DNA of 51,294 bases from Candidatus Methanoperedens sp. GTDB lineage: Archaea > Halobacteriota > Methanosarcinia > Methanosarcinales > Methanoperedenaceae. The notes below the pieces were generated by a model that had not been told where the DNA came from, ran no database searches, and saw only the letters and a program-made list of their open reading frames with translations. This document shows positions 1 through 51,294 of this stretch, one piece after another; the stretch's first letter is position 1; the number at the start of each line of letters is the position of its first letter. The stretch is taken from NCBI GenBank assembly GCA_026552955.1, contig JAPMTS010000028.1, positions 1 to 51,294 of the forward strand, read 5' to 3'. The position numbers and the translations under genes were made by a program.

Positions 1-247
1 CACAGGTATATCGTGGATATTTTTCCTTTATCTCAGGAAGGTCGTCCTGCTGTTTGGTATAACCTATCCACTCAGGCTTTCCCCACGGAAATACTTGAAA
101 CTCAAACAACAGATTGTTCAGTTCCCACTGTCGCCTTCTCTCTGATAAAGCAAAGTTGTAGATAAGCCTGCATTGCTCTGATAAGTGCCACAATACCTCT
201 TCCTGTTCCATGGTTGGGTATATCCTGACCTTTTCAGTTAGCTGCAT
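1..247 (-). CDS. tnpB: IS200/IS605 TnpB, N-terminal part (runs off window)
   Basis: Translating the minus strand from the ATG at 247 gives an uninterrupted frame to the window edge. It starts MQLTEKVRIYPT and continues with a run like LWHLSEQCRLIYNFALSERR, which is the usual N-terminus of TnpB, the RNA-guided nuclease carried by IS200/IS605 elements. Only about 82 residues are visible, so the RuvC and zinc-finger parts lie outside. The start overlaps the end of the upstream tnpA by 14 bases, a normal arrangement for this family. Whether this TnpB is intact cannot be judged here. Confidence 0.8.
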   Translation of the reverse strand, partial: MQLTEKVRIYPTMEQEEVLWHLSEQCRLIYNFALSERRRQWELNNLLFEFQVFPWGKPEWIGYTKQQDDLPEIKEKYPRYTC

Positions 248-476
248 CCGGCTCTCCCTGCCCATCTACGTATCTTTTCAATTGTTCCAGCGTAACCTGA
301 CCACATGTCGCAAGGAAATATGACGGAGACCAGAATGCTTCTCCCCACAACTTCTGTTTTAGAAGACCGATAATACCGTCATTGTCGAATACCTGCTTTC
401 TATATTTCACACACTGGACGAGATGATACTGTAAAGCATATACAGAATGTGCTCCCCTATCCAGTTTGTATTTCAT
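234..476 (-). pseudogene. tnpA: IS200-type TnpA transposase with internal deletion
   Basis: The 80-residue product begins MKYKLDRGAHSVYALQYHLV and ends with WSPSYFLATCGQVTLEQLKR, the two ends of a Y1 (HUH) transposase of the IS200/IS605 family. Family members usually have about 130-140 residues. Here the central part with the HUH histidine pair is absent, and the frame passes straight from KYRKQVFDNDGIIGLLKQKL into the C-terminal segment. The deletion keeps the frame, so a short protein could be made, but without the metal-binding site it should not transpose. The copy is therefore probably immobile unless TnpA is supplied by another copy. Confidence 0.8.
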
Positions 477-554
477 ACTTTCTTATATTTCCAAGAAACT
501 ATATCTGCTTATCCCATGCAAGGCGAAAGTATTATTGCAAAGGGTTCGCTGTAT

Positions 555-574
555 CCCCTCCCTTGCGGAAGGGG
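555..574 (-). repeat. Hairpin near the 5' (left) end of the IS200/IS605 element
   Basis: CCCCTCCC and GGAAGGGG separated by four bases form an imperfect hairpin about 80 bases upstream of the truncated tnpA. Subterminal hairpins of this kind are the recognition structures at the ends of IS200/IS605 elements. The exact element end was not determined. Confidence 0.45.
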
Positions 575-642
575 ACTTAGCTCACCCTTTGAATCCAACG
601 AAGTTAAATAAATGAAAAAATGGAAATTTAAGCTTCATTTCT

Positions 643-2292
643 TTATCGAGTTCTGCGCAGGAAGAAAGCTGTGGAAATTAATACAATGATCCCAAACATA
701 ATATCAAATCCTGGAGTTACTGGTGTGGATTCTGATGTAGGTATTGATGATGTATTTGATGGGGGTAGTGGCGCTTCCTCAGATTGCACTTCAGGAACAT
801 TAGGTGTCAGGGTTGGAGTCGATGAATTCTTCGTTGGGTCAATAAGGGTAATATAGGGACGTTCTGATTCCAGTGACGAGCGTGTCATTCCCCTGTACTC
901 TACGCCTGTATACTTGACAACAGCAGCAGGCAGTTCAATATCATCCCATGTATTCAACCTTATGATATAGCTGAATCCAACGGGAGTATTTAATTCTAAA
1001 AATGTGGATTCAAGGGATGTTGAACCGCTAACCAGGCTTACACTCTCAGGAAGGAAATCCATGACTTCTGCCTTTGTGGCTATATTTCCAATATTTTTAA
1101 TGCTCACATTTACTGTTACATCTTCACTAATATTTGCAATTTTTTTATCCGTGGTCTTGTTAATGATTATTTTTGGGCCATTAACTATAACATTAGGTTC
1201 CTCAGAGGATATGTTATATTGTCTGCCATTTACTGTGAATCCGGCTGTAGAAGCCGGAATTGCAAAACCGGTGAGGCTTGTTTCCAGTGGTTTTAAGGAA
1301 TATCCTATGTCTTTCCACTCGCCCGGATGCAGGACAGGAATGTTCCAGAACAATGGTGTATCTGATGTTAACTCAAAATTTGGATTGATTTCGTCCATAA
1401 GGACGATATCATTCATATCGTAAGTACCGCTATTTGCGATGGTTAACCTGACCATTATGGTGTCCTTGAGATACATGCGGGTCTTGATGGCTTTGCTGAC
1501 CGTGAAATAATCCTGCTTAATAGCGACGATTATCGAACTTTTTCCCTCAGATTTATATTCCAGGTTTTTTACATCAAAGCTCTTTGTATTTGCAGTCAAG
1601 TTATATGATTTCTGATCCAGCAGGTCAGGAACTATCAGTACCACTTCAAAACTTTTGCTTTCACCCTTCTTCAATTCCATATAAGTCTGATGGAGCTGAT
1701 TTGTAGAGCCTCCCCTTAGTTTTAGGTCATCTATATTCAATGTGACATCCACATTCCTGGCCACTGCATCGCCATTGTTTTTCACTTCAACCTTACCTGT
1801 GATGGTCTGATCCCTGCTTGAAGTAAATGTTGATTTATCTGTCGAAACAGTTACATCAAGTTCAGGTTTTCCTCTCAATGAAATTCCAACTTTTGACCAG
1901 GGATTATAGTATTCCTGTACCCACTCCTTTGAAGTTCCCGGAAGAAAACCCGTTCCTGATATCATGACCTCATAATCAGGGTCTATGTCTGGACCACTTT
2001 GGATGGTCAAGAGCACTTCTCTCTGGAAGTTTCCGTCCTTATATACCTCAAGATATACCATCGGATCAACAGGAGTCTCAGGAACTATATCCCCTTTACC
2101 GTTTTTATACCCTTGAACAGGAGAAGAAAATTCTAGTGCTTTTACCATATATGGCCCATTAGTGAAGGTGTTTCCCCTGTAAAGAGTACCTTCGACCGCA
2201 GGTGCCCACTCAATTTCATTTGCAAGGAAAGCCGCTGCAGGGATAGAACTGGTATAAAGGAGAACTAATAATATTATTGTGAAATTCTTCAT
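643..2292 (-). CDS. Secreted surface protein with CARDB/COG1361-like repeats and a PGF-CTERM-type tail
   Basis: This 549-residue protein starts with a signal peptide (hydrophobic residues about 4-22, then AAAFLANE). The body resembles repeated beta-sandwich domains of the COG1361/CARDB type, with phrases such as NNGDAVARNVDVTLN, NSGTYDMNDIVL and NIGNIATKAEVMDFLPES at about 170, 285 and 400. A Ser/Thr/Pro-rich stretch (about 490-525) precedes PGFDIMFG, a hydrophobic helix and the basic end RRTR. That C-terminus is the PGF-CTERM arrangement, known in archaea to be processed by archaeosortase with lipid anchoring. It stands alone on the minus strand. Its ligand or role is unknown; an S-layer-associated or adhesion role is inference. 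Confidence 0.75.
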   Translation of the reverse strand: MKNFTIILLVLLYTSSIPAAAFLANEIEWAPAVEGTLYRGNTFTNGPYMVKALEFSSPVQGYKNGKGDIVPETPVDPMVYLEVYKDGNFQREVLLTIQSGPDIDPDYEVMISGTGFLPGTSKEWVQEYYNPWSKVGISLRGKPELDVTVSTDKSTFTSSRDQTITGKVEVKNNGDAVARNVDVTLNIDDLKLRGGSTNQLHQTYMELKKGESKSFEVVLIVPDLLDQKSYNLTANTKSFDVKNLEYKSEGKSSIIVAIKQDYFTVSKAIKTRMYLKDTIMVRLTIANSGTYDMNDIVLMDEINPNFELTSDTPLFWNIPVLHPGEWKDIGYSLKPLETSLTGFAIPASTAGFTVNGRQYNISSEEPNVIVNGPKIIINKTTDKKIANISEDVTVNVSIKNIGNIATKAEVMDFLPESVSLVSGSTSLESTFLELNTPVGFSYIIRLNTWDDIELPAAVVKYTGVEYRGMTRSSLESERPYITLIDPTKNSSTPTLTPNVPEVQSEEAPLPPSNTSSIPTSESTPVTPGFDIMFGIIVLISTAFFLRRTR

Positions 2293-2535
2293 ATTATAAT
2301 TATGATAATGTAATCAAGATAAATAGTTTACTATATCAAATCAAGAAAATTTGCATTTTAATTTTTTTTCCAAGTTCAAAATATCATCATTTGATGGTTT
2401 TGGGAAAGATATATATTCCAGAATGTCCAAATTAGTGTTAATCGGTTGGCTTATTTGGCAACTATTGGATGAATTAAACCATCTAAGGCTGTTTTTTTTA
2501 GGTTAATTGGTTTATAAAATAAAGGAAATAAATAA

Positions 2536-2721
2536 ATGGATAATGACAGAAGAGGCGGCTTCCGCGGAGACAGAGGTTTCAGACCCAGCGGACCAAGAGA
2601 AATGCATAAAGCAACATGTGCTGATTGCAAGCAAGAAACTGAAGTACCCTTTGTGCCATCAGGCGACAGACCGGTATATTGCAGGGAATGTTATCAGAAG
2701 CACAAACCAAAGAGATATTGA
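2536..2721 (+). CDS. CxxC-x17-CxxC zinc-ribbon protein, copy 1
   Basis: A 61-residue basic protein. A Gly/Arg-rich N-terminus (MDNDRRGGFRGDRGFRPSGP) is followed by CADC and, 17 residues later, CREC, so four cysteines can hold one zinc. This matches the small archaeal CxxC-x17-CxxC family common in Methanosarcina. The RGG-like start plus a zinc ribbon suggests nucleic-acid binding, but the function is not established. It is the first of three tandem copies; GGAAAT eight bases upstream may serve as ribosome-binding site. A T-tract follows the stop codon. Confidence 0.8.
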   Translation: MDNDRRGGFRGDRGFRPSGPREMHKATCADCKQETEVPFVPSGDRPVYCRECYQKHKPKRY

Positions 2722-2725
2722 ACGA

Positions 2726-2734
2726 TTTTTTTTT
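2726..2734 (+). terminator. T-tract after zinc-ribbon copy 1
   Basis: Nine consecutive T residues begin five bases after the stop codon. Oligo-T on the coding strand is the main intrinsic termination signal in archaea. It lies between tandem copies, so it could allow separate or graded transcripts. Confidence 0.5.
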
Positions 2735-2760
2735 AATAGTTGATAAAAAAGGTGAATTAA

Positions 2761-2949
2761 ATGGACAATGACAGAAGAGGTGGTCCACGTGGTGGGGGCA
2801 GAGGCTTCAGACCCAGCGGACCAAGAGAAATGCATAAAGCAACATGTGCTGATTGCAAACAGGAAACTGAAGTACCCTTTGTGCCATCAGGCGACAGACC
2901 GGTATATTGCAGGGAATGCTATCAGAAGCACAAGCCACAGAGATATTGA
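2761..2949 (+). CDS. CxxC-x17-CxxC zinc-ribbon protein, copy 2
   Basis: A 62-residue paralogue of the gene before it, identical in almost all of the C-terminal 45 residues (CADC...CREC zinc ribbon). The N-terminus differs slightly: MDNDRRGGPRGGGRGFRPSG, one residue longer. An AAAAGGTGAATTAA leader gives a clear GGTG ribosome-binding site, and the same leader precedes copy 3, so the repeated unit is gene plus spacer. The nucleotide sequences of the three copies are nearly the same over the coding part, which suggests recent duplication or gene conversion. Confidence 0.8.
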   Translation: MDNDRRGGPRGGGRGFRPSGPREMHKATCADCKQETEVPFVPSGDRPVYCRECYQKHKPQRY

Positions 2950-2951
2950 AC

Positions 2952-2960
2952 TTTTTTTTT
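2952..2960 (+). terminator. T-tract after zinc-ribbon copy 2
   Basis: Nine consecutive T residues lie three bases after the stop codon of the second copy, matching the placement after copy 1. Confidence 0.5.
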
Positions 2961-2985
2961 AATAATCAATTAAAAGGTGAATTAA

Positions 2986-3171
2986 ATGGATAATGACAGA
3001 AGAGGCGGCTTCCGTGGAGACAGAGGCTTCAGACCCAGCGGACCAAGAGAAATGCATAAAGCAACATGTGCAGATTGCGGTCAGGAAACTGAAGTACCCT
3101 TTGTGCCATCAGGCGATAGACCTGTATATTGCAGAGAATGCTATCAGAAGCACAAGCCAAAGAGATATTAA
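2986..3171 (+). CDS. CxxC-x17-CxxC zinc-ribbon protein, copy 3
   Basis: A 61-residue third copy, nearly identical to copy 1 (the first cysteine pair reads CADCGQE instead of CADCKQE). The same spacer and GGTG ribosome-binding site precede it, and a T-rich stretch follows. Most differences from the other copies are silent or fall in the spacer, so selection on the protein has continued after duplication. The role is unknown; small RNA- or DNA-binding is the most natural guess from the Gly/Arg-rich start and single zinc ribbon. Confidence 0.8.
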   Translation: MDNDRRGGFRGDRGFRPSGPREMHKATCADCGQETEVPFVPSGDRPVYCRECYQKHKPKRY

Positions 3172-3182
3172 GTAAATTTAAA

Positions 3183-3189
3183 TTTTTTT
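3183..3189 (+). terminator. T-tract after zinc-ribbon copy 3
   Basis: Seven consecutive T residues lie 11 bases after the stop of the third copy and a second T-run follows at about 3195-3200. This probably ends transcription of the triplet before mqnE. Confidence 0.4.
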
Positions 3190-3271
3190 CAATATTTTTT
3201 AATTGGAAGGGTTATAACCCTCATTTTTTTAGCAATGCTCTTATCTATCTTCTGCAAATATGGAGAATTAG

Positions 3272-4363
3272 ATGGAAGATCTATCGGCTATAATTAATAA
3301 AGTACGGTCATCAGAGGAACTTGATTTTGATGATGGTTTGCTTCTTATGGAGGCAAAAAACCTCTCTCTCATAGGGGCGCTTGCGGACGTTGTTCGAAAA
3401 AGAACAGTGGGCGACAGGGTCATGTTCGTTACAAATTGCCATATAAATTACAGCAATGTATGCAATTCAAAATGCAGGTTCTGCGCTTATTTCAGGGAAG
3501 AAGGGCAAAATGGGGCTTTCACATTGACTATCGATGAGATAATGGAAAAAGCGCAAAAAGCCTCGAATATGGGAGCAACCGAACTTCATATCGTAGGGTC
3601 CCTGAATCCCGCGCTGCCATTTGAATATTATGAGGAGATACTTACAAAGCTTCATGAAAAATATCCTGCATTATCATTAAAAGCATATACTGCTGTTGAG
3701 ATAGCACATCTTTCCACGATCTCCGGAATGAGTGTAAGGGAGGTACTTTTGCGGCTAAAAAAAGCGGGTCTTACCGGTCTTCCGGGAGGCGGAGGGGAGA
3801 TATTCAATGAGAGTACCAGGAAACAGGTATGCCCCGATAAAATAAGCGGTGAAAAATGGCTTGATGTCATGGAAGACGCACACGGCCTGGGGATAAAAAG
3901 TAATGCTACGATGCTTTACGGTCATATCGAGAGCTATGAGGATATTGTAGACCATATTCTGAGAATAAGGGAATTGCAGAAAAAGACACACGGATTCCAG
4001 GCATTTATACCATTGAGATTCCATCCTGATAATACATATCTTTCGAAAAACGGGATCGTGACAGAAGGACCTACGGGATTTGATGACCTGAAAACGATCG
4101 CTGTCGCACGTCTTTTATTGAACGGATATGTAAATAATATCAAAAGCTACTGGGTGATGCTGGGTGAAAAGCTTTCACAAATTGCGCTTCACTATGGCGC
4201 CAACGATATTGACGGTACGGTTATGGAAGAGCGAATCACTCATGCAGCCGGGGGCGTTGCGCCTGAATATATGCCAAAGGACAGGCTTATTCATTTGATC
4301 AGGAATGCAGGGAGGATACCTGTTGAGAGGACATCCAGTTATAAGATTATCAGGGAATATTAG
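3272..4363 (+). CDS. mqnE: Aminofutalosine synthase (radical SAM), menaquinone biosynthesis
   Basis: A 363-residue radical SAM enzyme. The CX3CX2C iron-sulfur motif is at residues 64-71 (CNSKCRFC). The order PGGGGEIF, SNATMLYGHIES, FQAFIPLRFHPDNT and DIDGTVMEERI is that of MqnE, which couples 3-enolpyruvoyloxybenzoate and SAM to make aminofutalosine in the futalosine route to menaquinone. The related CofH and MqnC differ in these segments, so MqnE is preferred, though CofH-like proteins share the fold. The ATG follows GGAGAATTAG. It faces the Rieske/cytochrome b operon convergently, which fits a menaquinone-dependent electron chain. Confidence 0.85.
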   Translation: MEDLSAIINKVRSSEELDFDDGLLLMEAKNLSLIGALADVVRKRTVGDRVMFVTNCHINYSNVCNSKCRFCAYFREEGQNGAFTLTIDEIMEKAQKASNMGATELHIVGSLNPALPFEYYEEILTKLHEKYPALSLKAYTAVEIAHLSTISGMSVREVLLRLKKAGLTGLPGGGGEIFNESTRKQVCPDKISGEKWLDVMEDAHGLGIKSNATMLYGHIESYEDIVDHILRIRELQKKTHGFQAFIPLRFHPDNTYLSKNGIVTEGPTGFDDLKTIAVARLLLNGYVNNIKSYWVMLGEKLSQIALHYGANDIDGTVMEERITHAAGGVAPEYMPKDRLIHLIRNAGRIPVERTSSYKIIREY

Positions 4364-4462
4364 TGGGGTTGTCAAAAAGTTTGGTGTTGAGGCTATCATG
4401 AAATATCTGGAAAAAAGAAACCGTTGATAAGCGTACAATTAACACCTTCGTTCAACATTAAC

Positions 4463-4500
4463 GGCGCTGGGGTGCGACCCCAGACCCCAACGGTTGCGCC
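4463..4500. terminator. GC-rich hairpin between convergent mqnE and the cytochrome operon
   Basis: An inner stem CTGGGG/CCCCAG (4467-4472 and 4478-4483, five-base loop) sits within outer arms GGCGC/GCGCC (4463-4467 and 4496-4500). It lies between the ends of two convergent transcription units, where a bidirectional terminator or processing structure would be expected. The stretch from 4364 to 4530 holds no gene I can support. Confidence 0.35.
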
Positions 4501-4530
4501 GCCGCTGGCGGGGTTTAACATGAATGCGGA

Positions 4531-4707
4531 TCATGACTTTTCAATTTCTATGAACAGCGGTGCAATCCCTGTTATCCCGCCCAGGCCAAAAAGAAACAGG
4601 GCAGTATAATAATTTCCCTTTGATGCATTATCTATACTCACAGCCAGAAGTATCAGGCCCATGAATTTTGATAATGCATCTATCTTATTATGCTTTGACA
4701 GCTTCAT
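4531..4707 (-). CDS. Small two-helix membrane protein coupled to the cytochrome b operon
   Basis: A 58-residue frame found by direct translation. It starts MKLSKHNKIDALSKF, then has a hydrophobic helix (about 16-25), a polar turn SIDNASKGNYY, a second hydrophobic stretch (about 35-53) and ends IEIEKS. Its ATG shares one base with the stop codon of the subunit IV-like gene (TGATG), so it is probably translated by coupling and belongs to the same complex. I do not recognise a family. Tiny hydrophobic subunits are common in cytochrome bc/b6f complexes, but equivalence to any of them is inference. Confidence 0.6.
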   Translation of the reverse strand: MKLSKHNKIDALSKFMGLILLAVSIDNASKGNYYTALFLFGLGGITGIAPLFIEIEKS

Positions 4708-5159
4708 CAATGGTGGACAATGCTAAAGTATGTGAAATACAGAATTCCGAGGATTGCTATAATCCCGAGGGCAACCGCGACTTTTCTTTTCCTTATATCA
4801 CTTGAGGGATTCCTGTCTATGAAGGGCACCATGAAAAGAAGGCCATACCACAACACCATCGGCAATGTTACGCCAATGACTTTTGCCGGTAATGGCCCGA
4901 TATCCCATGTCCAGAATTTGAGGAACCCGAAGACATAAAGGAAATACCATTCGGGATAAATCGGGGTTGGTGTATCAAATGGATCAGCCGGTTTCAGAAG
5001 ACCTGCCGGGTAAAGTGAGGCCATAAGTATCAGGCTTCCTGCAATAAGACACATAACAACCACTTCACGAAGCAGGAAATGCGGGAAAAACGGAAGTCCG
5101 CGTATCCTCACAGGTCGTTCTTCCTCTATCTCATGTTTTTCAATTTCGATCAATGACAT
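4707..5159 (-). CDS. Cytochrome b C-terminal domain (b6f subunit IV-like), quinol oxidoreductase
   Basis: A 150-residue membrane protein with three predicted helices (about 33-50, 90-113 and 128-147). It contains the PEWY signature of the quinol oxidation (Qo) site at residues 69-72 (TPIYPEWYFLY). The split from the haem-binding half into a separate gene is the arrangement of cytochrome b6 and subunit IV, rather than the fused mitochondrial-type cytochrome b. It follows the b6-like gene after one base and overlaps the small gene downstream by one base, so all three should be co-translated. Menaquinol is the likely substrate. Confidence 0.88.
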   Translation of the reverse strand: MSLIEIEKHEIEEERPVRIRGLPFFPHFLLREVVVMCLIAGSLILMASLYPAGLLKPADPFDTPTPIYPEWYFLYVFGFLKFWTWDIGPLPAKVIGVTLPMVLWYGLLFMVPFIDRNPSSDIRKRKVAVALGIIAILGILYFTYFSIVHH

Positions 5160-5160
5160 A

Positions 5161-5823
5161 TTAAAGCCTCCCTGAAATTCCCTGTATCCTTACCATGGCA
5201 AAATGCAGTAACAGTAGAATTGCAATGGTAATAGGAAGGATCATGACATGGATTGTAAAGAACCTTGTCATGGTCTCAGCACCGATGTCCGTCCCTCCCA
5301 CAAGTATTAACGAAATGTACTCGCCTATGACAGGTATCGATCCTGCGATCCCTGTTCCAATTTTTGTTGCCCAGAATGCAAGCTGGTCCCATGGCAGCAG
5401 ATACCCTGAAAAACCGAAGGTTGTGGTTATCAAAAGGAGTGTTACACCCACGACCCAGTTCAATTCACGCGGTTTTTTATATGCGCCCATGAAGTAAATC
5501 CTCATCATATGAAGCATTACTGCAGCTATCATCGTGTTGGCTGCCCAGTGATGGATACTTCTAACCAGGCTTCCCATCGGAACTACAGTCATTATATGTT
5601 CCACGCTCTTATACGCTTCCAGCGGTGTGGGTTTGTAGTACATCGCCAGGAATACGCCAGTTGTAACAAGTATCATGAAACACAAGAACGCAATTCCTCC
5701 CAGGCAATATAATGGATTTGTCGCTGCATACTCAGGGGCAGGATGCTTGATTACAGAGGTCAGCAAATCCTTTATTTTAAATCTCTCATCAAACCATTTG
5801 AATATCCTATCTTCCAGATTCAT
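5161..5823 (-). CDS. Cytochrome b6-like haem protein of the quinol:cytochrome c oxidoreductase
   Basis: About 220 residues, four transmembrane helices. Histidines spaced 14 apart in helix B (RSIHHWAANTM to MLHMMRIY) and 15 apart in helix D (FTIHVMIL to LLHFAMVR) give the b6-type pattern of bis-histidine haem ligands. The phrase NPLYCLGGI aligns with chloroplast b6 NIFYCLGGI, whose cysteine binds the extra c-type haem, so that haem is predicted here. GYLLPWDQ and KKPRELNW are further b6 signatures. The open frame reaches 5844, but the ATG at 5823 (MNLEDRIFKWF) fits b6 proteins in length and starts just after the Rieske stop with GGGAG upstream. Confidence 0.88.
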   Translation of the reverse strand: MNLEDRIFKWFDERFKIKDLLTSVIKHPAPEYAATNPLYCLGGIAFLCFMILVTTGVFLAMYYKPTPLEAYKSVEHIMTVVPMGSLVRSIHHWAANTMIAAVMLHMMRIYFMGAYKKPRELNWVVGVTLLLITTTFGFSGYLLPWDQLAFWATKIGTGIAGSIPVIGEYISLILVGGTDIGAETMTRFFTIHVMILPITIAILLLLHFAMVRIQGISGRL

Positions 5824-5827
5824 ATGA

Positions 5828-6322
5828 TCACGCAGCTCCCGCATAGAATGAAATAGTCTTCACATAGTCAGGGTCTTTCCATTTTAATGCATATACTGCC
5901 CCTTCTTTCACGACTATGTCAATTGCCGGGAGAGGCGATGGGGGAGGTCCTGATATCACCGCACCGGTATTGGGATCGAATTTGCCCAGGTGACACGGGC
6001 AGAATACGATATTCTCTTCCGGTTTCCAGTAGGAAATGCATCCAAGATGCGTGCAAACAGATCCGAAAGCACGAAAACCTGCAGGCATGTGCAGGAGTAT
6101 TGACGCCTTTCCATTGAACATGAATTTCCTCACACTTCCTGTTGGCACTTCATCAACGTTGGCGATCTTGATTTCAACACTATCTCCTTTTGCAGTAGAT
6201 GCCGGCCAGAGGTATTTCAATATCGATGCTAAGGCCCCTCCTGCGAAAAGTAGTGCAATAAGTCCCATCAAGATTTCAGTAAGTTTTCTTCTTGTGATTG
6301 TAAAAGTGATCTTATCATTCAT
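5828..6322 (-). CDS. Rieske [2Fe-2S] subunit of the quinol oxidoreductase
   Basis: A 164-residue protein from the ATG at 6322, which is preceded by GGAG; the longer open frame upstream overlaps the previous gene and is unlikely. An N-terminal TRRKLTEIL plus hydrophobic helix (about 14-38) is a Tat-type signal anchor, as usual for Rieske proteins. The cluster ligands are CTHLGC at 90-95 and CPCH at 108-111, followed by GKFDPNTG and a PPPSPLP turn. It carries electrons from menaquinol at the Qo site to a cytochrome on the outer face of the membrane. It is four bases downstream of the previous gene in the operon. Confidence 0.9.
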   Translation of the reverse strand: MNDKITFTITRRKLTEILMGLIALLFAGGALASILKYLWPASTAKGDSVEIKIANVDEVPTGSVRKFMFNGKASILLHMPAGFRAFGSVCTHLGCISYWKPEENIVFCPCHLGKFDPNTGAVISGPPPSPLPAIDIVVKEGAVYALKWKDPDYVKTISFYAGAA

Positions 6323-6326
6323 GGTA

Positions 6327-6602
6327 TCACTCCAGTGTTGTAACGTATTCATCTTGCAGCAGCCCTTTAACATACAGGTAAATGATAGCTGCCAGGTCAA
6401 ACAGGAGATATGCGAATAGCTTTCCAACCTCTTCCGTGAATTGCCGTGTTGATGCAACCTGGGCATCACTGGATAAGATCTTCCAGAAAATCAAACCAGT
6501 AATGGCCATTGCGGCAAATGTCAATAGGATTATCAATGCAAAAGCAACCTGCGACCACAAACCTTCTTTTTCCGGTCCATATTCGATTTTCTCTATGTGC
6601 AT
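6327..6602 (-). CDS. Small membrane protein in the Rieske/cytochrome b operon
   Basis: A 91-residue protein with two strongly hydrophobic helices (about 18-46 and 62-80) and charged ends. No cysteines or CxxCH motif. It sits between the monohaem cytochrome (9-base gap) and the Rieske gene (4-base gap), so it is probably an accessory subunit of the complex. I do not recognise the family. One alternative is an assembly factor rather than a structural subunit. Confidence 0.7.
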   Translation of the reverse strand: MHIEKIEYGPEKEGLWSQVAFALIILLTFAAMAITGLIFWKILSSDAQVASTRQFTEEVGKLFAYLLFDLAAIIYLYVKGLLQDEYVTTLE

Positions 6603-6611
6603 GGATTTACC

Positions 6612-6959
6612 TCACAACCTTATTATATAAACTACGGCAAGAATTAGCAAAATAATTGCCATTCCTCGCAGTCCCACATCCCATGTTGTCATATGAACCC
6701 CAATCTCGATTTCCTTTTCAGGCTCAGGGGTCGGCGTTACTTTCGGTGTTGGAACATAACCTTCGATCGAATGATTATGGGTCACATAATAAACACCTAT
6801 CTCGTTGAGTTGCGGAGGACCGTCCCTTGTGTGGCAATACGGGCAATTCCTGCTCTCCTTTGCCGCATATTCGGGTCTGGCCGAAGCCAAAGAAGGAACA
6901 AAGAGCAAGAGAATCAATGCAATCAGGACTATGATTTTATTTATTTTAATTTCATTCAT
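6612..6959 (-). CDS. Membrane-anchored monohaem c-type cytochrome
   Basis: A 115-residue protein. A signal peptide (about 8-27, ending SLASARPE) is followed by one haem c site CPYCH near residue 39, a Pro/Thr/Glu-rich linker (VPTPKVTPTPEPEKE) and a C-terminal transmembrane helix (about 97-114). This places one haem on the outer face with an anchor at each end or after signal cleavage. Its place between two multihaem cytochromes and the Rieske gene suggests that it accepts electrons from the Rieske protein in place of cytochrome c1 or f. That role is inference. Confidence 0.75.
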   Translation of the reverse strand: MNEIKINKIIVLIALILLLFVPSLASARPEYAAKESRNCPYCHTRDGPPQLNEIGVYYVTHNHSIEGYVPTPKVTPTPEPEKEIEIGVHMTTWDVGLRGMAIILLILAVVYIIRL

Positions 6960-6975
6960 TCTGAATACACCTCTT

Positions 6976-7899
6976 TTATCTCCTGCGCACTAACAGGTAA
7001 ATTGAAATTATACCGGTCAGGGATAATATTGTTCCAAATCCGGGAGTTGAAGGCTCCTCAGGAGGGACACCCGAATCCGTTTGCGATGTCCTGGCGTAAA
7101 TAATTCCGTTTTCTGTCACATTTTGAAAGTGCGGCAGGTTGAAACTATGCCAGAGTATGGGAAGATTATCGCGGATTGCAATCGCTGAGTCAAGTTCTTT
7201 CTGGGCAACTGAAACGTCTTTTCCCTTTTGTTTTGCCTGTTTTATAGCGTCCTGGGCCTTTTTTATCTCGTTCTTTAATTCTTCAGCATTTTCGAGTGCA
7301 TTTACAGCTTTTTCAGGGATGTCAGGAGCAATTTTCATATCAGTATTATGGCAGCTGCTGCATAGATCCTGGAATTGGGTTTTATTTAGGACCTTGAATT
7401 CATGCGGCTCATGGCATGTATCGCATGTTGGCGCCTGTTTTAGCGCCTTTAATCTCTGATAATGCAATGAATTTTTAAACTGGTTAAATTCATTTAAATG
7501 ACATTTACTGCAAGTTTCAGGTACATTCCTGTAAAAAACGGTACTGTTGGTTTCGGAAGACCGAGAAACTCCAATATGCGCTATCTCTTTTACATCAGAA
7601 CTGGAATTGCCGCTATGGCAATTGTCACATGTAATAGTAAACAGGGCATGTTTGGAATGTGTCCACTGCTCATAGTTGCTTTTTGCGATCTCATCAATAG
7701 TAGTTGCATGGCAATCAATGGAACATGCAACATCTCTTTGCAGATGTTTTATCCTCACTTCATTGAGTTCTTTTGCTTTTTCGCTGAATGCCGTAAGTTT
7801 TTCATGGCAATCAAGGCATGAATTATCTGCTGCGGCCCCGGCAAATATTGCGATTAAAAATATAAAACTGGCTATTATAATCGTTTTTCTTATTCTCAT
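6976..7899 (-). CDS. Hexahaem c-type cytochrome with PGF-CTERM-type tail (paralogue B)
   Basis: A 307-residue secreted protein with a signal peptide (about 1-24). Haem sites in order are CLDCH, CSIDCH, CDNCH, CSKCH, CDTCH and CSSCH: five normal CxxCH and one CX3CH. A charged helical region follows (about 195-245, AKQKGKDV) and the C-terminus is PGFGTILSL, a hydrophobic helix and RRR, an archaeosortase-type anchor. The N-terminal two thirds resembles NapC/NrfH-like or cytochrome c7-like small multihaem modules, but I cannot name the family. It lies 37 bases from its paralogue upstream and likely passes electrons away from the Rieske/cytochrome b complex. Confidence 0.85.
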   Translation of the reverse strand: MRIRKTIIIASFIFLIAIFAGAAADNSCLDCHEKLTAFSEKAKELNEVRIKHLQRDVACSIDCHATTIDEIAKSNYEQWTHSKHALFTITCDNCHSGNSSSDVKEIAHIGVSRSSETNSTVFYRNVPETCSKCHLNEFNQFKNSLHYQRLKALKQAPTCDTCHEPHEFKVLNKTQFQDLCSSCHNTDMKIAPDIPEKAVNALENAEELKNEIKKAQDAIKQAKQKGKDVSVAQKELDSAIAIRDNLPILWHSFNLPHFQNVTENGIIYARTSQTDSGVPPEEPSTPGFGTILSLTGIISIYLLVRRR

Positions 7900-7936
7900 T
7901 CAATCACCTTTCTCTTCAATTTTCAATAACGATCTT

Positions 7937-8887
7937 TCAATGCCGTTTTAATAGATATGCTGCAAGAAGACCTGATAGCAGCAGTAGTAATTCGAATCCT
8001 GGCGCTTTCGTAGGCTCAGGTTGCGCAGTTCCCTCAGGCATTGCCTTTTCTGCATTCCTGGCATCAACTAATCCTTTCTGTACTTCAATATCAAAGTAGG
8101 TAAGATTGAACCTGTGCCAGACAGAAGGAATGTTCCTCAGTATCTGGGTTGCCGATTCAAGATCCCCCTCGGCTGCAATAACATCCTTTCCCATTGCTTT
8201 TGCTGCAAGGACAGAACTTCTTGCTGTTGAGATCTCGAAAAGCAATTCTTTTACCGAAGATAAGGCAGTCTCAGCTTTTTTCGGCACTTCCGGATTAATA
8301 CCGGTGATATTATTATGGCAATTGCTGCAGAAATCCTCGATTTCGGATGCGGTCAAAACCCTGACGCTATGCGCCTGGTGACAGGTGATACATGCGGGTG
8401 CTGGCAATTCCTGGGTTGATTCCAGCTTTTTGAAATGCTGGGAACTCTTGAATTCATCAAGTTCGGGGGAATGACATTTCCCGCACATATCGGGAGTATC
8501 GGCGCGTTGAATGCTTATACTTGAAATACCTACATGTGCTTCTTGCTTTGAAACCTTTGTTGGATCTCCTCCATGGCATTTTTCACATGTTACTTCGAAA
8601 AGAGCGTGTGTGGATATTGACCACATGGCATAAGTGCTGGCCGTTGACTTATTTAGTCTATCCTCATGGCAAATGATCGAGCATGAAATTCCGCTTTCAA
8701 GATGCTTTATGCGAATATCCACAAATTGCCTCTGTGTCTCCGAACTGAAAAGAAATTTGCTGTGGCAATCAGCACATGAGTTATTGAGTATATCCGGCGC
8801 TTTTGATAGTGCAGGTTGAATAGCCTGCAGTAACAAGAACACAAATACTATTCCTATAATTATCTTTGAAACGTTTTTTTGTAGCAT
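7937..8887 (-). CDS. Hexahaem c-type cytochrome with PGF-CTERM-type tail (paralogue A)
   Basis: About 316 residues from the ATG at 8887, chosen because AGGAG lies eight bases upstream and the product then starts with a proper signal peptide (MLQKNVSKIIIGIVFVF). The longer open frame adds 32 unlikely residues. Haem motifs are CADCH, CSIICH, CEKCH, CGKCH, CITCH and CSNCH, in the same order and with the same CX3CH second site as the next gene. Shared text such as RIKHL, THALF and WHRFNL/WHSFNL shows gene duplication. It ends PGFELLLL, helix, KRH. It is the first gene of the operon. Confidence 0.85.
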   Translation of the reverse strand: MLQKNVSKIIIGIVFVFLLLQAIQPALSKAPDILNNSCADCHSKFLFSSETQRQFVDIRIKHLESGISCSIICHEDRLNKSTASTYAMWSISTHALFEVTCEKCHGGDPTKVSKQEAHVGISSISIQRADTPDMCGKCHSPELDEFKSSQHFKKLESTQELPAPACITCHQAHSVRVLTASEIEDFCSNCHNNITGINPEVPKKAETALSSVKELLFEISTARSSVLAAKAMGKDVIAAEGDLESATQILRNIPSVWHRFNLTYFDIEVQKGLVDARNAEKAMPEGTAQPEPTKAPGFELLLLLSGLLAAYLLKRH

Positions 8888-8923
8888 ATGAACACTCCTG
8901 TCATCACTATTATTATTACTTAA

Positions 8924-8948
8924 ATCATTAATAATGATATATTTAGCC
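8924..8948 (-). promoter_or_regulatory. Candidate promoter and operator of the cytochrome operon
   Basis: ATCATTA and TAATGAT, separated by one base (8924-8938), form a perfect 7-base inverted repeat. On the minus strand the adjoining AAATATATC resembles a TATA box, about 50 bases before the first gene's ATG, which leaves room for a short leader with the AGGAG site. Overlap of the palindrome with the TATA element suggests repression, but both are calls by eye in an AT-rich region. Confidence 0.35.
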
Positions 8949-9015
8949 ATTTTATTTGCCAAATACTTAAACTTATGCATCAAAATATTATATTAATTTA
9001 AATATATGCTCTTGT

Positions 9016-10986
9016 TTAATCTTTCAGTTCTCTCTTCCTCTCGCTCCTGTATTCATCCACGAGCGACTTCAGCCATTCCTCTTTTGCTGCCATCCTTCGA
9101 ATGGCAGCTTTCCTGTTCCAATCTTCCAATGCATTTCCAATATCATCAGGATCGATCACTGCGAGCTCTTCTATAGAGTCAAACTGGATATTCACATCCT
9201 TTGCTCTTAACACAGGGACACCAAGGTTAAAGAGTTCATTTTCTGCAGCATGCGACATATCATTGCAGATTATCACAGCCTGAACTCCCAGGTCAGCAAG
9301 CATTTTGGCGGTAATTGTTCCCCCGCCACTTGAATCCTTCAACAGGATCAGATCATCTTTTTTAATTCCTACCGTTTCTTTTGTTTTGAGGATGCTGTCC
9401 TTTGTAAAAGAAAATAGTATCTTTACGGGAATGACGCGCCCGCTTATTTCAAGCCTTCGGACCTTTTTGAGCTTATGGATCCTTTCATTTAATTCTGAAA
9501 TGTTCCTGTTCTTCTCGGAGATTTTGTTCTGCAGGCGCTGGATATCCATGTCCCGGATCTGCATTATTTTTTCCTTTTTGAGTTTTTTGTAAACTTCTGA
9601 CCGCTGCCTTTTGATCTGTTCATCCAATTCTTGGATCTTCTTATCCCTCAAAGCGAGTTCATTTCTTAAGAAGTCCTGGTGGATCTTCATTTCATTTATT
9701 ATTCCTTCATATTTTCGTATTGATTCCCTTAAATAAAATGTTTCATCTTTTCTCGAAACTACATGTACATCCTGATCTTTGATTTCAGTCCTGGTTAATC
9801 CTGATATCACAACTTCTATGGATTTACCCCTGACAACCTGTGCTATCGCTTCACTGGCATCTAATCCGGGGGGTATTTTTTTCCTGATTTGTTCGAACTT
9901 ATTTTTGTTTTTACGGTAAAACGATACGGCAGCAGCTATGGCATCCCGTTCGTGGTTGTTAGAATAACCATACGGCGCCGCAAAATCAATCTTATCTTGC
10001 GCCAGGAGTACTTCAAAAGGAGAACTTGATACTGCACAAAACGCCCGCCGGATCTTTTCAACGGCATTCGGGGGGGGGTATACATCACTTGCGATAACAA
10101 GCGGCCTTCCCTCCTGTGCTATCATTTCTATGACTTCGGGTATTGAAATGGTCCTTGAACTATGAAGCATTCTCAACTCTCCCTCGAGTGTAAGAACGGC
10201 AATAGCCGTTGTGGTTCCTGGATCGATCCCTACGATAATGTAATCCCTTTTTTTTTCTTTAAGCGGCTTAAAAACAAGGGCATCCCGTTCTATGCCTTTT
10301 ACACTTACCTGCACATCACCATATTTTCCCGAACCGATATGGATCAGGTTTCTTGGCGCATCCACGATGAACTCGGATTTTGAATATCCACCAAACCTCT
10401 CTGTTTTGGTCTGGGAATAGGTGACTCCGCTGGTTTTTGAGAGTTCATTAAGGGCATCCTCGATTTCCCTTGACCTTTGCCTGACATAACCGTGCATTTT
10501 ACGCCTGTACCTGTTCTGGCTCCATCCACCTCTCCCTGGTGAGCGCCCCCTGCTGACTTTGATCATTGTTTTATCTTCAAATGCAGATACCTCATAGCCT
10601 GTACCCATCTGGGCAAGCCTGGCGCATATCAGGGCTTCAGCATCAGGATCGAACCTGTCAAAGGAAAGTCCTTTTTCACGGGCAAGTTTCGTAAGCGGCA
10701 AAAGCTGCTCACCCCCCGTTACCTGTACAAGTTTTGTGTTCGAAGGTAATTTCTGGAGAAAAGAAATAAGGTCCTGCTTATCGGAAACTATCTCATGGAT
10801 ATTATCAACTGATATAATGGATGGTTTTTCTTTCCAGACCATCCGCATGAATTTATGGAGACTTACCATTTTGTGATGCTCGATATCCCCATTCTTGAGT
10901 ATCACGACAGCATAAGCTGGTTTTTCCCGGGCATGCAAAGAACCTTTTGCTATATCTATACCAAAAATTATATTTTCTTGAACCAT
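9016..10986 (-). CDS. COG2433/DUF460 RuvC/YqgF-type RNase H-fold protein
   Basis: A 656-residue archaeal protein. The first 30 residues contain a strand-forming IIFGIDIAKGS, and a second actin/RNase H-like domain begins near residue 250 with IVGIDPGTTTAIAVLTLEG, the RuvC/YqgF-type motif carrying an acidic residue. ASDVYPPPNAVEKIRRAF follows. Residues about 410-505 form a long charged coiled coil, and the C-terminal 150 residues include LKDSSGGGTITAKMLADLG. The family is annotated as predicted RNase H-like nuclease of the RuvC/YqgF family; its substrate is unknown. It is transcribed away from the integrase gene, with a 60-base shared upstream region. Confidence 0.85.
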   Translation of the reverse strand: MVQENIIFGIDIAKGSLHAREKPAYAVVILKNGDIEHHKMVSLHKFMRMVWKEKPSIISVDNIHEIVSDKQDLISFLQKLPSNTKLVQVTGGEQLLPLTKLAREKGLSFDRFDPDAEALICARLAQMGTGYEVSAFEDKTMIKVSRGRSPGRGGWSQNRYRRKMHGYVRQRSREIEDALNELSKTSGVTYSQTKTERFGGYSKSEFIVDAPRNLIHIGSGKYGDVQVSVKGIERDALVFKPLKEKKRDYIIVGIDPGTTTAIAVLTLEGELRMLHSSRTISIPEVIEMIAQEGRPLVIASDVYPPPNAVEKIRRAFCAVSSSPFEVLLAQDKIDFAAPYGYSNNHERDAIAAAVSFYRKNKNKFEQIRKKIPPGLDASEAIAQVVRGKSIEVVISGLTRTEIKDQDVHVVSRKDETFYLRESIRKYEGIINEMKIHQDFLRNELALRDKKIQELDEQIKRQRSEVYKKLKKEKIMQIRDMDIQRLQNKISEKNRNISELNERIHKLKKVRRLEISGRVIPVKILFSFTKDSILKTKETVGIKKDDLILLKDSSGGGTITAKMLADLGVQAVIICNDMSHAAENELFNLGVPVLRAKDVNIQFDSIEELAVIDPDDIGNALEDWNRKAAIRRMAAKEEWLKSLVDEYRSERKRELKD

Positions 10987-11047
10987 TTGATGCTACTTTT
11001 TAGATAATTATTTATGTCATTACTGCGTTATATTAATTGTGATACTC

Positions 11048-12298
11048 ATGGATATAAAAGATGATAATAAGATAATACAGTGGTTCAACATTAAAGATTT
11101 ATCCGAAAAAAGCCAAGGAACATATCTTATCTATATGAAAAAGTTTTGTTCATGTATTGATAAGAATCCTACAGAATTAATTAAAGAAGCGGAAGAGGAA
11201 ACTAAGAAGGGATTATTATTAAGTGAACGTAAGACCTTTGAATATTTAACCCAATTCAAGAAATGTATCAAAGACCTTGCGCCAAAGTCACAATCTTTAG
11301 GTATGGCCGTTGTGAAATCATTTTATGAGACTTTTGATATACAGCTTAGTTCAAGCATCAAGAAGCAAAAGAAAGCAAACTCAAAGCGAGAAAATCAAAA
11401 CTTTCTGAAAAAAGAAGATATTGAAAAAATGGTGACTTATGCCCAAAATACCCGTGATAAGGCAATATTCTTATGCATGGCTACATCGGGGATGGGATTA
11501 CAAGAAATCACAAATTTGAGAATGTCCGATATTACCTTTGGGGATGATGGTATTTCCACAATTTCAATAAGAAGACATAAAGTCGATATTGACCTAATAA
11601 CCTTTATATCTCCAGAGGCGACAACTGCATTAAAAGAATATTTTGAAGAAAGAAATAGAGACCCCAAACTATCAAGTAAGGGTAAAAAAGATTATGTTTT
11701 CGTCACATACTCAAATGGTGGTGGTAATGGTGGAAAGAAAGGTGGTCAAATAAGTGATAGGGCATTTACAAAAATATTCAAAGACTTAGGAAATGAACTT
11801 GGTTATGATAATGGTGAAGATTTTGTAAAAACAAGAAGCCATGCACTTAGAAAGTTTTTCACATCTACATTAGAAGATAATGGCTTTCCGAAACCGAAAG
11901 TTGATTTTATGGTGGGGCATACAGTGAATGACAGAGATAAAGCTTATACAAATCGTTCTCAAGCTGAATTAAAAGAGTTATATATTCAATATTTGCCACA
12001 CTTGACATTTTTCGAGAAAACAATTGAAGTTAGATCACTTGATACAAAGGATAGTAAAAAGCTGAATGACCTTGAAAGTGAAAATGCTATACTAAAGGCA
12101 AAAATGGAAGAAATGAATGGAAATAAATCAAACATGGAATCCCGACTTAGTGCTATGGAAGCAATGGTTAATCAATTGATAAATGCAAGACAAAAAGATG
12201 TCGAATATCGCATAGCAGAGGAAGGAATAGAGAAAGTTGAGGCTCAAGCATCACGATTTGTGGATAAATTCATAAAAGAGCAGGAAGGGAAACCATGA
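11048..12298 (+). CDS. Tyrosine recombinase (integrase) with C-terminal coiled coil
   Basis: About 416 residues; the ATG at 11048 is preferred over an in-frame GTG at 11039. In the numbering from 11039, an N-terminal SAM-like DNA-binding half (1-115) is followed by a catalytic domain with HALR (268-271), VGH (292-294) and the tyrosine in KAYTNR (303). The first catalytic arginine is not where expected: the usual SGLR is SGMG here (about 150-153). Such substitutions occur in some archaeal integrases, but activity is uncertain. A heptad-rich tail (about 340-400) is likely a coiled coil. It overlaps the next gene by four bases. Confidence 0.85.
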   Translation: MDIKDDNKIIQWFNIKDLSEKSQGTYLIYMKKFCSCIDKNPTELIKEAEEETKKGLLLSERKTFEYLTQFKKCIKDLAPKSQSLGMAVVKSFYETFDIQLSSSIKKQKKANSKRENQNFLKKEDIEKMVTYAQNTRDKAIFLCMATSGMGLQEITNLRMSDITFGDDGISTISIRRHKVDIDLITFISPEATTALKEYFEERNRDPKLSSKGKKDYVFVTYSNGGGNGGKKGGQISDRAFTKIFKDLGNELGYDNGEDFVKTRSHALRKFFTSTLEDNGFPKPKVDFMVGHTVNDRDKAYTNRSQAELKELYIQYLPHLTFFEKTIEVRSLDTKDSKKLNDLESENAILKAKMEEMNGNKSNMESRLSAMEAMVNQLINARQKDVEYRIAEEGIEKVEAQASRFVDKFIKEQEGKP

Positions 12299-12534
12299 TT
12301 GATTATCTCCTTATCTCCGTTCTTGTCGGGTTATTCCTGTTGGCATTTCTCATAGCTGGCAGTATGGCCATTAGTGAATCTAATGTTGTCCAGGTTCAGG
12401 GCGATGAGATCATACGAATAGATGATACCAAGAAATCCTATATTTTCTTTGGAAGCGAAGAAAAGGAAATTCTCTATAATAGGTTAATACGGCAAGGGTG
12501 CAGTGAATCCGAAGCATTGAAATTCATAAGTTAA
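12295..12534 (+). CDS. Small single-helix membrane protein next to the integrase
   Basis: A 79-residue protein whose ATG overlaps the integrase stop codon (ATGA), so it is translationally coupled. Residues about 4-28 form one transmembrane helix (LLISVLVGLFLLAFLIAG); the rest is acidic and soluble and ends with a short helical segment (QGCSESEALKFIS). I do not recognise it. The coupling suggests a conserved partner of the integrase in this element type. Confidence 0.6.
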   Translation: MIDYLLISVLVGLFLLAFLIAGSMAISESNVVQVQGDEIIRIDDTKKSYIFFGSEEKEILYNRLIRQGCSESEALKFIS

Positions 12535-12538
12535 TTGC

Positions 12539-12586
12539 AGTATCGGGAGACGTGATATGATGGTATGGTGTGACTCTCCCGATACT
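12539..12586. repeat. Perfect 12-base inverted repeat with 24-base loop
   Basis: AGTATCGGGAGA (12539-12550) and TCTCCCGATACT (12575-12586) are exact reverse complements. The hairpin starts five bases after the stop codon of the small membrane protein gene. No T-run follows directly, so it is not a typical archaeal terminator; it may be a processing site, an RNA structure or a protein-binding site. Confidence 0.7.
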
Positions 12587-12601
12587 ATAAATCGAGGTTG
12601 G

Positions 12602-12634
12602 CACGGGAATAATGGAAGAAAACCTTTTCCCGTG
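12602..12634. repeat. Perfect 8-base inverted repeat
   Basis: CACGGGAA (12602-12609) and TTCCCGTG (12627-12634) enclose a 17-base loop, 15 bases after the larger hairpin. The two together look like a structured RNA or tandem stem-loops. Confidence 0.55.
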
Positions 12635-13092
12635 TCACACTATTGATGTGTTCGACATCGAATCTATGAACACAATTTTAAGATTAACTTCTGAATAGAT
12701 AATGTTTGTGATATGGTGTGTCACATATTTACAACCCCGTTACGGAATTAGCCTATAAATTATATGTTTATTGGATATATTCTATAAGTGATGATTCCAC
12801 TTTTGTATTGGACGATAGATGAGTGTATAGTATATTCGGTTATATGTTAAAAGCGATACTATTATATATACATAAGTTTATAAGAATAAATTAGAAGGTG
12901 AGTAAACTAAAACCAGATGCAAGACATCTTAAATGTGAAAATTACTGCAAATAGCATTTACTTGGTTTAATATAGTTTATTTCACAACTTTTCTAAATAT
13001 CTACTTTAAAATAGAAAACCGTTACTTTACGGTTTCGTATTGTTTTTAGTCCATAATTGAGGATTTCAATTTATATAATATCAAAATAAATC

Positions 13093-13266
13093 ATGGCAAT
13101 TATAAGAAAAATTCAGAAATTTTCAACGGCAAGTTACGTTGTAATAATTCCAAGAACATTTATGGAGTTATTTAATTTAAAACGGGGGGATGAAATGCAG
13201 TTCACATTAAGAGATAATGAAATTATCATGACGGTAGTGGAAAAAGGGGGAGTCTCAAAATGTTAA
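13093..13266 (+). CDS. AbrB/SpoVT-type DNA-binding protein
   Basis: A 57-residue frame found by direct translation, MAIIRKIQKFSTASYVV and on. The order KIQK...YVVIIPR...LFNLKRGDEMQF...EIIM is the swapped-hairpin AbrB fold seen in MazE-type antitoxins and archaeal plasmid regulators. It binds DNA as a dimer and probably controls its own operon. Its last seven bases overlap the next gene. No toxin gene in the MazF or VapC sense follows, so a regulator of the replication module is more likely than an antitoxin. Confidence 0.75.
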   Translation: MAIIRKIQKFSTASYVVIIPRTFMELFNLKRGDEMQFTLRDNEIIMTVVEKGGVSKC

Positions 13267-13502
13267 TGGAAGGCAAAAAGCCATTCACCGCTGAAAACAA
13301 ACCGAAGGATGAAGCACGGAAGCTAAACAGAGCTTATTACACACTCGAAGGACTCAAAATACAAACAAAAGCACCATGTCCCTACTGCCATCGCAAGTCC
13401 TGCAAAAATCGAAGTGGTTGTAAAGTGAAAGCACAAAAAAAGAAAGAAAGCAGAGCGATATATGTAGAAAGATATTTTCAAGGTGGGGAATCATCAAAAT
13501 GA
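13260..13502 (+). CDS. Small basic protein with a cysteine-rich zinc-finger-like motif
   Basis: 80 residues, very basic. The centre reads CPYCHRKSCKNRSGCKVK: cysteines and a histidine in a tight cluster that could bind one zinc. The start lies inside the end of the AbrB-type gene with GGGGGAG eight bases upstream, and its stop overlaps the next start (ATGA). I do not recognise a family. Nucleic-acid binding is a reasonable guess from charge and the motif. Confidence 0.6.
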   Translation: MLMEGKKPFTAENKPKDEARKLNRAYYTLEGLKIQTKAPCPYCHRKSCKNRSGCKVKAQKKKESRAIYVERYFQGGESSK

Positions 13503-13813
13503 CCGAAAAGGATTTGAAAGCCCCGACAACCGAGCAAGGAAGTAAGGGCATCTCTAAACATAATACTATCGGGGAAGCATTTAAAAGTTTGCCTTTGGGG
13601 TGTGTTGTTGCTACCGACTTAAAACTAATCAAAGACTGTTATTCAATGCACGCGCACATTGATAAACCAGTTAGAGAACAGACTTTAAAATTATGGAAAA
13701 AAAGAGGATTTGAGCCTTTTAACCTGGGAGTCCTGCATGTTAGATATGAAGACAAAGGGAAGAAATACCAATATCCACTATATTTTAAAATTCACAAAGA
13801 GGTGCAGAAATGA
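13499..13813 (+). CDS. Unknown 104-residue protein of the element
   Basis: A soluble, mixed-charge protein with no signal peptide or helix. The first 25 residues look disordered (PTTEQGSKGIS). The rest has alternating hydrophobic strands (GVLHVRYEDKGKKYQYPLYFKI) that suggest a small alpha/beta fold. It overlaps its neighbours by four bases on each side, so it belongs to the same transcript as the AbrB-type gene and the ATPase. Family not recognised. Confidence 0.6.
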   Translation: MTEKDLKAPTTEQGSKGISKHNTIGEAFKSLPLGCVVATDLKLIKDCYSMHAHIDKPVREQTLKLWKKRGFEPFNLGVLHVRYEDKGKKYQYPLYFKIHKEVQK

Positions 13814-13914
13814 CATTTTTTGATGAATTTCAGGGTATCTCAATGTATCCCGTATCTGATATCGGGGCGCATACGGCATCTATCGAGCCATTCAAAGGCG
13901 ATATAAGGGGGTAG
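13810..13914 (+). CDS. 34-residue peptide in the overlapping gene chain
   Basis: The ATG overlaps the previous stop (ATGA) and the frame MTFFDEFQGISMYPVSDIG runs to a TAG five bases before the ATPase start. Its position exactly fills the gap in a chain of coupled genes, which supports it. On its own the length would not be convincing. It may serve only to carry ribosomes to the ATPase gene. Confidence 0.4.
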   Translation: MTFFDEFQGISMYPVSDIGAHTASIEPFKGDIRG

Positions 13915-13919
13915 GAATA

Positions 13920-15719
13920 ATGGCAAAGGTATCTAAGAAAGGTGAAAAATGGACATCCCCAGACAAAACTAAAAAGTATAAGCAATACTGCGAGGAATGC
14001 AAATTCTATAATAATGAATATTGTTTGACTCATGACAAAGCAGTTCGATATAGTAATATATCATGCGATAATTTCATCCTGACCGATAAAAAATCTGATG
14101 GAAAAGAACCAGATGTTCCGCCACACATAACAGAAAAAGCTATGGAAATCATGGAAAAGGGCGACCCTGTAAAGTTTATTCATGATACACATCAACGATT
14201 ACATGTGGGGGATAATATGATTTCAAAAGCACTGATAATAGGTGTGGGGTGTCAGAGTGCCAATAATACTGATGGAATCCAGAAAAAACTTGATGGTGCA
14301 AGCGGAAAAGGAAAGACTCATAGTGCTAAAACATTCATGGAATTTATACCGAAATCACATAAAATAATCGGTTCATGCTCGGATAAAGTACTATTCTATA
14401 GTAAGATTCAACCCGGAACAGTCATCTTCAGTGATGATATTACCATTACGGAAGATATGAACGCAACAATCAAGCGTTCAATGTCAAGCTATCAAGAAGA
14501 AATAGAACATAGGACATTAAATAAGGATAGAGAACCAGAAACACATACATTACCAAGTAGAATAATGTGGATACTCGCAACTGTAGAGAATGACCAGAGT
14601 ATCCAACTGCTTAATAGATCATTTGGTGGGAGTGTAGACGAATCACCAGAACAAGATGAAGCCGTATATGACCATCAAGTTCTATCTGGGATGCTGGGGG
14701 GAGTATTTAGAGCATCCATTGCAGATGATGTATTAATCTGTCGAGAAATCATCAAGGATATTAAGACAAAACTGTTTCATGTGAATATTCCATTCTTATA
14801 TCTCATTGAATGGAAAGATAAAGGTAATAGGCGTAATTTCCCTATGTTCCTTGATATGATAAGGGCGTTTGCAGTATATCGTTATAAGCAGCGAAAAGTT
14901 TATGGCAATATTCTATTTGCTAATCTGCAAGACTTTGAAGATGCAAAAGCATTGTATGAATCGAATAGTGCAGGACAGAAAACAAAACTATCCAATCGTG
15001 AGTTAAAGATAGTACGGTATCTTTCGACTGTAAATAGTGCTGACGTTCCTGATATAATGAAAGATACTGGTTATTCTCAGTCTCAAGTATCTCAAATCAT
15101 GAAAGGACGTAATGATGTCAAGGATAGCGGATTATTATCGAAAATAAAAGGATTAACTGAAGCTAAAATCTTTGTAAAAGATTGGATTGAAGAAACAAAT
15201 TATACCAAGGTAGAATTAATACCCACAAATGAAGGAAGGAGAACAAAAACAATCTATCGGCTTACTGGTTTTAATAGTGCTGGATTAGATGATTCTGTAG
15301 TAGGTATAGGTAAGATAGAACAAGAAGAATTTAACACACATTACGTTAATATTACGCTTACTTTACGTGATATAATCAATAACAGTAAAGATAACATTAC
15401 GTATATTACGTATAATTCAATAGTACATAGTAATGAGAGATATAATAATTCTCTCTTACATGTTCTTTTCCCAAAAAGGCGTAATGTCGTAATAAATTCG
15501 TCTCCCGATAGTGAAAGTGAAGGCGTAAAGTCACAACTAAAAAACCTAATTCGAGTTCGTCAAATCATCACAGCGAGTAAATGCCGTTACGCAATGAATG
15601 CAATTACTCCTGAATTAAGAAAAGAATTGATAGAAAAAATATCGAGTGAGTTAAAGTTCAATGCAGAGGAAGCAGAGAGTTATCTTGATGTAGGGATTGC
15701 AGAGATAAGGAAGGTATAA
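13920..15719 (+). CDS. P-loop ATPase with N-terminal zinc motif and C-terminal winged helix; candidate replication protein
   Basis: A 599-residue protein. Cysteines at 24, 27, 35 and 49 (CEECKFY...YCLTH...SCDNF) form a probable zinc site. Walker A GASGKGKT is at 126-133 and a Walker B-like TVIFSDD at 167-173. The ATPase region ends near 345, and about 360-410 contains a helix-turn-helix (LSNRELKIVRYL...YSQSQVSQIMKG). The layout, ATPase then winged helix, is that of plasmid or virus helicases and initiators, but I see no primase or nickase motif. It follows TAGGAAT and ends the AbrB gene chain. Replicative helicase is inference. Confidence 0.65.
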   Translation: MAKVSKKGEKWTSPDKTKKYKQYCEECKFYNNEYCLTHDKAVRYSNISCDNFILTDKKSDGKEPDVPPHITEKAMEIMEKGDPVKFIHDTHQRLHVGDNMISKALIIGVGCQSANNTDGIQKKLDGASGKGKTHSAKTFMEFIPKSHKIIGSCSDKVLFYSKIQPGTVIFSDDITITEDMNATIKRSMSSYQEEIEHRTLNKDREPETHTLPSRIMWILATVENDQSIQLLNRSFGGSVDESPEQDEAVYDHQVLSGMLGGVFRASIADDVLICREIIKDIKTKLFHVNIPFLYLIEWKDKGNRRNFPMFLDMIRAFAVYRYKQRKVYGNILFANLQDFEDAKALYESNSAGQKTKLSNRELKIVRYLSTVNSADVPDIMKDTGYSQSQVSQIMKGRNDVKDSGLLSKIKGLTEAKIFVKDWIEETNYTKVELIPTNEGRRTKTIYRLTGFNSAGLDDSVVGIGKIEQEEFNTHYVNITLTLRDIINNSKDNITYITYNSIVHSNERYNNSLLHVLFPKRRNVVINSSPDSESEGVKSQLKNLIRVRQIITASKCRYAMNAITPELRKELIEKISSELKFNAEEAESYLDVGIAEIRKV

Positions 15720-15721
15720 GA

Positions 15722-15877
15722 ATGTCCTGTGGTTCTTGTGGTGGTTCGTTCATGTACATGGATTGGAGAACTAATCAAGCGAAACTATCCTTACGGCATG
15801 ATAGGAAGCTATCAATTAAACACGCTGGGGAAGTCTGGGGGATATATTGTGATGGGATGGGATGGGCGATAGGATAA
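15722..15877 (+). CDS. 51-residue CxxC protein after the ATPase
   Basis: A short frame starting MSCGSCGGSFMYMDWR, with a CxxC near the start and one more cysteine near residue 43. It begins two bases after the ATPase stop, with AAGGTATAAGA as a ribosome-binding site inside the ATPase end. The cysteine pair and coupling support a real gene; the function is unknown. Confidence 0.45.
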   Translation: MSCGSCGGSFMYMDWRTNQAKLSLRHDRKLSIKHAGEVWGIYCDGMGWAIG

Positions 15878-15913
15878 GGTACGGGAATAGATCGGGGATA
15901 AGGTGCAGTGATT

Positions 15914-15952
15914 GGATAGGGTACGGGTAGAAATTAATTCCCTTCCCTATCC
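15914..15952. terminator. Hairpin downstream of the ATPase transcript
   Basis: GGATAGGG (15914-15921) pairs perfectly with CCCTATCC (15945-15952). It follows the last gene of the AbrB-ATPase chain and is a plausible 3' end, although only short T-runs follow. Confidence 0.4.
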
Positions 15953-16194
15953 TGACATAATCCTGAAAGAATATTTTTCTCAATGGTGTCTGCAAGAAAT
16001 AAAAAAATAATTTTAGAAATGGAAATGAAATCTCAATCACAAAAATAAATTAATTATTTATCCAATCGAACATTCAAAATAATTTCATTCTATCCCTATT
16101 AATTCCGTACCTTCTTATATGTGTGTGGTATATAATATATATCATATATGTTTTATAATAATATAATATTATACTTATAAAATATAATTCGATA

Positions 16195-16207
16195 CTTTTT
16201 TATAACC
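16195..16207 (+). promoter_or_regulatory. TATA-like box for the 179-residue unknown gene
   Basis: TTTTTTATAACC ends about 20 bases before the ATG at 16227. In archaea a TATA box at that distance with no ribosome-binding site suggests a leaderless transcript. Called by eye within a very AT-rich region. Confidence 0.35.
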
Positions 16208-16226
16208 AAAACTGCATTGAATAATT

Positions 16227-16766
16227 ATGACTGAAATAAATGATGCTGAAAATCTTGATGCAGAAATTCCCAAAGAATTATATGATGCAGATTTGGATGA
16301 TGTAATAGATAGTCATGCCAGTATGTTAGGTGCGAAAGATTCTGCAAGGGAATTCATGCCTAAAAAAGTTAAGAAATCAAAGCCAAGAGATATTCCACTT
16401 TTCAAAACAGATTTGAAATATTCTAATCGAACAAAACTTTTTAAAAAATATGGAGCTGAACACATGATTAAAAAGGGATTGACACTGAAAGAGATGTTTC
16501 AATTTGATACGGATGCGGTTCGAGTTGAAGGTGATAAATTGATTTGGTTGAAAGAACCCGAACCGGAAGCAATACCAAATCCTATTCCTATCCCGTCCAC
16601 TAACACCAACACTGACACCAAGACAGATAAGTTGAGTCTCCTTGATATTCCAGAGACCACACCAAAGACGATTGAGAAAATCTATCAAGAATCAAGACCG
16701 ATACAAAAGGGAATTCCTGAGCGAAGACTGATTCATGGCGTTTGGAAGAATCTATATCGAGTGTGA
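16227..16766 (+). CDS. Unknown acidic protein with Pro/Thr-rich linker
   Basis: 179 residues. An acidic N-terminus (DAENLDAEIPKELYDADLDD) and a central basic segment (KKVKKSKPRD) precede a low-complexity linker (NPIPIPSTNTNTDTKTDK, about 128-145). The last 30 residues are basic. No cysteines, helix or signal are seen. Its stop overlaps a GTG start of the next frame by four bases. It may be an adaptor or DNA-binding protein; the family is not recognised. Confidence 0.6.
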   Translation: MTEINDAENLDAEIPKELYDADLDDVIDSHASMLGAKDSAREFMPKKVKKSKPRDIPLFKTDLKYSNRTKLFKKYGAEHMIKKGLTLKEMFQFDTDAVRVEGDKLIWLKEPEPEAIPNPIPIPSTNTNTDTKTDKLSLLDIPETTPKTIEKIYQESRPIQKGIPERRLIHGVWKNLYRV

Positions 16767-17011
16767 TTATTATTCCAAGAGTCCTATTAAAATTAAATGA
16801 TTGTTTAGTGGAGTTAGAGGATAGAACAACATTAGAAATTCTTATCGAATCTGCAAAAAAGAATTTGGAATATTTGGTACTTAAACAAATGGAAATTGAC
16901 ATGTTGTCATCGGGTGACGGTTCGGATGATGGATTATTGGAGAGAACAGATAGCAAACATCATATTATTGACTCAAAAATACCACGAATGACTACTAACT
17001 ACCATCAATGA
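16763..17011 (+). CDS. Unknown small helical protein
   Basis: 82 residues from a GTG start that overlaps the previous stop codon (GTGA); the open frame also extends back to a TTG at 16742. The first half is helical with heptad-like leucines (LLKLNDCLVELEDRTTLEILIESAKKNLEYL within residues 8-38), the second half polar and probably disordered. The overlap is the main support. It ends four bases before the convergent gene. Confidence 0.45.
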   Translation: MIIIPRVLLKLNDCLVELEDRTTLEILIESAKKNLEYLVLKQMEIDMLSSGDGSDDGLLERTDSKHHIIDSKIPRMTTNYHQ

Positions 17012-17015
17012 ACCG

Positions 17016-17648
17016 TTAATTTTTGTTAAACTCAAAAATTTTTGATGTAATGTAAGAGTATGGATACCTTTTCATATCAAAATCTAGCTGTTCAAATAAT
17101 TCTCGATTTCTAATGCTTATGAATCCATGTTCAGCTAATTTGTTTTGTGTTTTTTCATGAACACAATTAAGTAAAAATAGTGCCGCCAATGATTCAATGA
17201 CGTTAAATAAATTTCCTTCTTTTTTGTTAGTGAATCCATTGTGTTTTACATGATTATATGCATTCCAAAACAGAGGATATCGACGATCTCCTGAAAAAAA
17301 TTCAAATGGTATTATAATCTCATCCGTAGATATAATTTTTATTTCTTTATTGCTTAGTATTATTTTGTTTTCTCGTTCGATATCTTTAAAATATCCCATA
17401 TCCAGATCATTTAATTTGAATTTTTTTGGATTATATTTTTTTATATAAACTTCATGAACAATATCCCAATATCTAAAAAAAATGTCCACTTGACTTCCAA
17501 TTCTAACCAATAGTTCAGCAATTTTAGGTGAAAATATTTGTTTCTTTTTTTCACCTAAATAATAATCTATTGGTATATAATTTAGAAAATCAACTACGTC
17601 ATTTTCAAGTATTTGATATAATCTTATAGAATATCCCGATTCGAACAT
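17016..17648 (-). CDS. Unknown soluble protein, weakly HEPN-like
   Basis: A 210-residue protein, mostly helical, rich in Tyr, Phe and Lys. The stretch RYPLFWNAYNHVKHNG (about 120-135) followed by a hydrophobic helix (NVIESLAALFLLNCV) resembles a group of proteins with a W-x-AYN-x-VKH motif whose fold is thought to be HEPN-like. I do not see the canonical R-x4-6-H ribonuclease motif, so the assignment is weak. It is transcribed divergently from the nuclease-like gene at 17768, with about 120 AT-rich bases between them. A role in defence or regulation within the element is possible. Confidence 0.5.
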   Translation of the reverse strand: MFESGYSIRLYQILENDVVDFLNYIPIDYYLGEKKKQIFSPKIAELLVRIGSQVDIFFRYWDIVHEVYIKKYNPKKFKLNDLDMGYFKDIERENKIILSNKEIKIISTDEIIIPFEFFSGDRRYPLFWNAYNHVKHNGFTNKKEGNLFNVIESLAALFLLNCVHEKTQNKLAEHGFISIRNRELFEQLDFDMKRYPYSYITSKIFEFNKN

Positions 17649-17767
17649 GACTCATTGTATTATTGTCAAATATTATATTTTTTGTCATATTCAGATTTAG
17701 CCTAATTTAGTAAGTTACTTATAGAACATCATCTTAAAAATTAATTATTATTTTAGAGGAGCGTATT

Positions 17768-18580
17768 ATGGTATCATTATCGAATAAAATCCAAGACAGA
17801 TTAATATCAGGAATAAAAAAGTTTCAACCCGTTCTTACTTCAGCTAAATCAAAGGACATAAATGAGTCTGACACTGTGGTTATTATTACAGACATGTTAA
17901 GTGAGATTTTTGGTTATGATAAATATACAGAAATTACTACTGAACACTTAATAAAGAAAACATATTGTGATTTAGCTATTAGAATTGATGGAAAAGCAAA
18001 AATTCTTATTGAAGCAAAAGCTATTGGATTAGATTTAAAAAATGAACACACAAAACAGGCAATTGATTATGGAGCAAATCTGGGAATTGATTGGGTGATT
18101 TTGACAAATGGTTATATATGGCAAATTTATAAGTTGATGTTTAGCAAACCTATTGATAAAGAACTGATTTATGAAATTAATTTTTTGAATATGAATCATA
18201 AAAATAAAGATGATTTGGAATCCTTATATTTTATTTCAAAAGAAGGATTCAGTAAATCAGCTCTCGTTGATTATTATGCTCAAAAACAAGCTCTGAGTAG
18301 ATTTTTCATAGGGCAAATTATCCTATCTGAACCAATACTTTTGGCTATTAAAAAAGAATTGAAAAAAGTTTCACCAGGCGTAAAAATAGAAAATGATATA
18401 ATCAAAAATGTTTTGCTCAGTGAAGTTTTGAAGAGAGAAGTTTTGGAAGGAGAAAAATCAGATATTGCAAGGAAGAAAATCAACAAAATTTTGAATTCAT
18501 CTGTAAAAAGAACAAATCCTACAGATATATCAATTAACGATTCACCTAAAATTGAGATCAATGAAGAAAATATAGTGTAA
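17768..18580 (+). CDS. PD-(D/E)xK nuclease-like protein resembling type I restriction HsdR N-terminus
   Basis: A 270-residue protein. TYCDLAIRIDGKAKILIEAK gives the PD-(D/E)xK pattern: Asp 68, then Glu 82 and Lys 84. QAIDYGANLGIDWVILTNG continues as in the HSDR_N family, the nuclease domain of type I restriction subunit R, also found as stand-alone proteins. There is no helicase domain, so this is not a complete HsdR. The C-terminal 80 residues are charged and variable. A GGAG precedes the ATG. Stand-alone members are often found in mobile elements, but their role is not settled. Confidence 0.7.
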   Translation: MVSLSNKIQDRLISGIKKFQPVLTSAKSKDINESDTVVIITDMLSEIFGYDKYTEITTEHLIKKTYCDLAIRIDGKAKILIEAKAIGLDLKNEHTKQAIDYGANLGIDWVILTNGYIWQIYKLMFSKPIDKELIYEINFLNMNHKNKDDLESLYFISKEGFSKSALVDYYAQKQALSRFFIGQIILSEPILLAIKKELKKVSPGVKIENDIIKNVLLSEVLKREVLEGEKSDIARKKINKILNSSVKRTNPTDISINDSPKIEINEENIV

Positions 18581-18678
18581 ATTCCTTGCCTTGAGGAAAA
18601 GAATTTGGTTTTTGTGCATCTGTCATGGTGGAGAGATATAGGTGATATGCTATAGGATTTCAAGGAAGCGATCAAAAT

Positions 18679-19089
18679 ATGATTAAAAATTTAAACCTGT
18701 TATTATTAATTTTTGGATTAATAATGGTGTCTGGATGCATCCAGCCAACAAAAACAGTCGAAGTTGTGAAATATGTTGAGGTTGTGCCATCACCAACACC
18801 ACCTACACCATCGCATACCCCTTCGCCAATATCTACAGTAAGGGCAGTTGTTGCATATAACTTTACGGGAAATGATAATTATACCGAAGATTTCTATCTC
18901 TATGAAGGTCTCACTAAATTTGATCTGGACGTGTACGGGAATGTTTGGCTTATAGACATTGATAATAAAAGGGTTATCCCGATATCACAGGGCGGATATT
19001 TCAGTGGCATGAAAGCCATATATATTCAACACTCTGGATTTTATCGGCTGAATATGGATAATTGGTATAGGATAGTAGTTTTGAATTAA
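18679..19089 (+). CDS. Putative lipoprotein
   Basis: 136 residues. A hydrophobic signal ends in a lipobox-like VSGC at about 20, followed by a Pro/Thr/Ser-rich linker (PTPPTPSHTPSPIST) and a C-terminal beta-rich domain of about 80 residues (VVAYNFTGNDNYTEDFYLYE...). AAGGAAGCGA precedes the ATG. The domain resembles small extracellular sensing or binding domains, but I cannot name it. The same architecture (anchor, Pro/Thr linker, outer domain) appears in the next gene on this strand. Confidence 0.65.
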   Translation: MIKNLNLLLLIFGLIMVSGCIQPTKTVEVVKYVEVVPSPTPPTPSHTPSPISTVRAVVAYNFTGNDNYTEDFYLYEGLTKFDLDVYGNVWLIDIDNKRVIPISQGGYFSGMKAIYIQHSGFYRLNMDNWYRIVVLN

Positions 19090-19322
19090 TTAGAATGAAA
19101 ATAGTTTAATCGCCCTATGCTTCCTGTTTTCAAGGTTCACCATGATTCGATATGAGCCATTTTCTTTGATGGAGAGATATATTTCTCTATCTATTTTGAC
19201 AAATTGTGGCTCTGTAAAGATTAAATCGGAAAATTCATAACGTATTGAAGATGTAATTATTTTAGGTGGTATAAATGATTTTTCTGAAAAGCTTATGTGG
19301 ACAAGTAAAATTATACAGGATA
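19090..19322 (-). pseudogene. Possible remnant of a secreted protein gene
   Basis: A stop-free minus-strand frame of about 76 codons ends immediately next to the end of the lipoprotein gene. It reads like protein (EIYLSIKENGSYRIMVNLEN, ending HRAIKLFSF) and begins with a hydrophobic stretch (CIILLVHISFS) as a signal peptide would, but it has no ATG, GTG or TTG in the right place. It may be a decayed gene or chance; the weak support is the length of the open frame in such AT-rich DNA. Confidence 0.2.
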
Positions 19323-19330
19323 ATTAATTA

Positions 19331-20413
19331 ATGGCAAAATGTAAAATCTGTGGTGATCCGATAAAAAGATGTTCAAGAAGAAAAACAAATAATTGGTGTC
19401 ATACCTGGAAACATCACCATTTCCCAAAACCAGATTATAAAACCCATCATTTTTCATTTATATTTATACTTCTAATAATAATTATATTATATGTAATGAT
19501 TTCTGTAATAGAGGTTACTCCAATCCAAACATCAATATCACCTACTCCCATAGAAACTAAAGTTTCAACTATTGTTATTACTCCAATCCAAACACCGATA
19601 TCACCAATACCAACATCAACACCCACTCCGACTCCATTTATAGAGAAATATAATACTAATCCAAAAATGGTTAATTACAATTATAATTTACAAGGGACTA
19701 AAGGACAAATACCTTATACAGTTTATGGTGGAATAAATGATTATTTGAAAAGTCAGCCAAGAGGAATTAGTTATTATCAAGGGGAATCGCCACCTACTGA
19801 TATTGATTATATAATTAAGCATTTAGACAACAAAGAACAGAAAGAATTTATAGACCCATTAATTTATAAAATTCAAAACATTACATCAAATAAAGATGAC
19901 CAGGCAAGAATCGCTATAAGTTTTGTACAAAATATAAACTATGATTGGCAAGGGTTTGAAACCGGAATATTAACTAGTAAATACCCATATGAAGTTTTAT
20001 ACACAAACTCTGGTGTGTGCGGAGAAAAAACAGAGTTACTTGCATACATGCTTAGAGAAATAGGATATGAAGTGGCAATATTTCGTTTTGATATAGAAAG
20101 TCATGATGCTATAGGAATTAAATGTCCACAACAATATAGTTATAGAAATTCAGGTTATTGTTTTGTGGAGTCTACTCTTCCAAGCATAATAACAGATAGT
20201 GGTGCAAATTATATTGGTGTTGGACAATTAAAGAGTGAACCAAAAATATTAGAAATATCAGACGGTAGTTCATTTGATAGCGTATCTGAAGAATATAATG
20301 ACGCTGTGACTTTAAATAAGATATATAAGATGGGTTCGGTTTTAGATGAAAATAATTATAATAAATGGTCTTCTTTAGTAAATAAATATGGAATCAAAAC
20401 ATCAGAAAAATAA
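19331..20413 (+). CDS. Membrane-anchored transglutaminase-like protein with N-terminal zinc motif
   Basis: 360 residues. The N-terminus has CKICGDPIKRC and WCHTWKHHHF, a small Cys/His cluster, then a transmembrane helix (about 39-58). A Thr/Pro-rich linker follows, with an imperfect tandem repeat (TPIQTSISPTP, later TPIQTPISPIP). The outer domain (about 115-350) is transglutaminase-like: GVCGEKTELL gives the nucleophilic cysteine, ESHDAIG the histidine and YCFVEST the acidic position. Such domains act as proteases or crosslinking enzymes at the cell surface. The target is unknown. AGGAT precedes the start. Confidence 0.7.
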   Translation: MAKCKICGDPIKRCSRRKTNNWCHTWKHHHFPKPDYKTHHFSFIFILLIIIILYVMISVIEVTPIQTSISPTPIETKVSTIVITPIQTPISPIPTSTPTPTPFIEKYNTNPKMVNYNYNLQGTKGQIPYTVYGGINDYLKSQPRGISYYQGESPPTDIDYIIKHLDNKEQKEFIDPLIYKIQNITSNKDDQARIAISFVQNINYDWQGFETGILTSKYPYEVLYTNSGVCGEKTELLAYMLREIGYEVAIFRFDIESHDAIGIKCPQQYSYRNSGYCFVESTLPSIITDSGANYIGVGQLKSEPKILEISDGSSFDSVSEEYNDAVTLNKIYKMGSVLDENNYNKWSSLVNKYGIKTSEK

Positions 20414-20543
20414 GACCGTTGTTATAATTGTAGTACAAAGTGCTTCAAGGATGCGATATGAGCAACTTTTACAACGCACAGATACATTTGCCATCCATGT
20501 TATTTTTTCAAATGGCAGTGTGTCTGAACACAAAATGTAAAGT

Positions 20544-21143
20544 TCATTTGTGTATTATCTGAGAGATAATATGATAGAATCGTTTTATTTTCACTTCATG
20601 ATAGACATTAACTATCTCAAAAAGTAGAATACCGGCAATGGCTAAAACTATAGTTTTTAAAATTACATTAGTAAGCCATGTTTGATTACTTATTTTTAGC
20701 ATAATAAATATGAAGGAGAGTATTCCCAACGTAATTGTCCCAGTGGCATTAATAAGAAATCCATTTATAATATAATTCCTATAACCATTTTTATAAAGCA
20801 AAATATAAAAAATTATTCCCAATGTACCTACCAAGCAACCAGCAACAATAGCCGAACTACTCTGCTCTAATTGTATGAAATATCTTTGATCATATGATAA
20901 CATTCTTGACATATAAATTATTGCTGGGCGATCTACTATATATTTAGCAATTGAGCCAAATACTAATATTATAGAATAGAAATGAATTAACTCAGTTAAT
21001 TCTCCTGATCTACGATTTGTTTCTTTCGCAAAATTTGTTCCTAAACTTATGCATAAATCAGTTAATGTCATCTTCAGTACGTATTTATGATGTGATATAT
21101 CTAAACAAAGTTGTGAAATAAATGTGATGCAAATAACCAACAT
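20544..21143 (-). CDS. Polytopic membrane protein of unknown function
   Basis: 199 residues from the most upstream ATG; an internal start at 21071 (MTLTDLCISLG) is also possible and no ribosome-binding site decides. Four hydrophobic helices can be seen, at about 55-78, 95-118, 123-150 and 155-178. There are no conserved charged motifs in the helices that I recognise. It is the last gene on the right side of the AT-rich element and is transcribed toward the transglutaminase-like gene. Confidence 0.55.
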   Translation of the reverse strand: MLVICITFISQLCLDISHHKYVLKMTLTDLCISLGTNFAKETNRRSGELTELIHFYSIILVFGSIAKYIVDRPAIIYMSRMLSYDQRYFIQLEQSSSAIVAGCLVGTLGIIFYILLYKNGYRNYIINGFLINATGTITLGILSFIFIMLKISNQTWLTNVILKTIVLAIAGILLFEIVNVYHEVKIKRFYHIISQIIHK

Positions 21144-21368
21144 ATCTTATTTTTTTAGAATCAATCTTTATATAACTTTATATTACTACATATCTCATTA
21201 TTTTACACATTTACACAGTGACTACATAAATCATATATTATAATATTGTCATTATATTGAAAAGAAGGGATTATATGACTCCGATTTAAACCCCTTCCCT
21301 ATACAAACAAAATACTATAATAGAAAATGGCATCATTTAGTTCATGAAATTATATTTTCCGGCATAAT

Positions 21369-22238
21369 TCAGGCTATAATACTTCTAATTATCTCCTCGA
21401 TATTCCTTTTGATCCTGTATTTACGGTTAAAATATGATAATACATTGTCAATATCCCGCTTTAACAATTCCTGTGCATTTGCATGAGATGGAGTGATGAA
21501 TTGTGGCCAATCGATGATCTCACATCCTGCGGGATTAACAAATATGTTAAATTCACTCAGGTCTCCATGAATGATCCCGAGTCCGTATGTTTTTTTTATC
21601 TGGCTCAATATTTCATCCAGGTACCAGTCCGGTTCATCCAGCCTTGAATGCGCAAGCAGCTGCCCTTTTGCCATGGACATGACGATCGCATGCCTGTTAT
21701 TATCTATGGGTTCAGGAACGCTGACCTGCGGATAAAGGGCGACAAGGGCATCATATTCTTTTTTTGCGGCGAGGCGCGCAGCATACAACCAGGAAAGATG
21801 CCGCCTTTCCCCGGTAGTCTCCCTTTTTACCCTGACATGCCTGAAACTACTTTTTCCTTCCCTGTGCAGCTTGATGATAACATGCCGGTCAATGAGACCG
21901 CCTGTGGCATCAAATACGATTGATTCTTTCCCGATCCCGATGACTTCACCCAGGGCATTTACCGACCCTCGTTTTACAAACGCATTCAGTGCAAGGAGGT
22001 CGTATGCCTCAAAGTAGATCCGGTATCCTTCATAGGTCTGATCCTTCCTGTGTATGAGCTTATTTTGTGCCAGGTTTGATAGGAGATACTCTACTTCCTT
22101 CAGGTCAAATCTCGTAAAATTAACAATTTCTTCTATCGGGACCCACTCATAGAATTTCATTTTATTCTCGATGGCGACAAGAATACGAAATTCCTTATCC
22201 GTGATAGAACGAAATATTTCGGGAATATTTTCAAGCAT
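21369..22238 (-). CDS. rio2: RIO2-type serine/threonine kinase
   Basis: 289 residues. An N-terminal winged helix (about 1-85, ITDKEFRILVAIE...VEYLLSNLAQNKLIHR) is followed by a RIO kinase domain. IGIGKESIVFDA is the nucleotide-binding loop, VIIKLHREG holds the lysine, HGDLSEFNIFV is the catalytic loop and EIIDWPQ the metal-binding motif. This is the RIO2 family, an ATPase/kinase required late in small ribosomal subunit maturation and universal in archaea. It forms the conserved chromosomal flank to the right of the integrated element. Confidence 0.9.
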   Translation of the reverse strand: MLENIPEIFRSITDKEFRILVAIENKMKFYEWVPIEEIVNFTRFDLKEVEYLLSNLAQNKLIHRKDQTYEGYRIYFEAYDLLALNAFVKRGSVNALGEVIGIGKESIVFDATGGLIDRHVIIKLHREGKSSFRHVRVKRETTGERRHLSWLYAARLAAKKEYDALVALYPQVSVPEPIDNNRHAIVMSMAKGQLLAHSRLDEPDWYLDEILSQIKKTYGLGIIHGDLSEFNIFVNPAGCEIIDWPQFITPSHANAQELLKRDIDNVLSYFNRKYRIKRNIEEIIRSIIA

Positions 22239-22278
22239 TGATTGGTATATGATACGGCTGAGTATAAAAAAGGGTGAT

Positions 22279-22313
22279 AAAAAAAGAAAAAGAGAGATTT
22301 TAGATTTCTCTCA
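22279..22313 (-). terminator. Hairpin plus T-run terminator after the PEF-CTERM gene
   Basis: On the minus strand GAGAGA and TCTCTC form a stem that is followed by an interrupted T-run (TTTTTCTTTTTTT). It starts three bases after the stop codon of the upstream gene and lies before the RIO2 gene. Confidence 0.55.
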
Positions 22314-22315
22314 CA

Positions 22316-22903
22316 TTACTCTTCTTTTCTCTTCTTGTGCTGGAAGAAGAATACCAGTCCGATCACTGCGGCAATGGGGAGGGCGACAGTGGGGAATTCG
22401 GGGATTTCTCCATATAAGGTATCTACCGCACGAAATTCATAAGAGCATCCCCCAATTTCTCCCGAAGATGTGACAATAAGTTTTAAATGTTGCCCTACAT
22501 AGCTTTCTTTGATTTCTAGCATATTCACCGGTATGATATAAGCAGGTTTTTGATTTTTATATACTGAAGAAGGAAGAGGATTAATCGATGTTAATTCCGC
22601 AGTTCCCGAAGCAATTGATACTCCAGTATTTTCATCGGGTAAATAAACATTCCAGTTTAATTGACCTACAAGTGGATAGATTATACCTCCTGGGAAATTC
22701 TTTGCAATATTAGCTCCTGTTAAATAGACCTCCTCACCAAGATAAAAAATGTCCGTTTCTCTGCTATAATCTGCAGTCGTGGCCTGGATCTTTCCTGTTA
22801 CACCACCATTGCAATTCTGCGACGGGGGGGGCGCAATAGCCGTGCTTACTATGGTTGACATTACAATTAATAACGCACCGATAACTTTTAATATATTCCT
22901 CAT
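22316..22903 (-). CDS. Secreted PEF-CTERM protein
   Basis: 195 residues. A signal peptide (about 1-24) leads to a beta-rich domain with two visible strands around YSRETDIFYLGEEVYLTG and ESYVGQHLKLIVTSSGE. The C-terminus is PEFPTVALPIAAVIGLVFF then KKRKEE, the PEF-CTERM type of archaeosortase signal known from Methanosarcina relatives. One cysteine pair (CNGG and GGCS) could form a disulfide. The other surface proteins in the window carry PGF-type tails, so two sorting systems may be used. Function unknown. Confidence 0.75.
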   Translation of the reverse strand: MRNILKVIGALLIVMSTIVSTAIAPPPSQNCNGGVTGKIQATTADYSRETDIFYLGEEVYLTGANIAKNFPGGIIYPLVGQLNWNVYLPDENTGVSIASGTAELTSINPLPSSVYKNQKPAYIIPVNMLEIKESYVGQHLKLIVTSSGEIGGCSYEFRAVDTLYGEIPEFPTVALPIAAVIGLVFFFQHKKRKEE

Positions 22904-23139
22904 TTATATTCACCACCAACCTCTTTTCAAGTTTCTCTTACATTTTCCACTATCCTCGAATAGAGTAATAATATAATCAGCTTCTTACCATATATAATTA
23001 TCGCTCTCAAAAAATTTAAAAAATGATTACTACCATGATAATTATCACAAACTGCATCATTTCCCTGCCCCCTCATCTATCGCTTCACCACCCCTGAACC
23101 GATATGCATCGATCAATCAATAAAAAAGAAGAAGGACTA

Positions 23140-23721
23140 TTACCTTCTCTTTCCTCCTCCGCCTCTTTTATCCCTGGAATCCCTTCCGCGGTCTCTGCCT
23201 CCGCCGCCGCCACCGCCGCGACCTCCGCTTGAGCCGCCCCGGCCCCCGCCGTATCCTCCCCCTCCGCCGCTTCCGTACATGCTGCCATAACCTCCGCTGC
23301 TGGGCCGGCCTCCTCCACTTCCTCCGCCATATCCGCCGGTCCGTCTGGGGCGTTCGGGCATCTCCACATGTTTATCAGACATATTGAGTTCAGTGTTGGT
23401 CTCAACAACCGGTTCTTCTGACAACAACATCTTCCCGTATTTTCCTATGTTCAATCTCATTGAATTCCTGACTACGGAAATATAACCATTCTGGATAGAG
23501 ATACTATCTCCTGCTGCAATTTTGCCAATCTGGTCATCCCATAAGGATAATAAGATGCTTCCTGTTGCATCTGCAACTTTTACTTCACAGACCCGCTTAT
23601 CACCATATTGTGATTTTATGTCCTTAACCTCTCCGATTTCAATAACTTTTAGAGTGGCGTTAACATTTTTTGAATTCTCGGTCATGTCCTTTACATTAAA
23701 ATTTGTAGGCGTCGTTTCCAT
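23140..23721 (-). CDS. OB-fold single-strand DNA-binding protein with RGG-rich tail (SSB/SOSS-B type)
   Basis: 193 residues. Residues about 20-110 form one OB fold: VNATLKVIEIGEVKDI, CEVKVADATGSILLSLWDD, GDSISIQNGYISVV and SMRLNIGKYG, as in archaeal single-OB proteins related to human SOSS-B and crenarchaeal SSB. After a short acidic hinge the last 70 residues are almost only Gly, Arg, Ser and Tyr, with RGG and GYGGG repeats. Acidic tails are usual in bacterial SSB; a basic RGG tail suggests RNA as well as DNA binding or phase separation (inference). Confidence 0.82.
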   Translation of the reverse strand: METTPTNFNVKDMTENSKNVNATLKVIEIGEVKDIKSQYGDKRVCEVKVADATGSILLSLWDDQIGKIAAGDSISIQNGYISVVRNSMRLNIGKYGKMLLSEEPVVETNTELNMSDKHVEMPERPRRTGGYGGGSGGGRPSSGGYGSMYGSGGGGGYGGGRGGSSGGRGGGGGGGRDRGRDSRDKRGGGGKRR

Positions 23722-23871
23722 TGTAATACCTTGCTTTTATTTTAACTTCCTGCATCCCTTTTCCCAGATGGCATTCACCTGAATTTGAGTTAGAAGAAGT
23801 AAATATTAAATTGTGAAAGTAGATGATATAGTTTCTCCTATGACTGCAAAATTGACGTGGGGAAAATCATA

Positions 23872-24090
23872 TCAGTGTTTAAGAATAGTGATCTTGATAT
23901 TAGTTCCAGATTCTTCTATTGTTAATATCTCATGACGATGTGCCCTGCACCAGCCTGATATTGTCTCTTTTGCTGTAGGATCATCTGCCGTTACTTCCAG
24001 TTTTTCACCGGCAGGAATGGTTTCCAGTTTCTTCTTGGTATGAAATAATACGAAGGGGCATACTTTACCATGAAGGTCAAGGTATTCCAT
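23872..24090 (-). CDS. TusA/SirA-like sulfur-carrier family protein
   Basis: 72 residues from the ATG at 24090; an in-frame GTG nine bases upstream is a weaker start. LDLHGKVCPFVLFHTKKKLE followed by AGEKLEVTADDPTAKETISGW is the TusA fold, a small protein that carries persulfide on the first cysteine. The second proline of the usual CPxP motif is replaced (CPFV). TusA homologues supply sulfur for cofactor or tRNA thiolation and sometimes for molybdenum enzymes, so the tungsten gene cluster nearby may be relevant. It stands alone. Confidence 0.78.
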   Translation of the reverse strand: MEYLDLHGKVCPFVLFHTKKKLETIPAGEKLEVTADDPTAKETISGWCRAHRHEILTIEESGTNIKITILKH

Positions 24091-24178
24091 ATTGACCACT
24101 ATGAATGGATGTTATATTAAATCTTTTATCCACTACCTAAAGACTAATATATTTGGTTAGATAGTAATCGTTATTATA

Positions 24179-24889
24179 ATGGTCGAAAGCTCATATTTCT
24201 ATAGATTTGAGGAAACTCTGGGTCCTCATGTAATACTCTCAAATCTTTTCTGGTGGACATCATTTATCCTTGTGATCACAGCTTACAAGAACCGGCGCAT
24301 CTGGAATGTGGGAGAAATGCCATGGGCATACCTGTTCCTGACATTCTTGTTTTTTGGGATCCGTGAATTGGGACATCTGGATAAATCGCCTGTGGTGGGG
24401 TCAATAAGATACGTTTTTGGCATATTTTCCGCGATTTTCATGACATCCGCTTTAATATTTATATATATTAAAATATATAAAAGAAAAACGATATCCAAAA
24501 AAGTGGGTTTTATTCCATTGGTTTTTGCCCTTATTTTCCCGATCTTTTTCATATACCTGTATTTTTCAGGGACTCAAACCGAAAATCTAAAGAATACTTT
24601 TTTCACCATAGAAAATATTTTATGGATCATGGGGGGTTCAATAATGGTTTACACAACTTATATGCTGGGAACAAAATCAACAGGAGGTTTTGTATATGTT
24701 TTCATGTTTTTTCAATTAGCTGCTTTTTTTGCTATTTTATGGAAATTCCTTGGTTTCATAGGAAGTATCAGTTGTCCAGTTCCTTATTCTATCCGTGAAT
24801 TCCTGGAAACTATGTTTGGTGTGTTCGCAATCATATCCATGTATGTCCTTGAAAAAATGTTGAGAAATCTATCAAAACACCTTTTATAA
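24179..24889 (+). CDS. Seven-helix membrane protein upstream of roadblock gene
   Basis: 236 residues with about seven hydrophobic helices (near 20-37, 47-63, 75-97, 104-128, 138-156, 162-185 and 205-225). There is no signal peptide or catalytic motif that I recognise. The next gene starts two bases after its stop, so the membrane protein and the roadblock/LC7 protein are likely one functional unit, for example a membrane sensor with a small dimeric partner. The ATG lies close to the upstream TATA-rich sequence, so the transcript may be leaderless. Confidence 0.65.
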   Translation: MVESSYFYRFEETLGPHVILSNLFWWTSFILVITAYKNRRIWNVGEMPWAYLFLTFLFFGIRELGHLDKSPVVGSIRYVFGIFSAIFMTSALIFIYIKIYKRKTISKKVGFIPLVFALIFPIFFIYLYFSGTQTENLKNTFFTIENILWIMGGSIMVYTTYMLGTKSTGGFVYVFMFFQLAAFFAILWKFLGFIGSISCPVPYSIREFLETMFGVFAIISMYVLEKMLRNLSKHLL

Positions 24890-24891
24890 AT

Positions 24892-25257
24892 ATGACCACT
24901 AAAACCGAATTATATTTGAAAGCACTTTCGGAATTAGAAAATTCCACGGGAGACATCATCAGCACAGCCATCATAACTCGTGACGGCCTGATCATGGCAA
25001 GCACCAAATCGGATATGATGGACAGGGAAACATTTGCTGCCTATGGAGCTGCTACTTTTAAAAGGGCGGATGAAACAATAGAAGAGTTAACAGGTGATAA
25101 CGTTGATACGTTATTATACGAATCAAAAAAAAACAGGGTTGTGACTGTTCGAGCAGGAGAATATGCCCTCTTGATAGTTCTTAGCGGAAAGAATGTGCAG
25201 TTGGGTATGTTACTTATGAATGTGCAAAATACTGCCCTTAAAATAAAGGAATTGTGA
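24892..25257 (+). CDS. Roadblock/LC7-domain protein
   Basis: 121 residues: an N-terminal helix (YLKALSELENS) then GDIISTAIITRDGLIMASTKS, AAYGAATFKRADETIEEL and RVVTVRAGEYALLIVLSGKNVQLGMLL, the alternating helices and strands of a roadblock/LC7 (MglB-like) domain. These proteins form dimers that regulate small GTPases or sit beside sensors. No GTPase is adjacent, so the membrane protein two bases upstream is the more likely partner. The modE-like gene begins 12 bases downstream, so the three may share a transcript. Confidence 0.8.
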   Translation: MTTKTELYLKALSELENSTGDIISTAIITRDGLIMASTKSDMMDRETFAAYGAATFKRADETIEELTGDNVDTLLYESKKNRVVTVRAGEYALLIVLSGKNVQLGMLLMNVQNTALKIKEL

Positions 25258-25269
25258 TTTCCTGAGAAA

Positions 25270-25818
25270 ATGAAAAGAATACAGGCAAGAGCCAAACTGT
25301 GGTTGATAAATAACGAAGAAGAACCCATCATAGGAGAAGGTAAAGCGGCTCTTCTTGAAGCCATAAAACAGGAGGGTTCTTTGAACAGGGCATGCAAGAA
25401 AATGCAAATTTCTTATAAACACGCATGGCTCTTGTTAAAAGAGATTGAAGAAAGTGCTGGAGAGCCCATACTAATAACGCAGCGCGGGGGTATGGGGCAG
25501 GGAACATCCCTGACGGAAAAAGCAATGAACCTGCTTGAAGAATATAATACTTATCAAAATGTACTTAACCAAACGGTATATGACAAAACGTTCTGGGAGG
25601 CGATCGGATTGAAACTTTCTGCGAGGAATCAGATGAAGGGGAAGATTATCGAGGTTAAGAAAGAAGGTCTTATCTCAAAGATCAAGATTTCCATTGAACC
25701 CGCAATAATTACGGCGATCATTACAAAAGAAGCTGCCGATGCCATGGATATCAAGAAAGATGATTCGGTTGTGGCGGTTGTGAAGGCTACAGAAGTAATG
25801 ATCGGAAAAGAAGAATAA
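25270..25818 (+). CDS. modE: ModE-family molybdate/tungstate-responsive regulator
   Basis: 182 residues. The N-terminal winged helix (about 20-100) carries the ModE signature: GKAALLEAIKQEGSLNRACK, MQISYKHAWLLLKEIEE and RGGMGQGTSLTEKA. The C-terminal part (about 118-180) is a single TOBE/Mop-type oxyanion-binding domain, LSARNQMKGKIIEVKK and ISIEPAIITAIIT. It should sense tungstate or molybdate and control uptake. A palindrome just upstream of the next gene, tupA, is a good candidate operator. Whether it represses or activates is not shown. Confidence 0.88.
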   Translation: MKRIQARAKLWLINNEEEPIIGEGKAALLEAIKQEGSLNRACKKMQISYKHAWLLLKEIEESAGEPILITQRGGMGQGTSLTEKAMNLLEEYNTYQNVLNQTVYDKTFWEAIGLKLSARNQMKGKIIEVKKEGLISKIKISIEPAIITAIITKEAADAMDIKKDDSVVAVVKATEVMIGKEE

Positions 25819-25878
25819 CCATAATAGATAGTGCGGAAATGGAAATGTGATTTTTTTCGAAACTTTTATTAATATGCG

Positions 25879-25898
25879 TTATGTTTGAGTGAACATAA
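25879..25898 (+). promoter_or_regulatory. Palindrome upstream of tupA, candidate ModE operator
   Basis: TTATGTT (25879-25885) and AACATAA (25892-25898) are perfect inverted arms with a six-base spacer, ten bases before the tupA start codon. ModE boxes in bacteria are likewise two A/T-rich arms around a short spacer. A TTTATTAATATG stretch just upstream (from about 25865) can serve as TATA box, so binding here would block transcription. Confidence 0.5.
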
Positions 25899-25907
25899 GG
25901 TGTAAAT

Positions 25908-26810
25908 ATGAAAAATCTCTTTATAAAGATGATAATAGTCTCAATCTTGATCTCACTGTTTGCCGGCTGTGTCCAGCAGGCACCGAATACGACAACTCCT
26001 TCAACCGCCAATACGATCACTCCAACATCAACAACATCCGCCCCTGAGAAAATTCGTTTAGCAACGACCACTTCTACCTGTGACACAGGGTTGCTGGATG
26101 TCTTTAATAAAAAGTTTGAGGAGGAGAATAACGTACAAATATCCACTATATGCGAAGGTACGGGAAAAGCAATAGCCACAGGTGAGCTGGGAGCAGCGGA
26201 CGTATTGATGGTGCATTCGGTCCAGGCAGAATTAAAGGCTGTAGCTAACGGCAGTTTCATAAATCGCACCTATATGATGTATAATTATTTCGTGATCATA
26301 GGGCCCAAAAACGATCCGGCAGGGATCGGGAATGCCAGCAATGCTACCGATGCATTCAGTAAGATAGCTTCAAAGCAATCCCCCTTCGTATCCAGAGGTG
26401 ACAATTCGGGCACACATATGATGGAATTATCGATATGGAAGGCTGCAAACATCACACCCGCCGGAACATGGTACCAATCAGTGGGTAAAGGCATGGGAGA
26501 TACCATCACCACCGCCGACATCAAGAATGGTTATACGCTCTCGGACAGGGGAACATACCTGGCAATGAAAGATAAAATAAAACTGGGGCTAATATTTGAA
26601 TCGGACCAGAAATATCTTTTTAATCCTTACCATGTCATGGCTGTGAATCCTGCTAAATTCCCGAATGTGAAATACGATATTGCAATGAAATACATCAAGT
26701 ACGCAACATCTGCCGAGGGACAGGACATTATAAGGAATTATGGCATGGATAAATTTGGAGAAGCGCTTTTTGTGCCGAAGGAGGATGCGGGAAACGTAAC
26801 CAGTCCGTGA
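25908..26810 (+). CDS. tupA: Tungstate ABC transporter substrate-binding lipoprotein
   Basis: 300 residues. The signal ends at a lipobox (FAGC, Cys 21), followed by a Thr/Ser-rich linker that holds the binding domain off the membrane. RLATTTSTCDTGLLDVFN is the TupA start motif that contacts the oxyanion, and ICEGTGKAIATGELGAADVLMVH and FVSRGDNSGTHMMEL are further TupA segments. TupA prefers tungstate over molybdate in characterised members. The permease and ATPase are not next to it but 10.5 kb downstream beyond the fwd operon. The ATG follows AAGGTGTAAAT. Confidence 0.88.
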   Translation: MKNLFIKMIIVSILISLFAGCVQQAPNTTTPSTANTITPTSTTSAPEKIRLATTTSTCDTGLLDVFNKKFEEENNVQISTICEGTGKAIATGELGAADVLMVHSVQAELKAVANGSFINRTYMMYNYFVIIGPKNDPAGIGNASNATDAFSKIASKQSPFVSRGDNSGTHMMELSIWKAANITPAGTWYQSVGKGMGDTITTADIKNGYTLSDRGTYLAMKDKIKLGLIFESDQKYLFNPYHVMAVNPAKFPNVKYDIAMKYIKYATSAEGQDIIRNYGMDKFGEALFVPKEDAGNVTSP

Positions 26811-26895
26811 ACTGAAGGTGACAGGTTTGAGCAATGTTTGCATTCATGCAGATTATGGCAATCCCTTCAAAGGTCATTCAGGAAGGGAAGTTTCC

Positions 26896-27486
26896 ATGAA
26901 AGATGTTTTGAAAAAGATCACTGATCCATATCTACTATTCCAGATTGAGAGAGTAAGTTCCTTCCATGGATATCTCAGCACCGGAGCATTCATCGGAATC
27001 CAGATGCTCAACATTGCAAAAAGGCTGCTGGATGCTGATCCCAAAGAGCAGCTATATGTCACCTGTGAAACGTATAACTGCCTTCCTGATCCTTTCCAGA
27101 TCCTTGCCGGGTGTACTATCGGGAATAAAAAATTGAGGGTCAAAGATCATGGCAAGATGGCTGTGTTGGTGAACAAGAAAGCTCCTGATGGTCAAAAACT
27201 TGTTAGAAGCATCAGGATAGTGCTTGATCCTGAAAAAACTGCAAAATATCCCAGACTTCATGAGTGGTACATGAAAACAGGGACAGTGCCTCATGAGGAG
27301 GCGATATCCGTACTGATAGATGCCCGGGAAAGCGTGTACTCGTATGAGATCATGGATATTGAATTGCCGGAAAAACCAGAAAAAAGCATAGCTCTATGCA
27401 ACAAATGTGGCGAGAGTTTTGTCCGGAAAAACGGTGGGGCTCTATGTCTGAGCTGTAAAGAAAAGATTGGAGTATTAAAGGAGTAA
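26896..27486 (+). CDS. fwdE: Formylmethanofuran dehydrogenase subunit E-like protein
   Basis: About 196 residues from the ATG at 26896, which follows AGGAAGGG; an in-frame GTG at 26818 would add 26 residues but has no spacing for a ribosome-binding site. The family core appears as ERVSSFHGYLSTGAFIG, where most FmdE proteins have FHGHLCPG, so the usual cysteine is replaced here. A C-terminal zinc ribbon (CNKCGESF...CLSCKEK) is intact. Its role beside Fwd is not settled; it may help metal or cofactor insertion. It is four bases before fwdF. Confidence 0.8.
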   Translation: MKDVLKKITDPYLLFQIERVSSFHGYLSTGAFIGIQMLNIAKRLLDADPKEQLYVTCETYNCLPDPFQILAGCTIGNKKLRVKDHGKMAVLVNKKAPDGQKLVRSIRIVLDPEKTAKYPRLHEWYMKTGTVPHEEAISVLIDARESVYSYEIMDIELPEKPEKSIALCNKCGESFVRKNGGALCLSCKEKIGVLKE

Positions 27487-27489
27487 CAT

Positions 27490-28515
27490 ATGAAAGAGGT
27501 AGTATTTCAGACGAAAGAAGATAAGACACTCGTTTATCTTCCGGAAAAGTGTATCGGATGTTCAACATGTACAATGATCTGCCCAAAAGAGGATATGGTG
27601 ATAGGTTCAGTGGGAGCTGTGGCCCGCGGGCTCATCAACAAGGACTTCCTTCAGGGAACGGGAAAATGTACATTATGCAGCATGTGCACAAAGGTTTGCC
27701 CGACAGGGGCGCTTGAAATAAGAAAAGCAGGAAAACTGGAGATGGATGACTCTTATCTATATACCGCAATGAAGCCCACTCTAGTCAAAGAAAATTGCGT
27801 ACATTGTGGCATGTGCAAAGAGGTGTGCCCGCAGGAGTGCATAGAAGTCCAGAAGCGTCAACTTGCGCAGGATGGGAGCCTGGCCATGGATGGAAAAACT
27901 ATAATCGATCAGAAATGCTGCGTACACTGCGGCTGGTGTGCCTCCATCTGTCCTGTTGAAGCTATAACAATGGAAAAACCATTTTCAGGAGAATTTTCAC
28001 GGGATGAAAATGTGTGCCAAGCCTGTCGCACTTGCGTGAATACTTGCCCATGCGATGCCCTATTCAACAGGGAATGGAAAGCCGGGGAAAGAGTCGAGAA
28101 AGTGACACACAGGAAGGATGCCTGCATATACTGTGGCGCCTGTTCTGCAGCCTGTCCGGTCGGAGCAATAACAGTTAGAAAGACTGCAATAATTCCTGAT
28201 ATGAAGAAAAAACAGATATTTGAGAAATTGCTAACCGCAAAGGCTACTCCCAGACCAATGCTTACCTCAACACTTATCACTGACGAAGAGGCGTGCCTGG
28301 GCTGTGGTAATTGTGTGATCGTTTGCCCTGTTAATGCTTTTTCAGATCCTTATCTTGCAGCAGGACATCTCAATGAACTTGATGGGAAACCTCTGCTTGA
28401 GGTTGAGAACGGCATAGTGAATGTAGTAAATCAGGAAGTATGCGGTGCGTGTGCTACATGCAGCCTGATATGTCCCACGAATGCGATACGACTTGAAAAG
28501 AGAGAGGTGGCATAA
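27490..28515 (+). CDS. fwdF: Formylmethanofuran dehydrogenase subunit F, polyferredoxin
   Basis: 341 residues with eight CxxCxxCxxxCP motifs (from CIGCSTCTMICP to CGACATCSLICP), so eight [4Fe-4S] clusters. In the structurally known Fwd complex this polyferredoxin forms the electron wire between the tungsten site and partner enzymes. It starts three bases after the fwdE stop codon with AAAGGAGT upstream, and its stop overlaps the fwdA start (TAATG). Length and cluster number match the methanogen FwdF. Confidence 0.92.
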   Translation: MKEVVFQTKEDKTLVYLPEKCIGCSTCTMICPKEDMVIGSVGAVARGLINKDFLQGTGKCTLCSMCTKVCPTGALEIRKAGKLEMDDSYLYTAMKPTLVKENCVHCGMCKEVCPQECIEVQKRQLAQDGSLAMDGKTIIDQKCCVHCGWCASICPVEAITMEKPFSGEFSRDENVCQACRTCVNTCPCDALFNREWKAGERVEKVTHRKDACIYCGACSAACPVGAITVRKTAIIPDMKKKQIFEKLLTAKATPRPMLTSTLITDEEACLGCGNCVIVCPVNAFSDPYLAAGHLNELDGKPLLEVENGIVNVVNQEVCGACATCSLICPTNAIRLEKREVA

Positions 28516-30290
28516 TGCCTGGTACGATGGTTATAAGAAACGGATATGTTTTCGATCCGTTGAATGAAATTGATGGGGAAATTAAGGATATTTTTATCAA
28601 AGATGGTAAGATCGTAGATGATCTCAAAGGCAACAGTTTGCGGGATGCAAAAGTCATTGATGCAATGGGCAAGACTGTTATGCCGGGAGGCGTTGACTCA
28701 CACTCACATGTCGCCGGCGCAAAGGTGAACGGGGGACGGATGATGTGTCCTGAGGACCGTTACAAATGGGTGACAAAGAAGGGAGAAATCACCCATAGCG
28801 GTAGCGGGAATACTGTGCCTTCTGTGTACGTCCAGGGCTATGATTATGCAAAGATGGGGTACACCACGGTCTTTGAGGCGGCCATGCCTCCTATGGAAGC
28901 ACGGCATACTCATGAAGAGATGCGCTCAACACCCATCCTGGATATGGGCGCGTATCTGGTTCTGGGTAATAACTGGTTCATAATGCGCTACCTCAAGGAA
29001 GGAAATATCGAGAAAGCAGCAGCATACGCTGCATGGATGATGAAAACACACAAAGCATACGGCATAAAGTGCGTCAATCCTGCCGGGGTTGAGAACTGGG
29101 GCTGGGGAGTGGACGTAACTGAATCCCTGGATGAGCCCAATATACATTTTGGGATCACCCCAAGGGAAATTATCCACGGACTTACCGAAATAAACGAATT
29201 GCTGGGAATGCCTATGTCCGTGCACCTTCATGCCAATAATCTGGGAAATCCAGGGTGTTGGGAGGTAACAAAAAATTCTCTTGAAATTCCACGCGATGTG
29301 AAAGTTAAATGTAATATGGATGTGGAATGGCCAAAGACAAAGATCGATCCACAGCGAAACCAGAGCGTATACCTGGCGCATGCCCAGTTCAACTCGTTCG
29401 GTGGTACCTCATGGAGGGATTTTGAGTCAGGAGCAAAAGGAATTGTAGATTATGTGAACAAAACGGATCATGTCGTGATAGATAACGGCGCTGTTCCCTT
29501 TGGACCGGCAACAGTAATGACAGGAGACGGGCCTGCGATACATCATCTTTATAAACTGACCGGCAACAAGTGGTCTAATAAGGACGTTGAGCTTGAATGC
29601 GGTTCGGGTATATTATCATTTAATTACATGAAAGCAAATCCGGTACACAGCGCGCAATGGGCTATCGGGCTTGAGCTTTTGCTTCTTGTCAATGATCCCT
29701 GGAAGACCATCCTGACCACCGACCATCCTAACGGAGGACCATTCACCAAATACCCTCAGATAATCGCATGGATAATGTCACAGAAAGCAAGAGAGGACAC
29801 TTTTGCCGAATGCCATAAGTGGGCGCAGGATAGAAGCAGCCTTGGAGGATGTGATCGCGAAATGACACTCTATGATATAGCTATCCTCACAAGGGCAAAT
29901 CCTGCAAGAACTGTTGGGATAGCTCACAGGAAAGGACATCTAACAGCAGGAGCGGATGGCGATGTCACCATATACGACTTTGATCCCACGAAATTAGAAG
30001 CAAATAACTATACAAATATCATAAAAGGGTTCCAGAACGCCGCTTTCACCATAAAGGACGGCGAAGTTGTTGCACAAAACGGACAGATAATATCGGTTCC
30101 CAAAGGAAGGACATTCTTCAGCGAACCGCATATGGGTGATGGTCTTGAGAAGGAAATGTTAAAAGATGTTAAAGAGTGGTTCAAGTACTACACTCTGGGT
30201 TTTGCGAATTACCCGGTACCTGATAAATACATCCGCAATCCTTCGCCTGTGCAGGTAAACAAACCACTTGAATCGATCGTGGTGAGGTGA
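28515..30290 (+). CDS. fwdA: Formylmethanofuran dehydrogenase subunit A (amidohydrolase)
   Basis: 591 residues of the amidohydrolase family. GGVDSHSHVAG (His 63 and 65) is the first metal motif, GIKCVNPAG carries the lysine likely carboxylated to bridge two zincs, and HLHANNLGNPG, LAHAQFN and TTDHPNGGPF give the other ligands. FwdA interconverts formate with methanofuran and formyl-methanofuran, receiving formate through a tunnel from the FwdB site. In an anaerobic methane oxidiser it would run toward formate and CO2. Coupled to fwdF by a one-base overlap. Confidence 0.95.
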   Translation: MPGTMVIRNGYVFDPLNEIDGEIKDIFIKDGKIVDDLKGNSLRDAKVIDAMGKTVMPGGVDSHSHVAGAKVNGGRMMCPEDRYKWVTKKGEITHSGSGNTVPSVYVQGYDYAKMGYTTVFEAAMPPMEARHTHEEMRSTPILDMGAYLVLGNNWFIMRYLKEGNIEKAAAYAAWMMKTHKAYGIKCVNPAGVENWGWGVDVTESLDEPNIHFGITPREIIHGLTEINELLGMPMSVHLHANNLGNPGCWEVTKNSLEIPRDVKVKCNMDVEWPKTKIDPQRNQSVYLAHAQFNSFGGTSWRDFESGAKGIVDYVNKTDHVVIDNGAVPFGPATVMTGDGPAIHHLYKLTGNKWSNKDVELECGSGILSFNYMKANPVHSAQWAIGLELLLLVNDPWKTILTTDHPNGGPFTKYPQIIAWIMSQKAREDTFAECHKWAQDRSSLGGCDREMTLYDIAILTRANPARTVGIAHRKGHLTAGADGDVTIYDFDPTKLEANNYTNIIKGFQNAAFTIKDGEVVAQNGQIISVPKGRTFFSEPHMGDGLEKEMLKDVKEWFKYYTLGFANYPVPDKYIRNPSPVQVNKPLESIVVR

Positions 30291-30295
30291 AAGTG

Positions 30296-31105
30296 ATGAG
30301 CGAAGTAGTACTGAAGCCAAAAGGCATCATAGATATCATGGTCGAGGCAGAAGTCATCAACCCGGATGTCTTTGCAGGAAAGACGACGAGTGAAATCGAA
30401 CAATTGATCGTATGGCAGGGAGCAAAACAACTTCAACTTTGCGATTTCTTTGATGTTGAAGGAAGCGCAGGTAGCTCAGCAACAGATGCAAAGATCATTG
30501 TAAGAGGTAATGTGCCCAGAGTGAAGCATATCGGACATGGCATCAAAGCCGGAGAGATAGTAATTGAAGGTTCTGCTGGCATGCATGTGGGTTCTGAAAT
30601 GATAGGAGGAAGTATCCTCGTGAAAGGCGATGCAGGCTCATGGGCTGGCATGGAGATGAAAGGCGGGACTTTGCATATTACCGGGAATGCGGGAGATCAT
30701 GTTGGATGCGCTTACAGGGGAAGCTGGCGCGGAATGTATGGAGGGAGGATCCTGATAGATGGTAATGCAAGGAGCCAGCTCGGAGGCGGAATGAGCGGTG
30801 GAGAGATCCATGTTGGTGGAAGCGTTGAGAATTTCCCCGGGATAAGAATGAATAACGGTCTGATCGTTGTAAAAGGCGATGCGATCCGCGGCGTGGGAGC
30901 ACAAATGTCAGGCGGAACATTTGTCGTAAGCGGGAAGATCAAACAATTATCTCCAGGCTTTGAGTCTATAGGCACTGAAAAGGACCCGAAGATCGGTGAA
31001 ACGGTTCTGACAGGAGAATTCATAAAATTCACGGGTGACTATGCTTTGAGTAAAACACCAAAAGGAATTTTGTATGCATCAAAAGATGCCAATGAGGAGG
31101 TGTGA
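30296..31105 (+). CDS. fwdC: Formylmethanofuran dehydrogenase subunit C
   Basis: 269 residues from the ATG at 30296, which has AGGTGA upstream; a GTG at 30287 would add three residues. The protein is a right-handed beta-helix of Gly-rich repeats, seen as GSAGMHVGSEMIGG, GDAGSWAGMEMKGG, GNAGDHVGCAYRG and GNARSQLGGGMSGG (about 85-200), the fold shared with the C-terminal part of glutamate synthase. It is the structural core that clamps FwdA against FwdB and FwdD. Confidence 0.93.
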   Translation: MSEVVLKPKGIIDIMVEAEVINPDVFAGKTTSEIEQLIVWQGAKQLQLCDFFDVEGSAGSSATDAKIIVRGNVPRVKHIGHGIKAGEIVIEGSAGMHVGSEMIGGSILVKGDAGSWAGMEMKGGTLHITGNAGDHVGCAYRGSWRGMYGGRILIDGNARSQLGGGMSGGEIHVGGSVENFPGIRMNNGLIVVKGDAIRGVGAQMSGGTFVVSGKIKQLSPGFESIGTEKDPKIGETVLTGEFIKFTGDYALSKTPKGILYASKDANEEV

Positions 31106-31108
31106 AGA

Positions 31109-31549
31109 ATGAGGATCAAAGTAATATTGAACTCAGGAAGCACGATAGACGAGGGAAGGCTTGCCAAAGGCGGAGATAAACTTTCACCTGAATACCAGAC
31201 GGAATGTGCAGTGGCATTTATCCACCCCAGGACATTCAAAGAACTGGGCAGCCCCAAGCGCTTGAAAGTAATTTCAAATGATGAAACGCGCGAGGTCGTT
31301 GTAACTGCAAAGTGTGAAGGTTCGGTGACAGAGGATCAGATATTCATGCCAAGATCGATATGGCCAAACGTGGTCACGGAACCTGAGACGTTCTCCACAG
31401 GCTCATCTCTCTATAAGGGAAGTCCGGTGTTCATAGAAGGCACGGAAGAAGAAGTCAAAAGCGCAGAGGATATTGTATTGAAACTCTATGCCGGTTTGAT
31501 AAGCCCAACGTCTAAAAAAACTGAGAATCCCGGGAAAGGAGGGAGATAA
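31109..31549 (+). CDS. fwdD: Formylmethanofuran dehydrogenase subunit D
   Basis: 146 residues of the molybdopterin dinucleotide-binding fold. KLSPEYQTECAVAFIHP, LKVISNDETREVVVTAK and QIFMPRSIWPNVVTEP are typical of FwdD, which binds one of the two pterin-guanine dinucleotides that hold tungsten or molybdenum. In other dehydrogenases this domain is fused to the catalytic subunit; here it is separate, as in other archaeal Fwd. GAGGAGGT precedes the start. Confidence 0.92.
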   Translation: MRIKVILNSGSTIDEGRLAKGGDKLSPEYQTECAVAFIHPRTFKELGSPKRLKVISNDETREVVVTAKCEGSVTEDQIFMPRSIWPNVVTEPETFSTGSSLYKGSPVFIEGTEEEVKSAEDIVLKLYAGLISPTSKKTENPGKGGR

Positions 31550-31550
31550 C

Positions 31551-32858
31551 ATGATCAGTAAGAACATTATATGCCCTGTATGCGGGGCATCATGTGATGA
31601 TATACAGGTTGATTATGATGGCGAAAACATTACTGTGAAGAACGCCTGCAAGATGGGGAATGCCAAATTCCATGAAATTGTAAGCCACCACAGGATCAAA
31701 GAACCGCAGATAAAAGAAAATGGAATATTCAGGAAAGCACAATGGGATGAAGCGCTGGACAGGGCTGCCGAAATCCTTGTTAACGCAAAGCGTCCTCTTC
31801 TTTTCATGGGAAGTGAGACATCCTGCGAAGCAATGGAGGTGGGTCTGCATATCGGTGAGTACCTTGGAGCACTGGTGGATTCAAACGCTACCGAGTGCCA
31901 TGGCCCGACTGCAATGGGTATTCAGGAAGCTGGAAGGGTAGGATCCACTGCTGGCCAGCCAAAACTCAGGAGCAGCCTTACGATTTACTGGGGAACCAAC
32001 CCGCTTGAATCAATGCCAAGGCACATGTCGCGGTACAGCGTCTTTCCGCGGGGGTACTGGACAAAGCGCGGAAGATTTGACCGGAAAATAATTACTGTGG
32101 ATCCAAGAAAATCTATTACCGCAGATGCCTCTGACCTCCATGTTCAGCTTAAACCCAACTCGGATTATGAACTGCTCTCAGCGCTTCTGACACTTCTTCA
32201 CGGTAAGAAACCTCATCCTTCGGTAGAAGAGATAACCGGAGTATCGATTTCTACTATGGAAAAGATGATGGAAATGATGAAAAACACCAACTTCGGGGCT
32301 ATATATGTTGGCCTGGGATTGGCATCATCATACGGAAAACACAGGAATACTGAGATTGCATTAAACCTTGTAAAAGAACTTAATGGTTACACCAAGTTCG
32401 TAATAGGGGCTCTTCGCGGCCACTGCAATGTGGCTGGATTCAACCAGATAGCCTCTTCTCTTTATGGCTATCCTTTCGGGCTTGACTTTTCACGCGGGTT
32501 CCCAAGATACAATCCTGGTGAGTTCACATCCGTTGATGTACTGCGGGAAAGGGATGTAGATGCTGTGTTTGTAATGTCTGCTGACCTTGTTTCTCATTTC
32601 CCGGCAACATGCGCTGAATACATGCTGGAGATACCCATGGTGTGTCTTGATATAGCTCCGTGTCCAACAACCCTGGCTTCAGACGTAGTGCTTCCTGGCG
32701 TTATCGATGCCATGGAATGCGATGGAACATTCTACAGGCTTGATGATGTGCCTATTTATTTCCAGCCTTTCACCAAGTCGCCGTTTGAGTTTACAGAGAG
32801 TAATGAAGATACCATGAAGCAGTTGTTTGAGAAGATAAAGAAACTCAAACCAAATTAA
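31551..32858 (+). CDS. fwdB: Formylmethanofuran dehydrogenase subunit B, tungsten catalytic subunit
   Basis: 435 residues. One [4Fe-4S] cluster is bound by Cys 8, 11, 15 and 33 (CPVCGASC and CKMG). NATECHGPT holds Cys 116, the sulfur ligand of tungsten or molybdenum; some homologues have selenocysteine here and this one does not. LTIYWGTNPLESMPRH and IITVDPRKS are pterin-binding segments. The enzyme reduces CO2 to formate or the reverse. A strong AAAGGAGGGAGAT precedes the ATG. A neighbouring tungstate transporter suggests the tungsten form. Confidence 0.95.
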   Translation: MISKNIICPVCGASCDDIQVDYDGENITVKNACKMGNAKFHEIVSHHRIKEPQIKENGIFRKAQWDEALDRAAEILVNAKRPLLFMGSETSCEAMEVGLHIGEYLGALVDSNATECHGPTAMGIQEAGRVGSTAGQPKLRSSLTIYWGTNPLESMPRHMSRYSVFPRGYWTKRGRFDRKIITVDPRKSITADASDLHVQLKPNSDYELLSALLTLLHGKKPHPSVEEITGVSISTMEKMMEMMKNTNFGAIYVGLGLASSYGKHRNTEIALNLVKELNGYTKFVIGALRGHCNVAGFNQIASSLYGYPFGLDFSRGFPRYNPGEFTSVDVLRERDVDAVFVMSADLVSHFPATCAEYMLEIPMVCLDIAPCPTTLASDVVLPGVIDAMECDGTFYRLDDVPIYFQPFTKSPFEFTESNEDTMKQLFEKIKKLKPN

Positions 32859-32865
32859 TTGGCAA

Positions 32866-33693
32866 ATGAAAGAAAGCTGGCACGCGGAAAAAGCGGGCAA
32901 ATGGAAGAGCTACTGGAAGGATGAGGTGCATGATCCTTCCGCTCCATATATTTTGACAAAGTGTATTGAAATTTCAGGAGATTTGCGCAAGGAAATTGAA
33001 CTGGATGTTGTGGAAGAAGAAAGCATAAAGATCATGCTGGACGGGCGACACCTTGTCACTCTTCTTGCCCTTCCAAGAGAGCTTCGCGAACTTGCTGTGG
33101 GATTTCTTATTTGCGAGGGTGTTCTTAAGAAAATAGAAGACATTCGTTCGATATCTGTGCAAGATGATACTGTTTTTTGCGAAAGCACTCTGGATAAGAG
33201 TGATCTTGAACTGTGGACTGAGGTCAGAAGCTCAGGATGCATAGGCATCAAGTCATCATGGGAAGGAATAGAACCTATCACCTCAAACGTTCGGATGGAG
33301 AAAGAAGTGCTGCTTAATACTATCGAACAGATAAAAGAAAAGGGAAAGATCTGGAGAAGAACTGGCGGGACACACTCCTCGCTTATTTGCACACGGGAAG
33401 GTGACATCGTATCTTTTTGCGAGGATGTCAGCAGGGCGTGCTCTGTGGACAAGGCAGCCGGAGCGGCGCTTCTTTCGGGAATAGACCTTTCACACTATGC
33501 CCTTGTCACAACAGGAAGGCTTTCAGGCGGAATGGTGGCAAAAGTAGCGCGTGCAGGGATTCCCATTGTGGTGAGCAAGGCTGCACCGTTGAGTACAGGA
33601 GTTGCGCTTTCAAAAATGGTAGGAATGACACTTGTGGCATTTGTAAGAAATCCGAATTTATATGTATATTCTGGCCAAGAGAGGATATTATAA
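32866..33693 (+). CDS. fdhD: FdhD-like sulfurtransferase for the Fwd active site
   Basis: 275 residues, eight bases after fwdB. PRELRELAVGFLICEGVL, RRTGGTHSSLICTREG and the C-terminal TTGRLSGGMVAKVARAGI are FdhD motifs. FdhD passes sulfur to the molybdenum cofactor of formate dehydrogenases. Two signatures are changed: the CxxC loop has one cysteine only (SSGCIGIKSS), and EDVGRHNAVDK is EDVSRACSVDK. A mechanism using one cysteine is known in some homologues. Placement after fwdB suggests it sulfurates the Fwd cofactor, which I infer. Confidence 0.85.
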   Translation: MKESWHAEKAGKWKSYWKDEVHDPSAPYILTKCIEISGDLRKEIELDVVEEESIKIMLDGRHLVTLLALPRELRELAVGFLICEGVLKKIEDIRSISVQDDTVFCESTLDKSDLELWTEVRSSGCIGIKSSWEGIEPITSNVRMEKEVLLNTIEQIKEKGKIWRRTGGTHSSLICTREGDIVSFCEDVSRACSVDKAAGAALLSGIDLSHYALVTTGRLSGGMVAKVARAGIPIVVSKAAPLSTGVALSKMVGMTLVAFVRNPNLYVYSGQERIL

Positions 33694-33729
33694 ACAGTTT
33701 TAAATTTTAGGACATATGAGGTAAAAGCC

Positions 33730-35199
33730 GTGCTTGATGGAAAACTATTGATCGCAGGAAAATGGAACGCCTGTGATAGAAAATTCGAATCTTTGAATCC
33801 TGCCACAGGCGAAGTCTTGGGGAAAGCATGTCTTGCAGGCGTTGAAGAAGTAACAGAAGCTGTAAAGGAAGCGAAGCTTGCCCAAAAAGGCTGGAAAAAG
33901 ACCGACATTTTAGAAAGAGCAAGAATTTTTACCAGGATCGGGGATGAACTTCTAAAAAGATCACAGGTGATTAGCAACCTCATAACTATGGAAATGGGTC
34001 GTCCGCTGTTTGAATCAAATATCGAAGTGCGCAAAACATCTGAAATGGTAAAATATTTTGCAAACGAGGGAAAGAAATTATTGGAAGGGGATGAGATTCC
34101 AATTAATCCTCATAACTTCAGCTATACCAGGTTTGAACCCGTTGGGGTGGTGGGTATTATCAAGCCCTGGAACTATCCTTTATTACTTCCATTCTGGGCT
34201 ATAGCGCCCTCACTTATTGCAGGCAACACTGTTGTTTTTAAACCCTCTGACCTGACCCCTTTTGTTGGAATAGAGATCGGTAAAATATGCCAGGATGCCG
34301 GGATACCGGACGGTGTGATAAATATTGTAACGGGTGATGGTTTCACGGGTAAAAGCCTTGTGAGTTCGGATATAGATATGATATCCTTTACGGGAAGTTT
34401 GGATACAGGCAAGAATATTATGAAAAACTCTGCTGATAAATTGCACCGGATATCCCTTGAGTTGGGGGGAAGCGATGCTTTTATTGTTTTTAAGGATGCC
34501 CACATTGAGGAAGCCATAAACGGCGCGGTCTGGGGAAGATTCATGAACTGCGGGCAGGTTTGCATTTCCCCAAAAAGGATCTTTGTGGAAGATGATATAG
34601 CCGATAGTTTCATTGAAGAATTTGTAAACAAGACCAGGGAGCTCATTATTGGTAATGGTCTGGATCCATGTACGGATATAGGCCCGATGGTCAGTAAGGA
34701 ACAGAGGGAGAAACTTGAACTGCAGGTGGAAGATGCCCTCAGGAAGGGCGTTATTGTCAAATGTGGTGGAAAAAGACCCCAGTCGCTGCAGAATGGATAT
34801 TTCTACGAACCTGCAGTTCTTACAGGAGTCACTCCTGAAATGAGTGTAATGAATGAAGAAGTGTTCGGGCCCGTTGCAGTAATTTCAGTTTTTAAAAATA
34901 TGGATGAAGCCATTGCTCTTGCAAACAAGACAAGATATGGATTGGGAGCATCTGTGTGGACAAAGAACCTGGATACTGCAATGAATATGTCCTCGCAATT
35001 GGAGTGCGGGATGGTATGGGTAAATGAAATATGCACGCTGCACCCGCAATGTTCCTGGGGCGGGATCAAGCATAGCGGGATGGGGAAAGACTTATCCAGA
35101 TATGGTATAAGGGAATTTGTAAATATCAAGAATGTGAATATTAACCTGGGAACTGAACAATCAAGGTCATGGTGGTTCCCGTATGGAAAATATGGGTAG
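33730..35199 (+). CDS. NAD(P)-dependent aldehyde dehydrogenase
   Basis: 489 residues from a GTG start with GAGGT upstream; no in-frame ATG fits. The full ALDH superfamily is present: PWNYPLLLPFWAIAPSLIAG, FTGSLDTGK in the nucleotide site, catalytic Glu in LELGG and catalytic Cys in MNCGQVCIS, plus the C-terminal GGIKHSGMGKDLSRYG. It is closest in style to succinate-semialdehyde and related dehydrogenases, but the substrate cannot be fixed from sequence. It sits inside the tungsten/Fwd cluster, 36 bases after fdhD, so it may be co-transcribed. Confidence 0.88.
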   Translation: MLDGKLLIAGKWNACDRKFESLNPATGEVLGKACLAGVEEVTEAVKEAKLAQKGWKKTDILERARIFTRIGDELLKRSQVISNLITMEMGRPLFESNIEVRKTSEMVKYFANEGKKLLEGDEIPINPHNFSYTRFEPVGVVGIIKPWNYPLLLPFWAIAPSLIAGNTVVFKPSDLTPFVGIEIGKICQDAGIPDGVINIVTGDGFTGKSLVSSDIDMISFTGSLDTGKNIMKNSADKLHRISLELGGSDAFIVFKDAHIEEAINGAVWGRFMNCGQVCISPKRIFVEDDIADSFIEEFVNKTRELIIGNGLDPCTDIGPMVSKEQREKLELQVEDALRKGVIVKCGGKRPQSLQNGYFYEPAVLTGVTPEMSVMNEEVFGPVAVISVFKNMDEAIALANKTRYGLGASVWTKNLDTAMNMSSQLECGMVWVNEICTLHPQCSWGGIKHSGMGKDLSRYGIREFVNIKNVNINLGTEQSRSWWFPYGKYG

Positions 35200-35261
35200 A
35201 ATCCTACAAATAGAACACGGATGAAAAGGATTTATGTATATCAAGTCCCATCTAATAATGT

Positions 35262-35579
35262 ATGACAACTAATGCAGTACAAATAAGAATGCCATCTGTA
35301 TTACTGAAAAGTATTGAAGACCTTGTTAAGGAGGGCTATTATAAAAACAAAAGCGAGGCAATTATCGATGCTGTGCGTCATTTTGTGGGTTTTGAGCGGC
35401 CAAAAAGCGATATAGCGATCTTCATAAGAGAAGAGCTGCATGGAAGAAAATTAAAGCGGGATTATTCAAAAAAAGAATTCGATGCTATATGGGAAAAAGT
35501 AAGACAAGGGAATGACTGGAAAGAACGCTTCGGAACTGATGCCGATAACCTCATGAAAGAACTCAGGAGAAGACGATGA
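35262..35579 (+). CDS. Ribbon-helix-helix antitoxin-like protein
   Basis: 105 residues. The N-terminus VQIRMPSVLLKSIEDLV followed by GYYKNKSEAIIDAVRHFV is a ribbon-helix-helix DNA-binding domain. The C-terminal half is basic and probably wraps the toxin. It overlaps the PIN-domain gene by four bases (ATGA), the usual arrangement of antitoxin and toxin. It has its own TATA-like stretch (GGATTTATGTATATC) about 30 bases upstream, so it is probably independently transcribed. Confidence 0.82.
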   Translation: MTTNAVQIRMPSVLLKSIEDLVKEGYYKNKSEAIIDAVRHFVGFERPKSDIAIFIREELHGRKLKRDYSKKEFDAIWEKVRQGNDWKERFGTDADNLMKELRRRR

Positions 35580-36016
35580 TATTCATCGATACGGATATAT
35601 TTGTGATTGAAAAGTTATTCAATAACGATAAAAGATATACAGTAACAAATGAGTTTTTAAATAATGATTTAAAGGAAAAATGCACATCTATTTTCAACTT
35701 GTTTGAGCTCCTTGGCATTGCCTCTTTTAATCTGAGTAAAACCGATTTGAAAAAATTGCTCAAAGGATTTTCTGAAGTTTATGATATAAGGATACTGTTT
35801 CCTGTAACCTCATACGAATCAACAGATGCCTTCGTAGAGCAGTTATTTGATAATGTATTTGAAAAAATAATAATGAAGATGAGTTTTTCTGATGCTCTGA
35901 TATTGAGTGTTGCAGAAGAACATTCTTGCTCTAAATTTGTGACGTGGAATATAAAACACTTTGAAGGTCGGACAGATATTCCAGTGAAGACTCCGGAAGA
36001 GATGTTAACCTTATGA
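35576..36016 (+). CDS. PIN-domain (VapC-type) RNase toxin-like protein
   Basis: 146 residues. FIDTDIF (Asp 5), FELLG (Glu 44) and SFSDALIL (Asp 106) provide the acidic residues of a PIN nuclease; the last position is TWNIKHF, with Asn in place of Asp as is common. Partner of the ribbon-helix-helix gene upstream. As in other VapBC pairs it may cleave tRNA or other RNA. The pair is inserted between the aldehyde dehydrogenase and moeA, breaking the metal-cofactor cluster, which suggests late arrival. Confidence 0.85.
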   Translation: MIFIDTDIFVIEKLFNNDKRYTVTNEFLNNDLKEKCTSIFNLFELLGIASFNLSKTDLKKLLKGFSEVYDIRILFPVTSYESTDAFVEQLFDNVFEKIIMKMSFSDALILSVAEEHSCSKFVTWNIKHFEGRTDIPVKTPEEMLTL

Positions 36017-36145
36017 AAAGCGCTACACAGTCTCTCTATTTCGAAAAAATTAAAAACATGAATATAAAACATTTGATAACGATTTTTTTGATTGCTGCAG
36101 TATTCTTAAAGAAATCTGCGATACATATAATAAAGGAATGAGAAT

Positions 36146-37318
36146 GTGAAAAAAATAATAACTCTTAAAGAAGCACTTGAAAAAATAAAGCAGCTTAAAA
36201 CTACATATTATTTCAAACGCGAATCAGAACATGTTTCTATTCCCGACTCTGTGGGAAGAGAACTCAGTGAAGATATTGTTGCAGATTATCTGTCTCCGGT
36301 TTTCGATATTTCTGCCATGGACGGATTTGCTTTTCGATGTGAGGATAAGTATCCACTAAAAATCTCCGGAAGTGTATATGCTGGCGATAGCATTGTAAAG
36401 ATAAACAGGGGTGAGGCTATGGCGATCGCAACAGGCGCAATACTCCCGGAAGGCGCGGATACTGTGCTTAAAATTGAGGATTCAGAGGTAAGAAAAAGTC
36501 TCCTGAATGGAAAAAAGCTAAAAACGTGGGAAAATGTTTTCCGAAAAGGTTCGGATTACCATGCAGGGGATATGATATTCGAGAAAAATCACCGCATAAT
36601 GCCCCAGAGCGTTGCGCTTTTATACAGTCTTGGTATTGAAAGAGTCCCAGTATATAAAAAGATCAGGGCTGGCATAATATCTACAGGCACAGAAATTTTC
36701 AATGGTATGATAAAAAATACCAATGCAGTGCTGATACAGGGATTTATGAAGGAAATGGGCTGTGAATCCACATTTGTTGGCGCAGTCCAGGATGATTATA
36801 TTAAAACAAAGACCATGCTGCTCGAAGTCTGCAAAAAATTCGATGTAGTATTTACCACAGGCGGGGTTTCAGTAGGAGAGCGCGATTTCGTTGCAGATGT
36901 CATTACTGAGATCGGAGAAATCTTATTTCACAGGGTTGCCATCAAGCCCGGGAAACCACTTGCCGTTGGTATTGTGAAAGGCATTCCTGTATTTTCCCTG
37001 CCGGGCAAACCAACCGGGGCTCTGACTGCTCTTGAGATAGTAGTGCGAAGCTATTTTACTGATCTGCCAAGGGCAACGCATGAGCTTATGATAAATGAGG
37101 ATGTTATGCTCCCGGAAAAAGATTTTGAATACATCCTTTTTGTGAAGATAGTAAATAATAAGGCAAGCTCGATGGGAAGACAGATGAAGTTGTTTGATAG
37201 AGAATATAATACGGCGATCATCTCGGCATCTCCCCGTTCTGCTGTGGTTGAAGGGTATGTTATAACAAACAGGGATATTGGAAAAGGTGAACTGGTCAAT
37301 GTATATCTTTTCAATTAA
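36146..37318 (+). CDS. moeA: Molybdopterin molybdenumtransferase MoeA
   Basis: 390 residues from a GTG start with AAGGAATGA upstream. DISAMDGFAF, GDSIVKINRGEAMAIATGAILPEGADTVLKIED, TTGGVSVGERDFVADV and FSLPGKPTGALTALE are MoeA motifs in order. The enzyme inserts molybdate or tungstate into adenylylated molybdopterin. Position before tupBC and after the fwd genes argues for tungsten supply to Fwd, though one MoeA may serve both metals. No MogA/MoaB-like partner is in the window. Confidence 0.92.
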   Translation: MKKIITLKEALEKIKQLKTTYYFKRESEHVSIPDSVGRELSEDIVADYLSPVFDISAMDGFAFRCEDKYPLKISGSVYAGDSIVKINRGEAMAIATGAILPEGADTVLKIEDSEVRKSLLNGKKLKTWENVFRKGSDYHAGDMIFEKNHRIMPQSVALLYSLGIERVPVYKKIRAGIISTGTEIFNGMIKNTNAVLIQGFMKEMGCESTFVGAVQDDYIKTKTMLLEVCKKFDVVFTTGGVSVGERDFVADVITEIGEILFHRVAIKPGKPLAVGIVKGIPVFSLPGKPTGALTALEIVVRSYFTDLPRATHELMINEDVMLPEKDFEYILFVKIVNNKASSMGRQMKLFDREYNTAIISASPRSAVVEGYVITNRDIGKGELVNVYLFN

Positions 37319-37348
37319 TGGAAATAAGGATAAAAAAGAAGAGGCGAA

Positions 37349-38083
37349 ATGAGCAGCGTTGACTTTCTGATTCAGGGTATCATCAAAGCGCTGGAACTGA
37401 TATTCAGTATAAATCCATATATCCTCAGCATAACGGGAGTTTCAATAAAAGTATCAGGCACCGCCACTATCCTTTCGACCCTGACCGCGATTCCCCTGGC
37501 ATTTGCCATATCCTTCATGCATTTTCGGGGGAAACAGGGACTTATCACTCTCGTAAATACGGGAATGGGACTGCCCCCGGTTTTTGTTGGTCTTTTTGTC
37601 TTTTTGATGATAGTGCCTGTGGGTCCTTTAGGGTTCCTGAATATTGTTTACACACGAGAAGCAATGATACTTGCCCAGTATATTCTCATAACACCAATAA
37701 TTACAGGCATTTCTCTTTCGGCAATAAAGGCAGTCCCCCGGTCTATTATCGAGACAGTTCATACTCTTGGTGGAACGCAACAGGATGCTGTCATTGAGAC
37801 TTTAAAAGAGGCTAGATTTGGCATTATTACAGCAGTACTTGCCGGACTTGGGAGAGCGCTTGCGGAAGTCGGGGCTATCCTCATCGTGGGTGGCAATATC
37901 GCCCGCACAGGAAGCGTGGGAGGAATAGGTGAAGGACTATCCGAAACCCGCACCCTCACGACCGCGATCACATCGGAAACCAGCAAGGGTGATATCTCAA
38001 CATCCATCGCCCTGGGGATCATCCTTATCTGTCTTGTTCTTGGCGTAAATATCCTGGCAAACTTCTTCCAGAGGAGGGAATAA
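37349..38083 (+). CDS. tupB: Tungstate ABC transporter permease
   Basis: 244 residues with about six hydrophobic helices. LGRALAEVGAILIVGGNIA is the EAA loop that contacts the ATPase, and LPPVFVGLFVFLMIVPVG near residue 75 is typical of TupB. It follows moeA by 30 bases and is one base from tupC. TupA, encoded 10.5 kb upstream, is the probable periplasmic-side partner. Confidence 0.88.
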   Translation: MSSVDFLIQGIIKALELIFSINPYILSITGVSIKVSGTATILSTLTAIPLAFAISFMHFRGKQGLITLVNTGMGLPPVFVGLFVFLMIVPVGPLGFLNIVYTREAMILAQYILITPIITGISLSAIKAVPRSIIETVHTLGGTQQDAVIETLKEARFGIITAVLAGLGRALAEVGAILIVGGNIARTGSVGGIGEGLSETRTLTTAITSETSKGDISTSIALGIILICLVLGVNILANFFQRRE

Positions 38084-38084
38084 G

Positions 38085-38804
38085 GTGGAAGAATTGATAC
38101 GGATAGAGAGCCTCCAGAAGGTATTCGGTGAAAAAGAGGTCTTAAGAAACATTGATCTAACAATCCTGCAAGGTGAGATCTTCGCTTTTATCGGGCCAAG
38201 CGGCGCAGGTAAGACCACGCTTCTTCGCATCTTGAATTTTTTTGAAATACCGGAAAAGGGAACTATAAAATTCATGGGGATAAACCCGGAAGTAATCAAT
38301 ATTAGACGCAGGATGTCCCTTCTTTTCCAGACCCCTGCAATATTTAATAATTCAGTTTTTGAAAATGTAGCGTATGGCTTAAAAGTGCGCGGCATTGATA
38401 AAAAAATCATTGAAAAAAAGGTGGGTGATGCTTTAAATATCGTAGGACTTCCCGGTATGGAAAAACAGAATGCTCGAACGCTTTCGGGAGGAGAGGCGCA
38501 GCGTATGGCTTTTGCCAGGGCCATTGTATATGACCCGCAGATACTTCTTCTGGATGAGCCCACCGCGAACCTTGATCCGGCCAATGTTATGAAGATAGAG
38601 GAAATCATAAAACGAATACGAAACGAGCGCACAACGACTATTGTACTTGCAACGCATAATATCCCGCAGGTCAGGCGCATTGCCGACAGGGTGGGAATTT
38701 TATTGAACGGGGAATTGATTGAAGTCAACAGCAAAGAAGGGATTTTTTCAAAACCCAAAGATGCAAGGTCTGAGGCGTTTATCAATGGAGAGATGATATA
38801 TTGA
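38085..38804 (+). CDS. tupC: Tungstate ABC transporter ATP-binding protein
   Basis: 239 residues, GTG start. Walker A GPSGAGKTTLL, Q-loop LLFQTPAIFNNS, signature LSGGEAQRM, Walker B ILLLDEPTANLDP and the switch His in LATHN are all present. There is no C-terminal TOBE regulatory domain, in line with TupC and unlike ModC. It powers the TupABC tungstate importer and ends the cluster. Confidence 0.9.
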   Translation: MEELIRIESLQKVFGEKEVLRNIDLTILQGEIFAFIGPSGAGKTTLLRILNFFEIPEKGTIKFMGINPEVINIRRRMSLLFQTPAIFNNSVFENVAYGLKVRGIDKKIIEKKVGDALNIVGLPGMEKQNARTLSGGEAQRMAFARAIVYDPQILLLDEPTANLDPANVMKIEEIIKRIRNERTTTIVLATHNIPQVRRIADRVGILLNGELIEVNSKEGIFSKPKDARSEAFINGEMIY

Positions 38805-38842
38805 ATATCTTTTATAATCCCTCACTCTTTGTTTGAAAAATA

Positions 38843-40192
38843 CTATCCAATTTGCCTCATCATGACAGCGCCGAAAAACCCATCAGTATTGTGTATATGT
38901 GGCAATGATCTGAAAAATCCATCTTCAGAGGGTGATTTTCCAGATCCAAAACCAGACAATTCTGATACGGGAACCAAGTAAAAATCCTTATTCTCATTGA
39001 GAAAATCGCACACGTTGTCTTCATTTTCCTCTTTGCTTATCGTACATGTAGCATAGATCAATCTCCCTCCGGGTCTAACAAGCCTGCTGTATTTACTCAG
39101 TATCTCTTTCTGTTTCGCTGCAAGTTCTTCAACATCCTGCGGGGTCAATCGCCATTTCGAATCCGGGTTCCTCCTGAAAACACCCATGCCTGAACACGGC
39201 GCATCTATGAACACGCAATCCCCCTTTCCATCATATTCAGTCAGAGACTCTTTGTTCGCCGTCTTGATATTAAAGGCGCCTGCCTTTGTTGCCCTTTTTC
39301 GAAGGTTTGCAAGTTTCATCGGTGACAGGTCAGAAGCGATTACGGTTCCCCGGTTTTTCATCAGGCTGGAAAGGAAAAGGGATTTTCCTCCATTCCCTGC
39401 GCATGCATCGATAACACGTTCTCCCGGTTTTGCCCCGGTAAGCAGGGTAACAAGCTGGCTTCCCTCATCCTGTACCTCAAAAAATCCCTCCTTAAAAGCC
39501 CGGGTTTTGAAAATATCTTCTTTCTTATCCACAATAAGGCCAAAAGGTGATAATTCTGTTCTTGAGGAAGAATAACCCTCTTCACCAAGCATTTTTTGAA
39601 GTGATGCGATATCGGACCGAAGTGTATTCACCCTGATCATTAAAGGCGGTTCCGTGTTATTGGCATGGCACAATGCCTCAACATCTTTGATCGATCCCAA
39701 CCCTGTCATCCATTTTTCCACGATCCAGCGCGGGTGTGAATGGTATGCCAGGATATATTCAATGGGATTATCAGGGAAGACGACAGTATCCTTATTTTTT
39801 AATATGGCCTCAATTGTCCTTTCTGCAAATCCGCTCAATTTCGTATTATGCGATGACATCGCTACGATATTATTTACAATTCCTGCCGCCGATGAATCGG
39901 AAAATAGGGCCTGGTATGCGCATATCCTGATCGAATTCAATATATCAGGAGAAAGATTTGTTATCCTGGCTCTTGATGCGTGTCCAATTATATAGTCTAA
40001 TCTTCCGAGATGGCGTAATATCCCATAGACAAATTCAACCACAACAGTTTTTTCATCCCGCGAAAGATCTTCCTGTCTGAAAAGCTCATTGATAAGCACA
40101 TCAGGATATTTTTTTCCCGAAAATATTGAATCCAGGAGCAAAAGAACAGAGTTATAGGTCTTTTGCCTGATCAGGACATTATTCTTTCTCAA
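38843..40192 (-). CDS. RsmB/NOL1-NOP2-Sun family RNA cytosine-C5 methyltransferase
   Basis: 449 residues. The N-terminal third (about 1-130) is a NusB-like RNA-binding helical domain as in bacterial RsmB; the rest is a SAM-dependent methyltransferase. VIDACAGNGGKSLFLSSL binds SAM, DAPCSGMGVFRRNPD and YATCTISKEEN contain the two catalytic cysteines. It likely methylates rRNA or tRNA. The start overlaps the ZPR1-like gene upstream by 14 bases. Confidence 0.9.
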   Translation of the reverse strand: MRKNNVLIRQKTYNSVLLLLDSIFSGKKYPDVLINELFRQEDLSRDEKTVVVEFVYGILRHLGRLDYIIGHASRARITNLSPDILNSIRICAYQALFSDSSAAGIVNNIVAMSSHNTKLSGFAERTIEAILKNKDTVVFPDNPIEYILAYHSHPRWIVEKWMTGLGSIKDVEALCHANNTEPPLMIRVNTLRSDIASLQKMLGEEGYSSSRTELSPFGLIVDKKEDIFKTRAFKEGFFEVQDEGSQLVTLLTGAKPGERVIDACAGNGGKSLFLSSLMKNRGTVIASDLSPMKLANLRKRATKAGAFNIKTANKESLTEYDGKGDCVFIDAPCSGMGVFRRNPDSKWRLTPQDVEELAAKQKEILSKYSRLVRPGGRLIYATCTISKEENEDNVCDFLNENKDFYLVPVSELSGFGSGKSPSEDGFFRSLPHIHNTDGFFGAVMMRQIG

Positions 40193-40760
40193 ACACGATC
40201 ATACCTGTCTTAAGACAGGCCGCCTCTTCTTCGGTAAGTTCCCAGTGCTTTGCTTTTTCCGCAATAATGGCGCTATTGCCCATGGGGTCTTCCAAAATAA
40301 CCGTAATTTCAAATTCTCCGGCCTTGATCTTTTCAATAGTGGATTGAAGTTCCTGCGCCCTTCTGGTTTTACCTTCTTCATCCCATCTTACTACCATTTC
40401 AAGGATATCGCTCACCCTGTCAAGCACGCCTTCAATATTTGAAATAAAGGATTCGGAAGCAGGTCCTGGCTCTATATCAATCCCCAGCTCCGGTATCCTT
40501 ATTGTTCCTGAAGTTGAATGCACCACACGCGCATCAAGGTCGTCCTGTGTACTTACTTTCATTTCATAATGAACGGGTTGGCGCTGTGCCATGATCATGG
40601 TATCGGAATATCTCAAACCGCAAACACATCTTGAAGTAATGTGCATTACTTCCCCAAAAAAAGGAATATTATCTTTTACCCAGTTTGTAACAAGTTCTTT
40701 ACTACAAAGTGGGCAGACACTTCTGGTAACCGTTAAAATAGTACTGTGTTCTGAGTTCAC
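40179..40760 (-). CDS. ZPR1-type zinc-finger protein
   Basis: 193 residues. CPLCSKELVTNW...ITSRCVCGLRYSD (about 16-52) is the four-cysteine ZPR1 zinc finger, and GTIRIPELGIDIEPG with the following helical part is the ZPR1 beta-domain. In eukaryotes ZPR1 acts with elongation factor 1A; the archaeal single-domain form probably helps the same factor fold. It overlaps sepF by four bases upstream and the methyltransferase downstream. Confidence 0.9.
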   Translation of the reverse strand: MNSEHSTILTVTRSVCPLCSKELVTNWVKDNIPFFGEVMHITSRCVCGLRYSDTMIMAQRQPVHYEMKVSTQDDLDARVVHSTSGTIRIPELGIDIEPGPASESFISNIEGVLDRVSDILEMVVRWDEEGKTRRAQELQSTIEKIKAGEFEITVILEDPMGNSAIIAEKAKHWELTEEEAACLKTGMIVFEKE

Positions 40761-41125
40761 TTTAACTTTTGTCTATCTATCCGCATGCCGCGCGGTGTCA
40801 CGATTACCTGGTCTTCCTTGATCATAGCGATATCCCCATGTACATCGTTGACTACTTGTTTTAAATCTTTGATCGCCCTGTCAAAGATCAATTTATCTTT
40901 TCTTGCCGGTGAAACATCGATCATCAAAATATTGCCGTCATAAATCTGTTTTTTTAATTCAGGCATCATTTCCAGTCCTGTAAGTTCAGCTATTCTTATG
41001 TAGGTGCTGGCAGTTTCGGACCCTAGATCATCTTCATATTCTGAAAGATCAAGTTCCGAGTATTCGTCAGCATCTGATTTTGTCTTCCCGCCGCCAATAA
41101 GCCTATCTATAATTGATTTACCCAT
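40757..41125 (-). CDS. sepF: SepF-family cell-division protein
   Basis: 122 residues. An N-terminal MGKSIIDRLIGG amphipathic membrane-binding helix, an acidic linker, then the SepF core: YIRIAELTGLEMM, DGNILMIDVSPARKD and VHGDIAMIKEDQVIVTPRG. Archaeal SepF tethers FtsZ to the membrane. Translationally coupled to the ZPR1-like gene (ATGA). Confidence 0.85.
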   Translation of the reverse strand: MGKSIIDRLIGGGKTKSDADEYSELDLSEYEDDLGSETASTYIRIAELTGLEMMPELKKQIYDGNILMIDVSPARKDKLIFDRAIKDLKQVVNDVHGDIAMIKEDQVIVTPRGMRIDRQKLK

Positions 41126-41173
41126 TACATAATCACCTTCACTTTGTACTTCTTACTGTTTATATCTATTTAT

Positions 41174-41656
41174 TTATTTCTGTTCCAGGTTCCAGATTTC
41201 ATCCCCTACATAGTGTATGGACTTTACTGCTTTGCCTTTTCCCCCCACCATTTCCTTTCCCCCTACAAGTGCCCTGCCGATGCCGATCGCTTTTCCATGA
41301 ACTTTTTCCACGATGACAACAAGATCGCCTTCTTTTATCTCCGGGTCTGATTCAACTATTCCGGGGCTCATGGTGTCTGCTCCGTTGATGATAAACTTGA
41401 CAGCGCCCTGATCAACTATTACTTTGCGCCGTGTGGGATTCAATTTCAGGGCCCCTTTTACCGTGGGAAATATCTTTCCTTTTATCTTGAATAAAAGCGG
41501 TTCACCATCCACAAAAATGAAATCCTGCCCATCACTCTCAACATATTCAAGCTTCCTGTTCTCAAATTGGGAAGCATCGCCGAAGGCTTCGACTATATCA
41601 TTAACAAGCGCTTTCTGGTCTGTCTTTCTTAATACATTCCTTGATTTTATTTTCAT
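41174..41656 (-). CDS. PUA-domain RNA-binding protein (MCT-1-like, COG2016)
   Basis: 160 residues. The C-terminal half (about 75-150) is a PUA domain: RKVIVDQGAVKFIINGADTMSPGI, GDLVVIVEKVHGKAIGIGRAL. The N-terminal part matches the pre-PUA domain of archaeal COG2016 and eukaryotic MCT-1, which bind the small ribosomal subunit in initiation or recycling. It is divergent from the Lsm gene with 83 bases between, an AT-rich region that must hold both promoters. Confidence 0.85.
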   Translation of the reverse strand: MKIKSRNVLRKTDQKALVNDIVEAFGDASQFENRKLEYVESDGQDFIFVDGEPLLFKIKGKIFPTVKGALKLNPTRRKVIVDQGAVKFIINGADTMSPGIVESDPEIKEGDLVVIVEKVHGKAIGIGRALVGGKEMVGGKGKAVKSIHYVGDEIWNLEQK

Positions 41657-41739
41657 AATTCACCAATAGTTTTAAATATTGTACGAACTACTTTGGTGCA
41701 CTATTAAATTAATGGTTTATTAATATTAGGAGCGTTTTT

Positions 41740-41955
41740 ATGGGAAACAGACCCCTCGACATTCTAAACAATGCGTTGAATAAATCAGTACTGATACGGT
41801 TAAAGGGCCAGAGAGAGTTCAGAGGCGAATTACAGGGATATGATATCCATATGAATATCGTACTGGAAAATGCCGAGGAAATAAAAGAGAACGGAACAAA
41901 AAAACTTGGAACAGCAGTTGTACGCGGGGATAATATCGTTTTTATTTCCCCATAA
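41740..41955 (+). CDS. lsm: Sm-like archaeal protein (Lsm)
   Basis: 71 residues. [20 protein letters not shown] and [17 protein letters not shown] are the Sm1 motif; [16 protein letters not shown] the Sm2 motif. It forms heptameric rings that bind U-rich RNA. AGGAGCG precedes the ATG. The eL37 gene follows after 20 bases, a pairing conserved in euryarchaea. Confidence 0.93.
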
Positions 41956-41975
41956 GATTAAAAAGGTGATAAAAT

Positions 41976-42146
41976 ATGTCAAAAGGTACGCCTTCATTTG
42001 GCAAGAACCAGAAGAAAACCCATGTTGTATGCAGAAGATGCGGAAAGGCTTCAATGAATACACACACAAAAATGTGCTCAGCATGTGGTTTTGGTAGGAC
42101 TGCACACATGAGATCCTACAAATGGCAAGAAAAATGCGGTTATTAA
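41976..42146 (+). CDS. rpl37e: Large-subunit ribosomal protein eL37
   Basis: A 56-residue frame found by direct translation, starting [16 protein letters not shown]. Two zinc-binding pairs, CRRCGK (Cys 19 and 22) and CSACGF (Cys 34 and 37), and the basic ending [14 protein letters not shown] identify eL37. AAAAGGTGAT gives the ribosome-binding site. It lies between lsm and purF and is likely co-transcribed with both. Confidence 0.93.
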
Positions 42147-42157
42147 GGTGACCAGGG

Positions 42158-43558
42158 TTGCATGAAGAATGCGGTATAGTTGGTGTCTCTTTTAAAGAGG
42201 AGACATCTGCCGCACTGTCAATCTATTATGCATTATTCGCTCTCCAGCACAGGGGACAGGAATCCGCAGGAATTACCGTTCATGATGGCGCTCAAGTCCG
42301 CACCTTAAAAGGTATGGGTCTGGTGCCCGATGTTTTTAACAGGGCAGATATACAGAAACTTAAAGGTCATGTGGGAATAGGACATGTCCGGTATTCTACC
42401 ACAGGCAGTTCAAAAATCGAGAATTGCCAGCCTCTTCTTGTAAGTTTCAAAAGCGGGACTATAGCGATAGCCCATAATGGTAATCTCGTAAACTCAAAAG
42501 AATTAAGGACTGAGCTTGAAAAAGAGGGGAGGATCTTCCTATCGGATTCGGATACGGAAGTGATAGCTCATCTCCTGGTCAAGGAACTGTTGCACAGCAG
42601 TCTTGAAGATGCCGTAAAGGAAGTGATGAGGCAGATTGTGGGTTCATATTCACTTGCGATCTTAATAGACAAAACACTTATTGTTATCCGTGACCCGCTC
42701 GGGATCAAGCCTTTATGTCTTGGCTGCCTGGATAATGGATATGTGGTGGCCTCCGAGAGTGTTGCCATTGATATTTTGAACGGGCAGTTAATACGTGATG
42801 TAGCACCCGGTGAGATGCTGGTTTTTAGAAATGGGTCATATGAGAGCCACCTGTTGATAAAATCAAAAAATACCGCCCATTGTGTTTTTGAGTATATTTA
42901 TTTCGCAAGACCGGATTCAGTCATAGATGGCCAGCTTGTCTATAATGTCAGGATGCGCATAGGGGAGATGCTTTTTAAAGAGCACCCGGCTGATGCGGAT
43001 ATCGTTTCGCCTGTTCCTGACTCAGGAATCACCTATGCGATCGGTTTTTCAAAGAAATCCGGCATTGATTATATGGAAGGGCTTATGAAGAACCGCTATA
43101 TTGGGAGGACTTTCATTATGCCTGGGCAGGATATGAGAGAAACTGCCGTCCGTCTGAAATTAAACGCCATAAAACCGAATATTGATGGGAAAAGCATCGT
43201 TCTCATCGATGACAGTATTGTGCGCGGAACAACCTCGCGACGTATAATTGATATGATCCGCAAATCAGGGACAAAGGAGGTCCATATGCGGATTGCAAGC
43301 CCCCCCATTATTTCTCCCTGTTATCTCGGGATCGATATGGCGACACGTGAAGAACTTATAGCTGCCCACAAGGCAGTCAAAGGCGTCGAGGCATTGATCA
43401 ATGCCGATTCCCTGGGATATTTGAGTATTGATGGACTTGTGAAATCCGTGGGGATCCCAATGGATGACCTGTGCCTGGGGTGTTTAAGCGGGATCTATCC
43501 GGTTGAGATCCCCGGTGAGAGATGCATAAAGAGGCAGCTTAAATTATCCGAATTCTAA
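42158..43558 (+). CDS. purF: Amidophosphoribosyltransferase (first step of purine synthesis)
   Basis: 466 residues starting at a TTG with AAGGTGACCAGGG upstream; the nearby ATG is out of frame. The start is fixed by HEECGIVGVSF, in which the cysteine after removal of a four-residue leader becomes the N-terminal nucleophile for glutamine hydrolysis. GHVRYSTTGSS and NGNLVN follow in the glutaminase domain; VLIDDSIVRGTTSRR is the PRPP loop. C-terminal cysteines (CLGCLSGIYP and GERC) match the [4Fe-4S]-containing type. Confidence 0.92.
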   Translation: MHEECGIVGVSFKEETSAALSIYYALFALQHRGQESAGITVHDGAQVRTLKGMGLVPDVFNRADIQKLKGHVGIGHVRYSTTGSSKIENCQPLLVSFKSGTIAIAHNGNLVNSKELRTELEKEGRIFLSDSDTEVIAHLLVKELLHSSLEDAVKEVMRQIVGSYSLAILIDKTLIVIRDPLGIKPLCLGCLDNGYVVASESVAIDILNGQLIRDVAPGEMLVFRNGSYESHLLIKSKNTAHCVFEYIYFARPDSVIDGQLVYNVRMRIGEMLFKEHPADADIVSPVPDSGITYAIGFSKKSGIDYMEGLMKNRYIGRTFIMPGQDMRETAVRLKLNAIKPNIDGKSIVLIDDSIVRGTTSRRIIDMIRKSGTKEVHMRIASPPIISPCYLGIDMATREELIAAHKAVKGVEALINADSLGYLSIDGLVKSVGIPMDDLCLGCLSGIYPVEIPGERCIKRQLKLSEF

Positions 43559-43606
43559 GGGAAAACTAAAAAAGAGGGAACTTCTATTAAACAGTGAGGC
43601 ATAACT

Positions 43607-44239
43607 ATGGGCATAATAAAAAGGCTGGGACTGGATTTTTCCTGGTTGAAAAAAATATTTAAGAAAAAAACAGCAAAAATCGGAATATATGGCCCTCCCA
43701 ATGCTGGCAAAACCACACTCGCCAACAGGATAGTCCGGGATTGGACAGGTGACGCAATGGGTTCGGTATCCCATATTCCGCATGAGACACGAAGAGCAAG
43801 AAGACGTGAAGACGTTACCATTGTGAGTAACGGGTCATCCGTTACGCTGGATATCATAGATACGCCGGGGATTGCAACCAAGATCGATTTTCATGATTTC
43901 ATGACATTCGGACTTCCTGAAGAGGAATCCAAAAGGCGAGCCAAGGAGGCAACCGAAGGAGTAATGGAATCCGTAAAATGGCTTGAAGACCTGGACGGCG
44001 TAATACTGGTAATGGATGCCACTGAAGACCCCTATACACAGGTGAATGTAGTCATAATAGGAAATTTTGAAGCTCGAAAACTTCCCATATTGATAGCTGC
44101 GAATAAGATAGATCTCCCAAATTCGTCACCGGCAAGGATTCACAGCGCTTTTCCACAGCATCCACTTGTCCCCATATCAGCTCTTGATGGGAAGAACATA
44201 GATTTACTGTATAAAGAAATTGCAGAGCATTTCGGGTGA
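43607..44239 (+). CDS. Era-like small GTPase
   Basis: 210 residues. GPPNAGKTTLANRI is the P-loop, DTPG at about 85 the G3 motif and AANKIDLP the G4 motif. An amphipathic start (KRLGLDFSWLKKIFKKK) may touch membrane or RNA. There is no KH domain, so this is not Era itself. In many euryarchaea this GTPase, a DUF2073 protein and a Zn-ribbon protein form a conserved three-gene set, and all three occur here in that order. Their joint role is unknown. Confidence 0.85.
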   Translation: MGIIKRLGLDFSWLKKIFKKKTAKIGIYGPPNAGKTTLANRIVRDWTGDAMGSVSHIPHETRRARRREDVTIVSNGSSVTLDIIDTPGIATKIDFHDFMTFGLPEEESKRRAKEATEGVMESVKWLEDLDGVILVMDATEDPYTQVNVVIIGNFEARKLPILIAANKIDLPNSSPARIHSAFPQHPLVPISALDGKNIDLLYKEIAEHFG

Positions 44240-44243
44240 TTAT

Positions 44244-44600
44244 ATGAAAGGAATTCAGATGGATTTAATATCGGAAGAAAAACTTGATGGCATGACTTCC
44301 ATGGAAAAAGTGAGGTTGATTCTTGACGAAGTGAGAAGCGGAAAGATACTCATACTTGAAAAAGGTCTCACTCCCAGCGAACAGACAAAACTCATTGAAC
44401 TTACAATGGCTGAGATAGAACCGGATGATTTCTCAGGAATTGAGATCGAGAGTTATCCGGTAAAACAAAACGAAAATTTCCTGAACAAGCTCTTCGGAAA
44501 AACCACGCTCAAGACGCGTCTTACAGTTATAGGTCCTGCTTCACAGTTAAAGACCATAAGAAAGGATAGGGATTTGATAAGCGCTCTCGTTTCACCATAA
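44244..44600 (+). CDS. DUF2073 (COG3365) protein
   Basis: 118 residues from the ATG at 44244, with GGGTGATTAT upstream; the longer open frame starts inside the GTPase gene. MTSMEKVRLILDEVRSGKILILEKGLTPSEQ and the C-terminal TRLTVIGPASQLKTIRKD are typical. Second gene of the GTPase/DUF2073/Zn-ribbon set. A small alpha/beta protein without catalytic motifs; a GTPase partner by context. Confidence 0.82.
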   Translation: MKGIQMDLISEEKLDGMTSMEKVRLILDEVRSGKILILEKGLTPSEQTKLIELTMAEIEPDDFSGIEIESYPVKQNENFLNKLFGKTTLKTRLTVIGPASQLKTIRKDRDLISALVSP

Positions 44601-44603
44601 GCC

Positions 44604-45029
44604 ATGCCACATAAATGCACAAGATGCGAGAATATATTCAGGGACGGCGCAGCTATAATATTGAACGGCTGTCCGAAATGCGGCTGGAATAAATTCCTTT
44701 ATGTGAGGGATGAATCCCCGGGGTTACCTGCAAAAACCGAGATCAGTACGAACACGTCCCAGATATCACCGGAAGCATCGAATTTCATAAGAGAAGTCGA
44801 TGAGCTCCTTGGAATAAAGGATGAAACACCTGAATTAAAGAAGGAACCTGAGACCGAAACAAAAGAGGTTGGAAACCGGATTGAATCTATAAGGATATTA
44901 TCACCCGGGCAGTATGAATTGAATCTTGAATCGCTGCTGGAAAGAAAAGAAATTGTCATGGCGCTCAAGGAAGATGGCACATACATCGTAAATTTGCCTT
45001 CTGTCTTCAAGAAAAAGAAGGATCACTAA
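44604..45029 (+). CDS. Zn-ribbon protein of the GTPase/DUF2073 set (COG3364-like)
   Basis: 141 residues. MPHKCTRCENIFRDG and GCPKCGWNKF give one zinc ribbon in the first 30 residues. A disordered acidic hinge (about 45-90) leads to a conserved C-terminal domain (ESIRILSPGQYELNLESLLER). It starts three bases after the DUF2073 gene. Its end overlaps the end of the convergent gene by four bases. Confidence 0.8.
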   Translation: MPHKCTRCENIFRDGAAIILNGCPKCGWNKFLYVRDESPGLPAKTEISTNTSQISPEASNFIREVDELLGIKDETPELKKEPETETKEVGNRIESIRILSPGQYELNLESLLERKEIVMALKEDGTYIVNLPSVFKKKKDH

Positions 45030-45463
45030 CTGTAAAAGGTATTTTTTGTGGCATTAAGGCCAAAATATTGTGTGGGTTGCTGGTCTCCGGGGACGTAGAT
45101 GGTCATAGAATGTATCCGGGTCCCAAAACCGATCGAATCATGCAAATAATACCCTTTTTCAAACCGTGAGATGTTCTTTACATGCAGAATTGCCTTATTC
45201 TGATCCATTTTTATGACCTCATAATCAAAATTCGAGAAAAGTTCTTTCATGTTTGGTTCGATGCTTTTTCCTCCCATGAGAAGAATATACATTTTCGGGA
45301 TCATGCCAATGTCATAATTCACCGTGAATTCAGCATCTGTCTTCTGGAATTTTATTATGAGCGATGAAATCTCAAGAACACGGGTTCCTTGCGTTCCCCC
45401 TGATAGCGGGAGAAATGATGTCAATATTAAAACAATAAAAAGTGCAGAGATTGGATTTTTCAT
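45026..45463 (-). CDS. Secreted or membrane-anchored protein of unknown function
   Basis: About 145 residues from the ATG at 45463, which gives a clean signal peptide (MKNPISALFIVLILTSFLPL); upstream in-frame ATGs at 45505 and 45511 would place charged residues first. AAAGATATAT about 35-40 bases upstream could be a TATA box for a leaderless transcript. The remainder is beta-rich, without cysteines (VLEISSLIIKFQKTDAEFTV, YYLHDSIGFGTRIHSM). I do not recognise the family, but the gene is conserved in style with small archaeal secreted proteins. Confidence 0.6.
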   Translation of the reverse strand: MKNPISALFIVLILTSFLPLSGGTQGTRVLEISSLIIKFQKTDAEFTVNYDIGMIPKMYILLMGGKSIEPNMKELFSNFDYEVIKMDQNKAILHVKNISRFEKGYYLHDSIGFGTRIHSMTIYVPGDQQPTQYFGLNATKNTFYS

Positions 45464-45557
45464 CAGGGATTTGTTATGCACTCCGCGGATATATCTTTTG
45501 TGCATAACCATTATCGTCCATGAACCACCTTCATACAAAAAAATCAGGTGACATCAA

Positions 45558-46487
45558 ATGCCAAAAATCACAATTATCGGTGCTGGAGCGGTCGGTGCAA
45601 CAACTGCGCAAAGAATAGCAGAAAAAGAACTCGGGGATGTGGTCCTGACAGATATAGTCCAGGGACTGCCCCAGGGAAAAGCTCTTGATCTTCTTGAAGC
45701 GGGTCCGCTTTTCGGATATGATTCAAATGTAATGGGAACGAACGATTACGTGGATATCAAAGGCTCTGATGTTGTTGTTATTACAGCCGGAATTGCAAGA
45801 AAACCGGGAATGACACGAGAAGACCTGCTTAAGATAAACACAAAAATAATCACGGATGTCTCGCAGAATATCAAACTTCATGCACCTGATTCTGTGGTGA
45901 TAACCGTCACGAACCCGCTTGATATAATGACGTATGTGGCCATGAAAACCACGGGTTTTGAACCCAACCGTGTCTTCGGGATGAGCGGTGTCCTGGATTC
46001 CGGCAGGTTTGCCGCATTCATTGCCATTGAACTTGGCTGCTCAGTCCGGGATATTAATGCGATGGTGCTTGGTGGGCATGGAGATACAATGGTGCCGCTT
46101 CCCAGGTTCACTACAGTATCCGGAGTTCCCATCACAGAACTTATGCTAGAATCAACCATCAAGCGCCTTGTTGACAGAACCATCAACGGTGGCGCAGAGA
46201 TCGTAAACCTGTTGAAAACAGGAAGTGCATTTTATGCTCCATCGGCAGCAGTGACAAATATGGTTGAAGCTGTGATAAAGGATACAAAGCGTATTCTCCC
46301 TGCCTGTGCATATTTGAACGGTGAGTATGGAAAGAAGGACATCTATCTGGGGGTCCCGGTCAAACTCGGACGAAAAGGTATTTCGCAAATAGTCGAACTG
46401 GACCTGGCAATAGAGGAGAAAATAGCCCTGGATAGATCTGCAGATGCCGTCAGGTCAGGAATTTCATCCTTGAATGCGTCAAGTTAA
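45558..46487 (+). CDS. mdh: Malate dehydrogenase (LDH-like type)
   Basis: 309 residues. ITIIGAGAVGATTAQRIAE is the NAD(P)-binding loop, DIVQ the acidic residue that favours NAD. ITAGIARKPGMTREDLL carries the arginine that selects malate over lactate, and VLGGHGDTMVP contains the catalytic histidine. It links oxaloacetate and malate in the partial citrate cycle. AGGTGACATC precedes the start. Confidence 0.92.
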   Translation: MPKITIIGAGAVGATTAQRIAEKELGDVVLTDIVQGLPQGKALDLLEAGPLFGYDSNVMGTNDYVDIKGSDVVVITAGIARKPGMTREDLLKINTKIITDVSQNIKLHAPDSVVITVTNPLDIMTYVAMKTTGFEPNRVFGMSGVLDSGRFAAFIAIELGCSVRDINAMVLGGHGDTMVPLPRFTTVSGVPITELMLESTIKRLVDRTINGGAEIVNLLKTGSAFYAPSAAVTNMVEAVIKDTKRILPACAYLNGEYGKKDIYLGVPVKLGRKGISQIVELDLAIEEKIALDRSADAVRSGISSLNASS

Positions 46488-46655
46488 ATCATCCTGGATT
46501 TTAACCATTACACTGGATAATTGGATGACATTATGCCGGCTGCATTTCGGACACATTGGTTTCCCACATTCAGGGCATAATGCAGTCGAGGATATTGTCT
46601 CTTTACCCGGGATTCTTATATTCTTTTTTATTTCAATAGAATTCTTTGTTTTCAT
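46479..46655 (-). CDS. 58-residue zinc-ribbon protein (anaerobic RNR-like C-terminal motif)
   Basis: Found by direct translation: MKTKNSIEIKKNIRIPG, then CPECGKPMCPKCSRHNVIQL. Four cysteines in two CxxC pairs, five residues apart, resemble the zinc site at the C-terminus of anaerobic ribonucleotide reductase, and small proteins of this kind are often labelled so. It is too short to be the reductase. It is coupled to the gene upstream by an ATGA overlap, and overlaps the end of mdh by nine bases on the other strand. Confidence 0.6.
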   Translation of the reverse strand: MKTKNSIEIKKNIRIPGKETISSTALCPECGKPMCPKCSRHNVIQLSSVMVKIQDDLT

Positions 46656-46798
46656 TCATCTTTATTAGCCAAATCACATTTTAGATAATGATAGACTGCC
46701 TTGACAATGGCTTCTTTAACTGAAGTCTCACCGGATTTTTCTTTCAAAGCAATTATATCTTCCTGGGGGAGCACTGATTGAACATGTACGTATTTCAT
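46652..46798 (-). CDS. 48-residue protein resembling DUF5371
   Basis: Found by direct translation: MKYVHVQSVLPQEDIIALKE, then KSGETSVKEAIVKAVYHYLKC. The strand, two-helix pattern looks like a ribbon-helix-helix or the small archaeal DUF5371 family. Its stop overlaps the start of the zinc-ribbon gene (ATGA). AATTCCTGAG-type sequence on the minus strand reads CTCAGGAATTG, so AGGAA can serve as ribosome-binding site. Confidence 0.6.
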   Translation of the reverse strand: MKYVHVQSVLPQEDIIALKEKSGETSVKEAIVKAVYHYLKCDLANKDE

Positions 46799-46955
46799 AA
46801 TATCAATTCCTGAGATTAAATTAATTTTATCTATTTACCTATTATTGAAATACAATTATCGTTTTAAATATTAAATGTATCGCAATAAAAAAATAATAAT
46901 AATAATTTACATTGTGAGCATGTATAAAAATTTTTTAAGTGAAGGGCGGGTACAG

Positions 46956-46989
46956 TTTTCTGGAAAATTCCAGGAAAATATATATACCA
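46956..46989 (+). promoter_or_regulatory. Palindrome and TATA box upstream of the glutamate/leucine-type dehydrogenase
   Basis: TTTTCTGGAA (46956-46965) and TTCCAGGAAAA (46968-46978) form a nearly perfect inverted repeat with a two-base centre and one bulged G. It runs directly into AAAATATATATACC, a strong TATA-like element about 60 bases before the ATG at 47045. A regulator bound here would cover the BRE and TATA box. Nitrogen or amino-acid control is a reasonable but untested reading. Confidence 0.5.
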
Positions 46990-47044
46990 CAATCTTAATT
47001 TGCATTCCAGACAAGTGAATGTATAGACAGGGAGAGGAAAACCA

Positions 47045-48154
47045 ATGGAAATGTATGAACAAATATTCGAAATAACAGATGAAATAGGCCCTGAAAAGAT
47101 AATTCATTTATACGAACCGCGCACGAAAATGAAAGCCATTGTCGTGGTGGATAACGTTGCGGCAGGTCCTGCTATCGGCGGGGTGAGAATGGCTCCCGAC
47201 GTGACATTGAATGAAGTAAGAAGGCTAGCCCGTGCAATGACCTATAAAAACGTCATGGCAGGTCTTCCCCATGGCGGTGGAAAATCCGGGATCATCGCTG
47301 ACTCCAGGACCGTGAACAAAGAGCAGGTGATAAGGACCTTTGCCCGCGGGATAAAAAATATCCTGGAATATATTCCGGGACCGGACATGGGTACGGATGA
47401 AGCAAGCATGGCTTATGTTTATGATGAAACCGCCCGCGCTGTGGGTCTTCCAAGAGAACTTGGAGGTCTCCCACTTGATGAGATGGGCGCAACCGGATAT
47501 GGGGTAGCGCAATGCGCCGATGTAGCGAAAGATTACATCAATCTTGATCTTAATGGAGCTCGTGTCACAATAGAGGGATTTGGCAACGTGGGAAAACCTG
47601 CAGCGAGTTATCTTGCCGGGGAAGGTGCAATTCTCGTTGGTGCAAGCGACTCAAAAGGTACGATCTATAATTCCAGAGGTATTAATGTCGAAGAGTTGAT
47701 ACGCGTTAAGGAATCCACGGGTTCAGTAATAAATTACAAAGATGGGGAAGTGTTGAAAATAACAGATCTTTTGATGATAAATACGGATATCCTTATTCCT
47801 GCGGCCAGACCGGATGTTATAAACGATGCAAATTCGGATGTGGTTGATGCAAAATTGATAATAGAGGGTGCAAATATCCCTATAACCGAAAGTGCAGAAA
47901 GGCTGCTCCACGACAGGGGTATCCTGGTAGTTCCTGATTTTGTAGCTAATGCAGGCGGAGTTATAACCGCTTCGGTCGAATATCACGGCGGAACGGAGAC
48001 AGTTGCAATGGACAGGATAAAAACAACTATCAGAAAGAATACCAAAGAGCTCCTTGATAAGGTATATGGCGACAAAACATATCCCCGCGATACTTCTGTA
48101 ATGATCGCAAAACAACGCGTCTTGCGCGCGATGAAATACAGGGAATGGATGTAA
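47045..48154 (+). CDS. Glu/Leu/Phe/Val dehydrogenase family protein, leucine dehydrogenase-like
   Basis: 369 residues. GLPHGGGKSGI carries the catalytic lysine and PGPDMGTDEASM the aspartate; GFGNVGKPAASYLA is the NAD-binding loop. The length (below 400) and IGGVRMAPDVT fit leucine/valine or phenylalanine dehydrogenases better than the longer glutamate enzyme, but substrate is not certain. GGGAGAGGAAAACC is a strong ribosome-binding region. It overlaps the acyl-CoA synthetase gene, so amino-acid breakdown to 2-oxoacids and then acyl-CoA to acid plus ATP is a possible path. Confidence 0.85.
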   Translation: MEMYEQIFEITDEIGPEKIIHLYEPRTKMKAIVVVDNVAAGPAIGGVRMAPDVTLNEVRRLARAMTYKNVMAGLPHGGGKSGIIADSRTVNKEQVIRTFARGIKNILEYIPGPDMGTDEASMAYVYDETARAVGLPRELGGLPLDEMGATGYGVAQCADVAKDYINLDLNGARVTIEGFGNVGKPAASYLAGEGAILVGASDSKGTIYNSRGINVEELIRVKESTGSVINYKDGEVLKITDLLMINTDILIPAARPDVINDANSDVVDAKLIIEGANIPITESAERLLHDRGILVVPDFVANAGGVITASVEYHGGTETVAMDRIKTTIRKNTKELLDKVYGDKTYPRDTSVMIAKQRVLRAMKYREWM

Positions 48155-49542
48155 TGCTTTCATCCATATTTGAACCTGAGTCCGTGGCAGTAATTGGTGC
48201 GTCAAATAATGTGACAAAATGGGGAGGCAGGATACTAAAGAACCTGCTGGGCGGATTTGCGGGAAAGATCTATCCGGTCAATCCAAAGGAAACTATTATC
48301 CAGGGACTTGATTCATATCCATCCGTTCTTGATATTCCCGGAATGGTGGAACTGGCAGTGGTGATCGTTCCCTACGCGATCGTCCATTCTATCGTAGAAG
48401 AATGCGGGAAAAAAGGTGTGAAGGGACTTGTAGTGATAAGTGCAGGTTTTAGTGAAGCCGGGAATGAAAGCGGTGAAATTGAACTTGTATCTATCGCCAG
48501 AAAATACGGAATGAGAATGATAGGACCCAATACCCTTGGCATCGTGAATGAGCGTGCAAGACTTAATGCAAGCATTATCGGCAGGCTTCCAAGACCCGGA
48601 TATATCTCTTTCATTACTCAGAGCGGATCGCTTGGACTTGCGCTTGCTGAGTGGACTATCGCCACTGAACTGGGTTTGTGTAAAGTGATAAGTACAGGCA
48701 ACAAAGCCCAGACTGATGACGTTGACTTTATCGAATACTTAAGCAATGACCCTTCAACGGGCGTCATAGCCATGTATATCGAAGGTATCAAGCGGGGAAG
48801 GACGTTCCTTGACGCTGCCAGGAATATCAGCAAACCCATAGTTGTCATCAAGACCGGAAGGTCCAAGCGTGGAGCAAAAGCGGTTTTTTCACATACCGGC
48901 TCCATTGCAGGTTCAGATGAGGTTTATTCAGCTGCTTTTAACCAGGCAGGAATATTGCGCGTGGATACTATCGATGAACTTTTTGATGCTGCTCTTGCTT
49001 TTTCATGCCAGCCCCTGCCCCGGGGAAATAACGTTGCGATCTTTTCAAATGGCGGAGGAGCATCAATAGTCGCTGCTGATGAATGTGAGAGGCAGGGGAT
49101 ACATATTACAGACCTGACAGAGGAAACAAGGGAAAAAATAAGAAAGGTCATCCCGAAATTTGGATCGGTTTCAAATCCGATAGACACGGCAGGAACGGTT
49201 TCATTCAAGATATATAATGATTCCATCAAGGCTCTTCATGATGATCCGAATGTGGACGCCATTATCGTTATCTATGTGCATACAATGATCTCAAACGCAA
49301 TGCCCCCGGCTGAAGCTGTGGTGGAAATGAAACAAAAATGTGACCGGGAAAAAGGTAAAAAACCTATAATCGCATGCTGGATGGGCGGGCTCGGGACAGA
49401 AGAAGGAGTGGATCTTTTAAAGAGCGAAAGTATCCCCAATTATCCTGTCCCTGAGAGGGCTGTAAAAGCCCTTTGGGCCCTTATAAAGCACAGGGAATTC
49501 CTGGAAAAAATCAAAATCCAAAAGGCAAAACCAGGGGATTGA
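48154..49542 (+). CDS. acdA: ADP-forming acyl-CoA synthetase, alpha subunit
   Basis: 462 residues from the ATG that shares one base with the upstream stop (TAATG); an in-frame ATG at 48145 is possible. FEPESVAVIGASNNVTKWGGRI starts the CoA-binding domain, GPNTLGIVN and FITQSGSLGLA follow, and FSHTGSIAGSD holds the phosphohistidine-region motif. It converts acetyl- or other acyl-CoA plus ADP and phosphate to acid plus ATP. The beta subunit is the next gene. Confidence 0.9.
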   Translation: MLSSIFEPESVAVIGASNNVTKWGGRILKNLLGGFAGKIYPVNPKETIIQGLDSYPSVLDIPGMVELAVVIVPYAIVHSIVEECGKKGVKGLVVISAGFSEAGNESGEIELVSIARKYGMRMIGPNTLGIVNERARLNASIIGRLPRPGYISFITQSGSLGLALAEWTIATELGLCKVISTGNKAQTDDVDFIEYLSNDPSTGVIAMYIEGIKRGRTFLDAARNISKPIVVIKTGRSKRGAKAVFSHTGSIAGSDEVYSAAFNQAGILRVDTIDELFDAALAFSCQPLPRGNNVAIFSNGGGASIVAADECERQGIHITDLTEETREKIRKVIPKFGSVSNPIDTAGTVSFKIYNDSIKALHDDPNVDAIIVIYVHTMISNAMPPAEAVVEMKQKCDREKGKKPIIACWMGGLGTEEGVDLLKSESIPNYPVPERAVKALWALIKHREFLEKIKIQKAKPGD

Positions 49543-49544
49543 TT

Positions 49545-50189
49545 ATGAAAATTCTTACGGAACATGAGACAAAAAAGCTCCTTATAAAATACGGGATACC
49601 CGTTACCAAAGAGAGTATTGCTAATAGCCCTGATGAAGCATTTGCAATAGCATCACAGATCGGAACTCCTGTGGCTATGAAAATTTCATCACCGGACATT
49701 TCACATAAAAGCGATGTTGGCGGCGTGGTTCTAAATGTAGGTGCTCATGAGGCAAGAGGTACTTATGACAGGATCATATCTCAAATTAAAAAAGTGGCGC
49801 CTCTTGCAAGGATCGAAGGTATTCTTGTCCAGCAGATGGCACCCCAGGGTCATGAGCTAATAGTTGGCCTCAAAAAAGATGCGCAGTTCGGTCATGTCTT
49901 GATGTTCGGCCTTGGCGGGATATTCGTGGAAGTTTATAAGGATGTTTCATTCAGGGTTATTCCCATAGAGAAAAGAGAGGCCATTGAGATGGTCTCGGAG
50001 ATCAAAGGCTATCCACTACTCAAAGGTATCCGCGGGAGGAAACCTGCACGCATAGAGGCGATCATTGATGTGTTGATGTCGGTTTCGCAGATAGCAGAAA
50101 AAGAGAAGATCATCGAACTTGATATAAACCCACTGATCGTTAATGAGGGCGGGGCAATTGCGGTTGATGCCAGGGCGATGATGGAATGA
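49545..50189 (+). CDS. acdB: ADP-forming acyl-CoA synthetase, beta subunit
   Basis: 214 residues from the ATG at 49545, with GGGGATTGATT upstream; the longer frame begins within acdA. TEHETKKLLIKYGIPVTKE and MKISSPDISHKSDVGGVVLNV are the ATP-grasp start, and ELDINPLIVNEGGAIAVDARAM is the end. In some relatives alpha and beta are fused; here they are separate with two bases between. Confidence 0.9.
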   Translation: MKILTEHETKKLLIKYGIPVTKESIANSPDEAFAIASQIGTPVAMKISSPDISHKSDVGGVVLNVGAHEARGTYDRIISQIKKVAPLARIEGILVQQMAPQGHELIVGLKKDAQFGHVLMFGLGGIFVEVYKDVSFRVIPIEKREAIEMVSEIKGYPLLKGIRGRKPARIEAIIDVLMSVSQIAEKEKIIELDINPLIVNEGGAIAVDARAMME

Positions 50190-50307
50190 TTAATATCAAA
50201 ATAAAAACCTGAGAAATTTTTTCCACCATAGTAATATGATTTTCTCCCGCTCCTGAAGAGGCCATAACATCTTGTATTTGATGCTGAATATAATAAGAAG
50301 ATCTGTC

Positions 50308-51198
50308 ATGAAATTTGGTGATTTAGAGCTTTATATCTTAAGTGATGGTACGCATACTGAAGATGGCGGGGGGATGTTTGAATATTTTCCAAAAGATATA
50401 TGGGCAAACTATAAAGTAGAAAGCAAAACCCCATACAAACCTGATGACCATAACAATATTTCAATGGCTTCAAACTGCCTTCTTATCAAACATCCAGAGG
50501 GTAATGTTTTAGTAGAGACAGGAATCCATGATAAGACCCGGAATTATGTGAAGTACCATAATATAGTTAAAAAGCCTTCATTGATGGAAAGCATGAAATC
50601 AGCAGGATTTCGACCATCCGATATAGATTTAGTAATAAACAGCCACCTTAATCCTGACCATATAGGATGGAATACTGTATGTGTTGATGGAAAATTGAAA
50701 CCTGCTTTTGAAAATGCAAAATATCTCATTCAAAAAAGAGAGTTCAAAACAGCACTGAATCCCGGATTTGAATTGAAGAATGATTATTTCAGCGTGGAGA
50801 TGGATATTATCCCGCTTGAAGCATCCGGAAACCTGGAATTAATAGATGGAGAAAAAGAAGTGTTTCCGGGAATTTTTCTGGTACCAACGCCAGGACATAC
50901 CAGGGGTCATCAGTCGGTGATAATCAAAGCTGAACAGAAAACCATGCTTTATGCTGCTGATATGGCAGCAATGGTGATGAACCAGGAAAAGCCCCGATGC
51001 AAAATGGCTTTTGACGCTTTAGGTAGAGAAGAATGCTGGATGACCAAGAAAGAATTGCTTTATGATAAGGCTGCTGAAAATGGCTGGTTCACTTATTTTT
51101 ATCATGAACCTTCGTTTTCCATTGGAATTATTAATAAGATAGCTAATGCCAGAGGGGAAACAGAATATAAGGTCAGGAAAGTCGAGAACCAATTATGA
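50308..51198 (+). CDS. Metallo-beta-lactamase-fold hydrolase with altered metal motif
   Basis: 296 residues from the ATG at 50308, which starts the first strand of the fold (MKFGDLELYILSDGTH); in-frame starts further upstream are possible. INSHLNPDHIGWN corresponds to HxHxDH, but the second histidine is asparagine. TPGHTRGHQSV and LYAADM supply the remaining ligands, and FYHEP the last histidine. The family includes lactonase-like and quorum-quenching enzymes, so a hydrolase of unknown substrate is the safest call. It ends against the transposon fragment. Confidence 0.75.
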   Translation: MKFGDLELYILSDGTHTEDGGGMFEYFPKDIWANYKVESKTPYKPDDHNNISMASNCLLIKHPEGNVLVETGIHDKTRNYVKYHNIVKKPSLMESMKSAGFRPSDIDLVINSHLNPDHIGWNTVCVDGKLKPAFENAKYLIQKREFKTALNPGFELKNDYFSVEMDIIPLEASGNLELIDGEKEVFPGIFLVPTPGHTRGHQSVIIKAEQKTMLYAADMAAMVMNQEKPRCKMAFDALGREECWMTKKELLYDKAAENGWFTYFYHEPSFSIGIINKIANARGETEYKVRKVENQL

Positions 51199-51294
51199 TC
51201 GTGAACTACCCCACCCTTTCGGGCTGGGGCTTCCTACTTCGTTGCTCCTCTGTTGAGGTTGCTCCATAGGCTTGAATTCCGGCAATACCTGCCG
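51193..51294 (-). CDS. tnpB: TnpB C-terminal end of a second IS200/IS605 element (runs off window)
   Basis: On the minus strand a frame enters from the window edge and reads VLPEFKPMEQPQQRSNEVGS to a TAA at 51193-51195. The EFKPME phrase followed by a variable tail encoded by the end hairpin is how many archaeal TnpB proteins finish. Another frame also stays open for most of this stretch, so the exact reading is uncertain, but the hairpin below supports an IS end. The end overlaps the stop codon of the hydrolase gene. Confidence 0.55.
   Translation of the reverse strand, partial: RQVLPEFKPMEQPQQRSNEVGSPSPKGWGSSRS
51209..51229 (-). repeat. Hairpin at the right end of the IS200/IS605 element
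   Basis: CCCCACCC (51209-51216) and GGGCTGGGG (51221-51229) form a stem with one bulge. On the minus strand this reads GGAAGCCCC...GGGGTAGTTCAC, the usual 3' end of IS200/IS605 tnpB elements, where the omega (guide) RNA also ends. Confidence 0.6.

Follow-up and report, generated by a model that had tools for sequence, protein, structure and literature searches.

A molybdenum-type formylmethanofuran dehydrogenase operon nested within the tungstate transporter genes of Candidatus Methanoperedens as a probable exchanged cassette

Gene content and layout of the locus

The locus lies on contig C11 of a Candidatus Methanoperedens genome (2.48 Mb, 95% complete) and was read within a window of 51,294 nucleotides, i.e., the whole stretch of DNA analysed. 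Between positions 25270 and 38804, 15 genes follow one another on the + strand in the order modE-like, tupA, fmdE-F-A-C-D-B, fdhD, aldehyde dehydrogenase, RHH, PIN, moeA, tupB, and tupC (Table 1). This bears out the gene order listed in an earlier sequence-only reading of this DNA, as well as its observation that tupA is separated from tupBC by an entire enzyme operon. Genes are mostly 1–8 bp apart or overlapping, with a tupA-fmdE spacing of 7 bp and no greater distance from there through fdhD; larger gaps are found at ModE/TupA (89 bp), FdhD/ALDH (36 bp), ALDH/RHH (62 bp), PIN/MoeA (129 bp), and MoeA/TupB (30 bp). No fmd operon gene in the window displays any sign of breakage.

Table 1. Features of the tupA–tupC locus, in coordinates of the window
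Feature	Position	Strand	Evidence or remarks
ModE-like regulator	25270..25818	+	LysR-type HTH and one Mop/TOBE oxyanion-binding domain; Pfam HTH_1, TOBE; NCBIfam ModE_repress, Mop
Putative archaeal tupA promoter	25851..25871	+	BRE-like TTTTTTTCGAAA, TATA-like CTTTTATTA (25863-25871); conserved across genus
ModE-box-like inverted repeat	25879..25898	+	TTATGTT-TGAGTG-AACATAA; over expected transcription start of tupA
tupA, tungstate-binding lipoprotein	25908..26810	+	NF041772 E 4e-54; PDB 3lr1 (E 4e-75), 3muq, 5my5
fmdE	26818..27486	+	Pfam FmdE 3.8e-31
fmdF, polyferredoxin	27490..28515	+	Eight CxxCxxCxxxC motifs
fmdA, amidohydrolase subunit	28515..30290	+	TIGR03121 829 bits; HSH, K, H, D motifs kept
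fmdC	30287..31105	+	TIGR03122 278 bits
fmdD	31109..31549	+	Molydop_binding; NF042908 4e-14
fmdB, catalytic subunit, Mo-type clade	31551..32858	+	TIGR03129 608 bits; Cys116 metal ligand
fdhD, sulfurtransferase	32866..33693	+	TIGR00129; co-occurs with fmd across genus
Aldehyde dehydrogenase family protein	33730..35199	+	Pfam Aldedh 1.5e-160
RHH/PIN putative toxin-antitoxin pair	35262..36016	+	Weak Pfam matches
ModC C-terminus remnant	36105..36141	+	LKKSAIHIIKE*; matches the terminus of the complete ModC encoded ahead of moeA in G076
moeA, metal insertase	36146..37318	+	Pfam MoeA_N, MoCF_biosynth
tupB, permease	37349..38083	+	NF038017 above cut-off; NF041773 135 bits
tupC, ATPase	38085..38804	+	ABC_tran 1e-30; directly 3' of tupB in empty-site congeners

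The transporter is placed in the Tup family by its TupA-family binding protein and by the permease and ATPase that accompany it. As its scores lie below the curated equivalog cut-offs of the bacterial reference models, family membership, rather than equivalence, is established; tungstate selectivity of the window TupA would follow from that family. A separate, complete Tup system elsewhere, a prospect the sequence-only reading had raised against itself, was not found: the genome-wide search returned one TupA and one close TupB, and the split genes are thus the genome's only Tup system. The parts match a tupABC importer, which is contiguous in 12 congeners; unlike the usual arrangement, however, those in the window are split by a cassette of ~10 kb.

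The regulator joins a winged HTH to a single Mop domain, in keeping with a ModE protein. The RHH and PIN genes overlap by 4 bp, with RHH_8 below and PIN barely above cut-off (both weak matches); no counterpart to this pair was detected in most other cassette copies, with an RHH homologue in G017 only. An Rfam scan of the window returned zero RNA motifs above the gathering score, such that a Moco or tungsten-cofactor riboswitch above that score is not supported.

Enzyme family and oxyanion supply

The window FmdB protein scores 658 bits against PDB entry 9sw6_J, versus 390 against 5t5i_B, 363 against 8rja_B, and 313 against 7bkb_H; of these, 5t5i and 8rja are tungsten enzymes. 9sw6 and 5t5i have A subunits with similar scores, and the Methanothermobacter molybdenum isoenzyme uses the same FwdA as the tungsten enzyme (PMC3087415); from this shared A subunit we infer that 9sw6 is the Methanothermobacter molybdenum isoenzyme. 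Operon order points the same way, with E-F-A-C-D-B also being that of the Methanosarcina acetivorans fmdE1F1A1C1D1B1 operon, annotated as molybdenum-type (PMC2838876). Beyond the genus, the nearest relatives of the window operon are Methanothrix and Methanosarcina fmd operons; the Methanosarcina fmdEFACDB operon has the same subunits in the same order and an FmdB that is ~77–79% identical, and FdhD lies downstream of fmd in many Methanosarcinaceae. Unlike the nested copy, Methanosarcina fmdEFACDB is free-standing, or at most near a mod-type transporter.

The other full operon in the same genome, fwdD-B-A-C, is found on contig C53, away from tup. Its B subunit groups with the tungsten enzymes of known structure, which the window B subunit does not, and scores 666 bits against 8rja_B, in which active-site tungsten was confirmed by anomalous data (PMC11493965). 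A third B-like protein is encoded on contig C14. By these comparisons, the window catalytic subunit sits nearer to Fmd proteins than to those of Fwd and belongs to the Fmd (molybdenum-type) clade; with a tungsten-type fwdDBAC on C53, the tup-linked operon is thus classed as an accessory Fmd, the tungsten-type Fwd being located elsewhere in the genome. The prediction that this operon encodes the tungsten form finds no support in the B-subunit scores, in the operon order and nearest relatives, or in the placement of fwdDBAC. What does hold from the sequence-only reading is that importer, regulator, FdhD, and MoeA are organised around the enzyme, an association that recurs across the genus; its operon label "fwd" gives way to fmdEFACDB. 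According to a comparative study of ANME archaea, Fmd occurs in some members of ANME-2a, 2b, and 2c, and ANME mainly have Fwd (PMC9012536).

Enzyme family does not fix the metal: molybdenum was at first predicted for the enzyme of Ethanoperedens, which was found to contain tungsten (PMC11493965). The window FmdB retains Cys116, and the equivalent position ligates tungsten in the Ethanoperedens structure (PMC11493965). As clade and neighbourhood disagree at this locus, it serves as a warning against calling molybdenum or tungsten use from transporter neighbourhood alone.

Molybdate transport has also left its mark. The 11-codon modC remnant before moeA is, judged by its match to the ModC end in G076, the scar of a lost modABC. 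In G076 itself, an intact modABC lies between the operator and moeA, with ModA and ModB above NCBIfam cut-offs; G086 has part of modB plus modC before moeA, fragments are found in G098 and G078, and in G104 modA, modB, and the first part of modC come after the aldehyde dehydrogenase gene, up to the contig end. Given modABC or its fragments in relatives and the remnant in the window, the locus is better described, from these gene remains, as an oxyanion-supply locus for both molybdenum and tungsten. A second locus of the same genome, on contig C40, encodes a large molybdopterin oxidoreductase, modA, an FmdE-like protein, a MoeA with 73% identity, and an apparently truncated and fused modBC, a defect that may stem from an assembly error. 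Beyond the genus, a number of fmd operons in archaea have a Mod-type transporter within 10 kb, and one is near Tup.

Distribution and history of the cassette

Searches of 31 Candidatus Methanoperedens genomes for TupA, TupB, FmdB, MoeA, and FdhD, followed by reading of the regions recovered, gave a readable tupA junction in 26; in the remaining five, the contig ends after tupA or tupA was not found. In 14 of the 26, fmdE (of an fmd operon either intact or decayed) directly follows tupA, which argues that the arrangement is more than chance; the gene-order comparison with other Methanoperedens that the sequence-only reading had proposed thereby shows an arrangement that recurs across the genus. 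The other 12 display an empty site with contiguous tupA-tupB-tupC, several with modE before and rsmB and zpr1 after. With the exceptions of G027 and G017, moeA sits immediately 5' of tupB in most fmd-bearing genomes. The fmd-adjacent fdhD is specific to the cassette, with a second fdhD (~38% identical) present in nearly all genomes of the genus. Decay of fmd was seen in G088, G048, and G017, and in several relatives tupBC with moeA is located apart from tupA-fmd, meaning that contiguity is not essential. A chimeric assembly as the source of the tupA/tupBC separation was ruled out by the identical junction in independent assemblies. A scan of viral contigs for the B subunit, as a sign of extrachromosomal or viral carriage, gave no match.

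The junction carries a signature. The last ~10 residues of the window TupA (EDAGNVTSP) mark the edge of the cassette, and the TupA C-terminus reads DAGNVTSP in all 16 filled or decayed genomes, irrespective of their position in the species tree. In six empty genomes, TupA ends in GIKE or GIKEQ and tupB begins right at the stop codon of tupA, this tight overlap being intact and free of any scar. Three further empty genomes carry cassette-type tails, i.e., a near-identical one joined directly to the tupB start in G082 (DAGDVTGP), the cassette-type tail in G106, and a modified form in G068; these thus look like secondary losses. Compared segment by segment, TupA identity gave no clear crossover point; filled and empty genomes were told apart only by the very 3' end of the gene.

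Cassette presence is patchy on an EF-2 tree, with filled G056 sister to empty G080 at 100/96; as a species tree, EF-2 alone is thin, and recurrent loss from an ancestral cassette accounts for part of the patchiness. Among filled genomes, identity at four-fold sites is 0.57–0.65 for fmdE through moeA, compared with 0.47 for EF-2 and 0.40–0.47 for tupA/B/C, values to which codon bias could partly contribute, though EF-2 is a demanding control. The correlation of this identity with EF-2 divergence is −0.24 to 0.16 for cassette genes and 0.34–0.56 for tup genes. Since synonymous-site identity is higher than in the flanks and the housekeeping gene, and uncorrelated with species divergence, the cassette has most probably passed horizontally from one species to another, entering a single fixed site, and has repeatedly been lost or decayed. 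The simplest reading of these sequences is a single entry, later exchange through recombination in the tup genes on either side, and losses. A tree built from four genes (A, B, C, and F) groups Methanoperedens fmd in a single clade; its sister, with support of 100, is Methanotrichaceae, and other ANME-2 fall elsewhere. Methanosarcinaceae belong to the same order as Methanoperedens, and the group read as Methanotrichaceae shares only the class; this placement suggests that fmd passed between the Methanotrichaceae and Methanoperedens lineages.

Candidate operator and proposed model

Upstream of tupA, nearly all congeners carry TTTTCGAAA-CTTTTATTA followed by TTATGTT-N6-AACATAA, or close variants thereof. 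Transcription would be expected to start ~25 bp downstream of the TATA-like element, a point that falls within the palindrome. In its own genome, the palindrome is the sole match at ≤1 mismatch, and a reversed control pattern gives none. Relatives in which moeA-tupBC lies apart bear a second copy before moeA; in G076 and G104, copies are also found beside modABC. In its spacing and half-sites, the motif is similar to the E. coli ModE consensus ATCGNTATATA-N6-TATATANCGAT (PMC545781), and modABC is under ModE control in Methanosarcinales (PMC9765008); related work only, and no paper on archaeal ModE boxes, was found in the literature searched. The presence of an HTH-Mop protein and of a 6-bp-spaced, AT-rich inverted repeat at a transporter promoter is as in ModE regulons, but the regulator has one Mop domain rather than two, the half-site is TTATGTT rather than TATATA, and the site is at a tup promoter.

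Given this ModE-box-like site, co-regulation of the tup and enzyme genes is plausible. A palindrome over the expected start of a transporter gene, together with the ModE analogy, predicts repression by metal-bound ModE, which would leave expression of the nested fmd highest when metal is scarce, the reverse of the earlier proposal that synthesis follows tungstate supply. ModE can also act as an activator in bacteria. Gaps of 89–129 bp, the putative toxin-antitoxin pair, and a separate promoter that relatives carry ahead of moeA suggest that the locus may hold two transcripts rather than one.

As a whole, we consider the following model likely: an fmd operon with its own FdhD, aldehyde dehydrogenase, and MoeA is nested as a cassette inside tupABC. 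A single entry is probable, in which the final ~10 codons of tupA were replaced, and the cassette would since have spread between species via recombination at tupA and tupB, with repeated loss or decay. The tupA promoter probably drives at least the first cassette genes, and an oxyanion-bound ModE-like protein would block initiation there. Fmd would thus serve as an accessory isoenzyme when molybdate or tungstate is scarce, beside the housekeeping tungsten-type fwdDBAC. A functional coupling of metal supply and enzyme at this locus is plausible; that it extends to a tungstate-starvation response, in which starved cells would import tungstate and build an accessory Mo-clade enzyme running on tungsten, is rather doubtful.

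Other histories and other couplings bear on this model. Presence of the cassette in the Methanoperedens ancestor, followed by vertical descent only and many losses, would agree with the TupA tails of G082, G106, and G068 and the decay in G088, G048, and G017; we regard it as unlikely, as synonymous divergence of the cassette is lower than that of EF-2 and uncorrelated with it, and the six empty genomes share their scarless overlap. Similarly unlikely is a neutral landing site, i.e., a cassette with its own promoter between tupA and tupB and no regulatory coupling. While the displaced moeA-tupBC units of several relatives and the commonness of operon decay speak for it, the tupA-fmdE gap is just 7 bp, the separated units bear their own operator copy, and in other archaea, too, fmd operons are found close to Mod transporters and, in one case, to Tup.

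The metal may also differ from what the clade implies. An Fmd-clade enzyme taking whichever of molybdenum or tungsten the locus imports, and hence tungsten where only tupABC remains, is a tentative possibility. With modABC lost from the window locus and the other modBC looking truncated and fused, Tup is the only apparently intact oxyanion importer identified, and Methanobacterium wolfei reportedly offers a precedent in an active, tungsten-substituted molybdenum enzyme; the modBC defect may nonetheless lie in the assembly, and sequence does not reveal the metal. A tungsten-form enzyme whose synthesis rises with tungstate supply, as first proposed, is improbable: TupA is of a tungstate-selective family, MoeA and FdhD adjoin, and metal calls from sequence can fail as for Ethanoperedens (PMC11493965), yet the B subunit falls within the Fmd clade, the tungsten-type Fwd is elsewhere in the genome, modABC occupies the same locus in relatives, and the placing of the operator agrees with repression.

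In reverse methanogenesis, it is formylmethanofuran dehydrogenase that releases CO2, as the final step of methane oxidation without oxygen. Were this isoenzyme metal-controlled and exchanged as the accessory-cassette model proposes, molybdenum and tungsten supply could influence where methane is oxidised and by which Methanoperedens. Each component is already known; the papers searched contain no description of them nested inside tupABC as an exchanged cassette. Adjacency of fmd and tup is also seen in a Methanothrix-lineage cluster (L103), where fmd, tupABC, and the gene for a Tfx-family regulator stand side by side; unlike in the window, its tupABC is intact and downstream, and the arrangement is an independent one. 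In Methanothermobacter, Tfx binds near the promoter of the molybdenum-type fmd operon, and tungstate represses tfx transcription (PMC3087415).

The cassette in the genus and an fmd-tup link beyond it

The fmdEFACDB-fdhD-aldehyde dehydrogenase-moeA cassette is in decay in G088, where the stretch from tupA to moeA still holds pieces of fmdE and fmdB as well as two incomplete copies of fdhD. Outside the genus, on a Methanothrix-lineage contig, Mo-type fmd is independently tied to the tungstate importer, by an uninterrupted series of fmdB, tupA, tupB, tupC and a Tfx-family regulator gene. In the window, a phage-integrase family gene lies upstream of the cassette region.

Importer genes

At the second locus of the window's own genome, modB and modC, adjoining the second moeA, look truncated and fused when judged against the intact modB-modC pair of locus L229; the genome may thus be devoid of a functional molybdate importer, or else the assembly may be in error here. 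In G018, two TupA-like domains share a single 781-residue open frame, a possible tandem fusion.

The palindrome near fwdB

In G044, a copy of the ModE-box-like palindrome lies ~440 bp upstream of a W-type fwdB paralogue, hinting that its putative regulator may also act on fwd in some species.

Locations of the features described
Feature	Contig or locus	Positions
Decaying cassette	G088:C17 (L028 / L231)	
fmdB-tupABC-regulator genes	L103	10001-15319
Integrase gene	Window	11039-12298
modB/modC	L213 (own genome, C40:10000-24000)	7540-8792
TupA-like frame	G018:C55	2404-3795
Palindrome copy	G044:C72	4692-4711
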